Positions 1-34,670 of a stretch of 34,670 bases of DNA are shown here, piece after piece. The stretch is from a virus. The stretch covers positions 1 to 34,670 of the IMG/VR virus record IMGVR_UViG_3300021197_000148. One strand, given 5' to 3'. How positions within the stretch are numbered: the stretch's first letter is position 1; the number at the start of each line of letters is the position of its first letter. The notes under the pieces are model-generated. The model was not told the origin of the DNA. It was given only the letters and a program-made list of their open reading frames with translations, and ran no database searches. The translations under genes were made by a program, and so were the position numbers.

Positions 1-720
1 AGCGTCCTGAACCTCGCCGTCTGATACGTCCAACGGCTGTGCCACATCATCGACCCGGCTGTAGGCCACGTTGCCATCGGCTGGGTTCATCAACGGATAC
101 CAGTCGATGTCTTTGCGGCGTTGCTCAAACTCTTCGACAGCCTGTGCAATGCGTGCCTGTACGCCAGCGTCAGCGTGGTACAGGAACATGCGCAAGGTAG
201 ACCCGCGATAGAGTACACACACCGCGCCCAAGCTTGCACCAGCGCACATCATCTGCGCCTGTAACTGTAGCACGCCGCGATGTGGTGGCGGCGCATCTTC
301 TGGCGCTGCCTGTGTTGTCTTGCATTCCAGCAATAATTTTTCGCCCGTTAGCTGGATTGCGTTTGCCGTGCCGGGGATGATGATGCCCTGCGCGTGGTCT
401 TCTTTTATGAGGCGCGTGCCTGTAGCCATGCCGTCCAGCGATGCTGCAAGGCGCAGCTTGTCATGGAAGAACGCTTGCGCGAAGTCGTTTTCGACATCGA
501 CAAGGCCAAGGCGGCGGGATGCTTCTGCAATAACTGCGCCTTCATGGATATCGCCCCAGCGTGTAAGCTCATTGCCTTCCCACGGCTCCGGCTCTTTGCC
601 AGCATCGCGGTCTATAAACTCTGACAGCAATTCGTTTTGCGTTGCGTATGGTGATTGGCCCATCAACTGCGCGATGCGCGAGGCTGATAGCATGTTGTCA
701 GGTGTAAGTTTTCCGACCAT
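1..720 (-). CDS. YqaJ-type phage exonuclease, N-terminal 240 residues (runs off left edge)
   Basis: This is a predicted double-strand DNA exonuclease of the PD-(D/E)xK superfamily (YqaJ / lambda Exo group), which resects DNA ends for phage recombination. The frame was read directly on the minus strand and is open to base 1. Visible core: LSASRIAQLMG near residues 11-21, WGDIHEG with Glu60, ASLDG with Asp96, LLLECKTT with the catalytic Glu132-x-Lys134 pair, and a following Gln-rich helix (QLQAQM, 152-157). The ATG at 720 is preceded by an AAGGG ribosome site 8 bases away, 13 bases after the GIY-YIG gene. The missing C-terminus appears in frame at the other end of the window (34422-34670), giving 322 residues in total. 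No RecT/Beta/Erf annealing partner is recognised. The fold call is strong; the exact substrate is inferred. Confidence 0.9.
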   Translation of the reverse strand, partial: MVGKLTPDNMLSASRIAQLMGQSPYATQNELLSEFIDRDAGKEPEPWEGNELTRWGDIHEGAVIAEASRRLGLVDVENDFAQAFFHDKLRLAASLDGMATGTRLIKEDHAQGIIIPGTANAIQLTGEKLLLECKTTQAAPEDAPPPHRGVLQLQAQMMCAGASLGAVCVLYRGSTLRMFLYHADAGVQARIAQAVEEFEQRRKDIDWYPLMNPADGNVAYSRVDDVAQPLDVSDGEVQDA

Positions 721-733
721 TAGTTTAACCCTT

Positions 734-1696
734 TCATCTGGTGGTTTGATTGTTGCCGTGCATCGGTGTGATGCCCAGCGCTTGCTGTGGCGACCAACCT
801 TTTTTTAATCGCCATGATATCGTTGACTGCCCTATGCCTGTTTGCCTAGCCGCATCTGCAATAGATTTGTAACCGGCAAAACTTTTAGAGTTTGGGCGGA
901 TGTCTCTTTCAGTCAATCCGAACGCCTCGTCTATTGTCCAACCGTTTCGCAACCGCTGTATGACACAGCCTTTACTTAACCCGTAATGCTCTGCCGCTCT
1001 GGACACACTGCGGAAACATTTGCCTGACACCAAAATTTGCGTATCAGTTCTGCTGTATGGCTTATTGCGCGGCGATATTCCAAACACCTCATCATCAGAC
1101 CAGCCGTACCTTTTTCTGGCATGATACATATTAGGGGTTATGCCAAAATGATTACACGCATTTATGATTGATTTGAATGTAAGCCCATTTGCATTTATAA
1201 TATTCCCGCATCCATTTTTATGTGGGTGGTTCTCTGGCGGCTGGTCTAAACCCACCGCTTGGCGTGCAGTCCATCCAGCCCTCAATATTCTGTATCTAAT
1301 ATTATGGACACTAACGGAAAAGTTTTCTGCAAGGTCGCCACAGCCATAATATTTTTTCCCGCCTATTTCGTATATATCCCCGGCGGCAAGTTGAAACGTA
1401 GGGCATCCGCCTTTTTTGACATTGTACCCATTGGGGTGTCGTGTGTTTAGGTTTTGTATCCAGTATCTCTCAGCCCTTCCTAAACTCTTTAAATCTTTTA
1501 GTCTGTCGAGTATTTCAAACTGGAAAGCATCTTCGCCATAAACACGGATAGCATGGGCAATGGTTTTATAGCTGCCCTTTGTGCTATTTCGTGCATTTGC
1601 AAAATGCTCATTAATACGAGGCGCTAAAGTGCTGCGGCGGGTCAGCCCTACATATTGCATTCCGTTGGCCTTATTCGTAGCCAAATACACAATCAC
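734..1696 (-). CDS. GIY-YIG endonuclease-like protein with four C-terminal helix-turn-helix-like repeats
   Basis: The N-terminal ~95 residues carry a GIY-YIG nuclease core: IVYLAT (2-7) and YVGLT (15-19) strands, Arg27 and His31 in the following helix, Glu76 in RAERYWI and Asn92 in GYNV. These are the positions of catalytic residues in this family. Behind it lie four related ~37-residue units at about 114-150, 170-207, 225-261 and 273-309, each ending in a GW[ST]xxxAxG[IL]-like motif and resembling the DNA-binding repeats of phage homing endonucleases. The start is a GTG at 1696, just after the stop of the 40-residue gene. The role is most likely a free-standing homing or DNA-processing endonuclease. 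It sits inside the leftward recombination operon, between a serine recombinase and the exonuclease, so a function in phage recombination is also possible. Confidence 0.82.
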   Translation of the reverse strand: MIVYLATNKANGMQYVGLTRRSTLAPRINEHFANARNSTKGSYKTIAHAIRVYGEDAFQFEILDRLKDLKSLGRAERYWIQNLNTRHPNGYNVKKGGCPTFQLAAGDIYEIGGKKYYGCGDLAENFSVSVHNIRYRILRAGWTARQAVGLDQPPENHPHKNGCGNIINANGLTFKSIINACNHFGITPNMYHARKRYGWSDDEVFGISPRNKPYSRTDTQILVSGKCFRSVSRAAEHYGLSKGCVIQRLRNGWTIDEAFGLTERDIRPNSKSFAGYKSIADAARQTGIGQSTISWRLKKGWSPQQALGITPMHGNNQTTR

Positions 1697-1697
1697 A

Positions 1698-1820
1698 TCA
1701 ATTCCCCATCAGATAAATAAAGTTCCACCAAGTATATTGTGGCCCGAAGATGTCCACCCAGCCCATAACCCACAGGCTAAGTAGCGCATATGTAAATAAT
1801 ATTCCCGCAACTTTCTGCAT
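1698..1820 (-). CDS. Small membrane peptide, 40 residues
   Basis: This short gene has a good ribosome site (AAGGGGA, 5 bases before the ATG at 1820) and encodes a hydrophobic peptide with one likely membrane segment (about residues 5-22, GILFTYALLSLWVMGWVD) followed by an aromatic-rich C-terminus (WWNFIYLMG). A longer in-frame reading starting at 1961 lies inside the recombinase gene and has no better start, so the short form is preferred. The peptide begins 11 bases after the recombinase gene ends and is followed 1 base later by the GIY-YIG start, so all three are probably co-transcribed. Function is unknown. A membrane peptide in a leftward, possibly prophage-expressed operon could act in superinfection exclusion, but that is speculation. 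Confidence 0.6.
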   Translation of the reverse strand: MQKVAGILFTYALLSLWVMGWVDIFGPQYTWWNFIYLMGN

Positions 1821-1830
1821 GATATTCCCC

Positions 1831-2454
1831 TTATGCGTTGATAAGATTACGCACGCTGGATGCGTGCCACTGACCGCCCATTGCGGTTGGTATCTGCTCT
1901 TCATTGAGAGCGGATGCGATGGCGCGTAGGCTCTGACCAGCCTTGCGCAATGCGTTGACAATAGGCATAGCTTGCGGCGCTACCTGTGCGGTGGCGCTGG
2001 CGCGTTGCTTGCCGGTAACTGAACCACCCTTTGCAGGGTCAGGTGAGCCGAGCTTTACGCCACGGCGCTTTGCTGCGGCTAGCGCTGCCTTGGTGCGCTC
2101 TGAGATGCGGCGGCCTTCCCATTCTGCAAAGACAGCGGCCATCTGTAGGAATGTGCGGTCTGCCTCTGGCATGTCGGCGCAAGTGATAGGCACGCCAGCT
2201 TCGAGCAAGCCGGTGATGAAGTGTACGTTACGCGCCAGACGGTCTAGCTTGGCAATAAGCAGTGTCGCGCCTATCTCTTTGGCGTGCGCCAATGCCTTGG
2301 CTAGCTCCGGGCGGTTGGACTTCTTGCCGCTTTCTACTTCTGTGTATTCAGCGACAATATCATAGTGCGCACAGGCGTGCTGTTGAGCCTCAAGGCCAAG
2401 GCCGGATTGGCCCTGACGCTGAGTTGATACGCGGTAATAGACGATGAATTTCAT
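1831..2454 (-). CDS. Small serine recombinase (resolvase/invertase family)
   Basis: A 207-residue site-specific recombinase that would cut and rejoin DNA through a phosphoserine link. Visible are YRVST with Arg8 and catalytic Ser10, the AKLDRLARN block (Asp71, Arg72, Arg75) and the long E-helix ending RRISERTKAAL (115-125). The C-terminal ~65 residues contain a helix-turn-helix-like stretch (SLRAIASALNEEQIP followed by GGQWHASSVRNLI). The protein resembles a family common on alphaproteobacterial chromosomes. It is much shorter than large phage serine integrases, so it may be a resolvase or invertase rather than an integrase. The ATG at 2454 overlaps the upstream stop by one base (TAATG), implying translational coupling. 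No att, res or inversion site could be assigned with confidence; the divergent region at 2713-2805 is the nearest candidate. Confidence 0.92.
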   Translation of the reverse strand: MKFIVYYRVSTQRQGQSGLGLEAQQHACAHYDIVAEYTEVESGKKSNRPELAKALAHAKEIGATLLIAKLDRLARNVHFITGLLEAGVPITCADMPEADRTFLQMAAVFAEWEGRRISERTKAALAAAKRRGVKLGSPDPAKGGSVTGKQRASATAQVAPQAMPIVNALRKAGQSLRAIASALNEEQIPTAMGGQWHASSVRNLINA

Positions 2455-2690
2455 TATGCTACTCCAAATTCTGCCTTGGCCTCTTCCATCATGTAGGCCA
2501 ATTCTTCTTGATATTCGTCAACGCGAGTTTGGTCATCGCCTGTAAGGCGTAGCTTCTGTGCTGGGGTCATCCAGATTTGGTGAACATCTAAATCTGTGTA
2601 GATGTCACCGTCTGCGTTGCGGCGGATGCCAGCAAACTCAGCGTCTGTATACTTAACTTCACGTTCCCAATTAATTTCTGTGTATGTCAT
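2454..2690 (-). CDS. Acidic 78-residue protein of unknown function
   Basis: First gene of the leftward operon. The ATG at 2690 follows an AAGGGAG ribosome site; an upstream in-frame start at 2717 would lie within the operator repeats and is less likely. The product has about 18 Asp/Glu against 8 Lys/Arg (net near -10), no membrane segment and no motif I recognise. Its stop overlaps the recombinase start (TAATG), so the two proteins are probably made in proportion. Because it is first after the divergent promoter it may be the most highly expressed leftward product. A small acidic protein could be an antirepressor, a recombination directionality partner or a DNA mimic, but nothing in the sequence decides this. 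Confidence 0.7.
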   Translation of the reverse strand: MTYTEINWEREVKYTDAEFAGIRRNADGDIYTDLDVHQIWMTPAQKLRLTGDDQTRVDEYQEELAYMMEEAKAEFGVA

Positions 2691-2712
2691 AATCTTAACT
2701 CCCTTTTGGTTA

Positions 2713-2740
2713 ATCAACTGACGGTCAACGTGCCGTCAAC
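2713..2740. promoter_or_regulatory. Three GTTGAC direct repeats at 11-base spacing (candidate operator)
   Basis: On the minus strand GTTGAC occurs at 2740-2735 and 2729-2724, and a near-copy (GTTGAT) at 2718-2713, an exact 11-base period (about one helical turn). The same segment contains an inverted pair TGACGG (2719-2724) / CCGTCA (2733-2738). It lies just downstream of the leftward -10 box, overlapping the predicted transcription start, where a bound repressor would block initiation. Binding by the adjacent ribbon-helix-helix protein is inferred. Confidence 0.55.
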
Positions 2741-2741
2741 T

Positions 2742-2772
2742 ATTATATATCACCTTGCTATCATATCTTCAA
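2742..2772 (-). promoter_or_regulatory. Sigma70-like leftward promoter
   Basis: Reading leftward, TTGAAG (2772-2767) is followed after 19 bases by a perfect TATAAT (2747-2742), or after 17 bases by TATATA (2749-2744). Transcription would start near 2735 and run into the acidic-protein/recombinase/GIY-YIG/YqaJ operon. Inferred from sequence only; its flanking dyads suggest it is regulated. Confidence 0.55.
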
Positions 2773-2786
2773 GGGGTAGATAGCAA
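2755..2786. promoter_or_regulatory. 8-base perfect inverted repeat in the divergent region (candidate operator)
   Basis: TTGCTATC (2755-2762) and GATAGCAA (2779-2786) are perfect inverted copies separated by 16 bases, and flank the -35 box of the leftward promoter. A second, shorter dyad, ATATC-AGGGC-GATAT (2791-2805), overlaps the ribosome-binding region of the ribbon-helix-helix gene, as expected for autoregulation. Alternatively the set of dyads could be a recombination site for the serine recombinase. Confidence 0.5.
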
Positions 2787-2806
2787 AAAAATATCAGGGC
2801 GATATC

Positions 2807-3001
2807 ATGGCAAACACAAAACCAACATTATTGCGGCTCAGAACCAAGACAGTTTTGATGCTGAAAGAGGCGGTCGAGCAGTCGGCGCATCGCTCGATGG
2901 CGTCACTCGCTGACGAGATACTGGCGCAAGAATTAGAAAAGCGTTTGACCAAAGACGGGTCTGACCTAGACCGTGTGATAGCGGCGGCACGCAATGGTTA
3001 A
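2807..3001 (+). CDS. Ribbon-helix-helix (Arc/CopG-like) DNA-binding protein
   Basis: A 64-residue protein with the pattern of a ribbon-helix-helix regulator: a short strand (LLRLRTKTVL, residues 8-17), then two helices (LKEAVEQSAHRSMASLADEI and AQELEKRL) separated by the usual turn before Ser/Met-Ala-Ser. Such proteins act as dimers on operator pairs. It is the first rightward gene and faces the leftward operon across a 116-base gap rich in dyads, the classic arrangement for an autoregulating phage repressor. Its stop overlaps the start of the next gene by 8 bases. The fold is well supported by pattern; its role as a switch repressor is inference. Confidence 0.75.
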   Translation: MANTKPTLLRLRTKTVLMLKEAVEQSAHRSMASLADEILAQELEKRLTKDGSDLDRVIAAARNG

Positions 3002-3431
3002 TCCGCGCACGAAAGGAAGCCAGTACGAGCGCGATGTTCGCAAGCGCTTGCACCTAGAGCTTGGCCTTGAATTTCGCAGGGTGCTGGACCAATGGGCCGA
3101 GGCTGGCTTGCCTGACCTGACCTGTGAGGATGACGCTTTCCCCTTTGTAATAGAATGCAAACGCTACAGGCAGGGCAGCACGTTTGCCTCGCCCAGCCAT
3201 TGGGATCAGGTTTGCGTAGCAGCGGAGAAGGCTGGCAAGATACCAGCGCTGGTCTATAAATTCGATAGACTGCCGGAGCGTTGGCGCGTACCTATCGAGG
3301 CGCTGGCAATGCTGGCCACGTTTGAGCGACAGCCCGGCGATGGATATGATTGGAAGTACGCAGTCGAAATGACGTTTGACGATTTCTGTATGGTAGCAAG
3401 GGAGTTGATGTGCAATGAAACTAGCGAGTGA
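2994..3431 (+). CDS. PD-(D/E)xK nuclease, Holliday-junction-resolvase-like
   Basis: A 145-residue protein with the signature of small Holliday junction resolvase or VRR-type nucleases: NPRTKGSQYERDVRKRL at the N-terminus (Glu12), LPDLT with Asp41, and VIECKR with Glu54-x-Lys56. The C-terminal half has a WKYAVEMTFDDF segment of unknown role. It would cut branched replication or recombination intermediates before packaging, the job done by endonuclease I (gp3) in T7. The start overlaps the regulator gene by 8 bases, and the following small gene overlaps its end by 17, so this is a coupled early operon. Confidence 0.83.
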   Translation: MVNPRTKGSQYERDVRKRLHLELGLEFRRVLDQWAEAGLPDLTCEDDAFPFVIECKRYRQGSTFASPSHWDQVCVAAEKAGKIPALVYKFDRLPERWRVPIEALAMLATFERQPGDGYDWKYAVEMTFDDFCMVARELMCNETSE

Positions 3432-3615
3432 TATGAGTGTGGAAGAGTTTGCCGCGTATCTAAAGAAACGGCGTGAGGCGTTGTTTGACGCCAATGACCG
3501 GCACGATGTAAACAGTAAATGGCGCAACCCAAAGTGGCGTAGCTCTGTTATATCTGCGCACACAGCACGCATTGCTATGAAGCGGCGTAGCTCAAACAGA
3601 TTGCCCAACGGGTAA
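3415..3615 (+). CDS. Small basic protein of unknown function, 66 residues
   Basis: The ATG at 3415 follows GGGAG at a suitable distance and overlaps the end of the nuclease gene by 17 bases. The N-terminal half (MSVEEFAAYLKKRREALF) looks like an amphipathic helix; the C-terminal half is basic with Trp-Arg repeats (KWRNPKWRSS) and ends RRSSNRLPNG. No membrane segment or known motif is seen. Its position between a resolvase-like nuclease and an SSB-like gene suggests a role in DNA metabolism, but I do not recognise it. Confidence 0.65.
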   Translation: MKLASDMSVEEFAAYLKKRREALFDANDRHDVNSKWRNPKWRSSVISAHTARIAMKRRSSNRLPNG

Positions 3616-3660
3616 TGCGAGGCCAGCGCAACTGGTCAGTAAAGTGTAAAGGAAAATGAA

Positions 3661-4278
3661 ATGGCACTTGGTTTAGTAAATGAAGGCGGCGGCGGTGGTA
3701 ACATCACGCCTATTATTAAGTTTGACGCAAAGGTGGGTGAGTTCTACCGGGTTGAAAGCGAGAACGTGAACGGCGAATGGGTGCGCGAGAGCATCGAGAT
3801 GGCGTTACCGTTCGAGGTCGCAATCGACATGGAAAATATCGAGGTCGGCTACATGGCGTTTGTCAGTAACCGCCCAGACTTCCACATGGTCAAGTTGGGT
3901 GAGCGCATGCCAGACAAGCCGACACCAGACCACAAGTCTGCGTTTCGTGTGAAGCTGGTAAACCGTGAGATAGGCTTGCGTGAGTTCAGTAGTCAGTCGA
4001 AGATGGTGCAGTCTGCGTTTGACCAGCTACACAATCAGTACGAGGCTGAACGCGCGAACAACCCCGGCCTGTGTCCTGTGATGAAGGTCACCGCGACACA
4101 GACCGCGACAGTTAACACACCGCAGGGCGAACAGCGCTTCAAGGTGCCGGTGTGGGAAATCAGCCAGTGGACAGAGCGTCCATCGGCATTTGATGGTGCG
4201 GAAGCACCTAGCGCACCGGCAGAAACGCCGGCTGCGCCTGTTGAACAGCCAGCAACGAGTGGCGCTGACCTGTTCTAG
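3661..4278 (+). CDS. Putative single-stranded-DNA-binding protein
   Basis: A 205-residue protein that I assign as SSB-like from architecture and context rather than a firm family match. After a glycine-rich start (GGGGGNITPIIKFDAKVGEF) comes a mixed body rich in beta-type segments (about 15-180). Then follows a low-complexity Ala/Pro/Glu linker (about 180-198) and a short C-terminal tip ending GADLF. A flexible linker with an acidic-hydrophobic tip ending in Phe is the layout of bacterial SSB and T7 gp2.5, where the tip recruits replication partners. The gene stands directly before the primase-helicase, from which it is separated by a 14-base-pair hairpin. It could alternatively be the annealing partner of the YqaJ exonuclease, which otherwise lacks one. 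Confidence 0.55.
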   Translation: MALGLVNEGGGGGNITPIIKFDAKVGEFYRVESENVNGEWVRESIEMALPFEVAIDMENIEVGYMAFVSNRPDFHMVKLGERMPDKPTPDHKSAFRVKLVNREIGLREFSSQSKMVQSAFDQLHNQYEAERANNPGLCPVMKVTATQTATVNTPQGEQRFKVPVWEISQWTERPSAFDGAEAPSAPAETPAAPVEQPATSGADLF

Positions 4279-4283
4279 CAGTT

Positions 4284-4325
4284 TGGTGGGGCGTTGGGTT
4301 TCCTCCCTTTGCCAATGCCCCACCA
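4284..4325 (+). terminator. 14-base-pair intergenic hairpin without a U tract
   Basis: The arms 4284-4297 and 4312-4325 are complementary over 14 pairs (one G-U), around a 14-base loop. The stem is G/C-rich, with the core GGTGGGGC / GCCCCACC. It lies wholly between the SSB-like gene and the ribosome site of the primase-helicase. There is no run of T after it, so it is not a canonical intrinsic terminator. It may attenuate transcription, be a processing site, or protect the upstream mRNA end so that more SSB-like protein than helicase is made. Confidence 0.6.
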
Positions 4326-4350
4326 TTTACCAAGGGGAAGAGGGAATAAG

Positions 4351-6156
4351 ATGACACAGAACATAGCAGCATACATACAGCAGATAGCCACCTACTACTG
4401 GGGCGAACCAAAGGAAAAGCGCGGCCATGAACTGCGCTGGGGCAATCACGGGTCGCGCAGTGTAGACTTGCGCAAAGGCACATGGTTTGACTTCGAGGCT
4501 AACGAAGGTGGCGGGGTCATAGACATGGTGCGCATCAATGAGGGCGCCCAGCTACGCAGTCTGCCGGACATATTAGAAAAGCAATTCGGCATAGCCAAGC
4601 AAGTGCAGCAAACCATTCAGCCGGCGCGGTACATGTCAAAGGCATACGATTATATAGATGAGCATGGCGAGTGCATCTATCAGGTTGTCAGATACGAGCC
4701 AAAGACATTCCGGCAGCGCAGACCTGACGGCAAGGGCGGCTGGATATGGAACATTAAGGACGTGGCCCCGGTGCCGTACAATCTACCGGGCATCATGGCA
4801 GACAAAGACGCCGCAATATGGGTGGTGGAAGGCGAGAAGTGTGCGCAGCTACTTATCAAGCAGGGCTTCGTTGCGACCACCAACCACGGCGGCGCAAAGA
4901 ACTGGTCGGCGGGTCTAAATAAATGGTTTGCCGGGCGTAACGTGATTGTGTTGCCTGACGCCGATGCGGCTGGCACACGCCACGCTGAAGTGGTGGTATC
5001 AAATTTATACCCTGTGGCAAAGGCGGTGAAGCTGGTAACCATACCGGGGCTGACAGATAAGCAAGACGTTTATGATTGGATGGTCGCTGGCGGTACGCGT
5101 GACCGTCTGGCTAAGATAGCTGCCGCGACCCCGGTGCTGTCGGACGCCCCGGACGTACAGGATAACGTACAAGAAGAGCGCCCAGACGTGTTTGATGTGT
5201 ATGATGTACACTATCTGCGCAACATGCCGCCGGTGGAATGGCTGGTTGATGGACTGCTAACCAAGCATGGGTTTAGCGTGCTGTACGGTGAGCCGGGGGC
5301 TGGTAAATCATTCCTAGCGATAGACATGGCGCTGTCGGTGGCTTATGGCAAGGCGTGGCACAACAACCCAGTGCAGAAAGGCGCAGTGCTGTACATCGCT
5401 GGCGAGGGTGTTGGCGGTCTGGGTAAGCGCATCAAGGCATGGCAAGCGCATCACAAGCTAACAGCGGATGTGCCGTTTTATGTTCTACCCACAGCGGTGA
5501 GGTTCCGCGAACCTGAAGATGTGGAGCGCCTACTGCGCACGATAGATAACCTAGATACCAAGTTTAGCGCGGTGTTTGTGGATACTGTAGCACGCGCCCT
5601 GCTCGGCGGTGATGAGAACAGCGCAACGGACATGGGCCTGTTTGTGGATGCGTGTGAGATAGTAAAGCGCCACTGCGAATGTGCGGTGGTGGCCATTCAC
5701 CATTCTGGCAAGGATGCGGCCAGAGGCATGCGTGGGTCTACGGCGCTGTTGGGGGCGGTGGATACAAGCATCAAGGTGAGCAAGCTGGAAGAGACGGTGA
5801 CGCTGGCGACAGAGAAGCAGAAGGACGCGGAGCCAATGCCAGACGTAGCGTTTACGATGACGCCGGTGGCGCTGATAGATGATGTGAGCGTGGTGATGAC
5901 ACAGGCTGACATGCCAGAGAAGAAGGCGCGTAGTGCGAAGCTGACAGAGCCGCAGAAGATAGCCCTGCAAGCGCTGCGTAATCTGTCTGTCGAATTAGGC
6001 CAAGAGCGCGTGCCGGTGACGGCGTGGCACGACAAACACCGTGCGAAAACACCCGATTCGACCCGTTCTAGGCGCAGAGATGCGAGGGATGCGTTACAGA
6101 CAAAGCGTGCGATTGTTATAGAAGGTAGCTATGTGTGGGAATACAAAGAGTTATAA
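4351..6156 (+). CDS. TOPRIM primase / RepA-type hexameric helicase
   Basis: A 601-residue bifunctional replication protein. An N-terminal region with TWFDFEANEGGGVIDMV (44-60) is typical of phage primase-helicases. It is followed by a TOPRIM domain with WVVEGEK (Glu160) and VLPDADAAG (Asp203, Asp205). The C-terminal motor has Walker A GEPGAGKS (313-320), Walker B AVFVD (407-411) and a VAIHHSGKD motif (447-455), as in RepA/DnaB-like (AAA_25) helicases. The ATG at 4351 is chosen because it follows AGGGGAAGAGGG, although the frame extends 19 codons upstream into the hairpin. With no DNA polymerase in the genome this is the central replication protein, presumably loading and priming for the host replisome. 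No zinc-binding primase motif is visible. Confidence 0.9.
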   Translation: MTQNIAAYIQQIATYYWGEPKEKRGHELRWGNHGSRSVDLRKGTWFDFEANEGGGVIDMVRINEGAQLRSLPDILEKQFGIAKQVQQTIQPARYMSKAYDYIDEHGECIYQVVRYEPKTFRQRRPDGKGGWIWNIKDVAPVPYNLPGIMADKDAAIWVVEGEKCAQLLIKQGFVATTNHGGAKNWSAGLNKWFAGRNVIVLPDADAAGTRHAEVVVSNLYPVAKAVKLVTIPGLTDKQDVYDWMVAGGTRDRLAKIAAATPVLSDAPDVQDNVQEERPDVFDVYDVHYLRNMPPVEWLVDGLLTKHGFSVLYGEPGAGKSFLAIDMALSVAYGKAWHNNPVQKGAVLYIAGEGVGGLGKRIKAWQAHHKLTADVPFYVLPTAVRFREPEDVERLLRTIDNLDTKFSAVFVDTVARALLGGDENSATDMGLFVDACEIVKRHCECAVVAIHHSGKDAARGMRGSTALLGAVDTSIKVSKLEETVTLATEKQKDAEPMPDVAFTMTPVALIDDVSVVMTQADMPEKKARSAKLTEPQKIALQALRNLSVELGQERVPVTAWHDKHRAKTPDSTRSRRRDARDALQTKRAIVIEGSYVWEYKEL

Positions 6157-6184
6157 GGAAACGTGCGGTTGTAAATGCCTTAAA

Positions 6185-6260
6185 TCGCACGGTCGCACGC
6201 TGAAGTCGCACGCGTGGTGTTGTGCGATAATCCCTATGGTTATCGCACGCACGCACGCAC
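6185..6260. repeat. TCGCACG repeats and (CGCA)n tract: candidate origin or regulatory cluster
   Basis: In the gap after the primase-helicase, TCGCAC occurs at 6185, 6193, 6206 and 6243 on the plus strand and once inverted (6222-6227). The last copy runs into a perfect (CGCA)4C tract at 6244-6260. Iteron-like clusters next to a helicase gene are commonly replication origins, but they can also be operators. The spacing is irregular (8, 13, 37), which weakens the iteron reading. Confidence 0.5.
6222..6248. repeat. 9-base perfect inverted repeat with 9-base spacer
   Basis: GTGCGATAA (6222-6230) and TTATCGCAC (6240-6248) are exact inverted copies around TCCCTATGG. It lies within the TCGCAC cluster, about 35 bases before the next start codon. 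It could be an operator dyad, an initiator-protein site or an RNA hairpin in the leader of the gene at 6283. Confidence 0.6.
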
Positions 6261-6282
6261 AGCACGAAGAAAGGGTAAAGGG

Positions 6283-6864
6283 ATGAGAAAAGTAAAGAAG
6301 CCTGATGCTACAGCATTGAGGCGAATGATGGGAACCAAGGTGACAAGTGAGGCAACCTATCGAAAGATACAAAACTACCTCACGGAATATGACAGGGTTG
6401 TGTCTGACTATGAGCGCCGGTGGGGTGTGGAGAGATTGCCCAACCTTGTGTCGCCAGAGTTGCGGGATAGGTTCTGGCAACAGATGGATAAGCTCAACGA
6501 TGCTATCCACCGTGATGCGGCGGTAGATGTAGAACATCATGTGGCAGTGACCTTGCGTGCGTATGGTGCGCTGGAGAAGGAAGCCATCGCGTTGGGTGGT
6601 AAAGAGATAGGCATGGATGTGTGGACTGCGGATGCTGATGGCAAGGTGATAGCCATCGCGCGTGATGAGCAAGCGGTTACGCACATCAAGAACGACATGC
6701 CTGACGCGCTGGTGTATTGTGTGCAAGAGGTGGCGGTGATACTGGCCAAGTGGTCAGAGCAAGCGCCGGTTGTTGCTGAAGTCAAAGACATGTTTCCCGG
6801 TGCAGTGGTGAGTGACGTTAAACCAACATTAAAGGACAAGCTCGATGACGAAATCCCTTTCTGA
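6283..6864 (+). CDS. Unknown replication-region protein with an SSB-like C-terminal tip
   Basis: A 193-residue protein with no recognised domain. The ATG at 6283 follows AAGGGTAAAGG; the frame stays open upstream to 6214, but that region holds the inverted repeats. The N-terminus is basic (MRKVKKPDATALRRMM). The middle is mostly helical with a possible coiled region (RFWQQMDKLNDAI). The last residues are KLDDEIPF, nearly identical to the acidic DDDIPF tip with which bacterial SSB recruits host repair and replication proteins. This suggests it binds the same pockets, either as an SSB-like DNA binder or as a mimic that captures host replisome factors. Its tip codons overlap the start of the next gene by 20 bases. 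Function otherwise unknown. Confidence 0.7.
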   Translation: MRKVKKPDATALRRMMGTKVTSEATYRKIQNYLTEYDRVVSDYERRWGVERLPNLVSPELRDRFWQQMDKLNDAIHRDAAVDVEHHVAVTLRAYGALEKEAIALGGKEIGMDVWTADADGKVIAIARDEQAVTHIKNDMPDALVYCVQEVAVILAKWSEQAPVVAEVKDMFPGAVVSDVKPTLKDKLDDEIPF

Positions 6865-7519
6865 GAATAAGCGCCCGTACAGTGTCATGCCAATGCGTGC
6901 CTTTGCAGACCGTAAGCTCAAAGAACGCGAGATAAGGGTGCTAGGAGCGCTGTGTGCGTTCGTGAACCGTGCTGGGGTGTGTTACCCTAGTATGGAAACA
7001 CTTACGCATGTGTGCGGCTATGGTGAGCGTAAAACCATATATGACGCAGTGAAGGGATTAAAGCAACGTGGTTATGTGCGCCAGCTTAATCCAAAGGACT
7101 ATCAGGTAGGCGTTAGCGGGTGGAAAACAAACAGGTATCAAGTGCTGTGGAAAGGTGACGAAGCCCTGCCATCGCAAGAGGACATACTCACTGCCAAAGC
7201 GTTGCAAGTGCGTGCAGACCAAGATGACAACCTCACAGAAGATAAAGGGGGTCTGGGGGATGCACAATCAGTCGGTGACGCGCACGCTGGAGAGCTATGC
7301 CATGCCTATCTGCGTGCCGTCCAACAGGCGACAGGACAGGTGAGGCTGTACGATAATGAGATAGCGCACGCACGCCGGCTGGCATTGCGTGAGGTATCGG
7401 CTGACGATGTACGCGCTGCCACGCTGGCTGTGTGTGACCAAGCAATAGAACGAAGGGCAGGGGTGCCTGCGCTAGCAGATATCGTGCGGTACTTTGATGT
7501 ACAGGAGAACAAAGGTTGA
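6845..7519 (+). CDS. Winged-helix replication-initiator-like protein
   Basis: A 224-residue protein with an N-terminal winged helix-turn-helix (about 20-85: LKEREIRVLGALCAFVNRAG, CYPSMETLTHVCGYGERKTIYDAVKGLKQRGYV), the pattern of phage O-like replication proteins and HTH_36 domains. The C-terminal third (about 140-220) is helical and contains LRLYDNEIAHARRLALREVSADD-like sequence with no catalytic motif. Family members bind origin DNA or recruit helicase. Here the gene follows the primase-helicase and the SSB-tip protein and is followed by a GC-rich gap, so an initiator role is reasonable. The ATG at 6845 has AAAGGA 9 bases upstream and lies within the end of the previous gene. A transcriptional regulator is the alternative. 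Confidence 0.72.
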   Translation: MTKSLSENKRPYSVMPMRAFADRKLKEREIRVLGALCAFVNRAGVCYPSMETLTHVCGYGERKTIYDAVKGLKQRGYVRQLNPKDYQVGVSGWKTNRYQVLWKGDEALPSQEDILTAKALQVRADQDDNLTEDKGGLGDAQSVGDAHAGELCHAYLRAVQQATGQVRLYDNEIAHARRLALREVSADDVRAATLAVCDQAIERRAGVPALADIVRYFDVQENKG

Positions 7520-7645
7520 TTTGCTTTTGTACAGCGCAAGCGTTGGTCACACATAAGCCGCCGGCCACAGAGGCGACCCCTTGCCCCCCGCCCCCGGCCA
7601 GTAGTCTATGGGGGTCTCGCACAAAATTTTCCAAGGAACTGACGC
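7520..7645. other. Non-coding GC-rich gap with C-tracts (G-rich on minus strand)
   Basis: This 126-base gap follows the initiator-like gene. It contains three C runs (7577-7580, 7584-7589, 7591-7595), a GGGGG run at 7610-7614, and a GCCGCCGGCC block. The minus strand could form G-rich structure, and CCCCC/GGGGG could pair over a 14-base loop. No gene, promoter or terminator is evident. It is a second candidate origin region. Confidence 0.4.
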
Positions 7646-7804
7646 ATGACTTGCCCTAGCTGCGGCGCTGACCATCACCAGCTATATGACGAGGCCGCAG
7701 AGCTATGTGAGTGCTATTGGTGCGGGGAGCGCTATTGCGCTGAACCGCCAGACGATGATACTGTAGAAACACCAACATTGAGGGAGCTTGGCATTGACAT
7801 ATGA
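7646..7804 (+). CDS. Small Cys-rich zinc-binding-like protein, 52 residues
   Basis: Starts at ATG 7646 after AAGGAA. The protein begins MTCPSCG (Cys3, Cys6) and later has CECYWC (Cys21, Cys23, Cys26) and a further Cys31. This supports a treble-clef or zinc-ribbon type metal site. The C-terminal part is acidic and ends TLRELGIDI. The ribosome site for the next gene (AGGGAG) lies inside this one, and the two overlap by 11 bases. Similar tiny zinc proteins are common in phage early regions; function is unknown. Confidence 0.7.
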   Translation: MTCPSCGADHHQLYDEAAELCECYWCGERYCAEPPDDDTVETPTLRELGIDI

Positions 7805-8036
7805 TGAGGTACGCAGATGCGCCGATTGCGGGTGCGAGGAGTTCGACTGGGAAGACGCGGAGCATTGCCGTTGCAAGAACTGTGCTTGCCCTTGCACAGA
7901 ACATGTGCCGGTTGCCTATGCCACGGGTGACGGGTCTATGGCGAAGCTGATGGCAAACGGGCAGTGTCCTAAGTGTCAGTCGGAGATGGGTGGCGAGATG
8001 AAATGCGAGACGTGTGGCTTGGAGATAGCAAGGTGA
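7794..8036 (+). CDS. Small Cys-rich protein with several CxxC motifs
   Basis: About 80 residues. The start is uncertain: TTG at 7794 has AGGGAG 7 bases upstream and is preferred over TTG at 7788, which is too close. Cysteine pairs appear as CADCGC (residues ~9-14), CRCKNCACPC (~26-35), CPKC (~58-61) and CETC (~70-73). This is enough for two or more zinc sites, the last two forming a classic zinc ribbon at the C-terminus. The stop overlaps the GTG start of the next gene (GTGA). It probably binds nucleic acid or a partner protein; the role is unknown. Confidence 0.68.
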   Translation: MTYDEVRRCADCGCEEFDWEDAEHCRCKNCACPCTEHVPVAYATGDGSMAKLMANGQCPKCQSEMGGEMKCETCGLEIAR

Positions 8037-8305
8037 AGATTGTGGATATATTAGACGAGGCTAAAGGCGCGGTCGCCGACCGTGGGAAGAATTACGGCAA
8101 CGTATACATCAACCATGAGCGCATAGCCGCGCAGTGGTCGATTACGTTGGGTGTTGAGGTCACTGCCGAACAGGTGGCCATGATGATGGTGCAAGTAAAG
8201 CTAGCGCGGCTGATGGAGACGCCTGACCACATGGATAGCTGGGTAGATATCGCTGGGTACGCGTGGACAGGGGGCAAGTGTGTCCAAGAAGCCCCTGACA
8301 ACTAG
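8033..8305 (+). CDS. DUF6378-like protein
   Basis: A 90-residue protein starting at GTG 8033, which overlaps the previous stop in GTGA and has GGAG 8 bases upstream. It matches the pattern of a widespread phage family (DUF6378 as I recall it): ILDEAKGAVADRGKNYGNV, then RIAAQW, then EQVAMMMVQVKLARL, then DSWVDIAGYA. These proteins look mostly helical and resemble the all-alpha NTP pyrophosphatase (MazG-like) layout. The activity is not established, and the acidic metal residues of MazG are not clearly complete here. It sits directly before the small terminase. Confidence 0.72.
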   Translation: MKIVDILDEAKGAVADRGKNYGNVYINHERIAAQWSITLGVEVTAEQVAMMMVQVKLARLMETPDHMDSWVDIAGYAWTGGKCVQEAPDN

Positions 8306-8693
8306 GCAGCAGCGTGCGGCGCTAGCTAGCCAAGACACCGACCGGCGCGAGGCGGTGGTGCAAGAGCTAGAGGCTATCGCGGCTGGTGAGGCCACGGATG
8401 TCATTAGCTGGGATGCTATGGGTCAGGTGCAGCTTACGCCATCTGACCAACTGCCGGAACGCGCCAAGCGCAGTATCAAGAAGGTGAAGGTAACGCCCAA
8501 CCAGCACGGCAACACCATCGAGGTGGAGATGCACGACAAGTTGGCAGCGTTGCGCTTGCTTGCAAAGCATCGTGGTTTGTTGGAGCCTAACAGTGACGAC
8601 CAGCGGCCAAGCATGATCGGCATTAACGTGACCGGGCCTAAAACGACAACGTATGAGGTGAAGGATGTCAGTGACGAAGATGACGCACAATAA
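8280..8693 (+). CDS. terS: Terminase small subunit
   Basis: A 137-residue DNA-recognition subunit of the packaging motor. The region LPERAKRSIKKVKVTPN (about 59-75) followed by TIEVEMHDKLAALRLLAKHRGLL (79-101) is the signature of small terminase proteins that mark phage DNA for cutting. The C-terminus is acidic (VSDEDDAQ). The GTG at 8280 lies 26 bases inside the DUF6378-like gene. The stop codon is in the loop of an intrinsic terminator. The large subunit follows after one small Cys-rich gene, the usual pairing. Confidence 0.85.
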   Translation: MSKKPLTTRQQRAALASQDTDRREAVVQELEAIAAGEATDVISWDAMGQVQLTPSDQLPERAKRSIKKVKVTPNQHGNTIEVEMHDKLAALRLLAKHRGLLEPNSDDQRPSMIGINVTGPKTTTYEVKDVSDEDDAQ

Positions 8694-8898
8694 TTTTGTG
8701 CGTTTTTTTTATGATTACGTTATATGCGACCATTGCGGTGAGGACACGCGTGGCCGGTGCTATGCGGAGACGCAGCGCGTGGTTTGTTCTAAGTGCAAGG
8801 GTGTGCTGTTGGAAGTCGATGACGAGATAGAAGACCCGACAGACGGCATGGTAATTGTGACATTTATCCCGGAGTTTGATAATGGCGAGAGCGAGTAG
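8665..8898 (+). CDS. Small zinc-ribbon protein, 77 residues
   Basis: Two CxxC pairs (CDHC at about 21-24 and CSKC at about 41-44) flank an Arg-rich turn and predict a zinc ribbon; the C-terminus is acidic (EVDDEIEDPTDG, then FDNGESE). Possible starts are ATG 8665 (after GGTGAAGG), ATG 8680 and GTG 8698. The first two lie before or inside an intrinsic terminator, so the hairpin would form within the message. The end overlaps the large terminase by 17 bases. It could help the terminase subunits or bind nucleic acid; this is not known. Confidence 0.65.
   Translation: MSVTKMTHNNFVRFFYDYVICDHCGEDTRGRCYAETQRVVCSKCKGVLLEVDDEIEDPTDGMVIVTFIPEFDNGESE
8684..8710 (+). terminator. Intrinsic terminator at the end of the early/terS block
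   Basis: CGCACAA (8684-8690), a 5-base loop holding the terS stop codon, TTGTGCG (8696-8702), then eight T (8703-8710). This is a textbook Rho-independent terminator, but it sits inside the first codons of the following small gene. Read-through or antitermination would be needed to express the late genes from the early promoter unless a downstream promoter exists. Confidence 0.85.
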
Positions 8899-10432
8899 AG
8901 CGACAGACAGGTCGAGGCGCAGAACAAAGCAACCGACCACGGAGGTGCTGAATGGCCTTAACTTAGATTTTAGCGAAAGTCCGACCGTATGGGATTTTTT
9001 AAACGACAATTCTTTTGTGCGGGGTCTACTTGGGCCAGTAGGCTCTGGAAAGACATATGCCTCGCTGGCCGAGGTGATGCTTCGTGCTGTAAAGCAACCA
9101 CCTTCGCCTGTGGACAATGTAAGATATACGCGTTTTGCCGTAATCAGAAACAGCTATCCCGAACTGCGCACAACGACCATTAAGACGTGGCAAGAGATAT
9201 TCCCAGAAAACACTTGGGGGCAGATGCGCTGGTCGCCGCCTATCACGCACCACATTAAGTTGCCACCGCGTGACGGCACGCCGGGGCTTGATTGCGAGGT
9301 TATCTTTTTAGCGCTCGACCAGCCCAAAGACGTGCGCAAGCTGTTGTCGCTGGAACTGACCGGCGGCTTTATTGACGAGGCGCGAGAGTTGCCCAAGGCG
9401 GTGGTCGATGGCCTTACATCGCGTGTCGGTCGTTACCCGACCAAGCGCCACGGCGGTTGCCCTTGGCGTGGTGTGTGGATGTCTACCAACCCTATGGACA
9501 GCGACCACTGGTGGCCAAACCTAGCGGAGAAAAACCCTATTCGTGGCAAGTACCCGTGGAAGTTCTACAAACAACCCGGCGGCGTTATCGAGGCTACCAA
9601 GGAACATGAAGGCAATATCTTTGCCGCTAACAAATATTGGATCAACAACCCGAAGGCAGAAAACGTAAACAACTTGCCCGGCGGGTATTACGAACAGCAG
9701 CTTGCCGGCAAGACGTTGGACTGGATACAGTGCTACGCTGGTGCGCAATACGTTTATGTGCAAGATGGGAAATCTGTGTGGCCTGAGTTTAGCGATAGCT
9801 TGATGTCCGGCGATGTTGAGATTGAGCCAGCTTGGCCTGTGCATATCGGGCTTGACTTTGGTTTGACCCCTGCCGCCGTGTTTGGGCAAAAGATGGCTAA
9901 CGGACGCTGGCATGTTGTGCATGAGCTTGTGGCGTTTGACATGGGCCTAGAGCGTTTCTGTCATCACCTGATGGCTGACATAAATACGCGCTTTCCTAAG
10001 AGCGAGGTGTTTATCTGGGGCGACCCGGCTGGCGCAAAGCGTGATGAGATATTCGAGGTAACAGCGTTTGAGCATATGCGCACGCTTGGCTTACGCGCAC
10101 AGCCTACCGCGTCAAACGACTTTATGGTGCGCCGTGAGGCTGGTGCTGCGCCAATGAACCGGCTGATAGACGGCAAACCCGGCATTATTGTAGACCGTAG
10201 CTGCATGCGCACGCGCAAGTCGCTAGCTGGTGGTTATCACTTTAAGCGCGTTGCGATGGGTGGCGGTCAGGAGCGGTTCAAGGATGCGCCGAACAAGAAC
10301 GAGCATTCGCACGTTGGTGATGCTTACGGCTATCTGATGATGGGGTCTGAGCATCGCAAGCTAACGCGCAACAGCCATGCAAGCGGCCAGTTTAAACAGA
10401 TGACAGCCAAGATGGACTTCGATGTTTTCTAG
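8882..10432 (+). CDS. terL: Terminase large subunit
   Basis: A 516-residue ATP-driven packaging motor and nuclease. The ATPase half shows Walker A GPVGSGKT (51-58) and Walker B GFIDEA (Asp165, Glu166), with a WMSTNP coupling motif near 200. The nuclease half has an RNase-H-like triad: GLDFG (Asp325), WGDPAG (Asp381) and HVGDAYGY (Asp480). ATG 8882 is preferred over TTG 8876 because CCGGAG lies 7 bases upstream. The last codons overlap the next gene by 11 bases. It heads the late operon together with terS. The T7-type portal and tail genes suggest a podovirus; whether packaging is headful or site-specific cannot be read here. Confidence 0.96.
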   Translation: MARASRATDRSRRRTKQPTTEVLNGLNLDFSESPTVWDFLNDNSFVRGLLGPVGSGKTYASLAEVMLRAVKQPPSPVDNVRYTRFAVIRNSYPELRTTTIKTWQEIFPENTWGQMRWSPPITHHIKLPPRDGTPGLDCEVIFLALDQPKDVRKLLSLELTGGFIDEARELPKAVVDGLTSRVGRYPTKRHGGCPWRGVWMSTNPMDSDHWWPNLAEKNPIRGKYPWKFYKQPGGVIEATKEHEGNIFAANKYWINNPKAENVNNLPGGYYEQQLAGKTLDWIQCYAGAQYVYVQDGKSVWPEFSDSLMSGDVEIEPAWPVHIGLDFGLTPAAVFGQKMANGRWHVVHELVAFDMGLERFCHHLMADINTRFPKSEVFIWGDPAGAKRDEIFEVTAFEHMRTLGLRAQPTASNDFMVRREAGAAPMNRLIDGKPGIIVDRSCMRTRKSLAGGYHFKRVAMGGGQERFKDAPNKNEHSHVGDAYGYLMMGSEHRKLTRNSHASGQFKQMTAKMDFDVF

Positions 10433-10883
10433 CAACAAAGACGCAACTATAGTGCCGTTTCACTGGGCGCACCCGTACAATATGGACTTGCGAGAGTTCG
10501 ACAAGAAGCCATTTGACGATGTGCCTAATTACGAAGCGCTGTTGAAGATGTACCAGCAGCAGGAGCATGCCTATACGGTATTGCATCAGGGCGAAATGAT
10601 TTGCTCATTCGGGGCTATCAAGCTATGGCCGGGCAACGCGGAAGTCTGGTTGCTTACATCATATCAGTTTGAGCGCGTGCCGATATCGGCTACACGCACA
10701 GCCATGCGCTACTTTAATCACATCGCTATCGACTTGCAATTACATAGATTGCAAATGACCGTTGAGGTTGATAATTCGTTTGCAGTTAGGTGGGCATCTG
10801 CGGTAAAATTCACTAACGAAGGCCGCATGCGTGGGTATGGGCCTGTCGGTCAAGATTATTTTATGTTTGCGAGGTATTTTTAA
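10422..10883 (+). CDS. T7 gp13-like / DUF2833 protein with GNAT-like fold
   Basis: A 153-residue protein that resembles the T7 gp13 (DUF2833) family: early YNMDLREFD, then GEMICSFGAIKLWPGNAEVWLLTS (about 57-80), and a C-terminal VEVDNSFAVRWASAVKFTNEGRMRGYGPVGQDYFMFAR segment. The second and third blocks are laid out like GNAT acetyltransferases, with FTNEG as the terminal motif-B-type segment, but a clear acetyl-CoA loop is not obvious. In T7 gp13 is needed for particle assembly though not abundant in virions. Here it is placed between terL and the gp6.7-like gene rather than after tail tubular B as in T7. Confidence 0.72.
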   Translation: MFSSNKDATIVPFHWAHPYNMDLREFDKKPFDDVPNYEALLKMYQQQEHAYTVLHQGEMICSFGAIKLWPGNAEVWLLTSYQFERVPISATRTAMRYFNHIAIDLQLHRLQMTVEVDNSFAVRWASAVKFTNEGRMRGYGPVGQDYFMFARYF

Positions 10884-11116
10884 TGGGCGGCTTGCTATCC
10901 CCTAAAACTCCGGCGCCACCACCGCCTGATCCAGAAATCGCGGCGGCACAACAGCGCCAAGAAGAGCGCCTTGAGGCAGATGAGCAACAGAAGATGCGTG
11001 CTATATCTGCGCGTCAACGTGCGCGGCGTACAGGCGGCAAGCGTATGTTATTAAGCACAGCGCGTCAAAACGCTGAAACAGGCATTCAATCAACACTAGG
11101 TGGGGGCCAGCCATGA
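10883..11116 (+). CDS. Small virion-like protein, T7 gp6.7-like
   Basis: A 77-residue basic protein. It opens with MGGLLSPKTPAPPPPDP, like the SPK-x-KTPK start of T7 gp6.7, continues with a charged helix (AAAQQRQEERLEADEQQKM) and ends with RRTGGKRMLLSTAR and a STLGGG tail. The tail matches that of the next gene, so the two are probable paralogues. In T7 the comparable small proteins are virion components that leave with the DNA. The ATG overlaps the upstream stop (TAATG). Similarity to gp6.7 is by eye and short. Confidence 0.6.
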   Translation: MGGLLSPKTPAPPPPDPEIAAAQQRQEERLEADEQQKMRAISARQRARRTGGKRMLLSTARQNAETGIQSTLGGGQP

Positions 11117-11331
11117 GCGCAGTTTTTGGGAAAAAGGCAGTAGTGCCAGCTATGCAAAAAGCAGCAAAAGAAATTGAACCAAAGGACATCGCGCCGGTAG
11201 CCGTAGCCACGCTTGATGAGAGAGCGGCAGCAGCATCTAAGCGCGCGCGCCGTGGTGGGCGCAGAGCGTTGCTTAGCGCTGGGCGTTTAGGCGGTGGTGA
11301 AGGTGGGCAAACAACATTAGGAGCGGGGTAA
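11113..11331 (+). CDS. Small virion-like protein, T7 gp7.3-like
   Basis: A 72-residue protein with an acidic middle (KEIEPKDIAPVAV) and a basic Gly/Arg-rich C-terminus (RARRGGRRALLSAGR, then GGEGGQTTLG). T7 gp7.3, which is ejected into the cell and needed for tail attachment and adsorption, ends in a comparable basic ARAGGKKSLS tail. The C-terminal motif is shared with the previous gene. The start ATGA overlaps the preceding stop by 4 bases, and its stop overlaps the next start by one (TAATG). A role in tail assembly or ejection is inferred from position and tail motif. Confidence 0.65.
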   Translation: MSAVFGKKAVVPAMQKAAKEIEPKDIAPVAVATLDERAAAASKRARRGGRRALLSAGRLGGGEGGQTTLGAG

Positions 11332-11495
11332 TGCCGAAGGTAGTTTCTAAAGACGGTAAGGCGCGCACATTTGCGTATACAAAGGCTGGCATGGGTGCGG
11401 CGAAAGAATACGCCAAGCAAACCGGCGGTCGTGTAACTGGCGCATCAATGAAAACAAAAATGGCAAAGAAGAAGAGTTATGGCAAAAATAGCTGA
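11331..11495 (+). CDS. Tiny basic protein, 54 residues
   Basis: Starts at ATG 11331, overlapping the previous stop, with GGAG 9 bases upstream. The product starts MPKVVSKDGKARTFAYTK, has a Gly/Ala-rich middle and a Lys-rich C-terminus (KTKMAKKKSYGKN). No membrane segment is present. The stop lies inside the next gene (17-base overlap). It belongs to a run of four very small basic genes between the gp7.3-like gene and portal; this position in T7-like phages holds minor virion or head-assembly proteins. Function unknown. Confidence 0.65.
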   Translation: MPKVVSKDGKARTFAYTKAGMGAAKEYAKQTGGRVTGASMKTKMAKKKSYGKNS

Positions 11496-11622
11496 TAAAA
11501 TTGGTCTTGGCAAACAATACAAAGGCCAAAAAGGCACGCCAACAGAAACCACTGGCCAGAAGATGTGGAAGTTCTACCAGCGCATGAAGGCGAAAATGGC
11601 AGAGGATAATAAAAATGGCTGA
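11479..11622 (+). CDS. Tiny basic protein, 47 residues
   Basis: ATG 11479 follows AAGAAGAG and overlaps the previous gene by 17 bases; the stop overlaps the next gene by 8. The protein is lysine-rich (IADKIGLGKQYKGQKG, then MWKFYQRMKAKMAEDN) with a probable amphipathic C-terminal helix. It is not recognised. The tight overlaps on both sides are the main evidence that it is real. Confidence 0.58.
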   Translation: MAKIADKIGLGKQYKGQKGTPTETTGQKMWKFYQRMKAKMAEDNKNG

Positions 11623-11791
11623 CAAGAAACCAAAAGCCGTATGGGAAAAGAAACGCCCCAAAGGTCTGGGCAAGTCCAAGGGTTTGTCGCCGGCACAGAA
11701 GCGCAGCGCGCAGCGTGCCGCTGCAAAGGCTGGCCGTCCATATCCCAACCTTATTGACAACATGAGAGCCGCCCGTGCGAAAAGTACATAA
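11615..11791 (+). CDS. Tiny basic protein, 58 residues
   Basis: ATG 11615 follows GAGGA. The product is strongly basic (KKPKAVWEKKRPKGLGKSKG) and has an Ala/Lys helix (SPAQKRSAQRAAAKAG), then RPYPNLIDNMRAARAK. Compact basic proteins of this kind could bind DNA inside the head, but no family is recognised. It overlaps its neighbours by 8 and 17 bases. Confidence 0.62.
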   Translation: MADKKPKAVWEKKRPKGLGKSKGLSPAQKRSAQRAAAKAGRPYPNLIDNMRAARAKST

Positions 11792-12041
11792 GAACCCCAA
11801 GGGCGGTTTGAGCGAGGCCGGACGCAAGCACTTTGAGCGCAAAGAGGGCGGCAATCTAAAACGCCCAGTTAAGTCTGGCACAAACCCGCGCCGCGTATCA
11901 TTTGCCGCACGCTTTGCTGGCATGAAGGGCGCGGAGAAGAAGGATGGCAAGCCAACGCGTCTTGGGCTGGCATTAAGGGCATGGGGCTTTGGCTCTAAAG
12001 AAGCAGCGCGTAACTTTGCGAATAGGCACAAAAAATCATGA
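11775..12041 (+). CDS. DUF6321-like small basic protein, 88 residues
   Basis: Starts at GTG 11775, 17 bases inside the previous gene. The motifs NPKGGLSEAGRKHF (near 7-20), LKRPVKSGTNPRRVSFAARFAGMKG (about 28-52) and PTRLGLALRAWGFGSKEAARNFA match a small protein family (DUF6321 as I recall it) that recurs beside portal genes in marine podoviruses. The repeated Arg/Lys and Gly turns suggest nucleic-acid binding. It ends within the portal start (4-base overlap, ATGA). The family is recognised with moderate confidence; function is unknown. Confidence 0.72.
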   Translation: MRKVHKNPKGGLSEAGRKHFERKEGGNLKRPVKSGTNPRRVSFAARFAGMKGAEKKDGKPTRLGLALRAWGFGSKEAARNFANRHKKS

Positions 12042-13579
12042 TGACCCCACAGCAGATATTGAAGCGCCACGACTTGGCACAACGCCGCAAGGATAACTGG
12101 CGGCAGATCTACGAAGATTGCTACGAGTTCGCGCTACCACAGCGCAACTTGTATGACGGCTATTATGAAGGCGGCGGGTCACCCGGCCAAAACAAAATGG
12201 CGCGCGTGTTTGATAGCACCGCTATCAATTCCACGCAGCGCTTTGCCAACCGTATTCAGTCTGGCTTATTCCCGCCACAATCTAACTGGTGCCGCCTAGA
12301 GCCGGGGCCAGACATTCCTATAGAGCGCCGTATTGAAGCACAGGCCGCGTTAGATATTTACAGCGACAAGATGTTTGCGCTGTTGCGGCAAACTAATTTT
12401 GATTTGTCTATGGGTGAGTTTCTCATGGACTTAGCAGTTGGTACGGCGGTGATGCTTATCCAACCCGGTGATGACATCACTCCCATCCGGTTCACCGCCG
12501 TGCCTCAATATCTGGTGTGTATCGAGGAAGGCGCGCACGGCAAGGTCGATAACGTCTATCGCCGTATGCGCATGAAGGCAGAAGCTATTACGCAACACTG
12601 GGATGACGCGGAGATATCAGCCAAGCTACAGCGTATGATTGACGACAAGCCTACCGAAGAGATAGAGCTAGTCGAGGCTACTTGCTTAGACTTAGACACG
12701 GGCGAATACAATTATTATGTTATCGAGAAAGAAGGCAAGGAAGCCATCGTAGAGCGCACCATGAAGTCTAGCCCTTGGGTTGTAGCGCGTTATATGAAGG
12801 TAGCCGGTGAGGTGTATGGGCGTGGCCCACTGGTCACCGCTATCGCTGACATTAAGACGCTGAACAAAACGCTAGAGCTATTGCTGAAAAACGCTAGCCT
12901 GTCTATCGCTGGTGTATATACAGCAGCAGATGATGGCGTGCTAAACCCGCAGACTATACGCATTGCGCCGGGTGCTATTATCCCGGTTGCGCGTAACGGT
13001 GGGCCACAGGGTGAGAGCTTGCGCATGTTGCCGCGTTCTGGTGACTTTAACGTGTCGCAGATTATTATCAACGACCTACGCATGAATATTAAAAAGATTA
13101 TGATGGACGACACGCTACCGCCAGACAATATGTCTGCCCGGTCAGCCACAGAGGTGTCGGCAAAGATATCTGAGCTAGCCAGCAATATGGGCAGTTCGTT
13201 TGGTCGTCTAATCACAGAAACCATGATCCCGGTTGTCTCCCGCATTCTTGCGGTGATGGATGAGCGCGGAATGATTGAAATGCCGCTAAAGGTAAACGGG
13301 CTAGAGGTTAAGGTGCAGCCGGTGTCGCCTATCGCGCAAGCGCAGAACATGGGCGGCATTGAGAAGATAATGCAATGGGTGCAGTTATCCGCATCACTTG
13401 GCCAAGATGGCCAAATGGCAGTGCGCACTGGCGCTATTGCAGACCATGTGGCTGACAAGATGGGCATACCGGCAGAGCTACGCACTTCACCAGAAGAGCG
13501 CCAACAGATGGCAGAGCAGATGGCGCAGATGCAAGCGGCGCAGATGGCGATGCAAGCCGGGCAAGCAATAGAGGAATAG
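12038..13579 (+). CDS. Portal (T7-type head-tail connector)
   Basis: A 513-residue portal, the dodecameric ring at the packaging vertex, of the T7 gp8 / head-to-tail-connecting family (T7 gp8 is 536). Diagnostic stretches are the N-terminal RRKDNWRQIYEDCYEFALPQRN, DSTAINSTQRFANRIQSGLFPP (about 59-80), a central KTLNKTLELLLKNASLSIAG and a long Met/Gln-rich C-terminal helix (QQMAEQMAQMQAAQMAMQAG) that forms the barrel. ATG 12038 and ATG 12041 are both possible starts. It precedes the Bbp19-like, scaffold and capsid genes, the usual order. Confidence 0.95.
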   Translation: MMTPQQILKRHDLAQRRKDNWRQIYEDCYEFALPQRNLYDGYYEGGGSPGQNKMARVFDSTAINSTQRFANRIQSGLFPPQSNWCRLEPGPDIPIERRIEAQAALDIYSDKMFALLRQTNFDLSMGEFLMDLAVGTAVMLIQPGDDITPIRFTAVPQYLVCIEEGAHGKVDNVYRRMRMKAEAITQHWDDAEISAKLQRMIDDKPTEEIELVEATCLDLDTGEYNYYVIEKEGKEAIVERTMKSSPWVVARYMKVAGEVYGRGPLVTAIADIKTLNKTLELLLKNASLSIAGVYTAADDGVLNPQTIRIAPGAIIPVARNGGPQGESLRMLPRSGDFNVSQIIINDLRMNIKKIMMDDTLPPDNMSARSATEVSAKISELASNMGSSFGRLITETMIPVVSRILAVMDERGMIEMPLKVNGLEVKVQPVSPIAQAQNMGGIEKIMQWVQLSASLGQDGQMAVRTGAIADHVADKMGIPAELRTSPEERQQMAEQMAQMQAAQMAMQAGQAIEE

Positions 13580-13580
13580 C

Positions 13581-13850
13581 ATGATTGAAGAGGGTTGGGA
13601 TAGCTTGCGGACAGTAGAGCCGCAAGCACGTTTGACACAGCAAGATAACCAAGACGACATAGACAGGTTATATTTGCGCGTGTACGGCAGTGAGGATGGG
13701 CAACAATTACTAACACACCTTCGCTCACTGACGATTGAGCAGCCCACTTGGTATCCGGGGGAAGATGCTTCTCACGGGTTTGCCAGAGAGGGTCAAAATT
13801 CACTAGTGCGTGAAATAGAAAAGCGCATGTTGAGAGCGAGGCAATTATGA
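13581..13850 (+). CDS. Bbp19-like small phage protein, 89 residues
   Basis: The pattern LYLRVYGSEDGQQLLTHL (about 30-47) followed by FAREGQNSLVREIEKRM (68-84) fits a family of small proteins (Bbp19 type) found between portal and scaffold/capsid genes in podoviruses. The function is not established; the location points to head assembly. The ATG at 13581 has GAGGA 5 bases upstream, and the end overlaps the scaffold start (ATGA). Confidence 0.7.
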   Translation: MIEEGWDSLRTVEPQARLTQQDNQDDIDRLYLRVYGSEDGQQLLTHLRSLTIEQPTWYPGEDASHGFAREGQNSLVREIEKRMLRARQL

Positions 13851-14650
13851 ACGAACCAGATGGACTGATGGCCCAAGCGCAAGTTGAGGCAGAGGATAAC
13901 CAGCAGCCGGAAGAAAGCACAATCTCCCACATCCAGCCAGAGGCAGGGCCAGCATCGTTAGACGATGTTACTGTTGCTAATGAGGATGAAGAGGTAGAGT
14001 TTGCGAAGCCCGAATGGTATCCAGATAAATTTTGGAATGAGGACGATGGGCCTGACCTAGAAAACTTGGTCAAGTCCTACAACGAACTGCAAAAGAAGTT
14101 TTCGCAGGGCAAGCACAAAGCCCCGGAGGCGTATGATGATAAGTTATTTAAAGATGCAAGCATCCCTGACGATGACCCGCTTCTCTCGACATATCGAGAT
14201 TGGGCGAAGGAAAATGGTATTAGCCAGAGTGCGTTTGACGAGTTGGCGAATAGCTTTATTTCTATGGCACAACAGGAAGAAGAGGGCGCTGAAATCTCTT
14301 ATCAGGAAGAGCTTACAAAGCTTGGCCCGAATGCTGATGCGACTATTAAGTCGATGACAGATTGGGCGCAGGGTTTGGTGCGCAAGGGTGTTTGGTCAGA
14401 AGGTGACTTTGAAGAGTTTAAGATTATGGGCGGCACCGCGCAGGGTCTAAAGGCTTTGCAGAAAGTGCGCAGTTACTACGGCGACCGCCCTATTCCTGTA
14501 GACATGACCCCTGTAGATGGCGCGCCGTCTAAAGAGGAATTGAATGCAATGGTAGGCAAACCAGAGTACCAGACTGACCCAGCTTTCCGGGCAAAAGTCG
14601 AAAAGATGTTCGAGCGTGCTTATGGCACGCAAGACTATTCTGCTATCTAA
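13847..14650 (+). CDS. Capsid scaffolding protein (T7 gp9-like)
   Basis: A 267-residue acidic, mostly helical protein placed directly before the major capsid gene. The first ~60 residues are low complexity and rich in Glu/Asp/Gln. Then comes a recognisable PEWYPDKFWNEDDGPDLENLVKSYNELQKKF segment (about 55-85) typical of T7-type scaffolds, and the last part (PEYQTDPAFRAKVEKMFERAYG) is a helical capsid-binding-type tail. It directs procapsid assembly and leaves before or during DNA entry. T7 gp9 is 307 residues. A strong terminator follows the stop within 30 bases. Confidence 0.88.
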   Translation: MNEPDGLMAQAQVEAEDNQQPEESTISHIQPEAGPASLDDVTVANEDEEVEFAKPEWYPDKFWNEDDGPDLENLVKSYNELQKKFSQGKHKAPEAYDDKLFKDASIPDDDPLLSTYRDWAKENGISQSAFDELANSFISMAQQEEEGAEISYQEELTKLGPNADATIKSMTDWAQGLVRKGVWSEGDFEEFKIMGGTAQGLKALQKVRSYYGDRPIPVDMTPVDGAPSKEELNAMVGKPEYQTDPAFRAKVEKMFERAYGTQDYSAI

Positions 14651-14655
14651 ATAAT

Positions 14656-14684
14656 AGCGCGGCTTGCGGGCCGCGCTTTTTTTT
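14656..14684 (+). terminator. Intrinsic terminator after the scaffold gene
   Basis: AGCGCGGC (14656-14663) and GCCGCGCT (14670-14677) form an 8-pair stem with a 6-base loop and an eight-T tail (14677-14684). It separates portal/scaffold transcripts from the capsid transcript, allowing capsid protein to be made from its own strong message. Confidence 0.9.
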
Positions 14685-14696
14685 GTTAAAATCCAC

Positions 14697-14726
14697 TTGA
14701 CAGACAACCACCTGTGGCCTGTTAGA
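14697..14726 (+). promoter_or_regulatory. Candidate promoter for the major capsid gene
   Basis: A perfect TTGACA -35 box (14697-14702) lies just after the terminator, with a weak -10-like GTTAGA at 14721-14726 (18-base spacing). A dedicated promoter fits the isolated capsid transcript unit. The -10 match is poor, so this is tentative. Confidence 0.4.
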
Positions 14727-14729
14727 CCC

Positions 14730-14758
14730 GCTTGGGGGCGTAGCGTTTATGCCCAAGC
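14730..14758 (+). other. Leader hairpin upstream of the capsid gene
   Basis: GCTTGGG (14730-14736) and CCCAAGC (14752-14758) are perfect inverted arms around a 15-base loop, in the 142-base leader between terminator and capsid start. It may stabilise the abundant capsid mRNA. No open frame in this leader looks like a gene. Confidence 0.45.
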
Positions 14759-14826
14759 TGTCAGCCCGGCACCCCGGATACCTGATGCGACTTTTTTGAA
14801 AACATTTAAACCGAGAGGACAGAAAA

Positions 14827-15660
14827 ATGGCAGTAGCTATTTCTAACGCCTTCGTGCAAATGTTCGATGCGGAAGTTAAGCAGGCTTATCAGGGCGCACG
14901 CTCTTTGGCCGGCGTTATCCGCGAGCGGACAAATGTAGAAGGCTCACAGGTAAAGTTCCCTAAAATTGGGAAAGGCACCGCAACAATCCGCGTACCACAG
15001 ACAGATGTAACCCCATTGAATGTCAGCTACTCACAAGTAACTGCAACAATGAGCGACTACATTGCTGCTGAGTACAGCGACATCTTCAACCAGCAAAAAG
15101 TAAACTTTGACGAGCGGCGTGAGCTAGTTCAAGTCGTGTCTGGGGCCATTGGCAGACGAATGGACCAGCTAGTCATTGACGCGCTGAACGCAGCATCCTC
15201 ACCATCAACAGTTGCTACAACAGTTGGTGGCGCTGGTACAAACATGAACCTTGCAAAGTTGCTTGCAGCTAAGAAGGCGCTTGACACAAAGAACGTGCCA
15301 GCCGAAGGTCGTTGCATGGTAATCCACGCAAACGGTTTGTCAGCATTGCTAGATGAAACAGAATTGACAAGCAGCGATTTCGCTACAGTCAAAGCTCTTT
15401 CTACTGGCGAAATCGACACTTTCTTGGGCTTCAAGTTCATTACCCTTGGTGACCGTGATGAAGGTGGCTTGCCGCTTCCATCAACACGCACATGCTTCGC
15501 ATTCCACCGCGATGCAATCGGCATGGGCATTGGCATGGGTCAGCGTAGTGAGATAAATTACGTCCCAGAGAAAACGTCTTTCCTTGTCTCTTCAATGTTC
15601 TCCGCTGGAGCCATTGCGATTGACGATGAAGGCATTGTCAAAATCTCAGCGACAGAGTAA
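14827..15660 (+). CDS. Major capsid protein
   Basis: A 277-residue shell protein, shorter than T7 gp10A (345). It starts with FVQMFDAEVKQAYQGARSLAGVIRERT (about 9-35), then KFPKIGKGTATIRVPQ, then LNVSYSQVTATMSDYIAAEYSDIFNQQKVNFDERRELVQVVSGAIGRRMDQLVIDAL (about 64-122). This is the spine-helix region of HK97-fold capsids of T7-like marine podoviruses, and ends with a beta-rich domain (FLVSSMFSAGAIAIDDEGIVKI). A GAGAGGA ribosome site precedes the ATG at 14827. The gene and the next one are bracketed by terminators, indicating a separate high-level transcript. Codon choice is cleaner than in flanking genes, as expected for a highly expressed product. Confidence 0.93.
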   Translation: MAVAISNAFVQMFDAEVKQAYQGARSLAGVIRERTNVEGSQVKFPKIGKGTATIRVPQTDVTPLNVSYSQVTATMSDYIAAEYSDIFNQQKVNFDERRELVQVVSGAIGRRMDQLVIDALNAASSPSTVATTVGGAGTNMNLAKLLAAKKALDTKNVPAEGRCMVIHANGLSALLDETELTSSDFATVKALSTGEIDTFLGFKFITLGDRDEGGLPLPSTRTCFAFHRDAIGMGIGMGQRSEINYVPEKTSFLVSSMFSAGAIAIDDEGIVKISATE

Positions 15661-15673
15661 GGAGAACTGAACA

Positions 15674-15946
15674 ATGGCTTTTTCAAGTGCAGGCTTAAAC
15701 GTGATGGGTGCATCTAAGAAGGGCAACGCTCCTTCTATGTACACCTACACATCAGCAGACGCGATTGCTACTGTGAACACATCAGGTTATTTCGATGACC
15801 TGTCTGACACACTCGCAGTTGGCGACATCATCTTTTGCTATGACAGCGCAACACCAACCATGAACATGGTTGTAGTTTTGTCAAACGCATCAGGCGTTGT
15901 CGATGTGTCTGACGGCCAAGCAATCACAGTTGCTGACGCCGACTAA
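15674..15946 (+). CDS. Putative capsid decoration or head-fibre protein, 90 residues
   Basis: A small Gly/Ser/Thr/Ala-rich protein with no charged clusters. The pattern SMYTYTSADAIATVNTSGYFDDLSDTLAVGDIIFCYDSA (about 21-59) followed by short beta strands recurs in proteins encoded just after capsid genes in many phages. The beta-rich character and co-expression with the capsid (13 bases apart, strong AAGGAG site, shared terminator at both ends) suggest it decorates the capsid surface. No direct family assignment is possible here. Confidence 0.65.
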   Translation: MAFSSAGLNVMGASKKGNAPSMYTYTSADAIATVNTSGYFDDLSDTLAVGDIIFCYDSATPTMNMVVVLSNASGVVDVSDGQAITVADAD

Positions 15947-15954
15947 TCCAATAG

Positions 15955-15986
15955 CTGGGGCGGTATACGCCGCCCCGGCCTTTTTT
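15955..15986 (+). terminator. Intrinsic terminator after the capsid pair
   Basis: CTGGGGCGG (15955-15963) pairs with CCGCCCCGG (15970-15978) with one G-U, a 6-base loop, then six T at 15981-15986. It ends the capsid/decoration transcript before the tail genes. Confidence 0.9.
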
Positions 15987-16000
15987 CTTTGGAGTATTAG

Positions 16001-16615
16001 ATGGCTGCTGGCGATACAAAACTATCTATCTGTTCTGATGCGCTCATTATGTTGGGCGCTAATCCTTTATCTAGCTTCACTGTTGGAACAGATGATGCGC
16101 AAGTGGCCGACCGATTATATGACGATGTGCGCGACACATTGCTTATGCAGTACGCCTATAGCTGGTCAATTAAAAAAGTAAAGCTAGCGCAGCTAGTGCA
16201 AACCCCCATAAACGAATGGAAGTATATCTATGCGTTGCCGGGCAATCTGCTTGGCAATCCAAAGGCCGTGTTTAACGTGGGCGCTGTAGGCGCACAGCCG
16301 CGCCGCGACTTTGAGATATACGGCGATGGCCTAAACACAAACTATGAGCAAGTTTGGATCGACTACCAATATCGCCCAGAGCCGTTTGAGTTCCCGCCTT
16401 ACTTTGTGCGCTTGTTAAAGACAGCGCTAGCGGCAGAGTTTGCAGAGCCGGTAACAGACCAGATTACAAAGGCAGACTATTTTCATAGCCGCGCCTACGG
16501 GTCGCCAGCGGAGAACATGCGCGGCGGTTTGGTGCGTGTGGCTATTAACATTGACGGCGCAGACAGGCCAGCGCAAACGATACAGGAATTTCCTATCTCT
16601 GACGTAAGGTTCTAG
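16001..16615 (+). CDS. Tail tubular protein A (T7 gp11-like adaptor)
   Basis: A 204-residue head-tail adaptor (T7 gp11 is 196). Recognised by LSICSDALIMLGANPLSSF (about 8-26), RLYDDVRDTLLMQYAYSWSIKKVKLA (38-63), WKYIYALPGN and the C-terminal ALAAEFAEPVTDQ stretch. It forms the ring between portal and nozzle. GGAG precedes the ATG. It is followed one base after its stop by the nozzle gene, and together they form the tail tube of a podovirus. Confidence 0.93.
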   Translation: MAAGDTKLSICSDALIMLGANPLSSFTVGTDDAQVADRLYDDVRDTLLMQYAYSWSIKKVKLAQLVQTPINEWKYIYALPGNLLGNPKAVFNVGAVGAQPRRDFEIYGDGLNTNYEQVWIDYQYRPEPFEFPPYFVRLLKTALAAEFAEPVTDQITKADYFHSRAYGSPAENMRGGLVRVAINIDGADRPAQTIQEFPISDVRF

Positions 16616-16616
16616 A

Positions 16617-18647
16617 ATGAGCCGGATTATACAAATACAAAATGATTTTACGTCTGGCGAGATAGACCCAAAGCTTCGCGCGCGCACAGACATTAGCCAG
16701 TACAAGTCAGCGCTAACCACAGCGCAGAACGTGTCTATCCAACCACAAGGCGGCGCAGTACGGCGTGACGGCACTAAGTTTGTGCATGAGCTAGACGCTG
16801 GCGCGGCTAATGCCGTGCGCATGGTTGGGTTTGAGTTTAGCGTTAGCGATAGCTATATGCTGGTGTTTACGCCCGGCAAGATGTACGTCTATAAAAATCG
16901 CACGCTGGTCACAGCAATTAACGGCGGCGCAGACGACTTCCTAACGGTGTCATCGCTGACTTCCGCTATTCTGCCTGAGATGAACTGGGTGCAATCTGCC
17001 GACACCGTAATTGTGGTGCATGAAGATTTAGCCCCGATAAAGATTGTGCGCGGCGCAACAGATAGCGACTGGACAGCCAGCACTATTAGCTTTGACTTCG
17101 TACCAAAGCACGCATTTTCTTTGACTGTTACAGCCGGGTCAAGTTTTAACACTGGCACGCCGCACGACCACCTAGAGGTCAGCGGCACATCAGGCAACAT
17201 TACTGTGACTGCAAAACACAGCGGGTCGGATGCAAATATATTTACATCAGGTGCGGCGGCGTCAGGCAGCTATGTTGGGCAGTACATAAACGTCACGCCT
17301 TTCGGGCGGTTGCGCATTGTTCGCAAGGTTAGCGATGCGAAGTTAGAGTGCTTTGCAGAGGTGCCGCTGTTCGACACCGGCAACATTGATGACGCCGATT
17401 GGGAGCTTGAAGAGGGCTATGAGAACACATGGTCTGCGTCTAGAGGCTGGCCGCGCAGTGTAGTATTCCATGAAGGCCGTTTATACTTTGGCGGCTCGAA
17501 GCAGCGCCCGTCTACCATCTGGGGTAGCCGCGTTGCTGACTTCTTTAACTTCGACCCCGGCGAAGCGCTAGACGATGCGTCTGTTGAGGCTAGCTTAGAC
17601 ACAGGAACTTTCAACGCGATTGTCGATATGTACGCCGGGCGTAACTTGCAGATATTCACAACTGGCGGCGAGTTCTATGTGCCACAAGCGCTGGATGACC
17701 CTATCACCCCAGCTAACCTTATTGTAAAGGCGCAGACATTTTTTGGTATGAAGCCGGGCTTGCGCGTGCAGAACGTGGACGGTGCCACGCTATTTATCCA
17801 ACGGCAGGGGAAGGCCATTCAAGAGTTTATCTTTAGTGATACGGTGAACGCATACACATCAGACAAGATATCTTTGCTATCATCGCATTTGTTAAAGTCG
17901 CCAGAAGAAATGGCGGTGCGCGTTGCCACATCCACAGACGAGGGCGACCGGCTGATGCTGGTTAATGGTGATGATGGGTCTATCGCCTGTTACACGCTAC
18001 TGCGCAGTCAGAACGTGATTGCGCCATCTGAGTGGACAACCGAGGGCGAGTTTATAAATATTGGCGTGGATGTTGATGACATCTATGTAGTGGTAAAGCG
18101 CAGCGTAAACAGCGCTGACGTTTACTATGTAGAAGTGTTTGACCCTGATACCCTGCTAGATAGCGCGGTGACAGGCGGTGCGGCGTCATCTGTCAACATG
18201 CCGCATTTAGAGGCCGAGACTGTGCAGATTATTCGTGACGGCGTTGTAGAGCCGACACAGGTGGTCGGTGCATCGCCGTCTACTGTGACGTTTGTGTCAG
18301 CGGCGACTGCTAGCTTTCAGGTAGGGCTAAACTTTACGCCAACGATGAAAACATTGCCGGTTGAGCCAAACTTGCCTAGCGGGTCGTTAAAAGGATTTAA
18401 GAAACGCATCTTTGAAGTAAACGCAGAATTGTTTGAAACGCAGTCTTTGTCTATTAACGGGTCGCTGATACCGTTTCGCAGTTTTGGCACAAATGTGTTA
18501 AACTCATCCGTGCAAGAGTTTACAGGCATCAAGACGATTAATGGCATGCTTGGCTATAGCTATGATGGTCAGATAACAGTAACCCAAGATGTACCGCTGA
18601 AAATGTCAGTGTTGGGCATCGAGTACAAAGTGAGCATAGGGCAGTAA
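16617..18647 (+). CDS. Tail tubular protein B (T7 gp12-like nozzle)
   Basis: A 676-residue tail nozzle (T7 gp12 is 794). Signature regions: IQNDFTSGEIDPKLRARTDISQYKSALTTAQNVSIQPQGGAVRRDGTKFV (near 5-55), GYENTWSASRGWPRSVVFHEGRLYFGGSKQRPSTIWGSRVADFFNF (about 268-313) and QRQGKAIQEFIFSD (about 396-409). It forms the hexameric exit tube on which fibres dock. The C-terminal portion is beta-rich. The ATG is one base after the tail tubular A stop. Well supported. Confidence 0.95.
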   Translation: MSRIIQIQNDFTSGEIDPKLRARTDISQYKSALTTAQNVSIQPQGGAVRRDGTKFVHELDAGAANAVRMVGFEFSVSDSYMLVFTPGKMYVYKNRTLVTAINGGADDFLTVSSLTSAILPEMNWVQSADTVIVVHEDLAPIKIVRGATDSDWTASTISFDFVPKHAFSLTVTAGSSFNTGTPHDHLEVSGTSGNITVTAKHSGSDANIFTSGAAASGSYVGQYINVTPFGRLRIVRKVSDAKLECFAEVPLFDTGNIDDADWELEEGYENTWSASRGWPRSVVFHEGRLYFGGSKQRPSTIWGSRVADFFNFDPGEALDDASVEASLDTGTFNAIVDMYAGRNLQIFTTGGEFYVPQALDDPITPANLIVKAQTFFGMKPGLRVQNVDGATLFIQRQGKAIQEFIFSDTVNAYTSDKISLLSSHLLKSPEEMAVRVATSTDEGDRLMLVNGDDGSIACYTLLRSQNVIAPSEWTTEGEFINIGVDVDDIYVVVKRSVNSADVYYVEVFDPDTLLDSAVTGGAASSVNMPHLEAETVQIIRDGVVEPTQVVGASPSTVTFVSAATASFQVGLNFTPTMKTLPVEPNLPSGSLKGFKKRIFEVNAELFETQSLSINGSLIPFRSFGTNVLNSSVQEFTGIKTINGMLGYSYDGQITVTQDVPLKMSVLGIEYKVSIGQ

Positions 18648-18648
18648 T

Positions 18649-19197
18649 ATGGCACAGGTTGCAGTACCAATGGCAATATCCGCTGTAAGCGGTATGGCTG
18701 AAATGAAAGCGGCAAAAGCACAAGCGGGCGGTTTGCAAGCGCAAGCAACATTAACGCGCATGCAAGGCAGGCAAGAGGCTTTAAAGTATAAAAAGCAGGG
18801 GCTATCTGTTTTAGATAATATACTTGCTACATCTGCGTCTATTAACGCTAGAGCCGGTGCTGGCAATATAGACCCTAACAGCGGCAGCGCTATGGCTTTA
18901 AAAAGATATGCGCAAGCAAAAGGCGCTGATGAATATTATATGTCTAGAGAAGGCCAAATCATAACAATGCGCCAAGCCGAGTTGCAGGCGCTTGAATATG
19001 GGAAGCAAGCAAAAGCCGTCATGAAAGCCGCACAGTTTAAAGCTATTGCAAATATCGCTATGGCTGGATACCAAGGCAGTTTGTTGGGCGGCGCACCATC
19101 AGGCGGCATGACGCCAACAACATTCCAACAAGCGGCATCAGCGCAAGTTCAAGGGGCTGGCGGTATTTATGACCCGTTGGCACCGGGCGGGTTTTAG
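18649..19197 (+). CDS. Internal virion protein, T7 gp14-like
   Basis: A 182-residue Ala/Gln/Met-rich protein located exactly where T7 gp14 (196) lies, directly after the nozzle. It starts with a hydrophobic Ala/Gly segment (VAVPMAISAVSGMAEM) and contains a helical INARAGAGNIDPNSGSAMALKRYAQAKGADEYYMSREGQI region (about 64-104), which recurs in gp14-like ejection proteins. gp14 forms the outer-membrane part of the ejection channel. The C-terminal QAASAQVQGAGGIYDPLAPGGF tail is low complexity. Confidence 0.78.
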   Translation: MAQVAVPMAISAVSGMAEMKAAKAQAGGLQAQATLTRMQGRQEALKYKKQGLSVLDNILATSASINARAGAGNIDPNSGSAMALKRYAQAKGADEYYMSREGQIITMRQAELQALEYGKQAKAVMKAAQFKAIANIAMAGYQGSLLGGAPSGGMTPTTFQQAASAQVQGAGGIYDPLAPGGF

Positions 19198-19207
19198 GTA
19201 GGTTAGT

Positions 19208-20977
19208 ATGGCAGAGCGTTTACCAAGATATCGCCCACTAGGCGCGCAAATACCCAGCCTTCCCAGTGTTGACTATACGCAAACTGGCAGAGCGCAAACG
19301 GCTGTGTATGGTCAAATATCTGCGGCTCTTGACAAAGTTTCTGAGTTTGCATTTGCAAGGGCAGAAGCAAAAACAAAACAAGAGGCCATTGAATATGCGT
19401 TTGACAACCCTGTAACAGTGCAACAGCTAGAAGATGCGCGCGTGTCTGGCGTTGATATTGATGACATTGTTGGCGACAAAAACACAGTATTTGGCGCAAC
19501 ATTGCGCGCAACTACTGGCAAGATTATGCGCACAGACTTAGAGGGCGCTTATCGCACTGAAATTGCGGCAATGCAAAAAACAATAGAAAGCCCAGACTTT
19601 AGGCCGGAAGATCTTGCCGACATTACATCTAGATTGCGAAACACAGAAATTGGTTACGCGGAAGCCCTTGCTGATGTAGACCCAAACGAAGCGCTTGCAT
19701 TTAAAGCAACAGCGGCAACGCTAGGCTCTTCTGTTTATAAGACTGCCCTTGAGGAAGTAAATAAAAAACGCGCTTTAGGTCTGCGCATGGCGGCGCAAGA
19801 TCAAGTTGACAACTTTGGAGATGCGGCTAGGGCTTTAATAAAAACAGCGGATTTTGAGGGCAACGTAAATTTATTGGACAAAGAGTTAGATGTTTTATCT
19901 AACAGTTTAAAATCTACGTTATATAGAACTGGTGACGCTGAGTTTGCAGAAACAGAAACGGCAAAAATTGATGGGGCGATTTTATCGGCAAAGACAGATG
20001 TTTTAGTTGAGCATGCTTTAAGCGAAGAATATGCCACAAATTCACATGCAGCATTAGCAAAAATGCGCACGGGGGATTTTGGTAAATACTCATCAATATA
20101 TAATGATATGTCAGATGAAGAGCGCGCAGAAGTAAAGAAACGAATACGAACTGAGGCCAATGCGCAAGACACAACTAACGAAAAAACCATGCGTAATGAA
20201 GTGCGCCGTCAATCATCTACCGTTGCTAGGATTGTGTCTAGAATTGAAGATGCAGATGAAGATACACGCGACAATTTAATAGATGATTTGTACCAAATAG
20301 CAACCGACACAAACGGTCAAGCAATAAGCCCCATAACCATACGCAGTCTAGAAAAAGAGCTGGAAGAAGGAGCGACATCTAATTCTTTAGGAAATCTAGA
20401 ATTTAGAATGGCTATACAGCGTGGGGAAGTTACACAAGAGAACTTTGAAGAAAAGCGTGTAGAGTTTGGCGTTACAGCAAAAGATGGCGTAGGGTTTTTT
20501 GATAAAATGCTTACAGTGGATAAATCTGCTGATAGAGAAGTTATGCGCATCGCTAGGAGATCAGCCAAAGTTTATAGTGAAGTGCAACCCTATAATGATG
20601 AACAAGCAACACAAATAGAAAAGTTTTTGCGAAGGGCAGAAGGCGCCCACGCTAGTGCAATTAGTGAGTGGGAAGCAAGCGGGGAAGAGGGGCCAAAGCC
20701 TTTGCTTGTTAATATTGCGCGGGGCTTGCAAAACGAATTTATTGCTTCCGGCTTTACAGAAGAAATAGAGCGCGTTCTTGGCAGAATGAATGAAAGTTTA
20801 ACAATTTCTGATGGCACTGTTGTTAACACATTTGAGTTTAACGAATACACAACCGAAGACGATATTGATAACCTTGACTTGAGCCTACACCCAAAGCCAG
20901 AAGAATTAAGGAAAATATTGAAAACATACCTCAAGAGCCTAGAAGATTATAAAGCTGGCAGAGCGGACTTTTTCTAA
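19208..20977 (+). CDS. Internal virion protein, T7 gp15-like
   Basis: A 589-residue, mostly helical, charged protein (T7 gp15 is 747). The start LPRYRPLGAQIPSLPSVDYT and the following FAFARAEAKTKQEAIEYAFDNPV helix are typical of the internal core protein that extends into the periplasm during genome ejection. No enzyme motif is visible. The gene is noticeably more AT-rich, with many TTA and AGA codons, than the capsid and tail genes before it. The last base of its stop is the first base of the next start (TAATG). Confidence 0.72.
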   Translation: MAERLPRYRPLGAQIPSLPSVDYTQTGRAQTAVYGQISAALDKVSEFAFARAEAKTKQEAIEYAFDNPVTVQQLEDARVSGVDIDDIVGDKNTVFGATLRATTGKIMRTDLEGAYRTEIAAMQKTIESPDFRPEDLADITSRLRNTEIGYAEALADVDPNEALAFKATAATLGSSVYKTALEEVNKKRALGLRMAAQDQVDNFGDAARALIKTADFEGNVNLLDKELDVLSNSLKSTLYRTGDAEFAETETAKIDGAILSAKTDVLVEHALSEEYATNSHAALAKMRTGDFGKYSSIYNDMSDEERAEVKKRIRTEANAQDTTNEKTMRNEVRRQSSTVARIVSRIEDADEDTRDNLIDDLYQIATDTNGQAISPITIRSLEKELEEGATSNSLGNLEFRMAIQRGEVTQENFEEKRVEFGVTAKDGVGFFDKMLTVDKSADREVMRIARRSAKVYSEVQPYNDEQATQIEKFLRRAEGAHASAISEWEASGEEGPKPLLVNIARGLQNEFIASGFTEEIERVLGRMNESLTISDGTVVNTFEFNEYTTEDDIDNLDLSLHPKPEELRKILKTYLKSLEDYKAGRADFF

Positions 20978-23262
20978 TGACTGATGATGTAGAAAAGATA
21001 TTTAACCAAAGAGAAAACGCTGCACAACTGCCTGACGCTAACTATACGCGCACCAAGGCAGGCAACCTATATTATGTGTCTGCGGGTAGTCCTGTTGGTT
21101 TGCGTGTAAGTGAAGAGCCAAGCGAAGTGCCGGGGGCAGAAGCGGTGCAGACCGGGCTAGATACGTCTGCTAGTTTTGACTATCTTATGCAAAAGGCAGA
21201 GCAAGATGTGGCGCAAGACACTGACGTTATGACAGTGGAGCGCATGATTGCAACGCCAGAGATCGTTTATGATGCAATGCAAATCTATGAAATGTTTGAA
21301 GGTCAACCATTCAGGGGCGGCGCAGATGACGTTATAGACTATGCCCTAAACGTACAATCTGACTTTATGTTTAATGTTGGCGGCATACCGGGCGTAGGCA
21401 CTGACGCAGGCGGCACAGTGGCGCAGGCCGCGCACATATTGTCGCAAGAAGACCCTGACAAAGCACAGGCGTTTCTGGACTTTATGGGCGCGTATGAACA
21501 ACTGCCTACATTTACAGGCGCTGGTGTGTCTAGGGCATTTCGCAGTATCTTTACCGACCCAACAACATACGCCGGCATAGTGTCGGCAGGCGCGGGTCTT
21601 TTTGCTAAACAGACAGCGCAGACGGGAATAAAGCTAGGCATCAAACAGGCGTTGCAACAAATGGCAAAGCCAGCGCAATTTGCCACGCAACGCCCAGTAG
21701 CGGCTGGCGCTTTAGCAGGGGCTGGCTATAGCGAGGTTGGCGAAGTGGGCCAAATGGCTGTTGAGACTGCGGCTGGCGATGCGCCGACCCCATTAGAGGC
21801 TGGAATACGCGCAACTGTTGCCCCGGCTGTAGGGGCGGCTGTTGGCGCTGGCGCAGCCAAAGGCGCGGAAGTTTTGTTGCCACCAGTTGGCAAAGCTATT
21901 GGGGACTTTATCGAAAGCGCTGGCGAGGCGGCTAAAGAGCGCGGTGGCACAACACTATCTAGCGGTGTTAACCCCGACCCGCTGATTGCGGCGGCGGGTG
22001 ACTTGGTTAAAGGAATGCGTGGTGGTGATGGCATTGAGCTTTCAGACGCAGAACGCGCTGGCACGCTTATTGATGAATTGTACGGCGAAGGTACTATAGA
22101 GCCGGGCGGCAACTTGTATGATGTTGCTGTAAAGTTAAACCAAAAATCTAGAGCCGGCGGCGATAGGTCTGCACAAAACAACGAAAACCAAGAGGCAATC
22201 GCCAAAATGATGGCGGCTGAAATCATGGAAGCCATGAAAGCAAAGGGCAACGCTGCTGATTGGTACAAAACAAAAATTACTAATGCAATGTCGATTGCGT
22301 CTAGGCTTTACCCTGAACTTGCAACAGACCAGACTGCGGCATCTTCATTTAAGTTTATAATGGCAATCACAAGCAATGGCGCGGATGTTGCAACAAATGT
22401 TGCTAACACCGTGGACGCTTATGGAGTTTATCGAAAAACAAACAAAATGCCGATTGTCGGATACGGTAAAGAAAAGCCGAGCATGGAGTTTGGGTTTAGG
22501 TTGTTCAACGAATTAGAAGAAAAACTAGGTAGTCGGGAAGAGGTGTTTAAACTGTTAAACACAAAAATGAAAGTCAGAGACTTGGTTAAGATTGGCGAAG
22601 AGTATGGCTTTAAGGTATCCGGCGAAAATATGGGTACAGAATTGCCAGCAAGCGCAATGTTTGGCCCAAAGATTGGCGGCGCATTTTACCAAAACCTAGA
22701 AGGCAACATGGACATGCTGACTATGGATAGGTGGTTTATGCGTATGTGGGGCCGCATGTCTGGCACATTAATACCAGAACGTAGCCCAGCGCTTTTGGCA
22801 AAGCAGCAAAGCCGAGCCAGAGACGCAACAACGCCAGAGCTAGCCCAAGAATATGGCTTTGTGTATGACGATATAATAAATGACGACACAATATTGTCAG
22901 ATTTTGCTAGCGTTGTGCATAAAAAGTTTGCGGCTGGAAACTTTAAAGACAAAAGAGAATTCACACGCTCTATGAAAGCGCTAGATGAGGGCGGCACAAA
23001 AGTTCTGGAAACGCCGTCTGGCGGTGGGCATAGAAGCTACATGAGAGCTACTGTTGACAGAGCCGTTGAGTTGCTAAGGGAGCAAGGCATGCAAACAGAC
23101 GCAGCTTCAGCGCAAGCGCTCTTGTGGTATCCAGAAAAAGAATTGTATGGTAAATTGGGTGTAGGCAACAAAAAAAGCGCACCAACAGATTATGAGGCAG
23201 AGCTAGCAAAGATTGCTAAAGAAAGAGGGATAGATGTCAGCGACATTACAGGACAGCCCTGA
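20977..23262 (+). CDS. Large internal virion/ejection protein of unknown family, 761 residues
   Basis: This has no counterpart in T7 and lies between the gp15-like and gp16-like genes. It begins with an extended region (NYTRTKAGNLYYVSAGSPVG). At about 185-305 are Ala/Gly-rich hydrophobic stretches (TTYAGIVSAGAGLFAK; TVAPAVGAAVGAGAAKGAEVLLPP) that could insert in membrane. From about 425 to the end is a conserved-looking globular part: WYKTKITNAMSIASRLYPEL, FKFIMAITSNG, AMFGPKIGGAFYQNLEGN, MDRWFMRMWGRMSG and a closing AQALLWYPEKELYGKLG. I recall similar C-terminal segments in other large phage proteins but cannot assign a function. Position suggests co-ejection with the DNA. Confidence 0.65.
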   Translation: MTDDVEKIFNQRENAAQLPDANYTRTKAGNLYYVSAGSPVGLRVSEEPSEVPGAEAVQTGLDTSASFDYLMQKAEQDVAQDTDVMTVERMIATPEIVYDAMQIYEMFEGQPFRGGADDVIDYALNVQSDFMFNVGGIPGVGTDAGGTVAQAAHILSQEDPDKAQAFLDFMGAYEQLPTFTGAGVSRAFRSIFTDPTTYAGIVSAGAGLFAKQTAQTGIKLGIKQALQQMAKPAQFATQRPVAAGALAGAGYSEVGEVGQMAVETAAGDAPTPLEAGIRATVAPAVGAAVGAGAAKGAEVLLPPVGKAIGDFIESAGEAAKERGGTTLSSGVNPDPLIAAAGDLVKGMRGGDGIELSDAERAGTLIDELYGEGTIEPGGNLYDVAVKLNQKSRAGGDRSAQNNENQEAIAKMMAAEIMEAMKAKGNAADWYKTKITNAMSIASRLYPELATDQTAASSFKFIMAITSNGADVATNVANTVDAYGVYRKTNKMPIVGYGKEKPSMEFGFRLFNELEEKLGSREEVFKLLNTKMKVRDLVKIGEEYGFKVSGENMGTELPASAMFGPKIGGAFYQNLEGNMDMLTMDRWFMRMWGRMSGTLIPERSPALLAKQQSRARDATTPELAQEYGFVYDDIINDDTILSDFASVVHKKFAAGNFKDKREFTRSMKALDEGGTKVLETPSGGGHRSYMRATVDRAVELLREQGMQTDAASAQALLWYPEKELYGKLGVGNKKSAPTDYEAELAKIAKERGIDVSDITGQP

Positions 23263-23392
23263 ACCGGGGCTTGAGGGCGAAAGCCAAGAGTTTATTAAAT
23301 TTGCTGAAAGCATGACACCAGAAAAAACTAAGGTGTTAGCTGAAAGGCTTGTGCAGCTTTACAAGGAACAGCGAACAGATGTCGATACCTAA
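23234..23392 (+). CDS. Hidden 52-residue gene bridging two ejection-protein genes
   Basis: A short frame with ATG 23234 and an AGAGGG ribosome site overlaps the end of the 761-residue gene by 29 bases and the start of the 1072-residue gene by 14, covering what would otherwise be a 116-base gap. The product is acidic at first (LQDSPEPGLEGESQEF) and ends in an amphipathic helix (TPEKTKVLAERLVQLYKEQR). The overlap on both sides and the helix pattern support a real gene, perhaps a small ejection or assembly partner. No family is recognised. Confidence 0.6.
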   Translation: MSATLQDSPEPGLEGESQEFIKFAESMTPEKTKVLAERLVQLYKEQRTDVDT

Positions 23393-26300
23393 AGACATGC
23401 CGGAAGGCAAAGGCATTATTGACCCACAGCCAACAGAGCTAGGTGAGCCAAGCGCTGATGGCTCTGTGCAAGTTGCTGGCTTAGACTTGGGGGCGGGGCG
23501 CAAAGTTAGCCGCAAGATATTAAAAGAAATCATGGAGCCGTTAACTAAGCCCGGCGCTAAAATGGAAAAAGACGTTACCATTGACGCGCCAACAGCCGAG
23601 CCAGAGGCGAGGGTTGAGGTGCCTGTACAGGAAGCTCCAACCGACTACACAGCCAGCGGGAGACAAGAACCTCGCATTATGCCAGAGCCTGTGTCTGAGG
23701 AAAAAGCGGCAGAGATTATGGCAGCGCGCGGCGAGGCGATGGACGCGCCACGAACTGCGCCTAGCCCTACACCAGCACAAAAAGAGGCTGGTGTCGAAGA
23801 AGGCCGCGTTAACACCACCTTCTATAGTTCTGATGAATTAAACGCCACAATCCAAGCGGTGTCTAAGGATTTGCCGCCAGTAGGGCCGCGCACAATACAA
23901 AGCTTATACGATGATGCAGCCGAGCGCGGCGTGGCTACAAATGTGCTAGACCAAATGTTTAAAGGCAAACCAATGACCAGCGCCATTGGCGGCGATGAAT
24001 TGGCAAAAAGAATGGCTGCGCTTGTTACCGTGCATGATGCAAGTCTTTTACGCATAGACGAAATGATGGCAAAAGCGCAAGCGGGTCAGCTTGCAATGCC
24101 AGAGCGTGTTAAGTTGCGCGAGGCTTTAGCGCAGCATGATATTATTGTTAAAGAGTTGTCTGGCGCAAAGACAGACATTGCCAGATCTATGAATGTTTTT
24201 AAAGGTGCTGGTGAAGGCGCGCAAAAAAATCTGTCAATCACAGAACAACGCCGGGTGTTAGAGCAATTTGGCGGTGATGAGCAATTACGTATTTTGGCAG
24301 AAAAATGGATGACAATGCCAAACGCAAAAGCAAAAAACAAAATGGTAGAAGTTGGGTTATATAGAAAGTCGATAGACGCGGTTATCTATACAGCGCAATC
24401 AACTTTGCTTACCGACCCAAATACACATCTTTTTAATGGGGTTGGCACAGCCGCCCTTATAGGGCTTGACTTTGCAGAGCGCACTTTGGCGGCAACTGTT
24501 GTTAGCCCATTACTTAGCAACCTTGAAAAACTTATAGGAAAGCCAAGAAGCGCGGCAGATAAGTTCCAGCTAGCTGATATAGGCGCTAGAGCCGGGGGCA
24601 TCAAACGCGGCATCATAGATGGCTGGTCTATGATGGGCGAAGGTTTTATGCAAAGAGATGTGCAAGCTAGAGATGTCCAGCGTTCTGCCCTTAGTTCTGA
24701 GTATTTAAGCAACACACCTTACATGAAATTTAGAGGTAAGGTTTTGCGCACCGGCGAGTTAAAAGGCACTATGGTTGGCCGCGCTATAGACATGATGGGC
24801 GCGGTGCATTCTGTGCCTATGAGATTTATTGCAGCGGCAGATGGTTTTTTTGGCGGCATTGCACAGCGCATGGAGTTGCATGAGCAAGCACAACGCTATG
24901 GCGTGCAAAAGTACATTGATGCGCTAGACGCTGGCGATAGCCCCGGCACAGCCATGGAGAAAGCGCAACACGCAAACGGCAGACTGTTGTCACAGCAACC
25001 AGCGGACATAGCGGCTAGCGTGGAGGGCTTTAGACGCATAGTTACATTGCAAGAAGATATAGACAAAAACGTGCCTATGGCAAACATGTATATAGGCATG
25101 AACCGTGGTTTGAACATGCGCGGCATTAAGCTAATCACTTTGTTTAATAGAACGCTTGTAAACATTGCCAACCAAGGAATGTCGCGCACACCTCTTGCGC
25201 CTATGTCAGCGCAGTTTTGGTCGGATGTAAAGCGCGGCGGCAGATATAAAGATTTAGCTATATCGCGCATGGCTCTTGGCTCTAGCATGCTGATTGGCGG
25301 CTGGCAATTTGCAGACGATGGGCGGGTTACTGGGCCGGGGCCTATGGACGTTAAGGACAGAGACACGCTAACATCAATGGGGTGGCAACCGTTTGCTTTG
25401 CGCTTGCAAGGTGAGCATGAGGTATCAACCCCCACTATAGAAAGATTTAAATCTTTGCTTGGTGAAGATAGCGTAAGTCAAGGCACTGGCGAGTTTGACG
25501 GTGATGTTTTTGTGTCCCTTAGAAAAATAGACCCAGCGTCAACGCCATTGCTTGTTGGCGCGGCAATGCGCAATGCAATGTTCTACTCAGACTATGATGA
25601 CGATGATGAATATGTGCAGAAGATGTTTGCAGGCGCGGCTGGTGGTATGTACCAAATGGCGGCTAGCTTCCCGCAAACACAGCTAATTGCAAAACTTTAC
25701 AGAGTGGTTAGCTCCCAAAAAACAGGCGGCGATGAGGCTGAAAAGCTAACGCGTGTTTTTGATGAAATTATGAAAACATACGCAAGCACCGTTATGGCTG
25801 GCACCCCAATAGCTGGGCTAACAAACGGCTCACTATCAGCTAGGTTTGAAAGATACCTAGACCCCGGCCAAAGTGAGACAGCAATTAACCAAGCACAAGT
25901 AGAGGCAGGCGAGGCTGGGCTGTTTGGCATTGAGGCTTTAAGCTACGACCCACATTGGGCAGGCTTTAGAGCGTTTGGAGAGGCGTATAACCAATGGATG
26001 TCGCGCACGCCTTTCTCTTCTAAAAAGCTCCCGCCTAGACTAAATGAGTTTGGCGAAGAGATAGTGCCTGACATTGGCACATTGTATAACTTCGGCCCAC
26101 GCATGCGTGCAGGGGTTGGTTCGTGGGAAGGCAAAAAAGGTGAGCTAAAATCTTATCTGTCTATGATTAACCACGGGATAACGCGGTTGCCGCAAAAGCT
26201 AACGCTTGCCGGCCACACGCTAACGGCAGAGCAACGGGCTAGATATATACAGCTATACGCCAATGACATACGCCTGAAAGAATTTAACAACGCAACACTA

Positions 26301-26597
26301 GCAGAAGCTATTATGGCAGATGCGGCAGACCTTATAGATGAGACGCAAAAGCTGGGTATAGATTTCCCGTTTGGCGAAGCGCAAAAGTCTGTTAACGGAA
26401 TTGTCGCACAATATAGGTTAGCAGCGCGTGAGCGTATGTTTGGCACTTTTATTACCGATGAAAAATTTAGACTTGTTGATGTGTCACCAAAGGCGCGGGG
26501 TAGAGACATGGGATTGCCAGACGACATCATTGAATACCCAGAAATAAGCAAGCGCATGGCCGAAGAAAAGCGCAAATCTATATTTACGCCCAAATAG
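23379..26597 (+). CDS. Large internal virion protein, T7 gp16-position, 1072 residues
   Basis: Last and largest of the internal protein genes, so it occupies the place of T7 gp16 (1318). The ATG at 23379 (MSIPKDMPEG) is preferred over a TTG at 23349, with AAGGA upstream. The first ~150 residues are low complexity and Glu/Pro-rich. Then come helical segments, a hydrophobic stretch (TAALIGLDFAERTLAATVV, about 355-375), and a C-terminal half with MGWQPFALRL and SLRKIDPASTPLLVGAAM, which I associate with large polyvalent phage proteins (LPD38-like, recalled and not verified). No lytic transglycosylase motif like that of T7 gp16 is seen. Likely ejected with the genome to span the inner membrane. 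Confidence 0.68.
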   Translation: MSIPKDMPEGKGIIDPQPTELGEPSADGSVQVAGLDLGAGRKVSRKILKEIMEPLTKPGAKMEKDVTIDAPTAEPEARVEVPVQEAPTDYTASGRQEPRIMPEPVSEEKAAEIMAARGEAMDAPRTAPSPTPAQKEAGVEEGRVNTTFYSSDELNATIQAVSKDLPPVGPRTIQSLYDDAAERGVATNVLDQMFKGKPMTSAIGGDELAKRMAALVTVHDASLLRIDEMMAKAQAGQLAMPERVKLREALAQHDIIVKELSGAKTDIARSMNVFKGAGEGAQKNLSITEQRRVLEQFGGDEQLRILAEKWMTMPNAKAKNKMVEVGLYRKSIDAVIYTAQSTLLTDPNTHLFNGVGTAALIGLDFAERTLAATVVSPLLSNLEKLIGKPRSAADKFQLADIGARAGGIKRGIIDGWSMMGEGFMQRDVQARDVQRSALSSEYLSNTPYMKFRGKVLRTGELKGTMVGRAIDMMGAVHSVPMRFIAAADGFFGGIAQRMELHEQAQRYGVQKYIDALDAGDSPGTAMEKAQHANGRLLSQQPADIAASVEGFRRIVTLQEDIDKNVPMANMYIGMNRGLNMRGIKLITLFNRTLVNIANQGMSRTPLAPMSAQFWSDVKRGGRYKDLAISRMALGSSMLIGGWQFADDGRVTGPGPMDVKDRDTLTSMGWQPFALRLQGEHEVSTPTIERFKSLLGEDSVSQGTGEFDGDVFVSLRKIDPASTPLLVGAAMRNAMFYSDYDDDDEYVQKMFAGAAGGMYQMAASFPQTQLIAKLYRVVSSQKTGGDEAEKLTRVFDEIMKTYASTVMAGTPIAGLTNGSLSARFERYLDPGQSETAINQAQVEAGEAGLFGIEALSYDPHWAGFRAFGEAYNQWMSRTPFSSKKLPPRLNEFGEEIVPDIGTLYNFGPRMRAGVGSWEGKKGELKSYLSMINHGITRLPQKLTLAGHTLTAEQRARYIQLYANDIRLKEFNNATLAEAIMADAADLIDETQKLGIDFPFGEAQKSVNGIVAQYRLAARERMFGTFITDEKFRLVDVSPKARGRDMGLPDDIIEYPEISKRMAEEKRKSIFTPK

Positions 26598-26623
26598 ACG
26601 AGCCTCATTAAATAAGGTATAAT
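26595..26623 (+). promoter_or_regulatory. Sigma70-like promoter for the tail fibre genes
   Basis: TAGACG (26595-26600, 4 of 6 to TTGACA) is followed after exactly 17 bases by a perfect TATAAT (26618-26623). Transcription would start near 26630, leaving about ten bases that consist almost only of the AAGGAG ribosome site before ATG 26641. The -35 overlaps the stop of the previous gene. Confidence 0.6.
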
Positions 26624-26640
26624 ACCCCCAAGGAGCTAAT

Positions 26641-28218
26641 ATGGCAGATTACAACATTAACGCAGTTACCAGACGCGCAGTCTTCACCGGGTCAGCCGGT
26701 CTGGGGCCATATGCGTTTACGTTTGAAATCATCGACAATGCTGACCTTGCGGTATATTTCAACGCTACCCTGTTAACGCTAACCACAGACTACACCGTTA
26801 GCATTAACGCCAACGGCACTGGCGATGTGACTATTGTGACCGGTGGCAGCGTGCCGTCTACGCCAACCGCGTCCGACCAGATCGTTGTGGTTGGCGCACG
26901 CGACATCGAGCGCACCACGGACTTTGTTACCGCCGGTGATTTGCTTGCATCGTCCTTGAACGAACAGCTAGACAGCCTGACAATCTTTGACCAGCAAGTG
27001 TCCGAAGAAGGCAGACGCGCATTGCGTGCGCCTGTGTATGACCCGGCGCTGGTAGAAGATGGCGGCGTGGTAGACATGACCCTGCCGACTAAGGCATCGC
27101 GCTCTGGCAAGACGCTGGCGTTTGACAGCGATGGCAACCCAACAGTCGGTGAGGATATCGGCAACTGGCGCGGCAACTGGGCAGCATCTGTTGCGTATGG
27201 CGTGCGTGACCTAGTAAAAGACGCCAGCAATTATAACGTATATCGCTGTAACACCGCACACACATCCAGCGGGTCTACACCTATAAGCAGCAACGCAGAT
27301 GTAGCTAAATGGGATCTGGTGATTGACGCGGCTTATGCGGCTACTCAGGCAACCAATGCGGCGGCTAGTGCTACAGCGGCGGCAGCGTCAGCAACAGCGG
27401 CAGCGGCAGACGCGGTATCTACTGCCGCTGATGTGGTGTCTACAAACGCTGACGTAGTTACCACTGGCAACAATGTTACGGCAGCACAGGCGGCTCAAAC
27501 TGCGGCAGAGGCGGCAGCGGATAATTTTGATGATACCTATTTAGGAAGCAAGTCATCTGACCCAACAGTGGACAATGATGGCGACCCATTAAATGCTGGT
27601 GACTTGTATTTCAACACCACCAGCAACGAGCTAAAGGTTTACAGCGGGTCTGCTTGGCAGACTGCGGCTATATCTGCTACAGGACTTTTAACCGCCGCAA
27701 ACAATCTATCTGACCTTGCTAGTGCGGCAACAGCGCAGACAAACCTTGGCGGCACTACAGTAGGCAAGGCATTGTTTACTGCGGCTAGTGTAAGTGCGGC
27801 ACAGCAAGCGGTAGATTTAGAAGTTGGCGTAGATGTGCAAGCGTTTGATGCTGACACAGCCAAGCTTGATGTGGCTCAGACATTTACTGCGGCACAAAGA
27901 GGCTCTACTGACACTGACACAACAAACACTGGGTCTGTTACATTAGACTTTGCAGCCAATCAAAACTTTGTTCTGACACTAACAGGAAATGTAACGCTGG
28001 CTAATCCAACTACCGAAACGGTTGGGCAGTCAGGCTTCATTGTATTTATACAGGACAGCACAGGCGGCAGAACAATATCTCTAGGCACAGACTATGAGAC
28101 TGCTGGGGCGGCTGGTCTAACGCTATCAACAGCCGCAAGCACTACTGACATCGTGCCGTATGTTGTAGCGGCAACTGGGCGTATTCTGCTTGGCACACCA
28201 CAACTAGCCTTCGCATAG
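26641..28218 (+). CDS. Tail fibre protein with T7 gp17-type N-terminus
   Basis: A 525-residue trimeric-fibre-type protein. The first ~150 residues (RRAVFTGSAGLGPYAFTFEIIDNADLAVYFN; SDQIVVVGARDIERTTDF; LNEQLDSLTIFDQQVSEEGRRALRAP) match the tail-attachment domain of T7 gp17. Residues ~230-300 are an Ala-rich heptad-like repeat (TNAAASATAAAASATAAA and on) that should form a coiled shaft. From ~305 follows a GDLYFNTTSNELKVYSGSAW module common in phage fibres, and then a beta-rich VTLDFAANQNFVLTLTGNVTL domain to the end. It bridges the nozzle to the receptor-binding part, perhaps with the next protein as the distal adhesin. AAGGAG precedes the ATG. Confidence 0.88.
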   Translation: MADYNINAVTRRAVFTGSAGLGPYAFTFEIIDNADLAVYFNATLLTLTTDYTVSINANGTGDVTIVTGGSVPSTPTASDQIVVVGARDIERTTDFVTAGDLLASSLNEQLDSLTIFDQQVSEEGRRALRAPVYDPALVEDGGVVDMTLPTKASRSGKTLAFDSDGNPTVGEDIGNWRGNWAASVAYGVRDLVKDASNYNVYRCNTAHTSSGSTPISSNADVAKWDLVIDAAYAATQATNAAASATAAAASATAAAADAVSTAADVVSTNADVVTTGNNVTAAQAAQTAAEAAADNFDDTYLGSKSSDPTVDNDGDPLNAGDLYFNTTSNELKVYSGSAWQTAAISATGLLTAANNLSDLASAATAQTNLGGTTVGKALFTAASVSAAQQAVDLEVGVDVQAFDADTAKLDVAQTFTAAQRGSTDTDTTNTGSVTLDFAANQNFVLTLTGNVTLANPTTETVGQSGFIVFIQDSTGGRTISLGTDYETAGAAGLTLSTAASTTDIVPYVVAATGRILLGTPQLAFA

Positions 28219-28226
28219 GAGTTGCC

Positions 28227-31200
28227 ATGTCTGGCCCATTCGGTTCATCCCAATTTATGTATGCCACAGACGCATTTGCCGAGGGTTCATCCCTGCGCTT
28301 TGAGGATGGCGATAGTGCCTATCTTTCATGGACACCAGCATCGGCTGGCAACCGCAAGACTTGGACATGGAGTGGCTGGGTTAAGCGTGGGAACTTAGGA
28401 GCAGTAAATTTTTCGCTCTTTGGGGCTAACTCATCTGGAAACTCCGACCAATTACGGATTAACAACGACCAAATTAGTTTCTTTACGAACGGTGGTACGT
28501 CTATTTTTCTCAACACTACAGCCGTATATAGGGACGTTTCTGCATGGTATCACATTCAAATTGCTGTAGACACTACTCAAGCAACGTCAAGTGATAGAGC
28601 CAAACTGTATGTAAATGGCATACAAGTTACAAGTTTTAGTTCAGCAACCTATCCATCTCTAAATGCTCAAGATGATATAAACTCTGCCGCATCTCACTGG
28701 ATAGCTGTTAATGCCTATGCTGGAACTGGAAATTATCTTGACGGCTACCTAGCCAACGTCACTTTCATAGACGGGCAAGCCCTAGACCCTACCAGCTTCG
28801 GTGAGTACGAGGACACCCTCTGGAAGCCTAAGTCTGACACAGACATACAGGCGCTGACATTCGGGACAAACGGGTTCTACCTACCGTTCAAGCAGACCAC
28901 TGAGGCCGAAGGGTTCTCGACAGTGACCTATACTGGCACATCGAGCCAGCAAGGCATAGAGGGCGTGGGTTTCGAGCCAGATTTTGTGTGGATAAAGGAA
29001 AGAGATGGCGTTTCAGACCACGGTCTTTTTGATTCTGTAAGAGGTGTAGGAAAATCTTTAAAATCCAATACTACTGCTTCTGAACAAACACAAACAGATA
29101 GTCTTACTTCTTTTGATTCTAATGGATTTTCTTTAGGAGATAATACTGAAGCAGGGCCTGATGTAAATTATACCAATGGTGGCAAATACGTTGCATGGTG
29201 CTGGGATGCTGGCACTGGTTCTGCCGCAAGCAATACTGATGGCAGTATTACTAGCTCGGTCAAAGCGAATACCACAAACGGGTTTAGCATAGTCAGCTAC
29301 ACTTCAAATGCTTCTGGGCAAGATACAGTAGGGCATGGCTTAACTAGCACACCCGAAATGATTATTACAAAATCAAGGGATGGCTCAACATTTTCGTGGT
29401 CAGTTTTTCATAAAGATATAAGCACCGACAATACCAAATATTTAAGATTAAATCTTGCAAATGGCACAACGTCATACTCAACCATTTGGGGGGCGGCACT
29501 TCCCACATCTAGTGTTTTTGGTATTACCTCTGGTGGTGCTGTAGAAGCAAGCGATGCTTGCATAGCCTACTGTTTCCACTCAGTCTCAAGCTACTCGAAA
29601 ATCTCATCTTACAGTGGCACAGGGGCGGCTGGCAACAGCATCACGGGGCTGGGCTTTAAGCCAGCTTGGCTTATGATTAAGCGTACTGACACTACGGCTG
29701 ATTGGATAATCTGGGATGCAACTAGAGATGTAGACGGAAAAATTGATGGGTTTCTTTATCCTAACCTTTCTGCGGCTGAGGCTTTTGGCTCAAATGTTTG
29801 CACCTTTGACAGTGATGGTTTTACGCTAAATGACGGCACAGCAAATCGCAACGCCTCTGGTGGCACATACATCTATATGGCCTTTGCCGACACAAGGGAT
29901 GCCACCTTCTTTGGCGATACCTCTGGCAACAGCAACAACTGGACACCTAACAAGCTAAACAATACGGATGTTGTGCCTGACAGCCCTGTGACTAACTTTG
30001 CTACATACAACAGCATTTTAAATACAGCATTAACGCTAAGTGAGGGGAACTTAGAGGCGGTTTATAGTTCAGCCGCTTGGCGTACTACATCAGCAACTTT
30101 CTATGTTTCAAGTGGAAAGTGGTATTGGGAAACTAGAAATACAGGCAATGACTATCACATGGTTGGTATTGTTGCTGACAGTTTTAGCAATTATACAAAT
30201 CATGTAGGAAAAACAGCCGACTCCTACAGCTATTATAATTGGGCATCAAGTGGGTCTGCTGGAAATAAATATAATAACAATGTAGTTACTAGCTATGGAG
30301 ATCAGTGGGCGGCTGGAGATATTATAGGGGTAGCATTGGATTTAAATGCTGGAACTATAGAGTTTTATAAAAACAATGTAAGTCAGGGTGTAGCGTTTAC
30401 TGGAATTTCTGGAACCTATGCCCCTGCCGAAAGTCTTTGGACAAGTAGTTCTATAGCCAACTTCGGTCAGGATAGCTCCTTTGCTGGCACTGAAACACCG
30501 CAAGGAAACACTGATAACAATGGTCAGGGTGACTTCTACTATGCGCCACCCTCGGGCTTCTTGGCCTTGACCCGCAACAACTTGCCTACGCCTGACATTC
30601 TAGACCCTGCTGATTATTTCAATACTGTGCTTTATACTGGTGATGGTGTTGATGACCGTGCAATCACTGGTGTTGGTTTCCAGCCTGATTGGGTCTGGCT
30701 TAAAACAAGAAGCATAGCAGATAATCATGTTCTCAACGATAGTGTTAGAGGTGGCAACAGACAGCTATTTTCAAACACCACAGACCAAGAATTTACTGCA
30801 ACAACTTTGCTAAAAACATTTGACAGCGATGGTTTTACGTTAGGTACAGACAGTTCGGCAAATGGCAGTGGCAGAACCTATGCCGCATGGAACTGGCTAG
30901 CTGGCGGTACTGCGGTCAGTAACACAGACGGGTCTATCACTAGCCAAGTCAGCGCAAATACCGATGCAGGGTTTAGTGTGGCCACGTATACTGGTACGGG
31001 GGCTAACGCTACAGTAGGACATGGGTTATCTAGCGCACCAGAAATGGTGATTATTAAATGTAGGTCTGATAGTCCTACCTCTTGGATGGTTGGACATTCT
31101 GGCTTAGGTGCTTGGTCATCTTTACTACAATTAGATGTAACAACTGCGGCTGTATCTGACGGCACAGTATTTAACAGCACTGCACCTTCATCTAGTGTTG

Positions 31201-31610
31201 TAAATGTTGGCACAAATTCACAGTCTAATCTTAGTGGGCGTACATATGTTATGTATTCATTCGCAGAGGTTGAAGGCTACAGCAAGATAGGCTCATACAC
31301 TGGCAACGGCTCGACAGACGGCACGTATGTGCATTGCGGGTTCAGGCCAGCATGGACTATGATAAAGCGCACTGATGTTGCTAATAGTTGGATTATATCA
31401 GACAAAGACATTAGCTCTTTTAATTTAATTGACGATTATCTTGCGGCTGACTTGAGTCAAGGTGAAGCTCAAACTTCAGCCGTAGGCATAGATTTTTTAA
31501 GCAATGGGTTTAAAATAAGAAACAGTGCAAACGCCATGAACGCATCAGGCGGTACATACATATTCTTAGCCTTTGCAGAAGCGCCATTCAAGAACGCCAA
31601 CGCCCGATAG
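28227..31610 (+). CDS. Large adhesin-like fibre protein: LamG, SPRY and a duplicated module
   Basis: An 1127-residue protein, probably receptor-binding. Residues ~20-200 form a LamG/concanavalin-like domain (SLRFEDGDSAYLSWTP; WTWSGWVKRG; WYHIQIAVDTTQ; AKLYVNGIQV; GYLANVTFIDGQAL). Residues ~606-755 resemble a SPRY domain (GKWYWETRNTGNDYHMVGIV; GVALDLNAGTIEFYKNN). Two copies of a ~324-residue module flank the SPRY part (about 232-555 and 798-1121). Each has the sequence of motifs YTG-GxGFxPDxVWxK, DSxGFxLG, AWxWxAG, SNTDGSITS, VGHGL and GGTYIxxAFA, a family I recall as DUF7483-like. Base composition alternates along the gene, suggesting domain exchange. The gene lies 8 bases after the tail fibre and shares its promoter. 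Confidence 0.83.
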   Translation: MSGPFGSSQFMYATDAFAEGSSLRFEDGDSAYLSWTPASAGNRKTWTWSGWVKRGNLGAVNFSLFGANSSGNSDQLRINNDQISFFTNGGTSIFLNTTAVYRDVSAWYHIQIAVDTTQATSSDRAKLYVNGIQVTSFSSATYPSLNAQDDINSAASHWIAVNAYAGTGNYLDGYLANVTFIDGQALDPTSFGEYEDTLWKPKSDTDIQALTFGTNGFYLPFKQTTEAEGFSTVTYTGTSSQQGIEGVGFEPDFVWIKERDGVSDHGLFDSVRGVGKSLKSNTTASEQTQTDSLTSFDSNGFSLGDNTEAGPDVNYTNGGKYVAWCWDAGTGSAASNTDGSITSSVKANTTNGFSIVSYTSNASGQDTVGHGLTSTPEMIITKSRDGSTFSWSVFHKDISTDNTKYLRLNLANGTTSYSTIWGAALPTSSVFGITSGGAVEASDACIAYCFHSVSSYSKISSYSGTGAAGNSITGLGFKPAWLMIKRTDTTADWIIWDATRDVDGKIDGFLYPNLSAAEAFGSNVCTFDSDGFTLNDGTANRNASGGTYIYMAFADTRDATFFGDTSGNSNNWTPNKLNNTDVVPDSPVTNFATYNSILNTALTLSEGNLEAVYSSAAWRTTSATFYVSSGKWYWETRNTGNDYHMVGIVADSFSNYTNHVGKTADSYSYYNWASSGSAGNKYNNNVVTSYGDQWAAGDIIGVALDLNAGTIEFYKNNVSQGVAFTGISGTYAPAESLWTSSSIANFGQDSSFAGTETPQGNTDNNGQGDFYYAPPSGFLALTRNNLPTPDILDPADYFNTVLYTGDGVDDRAITGVGFQPDWVWLKTRSIADNHVLNDSVRGGNRQLFSNTTDQEFTATTLLKTFDSDGFTLGTDSSANGSGRTYAAWNWLAGGTAVSNTDGSITSQVSANTDAGFSVATYTGTGANATVGHGLSSAPEMVIIKCRSDSPTSWMVGHSGLGAWSSLLQLDVTTAAVSDGTVFNSTAPSSSVVNVGTNSQSNLSGRTYVMYSFAEVEGYSKIGSYTGNGSTDGTYVHCGFRPAWTMIKRTDVANSWIISDKDISSFNLIDDYLAADLSQGEAQTSAVGIDFLSNGFKIRNSANAMNASGGTYIFLAFAEAPFKNANAR

Positions 31611-31619
31611 GAGATAGAC

Positions 31620-32168
31620 ATGGCATGGAAATACGGACATAAAACTATCCGCGCTGGTAAGGCTTGGACAGACAATAACGGGGTACAGCACCCTGCCTCA
31701 TGGGGTAGCTGGTCAGACGCAGAAAAGACTGCCGCAGGGCTGATCTGGGGAGCTGACCCAGCCCCATACGACAACCGCTTCTGGTGGGATGCTAACACCG
31801 CCAAGAACATCAACGATGTGAACGAAGTCGATAGCGATGGCAATGCTATCCTAGACGCAGACGGCAATCAGGTAGTAACGCTGGGGCTTAAGAGCCAGTG
31901 GAAGGCTATCACAAAGGAACGTGCTAACAACTTGCTAGCCCCGACTGACTGGATGGTAGTGAAGGCGGCAGAGGTTTCTAGCTACACTGTGCCTAGCGCA
32001 ACGCTGACATATCGTGCGGCTGTGCGTACCGCCTCTAACACCATTGAGGCGGCTATTGATGCTGTGAACTCTCACAGCGCCTTTCTAGCCCTGCATGATA
32101 CGCCAGTGGATAGCGATGGCAATGCCACTGGTAACGCGCCTATCAACGATTGGCCTGACGAGGTATAA
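31620..32168 (+). CDS. Fibre-associated protein, assembly-chaperone-like, 182 residues
   Basis: Follows the adhesin by 9 bases with an AGGAG site. The N-terminal half (MAWKYGHKTIRAGKAW; QHPASWGSWSDAEKTAAGLIW; DNRFWWDANT) is aromatic-rich. The C-terminal half has KERANNLLAPTDWMVVKAAE and LTYRAAVRTASNTIEAAI, resembling the NxLLxxTDW...YRxxLR motif of phage tail-fibre assembly chaperones. It probably helps fold or cap the upstream fibre. Chaperone versus structural component cannot be decided from sequence. Confidence 0.68.
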   Translation: MAWKYGHKTIRAGKAWTDNNGVQHPASWGSWSDAEKTAAGLIWGADPAPYDNRFWWDANTAKNINDVNEVDSDGNAILDADGNQVVTLGLKSQWKAITKERANNLLAPTDWMVVKAAEVSSYTVPSATLTYRAAVRTASNTIEAAIDAVNSHSAFLALHDTPVDSDGNATGNAPINDWPDEV

Positions 32169-32170
32169 GC

Positions 32171-32320
32171 ATGAAGCCGGATGACCTAATCATAGCAACG
32201 GGCGGGGTCAGCGCACCGCTATGGCTGCCAAGCCTCAACCAGTGGGTCACGCTGGTGCTGGGGCTACTGTCCATTGCATACGTTAGCTGGAAACTCTGGA
32301 ACTTATACAAAGGTAAATAG
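32171..32320 (+). CDS. Holin-like small membrane protein, 49 residues
   Basis: Starts at ATG 32171, just after the chaperone-like gene. A 12-residue N-terminus, a Gly/Ser linker, then one membrane segment (about 26-41: WVTLVLGLLSIAYVSW) and a short basic tail (KLWNLYKGK). This pattern fits small single-span holins or antiholins. It opens the lysis cassette. Holin activity is inferred from location and topology. Confidence 0.65.
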   Translation: MKPDDLIIATGGVSAPLWLPSLNQWVTLVLGLLSIAYVSWKLWNLYKGK

Positions 32321-32323
32321 CCC

Positions 32324-32764
32324 ATGCTTGCCGAGCTTGCCGCCGCCAACGCCGCTTTTCAGGTGGTCAAGCAATTTGTGCAGAACGGGCGCGAGATTGC
32401 AGACTGCGCAGACAAGGTCGCCACATACGTCAACGCGACTGAGGATTTGCGCCGCAAGGCAGAAAAGAAAAAGCGGAGCCCCTTTGCATCCAACGACCTC
32501 GAAGAATTTATGCATCTGGAAAAGCTCAAGCAACAAGAAGAAGAGCTAAAGCAGCTAATGATCTGGCACGGGAGGCCCAACTTGTGGACAGATTGGCTAA
32601 ACTATCAGGCGGTAGCGCGCAAGAATAGACAGGCGGCTATCGCTGCCCAGCGCAAGCGCAATAGACAAATAATCGAAGTCATAACAATAGCCCTTCTTAT
32701 CATCGCAGGGTTTGTAGGGCTTGCCATGCTTGTGTGGTGGATGGTCTACCTGAAGGGGCTATAG
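32324..32764 (+). CDS. Coiled-coil protein with C-terminal membrane anchor, 146 residues
   Basis: Recognisable as a protein often found in marine podoviruses. N-terminal LAELAAANAAFQVVKQFVQNGREIADCADKVATYVNATEDLRRKAEKK is helical. Next comes DLEEFMHLEKLKQQEEELKQLMIWHGRPNLWTDW (about 63-96), and finally one membrane span (about 120-140: ITIALLIIAGFVGLAMLVWWMV). It sits between two holin-type genes and the endolysin, so a role in lysis control or spanin-like disruption is possible, though no lipobox partner is seen. The stop overlaps the GTG of the next gene (TAGTG). Confidence 0.7.
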   Translation: MLAELAAANAAFQVVKQFVQNGREIADCADKVATYVNATEDLRRKAEKKKRSPFASNDLEEFMHLEKLKQQEEELKQLMIWHGRPNLWTDWLNYQAVARKNRQAAIAAQRKRNRQIIEVITIALLIIAGFVGLAMLVWWMVYLKGL

Positions 32765-33183
32765 TGTCTGGTGAAACAAGGACAGGGCTGATAGGTGAAC
32801 ACATCGCTTGCGCCACAGTGTTGAGCATGCCGGGCATAATGGGCGCGGCTATGGCGCAGCAAGATAAGATAGACCTGCTGGCGTGGGATGATGTCGGCTA
32901 TCTGCGGATCCAAGTAAAGTCGCGCAACATACTGCCAGAGGCTGACGGGCGCACGCCGTCCTATCATTTTAACTATGGCATGGGGCTAACTAAAAAAAAG
33001 GCAGAGCGCGGTTCGTATGATATAATAGCGTCAGTAGCTATTGACCGGCGCAAGGTAATATTCACCGCGCTGGACTGTGTCGGCACAGTGAGCAAGCGCA
33101 TTAGAGCGCGCCGGTTTGACGACCCGGACGTTGAGATAGATAGCTGGCGACATGCGCTGGCGGTTGTGAGAGGTGACATATGA
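32764..33183 (+). CDS. PD-(D/E)xK nuclease-like protein in the lysis cassette
   Basis: A 139-residue protein starting at GTG 32764. It has TGLIGEHIACATVL (Glu12), KIDLLAW (Asp37) and LRIQVKSR (Gln50-x-Lys52), the order and spacing of a PD-(D/E)xK core in which the middle acidic residue is replaced by Gln, as in several small resolvase-like families. The following PSYHFNYGMGLTKKKAERGSYDIIASVAIDRRKVIF is also typical of them. It is distinct from the nuclease at 2994. Expressed late, it may resolve DNA branches before packaging or attack host DNA. The overlap with the endolysin (ATGA) indicates coupling. Confidence 0.75.
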   Translation: MSGETRTGLIGEHIACATVLSMPGIMGAAMAQQDKIDLLAWDDVGYLRIQVKSRNILPEADGRTPSYHFNYGMGLTKKKAERGSYDIIASVAIDRRKVIFTALDCVGTVSKRIRARRFDDPDVEIDSWRHALAVVRGDI

Positions 33184-33551
33184 ACTGGGATAACTATCCA
33201 AACTTTAGCGAGGCTGAGTTTACATGCAGCCACAGCGGCAAGTGCGACATGCAAGCTAGCTTCATGGAAAAGCTGCAAGCGCTACGCACAGCGCACGGCA
33301 AAGCCATGACCGTGACCAGCGGCTACCGCCATGAGACACACCCGGTCGAGGCTGAGAAGGACAGGCCGGGCATACACACGATGGGGCTGGCCGTAGACAT
33401 TGCGTGCGGCGGGGCTGACGCGTACAACATTATGCGCCTAGCGTTCGAGCTAGGCTTTACCGGCATAGGCGTGGCACAGTCTGGGCGCAATCGTTTCTTG
33501 CACTTGGACACATACACCAAGCCGCCCCGGTCTAACGTGTGGAGCTACTAG
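33180..33551 (+). CDS. Peptidase M15-type endolysin
   Basis: A 123-residue zinc peptidase (M15_3-like) that cleaves cross-links in the host wall peptidoglycan. Visible are NFSEAEFTCSHSGKCDM, VTSGYRHETHPVEAEK, the metal-binding HTMGLAVDIAC (His and Asp of the HxxxxxxD motif, about 62-69) and FLHLD with the C-terminal His (about 108-112). No signal peptide is visible, so it would need a holin. Compact size and position with holin-like genes make the lysis role secure. ATG 33180 overlaps the previous stop in ATGA. Confidence 0.9.
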   Translation: MNWDNYPNFSEAEFTCSHSGKCDMQASFMEKLQALRTAHGKAMTVTSGYRHETHPVEAEKDRPGIHTMGLAVDIACGGADAYNIMRLAFELGFTGIGVAQSGRNRFLHLDTYTKPPRSNVWSY

Positions 33552-33842
33552 ATGAAACAGGCAGCAACAAAATTAAACGAGGCTAGCGAGATTACGATAC
33601 CGCTACGCAATCTGATTTCCATGATTGCTTTTACGGCTGTTAGTGTGTGGGTTTACTTTGGGTTGGTCGAGCGCATAGCGTTTTTAGAACACAACCTTGA
33701 ACTGACGATGGCAGAGGTAGAAGAAAACGACCAGTGGATTGATGACTTTGAGCCGCCGCAATCGGTGCAAGATACGATTGCTAGGGTGCATGATATTGAA
33801 ATAGATTTAGCTAGAATTAAATTGGCGATGGGAATGAAATAA
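33552..33842 (+). CDS. Membrane-anchored coiled-coil protein, 96 residues
   Basis: N-terminus KLNEASEITIPLRNLISMIAFTAVSVWVYFGLVERIAFLEHNLEL: a conserved-looking EITIPLRNL lead-in, one membrane span (about 20-40) and then a predicted coiled coil to the end (VEENDQWIDDF; VQDTIARVHDIEIDLARIKLAM). This topology resembles an inner-membrane spanin, but no outer-membrane partner is found. Proteins with this start recur in marine phages. It directly follows the endolysin stop and overlaps the next start (TAATG). Confidence 0.65.
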   Translation: MKQAATKLNEASEITIPLRNLISMIAFTAVSVWVYFGLVERIAFLEHNLELTMAEVEENDQWIDDFEPPQSVQDTIARVHDIEIDLARIKLAMGMK

Positions 33843-34204
33843 TGCTTGCGATTTTAGGTAAGATACTTGGGTCTGGTGATGTAATTAAAAAAGGCATGGA
33901 TTTAATTGATGACATGCATACCAGCACCGAAGAAGAGGTGGCTGCGGTTAGCAAGGCCAAGTCAGATTTGCTTACTGCATACCAGCCATTCAAGCTGGCG
34001 CAGCGTTACATTGCGCTGATGTTTACGTTTACCTTTATACTGTGCTTTGCGATTACGCTCGGCATGACCCTTGCCGGCAAGGGTGACATAGAAGGCGTTA
34101 AGGCCATCTTAGGCGACTTCTGGATAGGTGAGATTATGCTTTTGATTGTCGGCTTCTACTTCGGTGGTGGGTTAGCTGAGACTATCCAGCAAAAGAAAAA
34201 GTAA
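33842..34204 (+). CDS. Holin of the GTA/3TM type, 120 residues
   Basis: N-terminal ~50 residues are amphipathic and charged (DVIKKGMDLIDDMHTSTEEEVAAVSKAKSD). They are followed by KLAQRYIALMFTFTFILCFAITLGMTLA (first span, about 57-79) and EIMLLIVGFYFGGGLAETI (second span, about 97-115), ending in a Lys tail. This matches the holin family named for release of gene transfer agents in alphaproteobacteria. It ends the rightward arm, immediately before a strong hairpin. Confidence 0.75.
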   Translation: MLAILGKILGSGDVIKKGMDLIDDMHTSTEEEVAAVSKAKSDLLTAYQPFKLAQRYIALMFTFTFILCFAITLGMTLAGKGDIEGVKAILGDFWIGEIMLLIVGFYFGGGLAETIQQKKK

Positions 34205-34224
34205 GGGGCGCTATTGCGCGCCCC
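34205..34224. terminator. Bidirectional hairpin between convergent arms
   Basis: GGGGCGC (34205-34211), TATTGC loop, GCGCCCC (34218-34224): a 7-pair GC stem. Reading leftward it is followed by TTACTTTTTCTTTT, a T-rich tail that suits termination of the leftward transcript. Rightward there is only CTAT after it, so rightward termination is weaker. It lies between the holin stop and the stop of the convergent regulator gene. Confidence 0.7.
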
Positions 34225-34429
34225 GTACTATCTCCAGCGTGTGTCTCTGGCCGTAGGTTTTTCGCAATATGCCCCGGTCGCACATAATCTCAACGTGCTT
34301 GCCGATAGCTTGCTTGGAGACGTTCAGGGTGGCCGCTAGCTGTGTGTAGCTAGGAACATACCCCTGCGCCTCAGACAGCGTCTGTATGGCGCTCAGAACG
34401 CGATGCTGGGCTGGTGTCATTCTATACAT
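34211..34429 (-). CDS. LexA-type winged-helix DNA-binding protein, 72 residues
   Basis: The MTPAQHRVLSAIQTLSEAQGYVPSYTQLAATLNVSKQAIGKHVEIMCDRGILRKTYGQRHTLEIV pattern is that of the LexA N-terminal domain: helix, recognition helix after ATLNVSKQAI, wing at KTYGQRHTLE. It lacks the autoprotease domain, so it could not self-cleave in response to DNA damage. ATG 34429 is preferred over TTG 34435 and ATG 34420; it overlaps the exonuclease stop by 8 bases. Being last in the leftward operon, it probably regulates phage or host genes. Possible use of LexA-type sites is inference. Confidence 0.8.
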   Translation of the reverse strand: MYRMTPAQHRVLSAIQTLSEAQGYVPSYTQLAATLNVSKQAIGKHVEIMCDRGILRKTYGQRHTLEIVRGAQ

Positions 34430-34670
34430 TGCCAAGCTCTTTCACAGTTAAAGCATTCTGACGCACGCGCATGGCTGGCTTCGCTGGCACCACCTTCTCT
34501 TGCGTAGCCTTCATGTTACGCATGCCCCATTTAACGATAACCCTTTTGCCATCTACCACGGTGTTTGCTTCCTCATGATTGCCCATATAGTCTTTGATGA
34601 CCGTTTCCGCGTCAGCGATGATCTGGTCGCACTCTTTTTTTGCACGCTTCGCCTCAAGCAAAGCCTCGAT
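34422..34670 (-). CDS. YqaJ-type phage exonuclease, C-terminal 82 residues (enters from right edge)
   Basis: Open at base 34670 and ending at TAG 34422. It reads IEALLEAKRAKKECDQIIADAETVIKDYMGNHEEANTVV and then VIVKWGMRNMKATQEKV: a helical lysine-rich arm and a strand-rich end (an xVxW segment), as found at the C-terminus of YqaJ-family nucleases. A TTG at 34661 could be called a start, but the frame extends to the edge. Joined head to tail with the minus-strand frame ending at base 1, codon phase is kept (240 + 82 residues + stop = 969 bases). It is therefore best annotated as the rest of that gene. Confidence 0.82.
   Translation of the reverse strand: MEALLEAKRAKKECDQIIADAETVIKDYMGNHEEANTVVDGKRVIVKWGMRNMKATQEKVVPAKPAMRVRQNALTVKELGNV

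Follow-up and report, generated by a model that had tools for sequence, protein, structure and literature searches.

A 34,670-bp marine podovirus record as an almost certainly complete circular-map genome opened within its YqaJ/RecE-type exonuclease gene

Introduction

Methylophilales phage MEP301 (MW452941), a cultured phage from the Bohai Sea, was assembled as one circular contig of 34,774 bp, and the same circular-map inference as is drawn here, with the same ambiguity, has already been published for it (PMC8024684). MEP301 was reported to be without DNA and RNA polymerase (PMC8024684). Pelagibacter phage EXVC031P Hodr (OQ414635), 34.2 kb in length, was also deposited as circular. The stretch of DNA analysed in this study, hereafter the window, spans the whole of one virus record (34,670 bp). 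A circular map of this kind is compatible with headful permutation, with terminal repeats collapsed in assembly or with a real circle.

The record is distantly related to MEP301. The large terminase subunits (TerL) of the two are 65% identical, the podoviral head and tail modules are the same and a recombinase gene adjoins the YqaJ gene in both. In contrast, the YqaJ proteins are only 34% identical, the G+C content is 40% in MEP301 against 51% in the record, and MEP301 has no GIY-YIG gene at the slot where the record carries one. Directly downstream of YqaJ, MEP301 has an ERF-family gene, whereas the record has a gene for a helix-turn-helix (HTH) protein. Phage Hodr, with a TerL 43% identical to that of the record, differs in belonging to another host group and in having no YqaJ match at E 1e-5. 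The record is ordinary for an assembled virus genome: a new phage of a known type of marine podovirus.

Results

The following features were assigned in the window (coordinates, strand, product and basis).

1-720, minus: YqaJ/RecE-like exonuclease, N-terminal 240 codons with the PD-(D/E)XK nuclease core (Pfam YqaJ PF09588, E=2.3e-12, residues 10-162)
734-1696, minus: GIY-YIG endonuclease with C-terminal HTH/NUMOD-like repeats (Pfam GIY-YIG, E=4.1e-9)
1831-2454, minus: small serine recombinase of resolvase/invertase type, 207 aa (Pfam Resolvase, E=1.4e-27; PHROG DNA invertase, E=1.4e-34)
2994-3431, plus: RusA-like/PDDEXK_15 Holliday junction nuclease (family matches)
3661-4278, plus: putative single-strand DNA binding protein (position and acidic tail; conserved in relatives; no family match)
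4294-6156, plus: primase/helicase, AAA_25 (profile matches)
8280-8693, plus: terminase small subunit (Pfam Terminase_2, E=4.1e-10; PHROG 51)
8876-10432, plus: terminase large subunit, TerL (PHROG 2, E=1.3e-25)
12038-13579, plus: portal/head-tail adaptor (PHROG 332, E=1.2e-91)
13847-14650, plus: head assembly (scaffold) protein (PHROG 1052)
14827-15660, plus: major capsid protein (PHROG 3437, E=1.7e-57)
16001-18647, plus: tail tubular proteins A and B, two genes (PHROG 394 and 376)
18649-26597, plus: internal virion (ejection) protein cassette (PHROG 6651 for 23349-26597; the other genes by position)
26641-32168, plus: tail fibre genes and a putative fibre assembly gene (profile matches)
33180-33551, plus: M15 peptidase endolysin (profile matches)
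34211-34435, minus: LexA/MarR-type winged-helix protein, directly downstream of the nuclease (Pfam LexA_DNA_bind, E=1e-6)
34422-34670, minus: YqaJ/RecE-like exonuclease, C-terminal 82 codons and stop, in-phase continuation of the first entry (PHROG 434; contiguous in 16 relatives)

A replication-initiator-like HTH protein is also encoded.

Joining the two ends of the record in silico produces a minus-strand gene of 322 codons plus stop across the 34670/1 joint. Its ATG lies at 718-720 and the frame stays open to base 1 (240 codons); it resumes in phase at base 34670 and runs for 82 more codons to a TAG stop at 34422-34424, just as an earlier note on this DNA, made from the sequence alone, had read it. 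By itself, this continuity is weak evidence for closure and not decisive, since 15% of random segments of the coding-dense window stay open for at least 82 codons.

The Pfam YqaJ model scored 47.8 bits on the nuclease against a gathering cut-off of 22, and the profile of PHROG 434 (RecE-like exonuclease) covers residues 10-288, spanning the joint at 240|241. Taken by itself, the 82-residue piece matches PHROG 434 positions 279-323 (E=3.9e-5), which agrees with the proposal of the earlier note that it is the C-terminal arm of the same family; both the nuclease core and the arm of YqaJ/RecE-like phage exonucleases are thus matched here. A search of solved structures with the joined protein returned no match. 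The joined protein is encoded at 90-97% identity in 16 environmental virus contigs from different metagenomes (own record excluded), 15 of which align along the entire protein or with a single residue left out; at about 50% identity over residues 1-319, it is encoded in dozens of further contigs. The end-to-end alignment that had been proposed as a check of the joined 322-residue protein was accordingly obtained with these relatives.

At the DNA level, 16 related contigs cross the joint, each in a single unbroken blastn match (80-93% identity, the longest 3.8 kb). Bases 1 and 34670 are adjacent in these relatives, with 0 bases missing or duplicated. Of 25 DNA alignments that spanned the joint by at least 60 nt per side, only one showed an indel 30 nt or less away from it, and 37-40 of the 40 residues around the joint are identical in close relatives. 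The crossing contigs include near-copies (for example L012/L013 and L015/L016/L028), and by our estimate the independent lineages among them number fewer than 16, perhaps about 10. As far as such comparisons reach, the relatives make the joint certain, the closure of the individual assembly being drawn from other phages.

No exact terminal repeat of at least 8 bases was found at the record ends, and the record thus lacks the terminal direct repeat of at least 20 bp that CheckV takes as a sufficient but not a necessary criterion. It ends exactly where it begins, like a trimmed or already closed circle.

Long collinear matches also covered the sequence away from the joint. Collinearity with the relative G009 starts at window position 14752, descends to 1, passes the joint and continues to 16804; the approximately 2 kb left over fall within long collinear matches of G006, G008 and G012. 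Gene order around the circle is kept in close relatives, and the differences are limited to accessory segments. DNA matches to the compared relatives are missing from six variable-gene stretches of 0.4-1.1 kb, located in the GIY-YIG slot (627-1739) and within the tail fibre genes (27.3-31.4 kb); the genes on either side are the same. The module set and the length are as in the relatives. Related complete or near-complete records measure 33,410 bp (G017), 33,721 bp (G008), 34,301 bp (G006) and 34,774 bp (MEP301), and the closed relatives, at 33.4-34.8 kb, match the length of the record. In G008 the ends repeat exactly over 123 bp and the cut lies at about 7505-7632 of the window; in G017, whose ends overlap by 128 bp at 99%, the cut falls inside the terminase. 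Such differing cut points among related closed records are as expected from the arbitrary opening of a circle. The nearest relatives are not of the same species, since their nuclease proteins differ by approximately 3-10%.

The ORFs scanned, with small ORFs partly covered, yielded no recognisable DNA polymerase, RNA polymerase, tyrosine integrase or annealing protein. The window contained no tRNA genes and no convincing long repeats or inverted repeats that would mark an invertible segment. An 87-aa ORF at 2454-2717 (minus strand) has no counterpart in any compared relative and is probably no gene, or one specific to the record.

Discussion

The joint is exact, and the circle that it closes is fully equipped with genes for replication, packaging, head, tail and lysis. 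The window is almost certainly the complete circular-map genome, 34,670 bp long, of an uncultured marine podovirus, opened at an arbitrary point in a YqaJ/RecE-type gene; a cut made by the assembler or the database is the best explanation of this opening. The earlier note had proposed just such a whole genome, and the exact DNA crossing, the gene set and the length shared with closed relatives bear the proposal out. Its corollary, that the absence of genes can be interpreted, holds as well: as the record is whole, statements on absent genes carry weight. For practical purposes, relatives that cross the joint can show the closure of a record that has no terminal repeats.

Circularity is shown here for the map only. 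The record could also be imagined as a linear fragment whose two ends happen to fall into one gene while the sequence between them is missing, and the lack of a terminal repeat and the 15% chance rate of an open frame would fit this. The uninterrupted protein and the absence of any missing base at the joint in the relatives, together with a length equal to that of closed relatives, make such a coincidence extremely improbable. Neither does a true plasmid-like prophage, persisting in cells as a circle with the small serine recombinase acting as a multimer resolvase in place of an integrase, appear at all likely. It would account for the circular map and for the resolvase/invertase-type gene at 1831-2454, but plasmid records contained no TerL relative above 35% identity (two reached about 34%), the TerL relatives in 84,980 species genomes were two only, both on metagenome-bin contigs, and the ORFs scanned included no recognisable partition gene. 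Of the forms of circularity that the earlier note had allowed, circular permutation, collapsed terminal repeats and a plasmid-like molecule, the first two are the likelier ones and the last found no support.

The virion DNA would then be linear, either circularly permuted and terminally redundant or bearing fixed terminal repeats that collapsed in assembly. We lean towards headful packaging, that is, permuted DNA with terminal redundancy. Fixed direct terminal repeats of the T7 type, collapsed into a circle by assembly, the physical end lying at another site of the genome, are possible but less probable. Genomes with such repeats likewise assemble as circles, and two relatives are closed by repeats, of 123 bp (G008) and 128 bp (G017), although end repeats of set lengths often stem from assembler word sizes (CheckV paper, PMC8116208). 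Against fixed ends, the contig ends of the relatives are not piled up: at most 3 fell within 20 bp and 4 within 50 bp, as for uniform ends, and no clustering beyond chance was found at 20-100 bp. A weak excess of contig ends near 14.6 kb, seen in windows of 200-500 bp, probably reflects sampling around the capsid anchor. A T7-like mode may also be disfavoured by TerL of the record, for which neither pairwise nor profile searches detected any similarity to T7 TerL. It likewise showed none to lambda TerL and only a marginal one to TerL of the headful phage Sf6, and the TerL tree had long branches and did not separate the packaging classes.

Under the preferred headful form as well as with fixed repeats, injected DNA may circularise or form concatemers, partly by means of the recombination genes that adjoin the joint. 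Going by what is known of the family, the YqaJ exonuclease would resect 5' ends, so that terminally redundant DNA could recombine into circles or concatemers. YqaJ-type exonucleases are usually paired with a single-strand annealing partner. Here, in contrast, no recognisable annealing protein stands beside the nuclease; because the next gene encodes the LexA/MarR-type HTH protein, the partner may be an unrecognised protein of this genome or may come from the host.

The non-coding stretch at 7520-7640, upstream of the terminase genes, is rich in C/G runs, and G008 is cut exactly there, with its 123-bp end repeat. This stretch may be a packaging site, or a run at which assembly breaks.

Neither an integrated prophage nor a plasmid copy was found in the species-genome collection and the plasmid records. 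One contig of an Opitutae metagenome bin (L356, CAKZOI010000014.1), 34,477 bp and thus of phage-genome length, encodes a TerL 85% identical to that of the record; it is probably a phage genome that was binned wrongly and no prophage.

The ORF in the slot between the serine recombinase and YqaJ genes differs among relatives. GIY-YIG genes occupy it in the window and in L015/L016 (L015 4820-5773; 38% identical), proteins matching endonuclease VII/HNH PHROGs are encoded there in L003 (9300-10001) and L006 (9462-10001), and similar-looking ORFs occur in L018 (3936-4691) and L024 (9315-9998). L012 has an unrelated small ORF (9607-9876) and in MEP301 the slot is empty. The pattern suggests that competing putative homing endonucleases land at this site. 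Two DNA methylase genes of relatives are absent from the record: a C5-cytosine methylase gene (product approximately 282 aa), which L003 and L015, for example, carry at window position 3599, and an N6/N4 methylase gene (product approximately 215 aa), which directly follows YqaJ (window 34418-34435) in L010 and L012.

The ejection cassette (18649-26597) is 95-100% identical to that of G009 (L354), and its gene at 19208-20977 is common to the window and L355. In other relatives, some of them with a TerL 96% identical, the identity of the three large ejection proteins mostly drops to 23-36% and extends over no more than part of their length, a difference that we read as a probable wholesale module swap.

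Follow-up and report, generated by a model that had tools for sequence, protein, structure and literature searches.

The record IMGVR_UViG_3300021197_000148 holds 34,670 bases of one virus, and its whole length was taken as the window of this analysis. The reading frame of a YqaJ-type exonuclease at the start of the record resumed at its other end as a single gene cut by the record ends, and because this gene spans both ends, the record appears to be circularly permuted and near-complete. Its terminase, connector and tail-tube genes resembled those of the OM43 phage MEP301. Positions 2691-2806 lie between two gene blocks (Table 1). The leftward block comprises a 78-aa orphan, a serine recombinase, a homing endonuclease, the YqaJ exonuclease and a LexA-like winged-helix protein; the rightward block comprises a ribbon-helix-helix (RHH) protein, a PD-(D/E)XK endonuclease, an SSB-like protein, a primase-helicase, an O-like protein and the terminase. 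The initial annotation had set this stretch between the RHH gene and a recombinase operon; the arrangement is divergent, but the 78-aa gene intervenes before the recombinase. The homing endonuclease, of the GIY-YIG type (734-1696), lies between the serine recombinase and the exonuclease, and a related gene was found there in few relatives.

Table 1. Genes and proposed regulatory elements of the control region and its two flanking blocks
Feature	Position	Strand	Remark
YqaJ-type exonuclease, main part	1-720	-	continues across record ends
Small serine recombinase, 207 aa	1831-2454	-	accessory to system
78-aa orphan protein	2454-2690	-	opens leftward operon; hypervariable slot in relatives
Three TCAAC repeats, 11-bp period	2714-2740 (2714-2718, 2725-2729, 2736-2740)	+	proposed winged-helix operator
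Leftward promoter	2744-2772	-	-35 TTGAAG (2772-2767), 17-bp spacer, -10 TATATA (2749-2744); from sequence and conservation
O1, proposed RHH operator dyad ATATCA-CCT-TGCTAT	2747-2761	.	between leftward -10 and -35
Single proposed RHH half-site AGATAGCA (reverse complement TGCTATCT)	2778-2785	-	
O2, proposed second RHH operator ATATCA-GGG-CGATAT	2791-2805	.	ribosome site in centre
RHH (Arc-like) regulator, 64 aa	2807-3001	+	DNA-contact strand KPTLLRLR
PD-(D/E)XK endonuclease (PDDEXK_15 / RusA-like)	2994-3431	+	overlaps RHH gene
O-like initiator	6845-7519		
LexA-like winged-helix protein, 74 aa	34211-34435	-	closes leftward operon; proposed second regulator
YqaJ-type exonuclease, C-terminal part	34422-34670	-	

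Positions 2691-2806 of this marine phage are a genuine divergent control region, as had been annotated; the region is widely conserved, serves two early gene blocks and is likely to switch transcription between their operons. Comparison of about 100 relatives indicates that it holds separate sites for two small phage regulators. The leftward TATAAT reported earlier is present at 2747-2742 and overlaps TATATA, which is the better -10 element given its 17-bp spacer to TTGAAG. In most families of relatives, the leftward promoter was of the type TTGTAA/TTGTAC-17-TATATA. No convincing rightward promoter was recognised; the weak candidates were CTGACG-17-TATTAT and, by eye, TTGCTA-16-TAGATA.

The spacer of the leftward promoter carries a dyad, ATATCA-N3-TG(A/C)TAT, which was the best-conserved dyad among relatives. 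Allowing at most one mismatch, ATATCA-N3-TGATAT occurred in the whole window only at 2747 and 2791, and the two copies are 44 bp apart, that is 4 x 11. The second copy is the dyad at the ribosome site that the initial annotation had described without seeing that it repeats the spacer dyad. It ends just 5' of the RHH start codon, and was retained in the close group of relatives, partly in relatives L022 and L030, and lost in L020. The perfect dyad was found in six relatives (L030, L031, L032, L034, L037 and L131), where its centre falls within the spacer of a promoter of the TTGTAA-17-TATATA type. The perfect 8-bp inverted repeat noted at 2755-2762/2779-2786 was present and had no counterpart in shuffled sequences, but it was not conserved as a pair: in relatives the left arm TTGCTATC becomes TTGATATC or TCGATATC, and the right arm usually keeps GATAGCAA. 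It consists of the right half of O1 and the single half-site, standing face to face. As a unit it was rejected, for its arms drift mostly without compensation (one compensated case, L008). All 8-bp boxes of the region (2712-2719, 2723-2730, 2734-2741, 2745-2752, 2756-2763, 2778-2785, 2789-2796 and 2800-2807) lie on one 11-bp lattice in the window, and some of the joins are shifted by 1-2 bp in relatives. Operators of FitA have arms of the TTGCTATCA type; this was kept out of the evidence.

Starting from the endonuclease beside the RHH gene, relatives numbering several hundred were reached (overlapping sets of 444, 581 and 327 hits), from which 105 non-redundant upstream regions were obtained after removal of duplicates. 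Across these 105, the variable base of the half-site TG-N-T tracked one residue of the RHH protein, residue 8, which stands two before the first Arg of the LRLR core: His went with G, Met with T and Leu with A. For the base beside the -35, His-G was found in 17/19, Met-T in 15/15, Gln-G in 2/2, Leu-A in 10/15 and Leu-C in 3/15; L239 and L318 were exceptions to the rule. The operators were correspondingly of the types ACCA-N3-TGGT (His8), TGTT (Met8) and TGAT or TGCT (Leu8). A perfect ACCA-N3-TGGT dyad occurred in 15 of the 21 His relatives compared with none of the 84 others, against a background of 0.3% per 130 nt. Among all RHH columns, position 8 carried the most normalised information on the half-site base. 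Several phages whose endonucleases were 90-97% identical (L162, L194, L029/L213) had Met, His and Leu RHH proteins with correspondingly different operators; RHH protein and operator therefore move together. On the endonuclease tree, the RHH class changed about 11 times, with His on several separate branches, and residue and base changed together on the same branch with modest significance (P=0.03, Fitch parsimony), so that the raw association of residue and base is partly due to shared ancestry. Since the half-site base follows the residue, the RHH protein probably binds the half-sites of the N3 dyad, and the covariation supports reading of operator bases by its N-terminal strand. The protein, earlier named as the regulator of this region, is thus very probably one of its regulators.

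The window RHH protein had no match to any Pfam, PHROG or NCBIfam model, and searches of PDB sequences gave a weak match to 2kke only. Structure prediction of the monomer (pLDDT 84.8) gave an extended N-terminus and two helices, 13-25 and 31-49, and its best fold matches in the PDB were mostly RHH antitoxins, PrpA, ParD2 and ParD1, with Z of about 5, below the trust limit. One family member, L150, matched the Arc-like repressor phrog_3180 (E=2.7e-9). With matches that score low, the monomer prediction, the PHROG match of L150 and the covariation of strand and DNA together suggest that the 64-aa protein belongs to the RHH class. For the RHH gene of L014/L051/L128, one relative showed an early stop (MANTKPTL followed by a stop codon) with the remaining frame intact.

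The three GTTGAC-type repeats at an 11-base period that had been described earlier were found as TCAAC (GTTGA), and they lie over the predicted leftward start site and the bases transcribed first. The exact triple has no second occurrence in the genome. Related phages were searched for the repeats, as the initial annotation had proposed; the close relatives comprised 37 viral contigs with an RHH relative, or 45 with an alignment query. The spacing was kept with drift of the motif: TCAAC/TCAAC/TAAAC, TCAAT/TCAAG/TCAAG, TTACC/TTATC/TTACC and TCTAC/TCGGT/TCTAT were all observed, and across these variants the RHH contact strand KPTLLRLR was constant. Across 50 leader clusters, the excess at lag 11 reached z=7.1. 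A scan with the TCAA-array DNA pattern returned the known relatives and two apparently unrelated contigs, L113 and L120. A leader hairpin, TGACGG..CCGTCA, was also noticed, with one compensatory change between L020 and L021 (GTAGG/CCTAC vs GTGGG/CCCAC).

The leader sequence followed the winged-helix protein of the leftward block (partial Mantel r=0.59 vs 0.26 for RHH, where RHH and the neighbouring endonuclease were controlled for), whereas the spacer sequence followed the RHH protein (partial r 0.32 vs 0.21 for winged helix, with control for the neighbouring gene); the separation was clear for the leader and weaker for the spacer. The winged-helix gene was present in 20/20 records tested and adjoined YqaJ wherever its position was mapped. 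Its 74-aa product matched PF01726, the LexA-like winged-helix domain, with 28.9 bits against a curated cut-off of 23.7; the C-terminal S24 protease domain of LexA is absent, the protein being too short for one. Natural recombinants separated the two proteins. A single winged-helix class, with the TAVRFQ helix, was combined with Met, His or Phe RHH proteins and matching half-sites, and its leaders were closely similar (TTACTAG..AATAAC); conversely, the same RHH strand occurred with differing winged helices and leaders. In the TAVRFQ class an 11-bp repeat is not clearly present, and this geometry is therefore not universal.

These results bear on a reading with a single regulator, in which an RHH filament would extend over the whole 11-bp lattice, the TCAAC boxes would be its weaker sites and the winged-helix protein would act elsewhere. 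Some RHH repressors do bind in arrays, and all boxes of the window, TCAAC included, share one lattice. Against this, TCAAC drifts to TTACC, TTAAC, TCTAC or TTCTA among relatives with one and the same RHH contact strand, the leader follows the winged helix, and the join between the two arrays shifts by 1-2 bp. We consider the single regulator unlikely. Binding of the 11-bp repeats by the RHH protein, as had been expected, was accordingly not supported: the repeats follow the winged helix, which the initial annotation had not connected with this region, and the RHH protein follows the N3 dyad, and RHH as reader of the repeats is disfavoured.

It is very unlikely that the region is the true lysis/lysogeny switch of a temperate phage, in which the RHH and winged-helix proteins would oppose each other as repressors and the serine recombinase would be the integrase. 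Such a switch would agree with the divergent promoters, the two regulators and the presence in the leftward operon of a recombinase whose catalytic motifs are intact by eye; the 207-aa recombinase, however, is resolvase/invertase-like. No tyrosine integrase (PF00589) was present in any of 20 related records (0/20), and neither RHH and endonuclease relatives nor integrated copies detectable through them were found among 84,980 genomes of bacteria and archaea, within the sensitivity of the search tool. The serine recombinase was not detected in the L067-L074 lineage, whose divergent control region keeps its layout and promoter type. For cultured relatives, no convincing integrase was reported (PMC8024684; PMC12629253). 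The genetic switch of lysis/lysogeny type that the initial annotation had expected is not supported, because tyrosine integrase and relatives in bacterial genomes were lacking in these searches and the recombinase was undetected in one lineage; negative searches are not proof against it.

Slightly less probable still is that the O-like initiator binds the 11-bp repeats as iterons of a replication origin. The region is AT-rich and lies between the replication and recombination operons, and a related winged helix is present in the O-like protein; but close relatives with two distinct O-like recognition regions (GERKTIYDAV and AERKSILEAM) carry the same TCAAC array, which disfavours this initiator as reader of the repeats. 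Least probable of all is a toxin-antitoxin pair of the RHH protein and the overlapping PD-(D/E)XK gene, with the dyads serving ordinary antitoxin autoregulation: the genes overlap and RHH antitoxins are the nearest solved folds, but the nuclease matches phage endonuclease/RusA-like resolvase families and the main operator is located within the opposing promoter.

The reading that we favour, and regard as probable, is a control region shared by two divergent early operons and acted on by two repressors that the phage encodes, each at its own operators. The RHH protein, from the first gene of the rightward replication operon, would bind TG(A/C)TATC half-sites as paired dimers; on O1, the dimers would lie across the -10 and spacer of the leftward promoter and block it, and on O2 they would cover the ribosome site and start codon of the RHH gene itself and so limit its own operon. 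The winged-helix protein, from the last gene of the leftward recombination operon, would bind the direct repeats, 11 bp apart, that cover the leftward start site, and as it accumulated, the leftward operon would be shut off by feedback. The leftward block may thus be expressed first and then braked from both sides. The operators, their conservation and the regulator that each follows were obtained by comparison, from which we infer binding, timing and repression rather than activation, the direction of action being taken solely from operator position.

The gene directly behind the leftward promoter (slot 1; 2454-2690 in the window) varies across L001-L324 while the control region and RHH gene are conserved; about 84 non-redundant small proteins were counted over the 105 control regions. 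Many unrelated slot-1 and slot-2 leftward genes end in a GC-rich hairpin whose loop contains the stop codon (AAGGCGGCGGCC-TAA-CGGCCCCGCC), for example in L157, L158, L184 and L245; it is absent from the window. The arms of this hairpin vary with compensation, and the proteins from hairpin-ended genes end in AAA; a C-terminal Ala was found in 61/84 slot-1 proteins vs 12/144 rightward genes. The hairpin resembles a junction at which gene cassettes are exchanged.

A broader proposal, possible but held tentatively, is that the region is modular and widespread in seemingly lytic marine phages: each repressor would travel with its matching operator, the two halves would be exchanged independently beside a hypervariable cargo slot, and the RHH protein would follow a one-residue/one-base code (His-G, Met-T, Leu-A/C). 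If true, such a region would give regulatory, possibly superinfection-immunity, types without lysogeny. No paper on transcriptional control in this group of marine phages was found in the literature. The comparison turns the dyads into a testable model of which protein reads which site, and the natural variants predict a shift of specificity among TGAT, TGGT and TGTT when RHH residue 8 is altered. A further question it brings up is why two repressors should be kept, and exchanged between lineages along with their operators, by phages in which integration genes are not detectable.

Several known systems resemble parts of this arrangement. The Arc repressor of P22 acts at the divergent immI operator, and Arc-type dimers stand about 11 bp apart. 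Here, too, a small phage RHH repressor is proposed for an operator in a divergent control region, and one member of its family matches the Arc-like PHROG; unlike in P22, there is no antirepressor and no sign of lysogeny, a second, winged-helix regulator is proposed, and O2 lies over the RHH start codon. The 74-aa protein shares with LexA the PF01726 domain above the Pfam cut-off, but has no protease domain, and the sites proposed for it are repeated in tandem and in direct orientation every 11 bp, not arranged as an inverted pair. PhoB/OmpR proteins use pho-box type 11-bp direct repeats; repeats of this geometry would also result from winged helices stacked head to tail every 11 bp, although the 74-aa protein is not a response regulator and is of a different fold family. 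In lambda, cI and Cro form a divergent switch in which two regulators from divergent operons act on one intergenic region. The regulators of both divergent operons likewise would meet on one intergenic region here, but with a separate operator for each protein, and no integration functions were found. MEP301 has related terminase and virion genes and a serine recombinase beside YqaJ, but its RHH-like gene lies elsewhere in the operon: in this phage (L077) the hypothetical protein gp52 (32729-32890) is RHH-like with a KPFLVRL strand, matches RHH_1 below the cut-off (E=0.0035) and is not the first of its operon. Although their RHH and promoter sequences are very different, the roseophages CRP-811, CRP-821 and CRP-406 have a leftward block, a divergent gap, a 53-aa RHH-like gene and a PD-(D/E)XK endonuclease; in CRP-811 and CRP-821 the leftward block includes an HTH gene.
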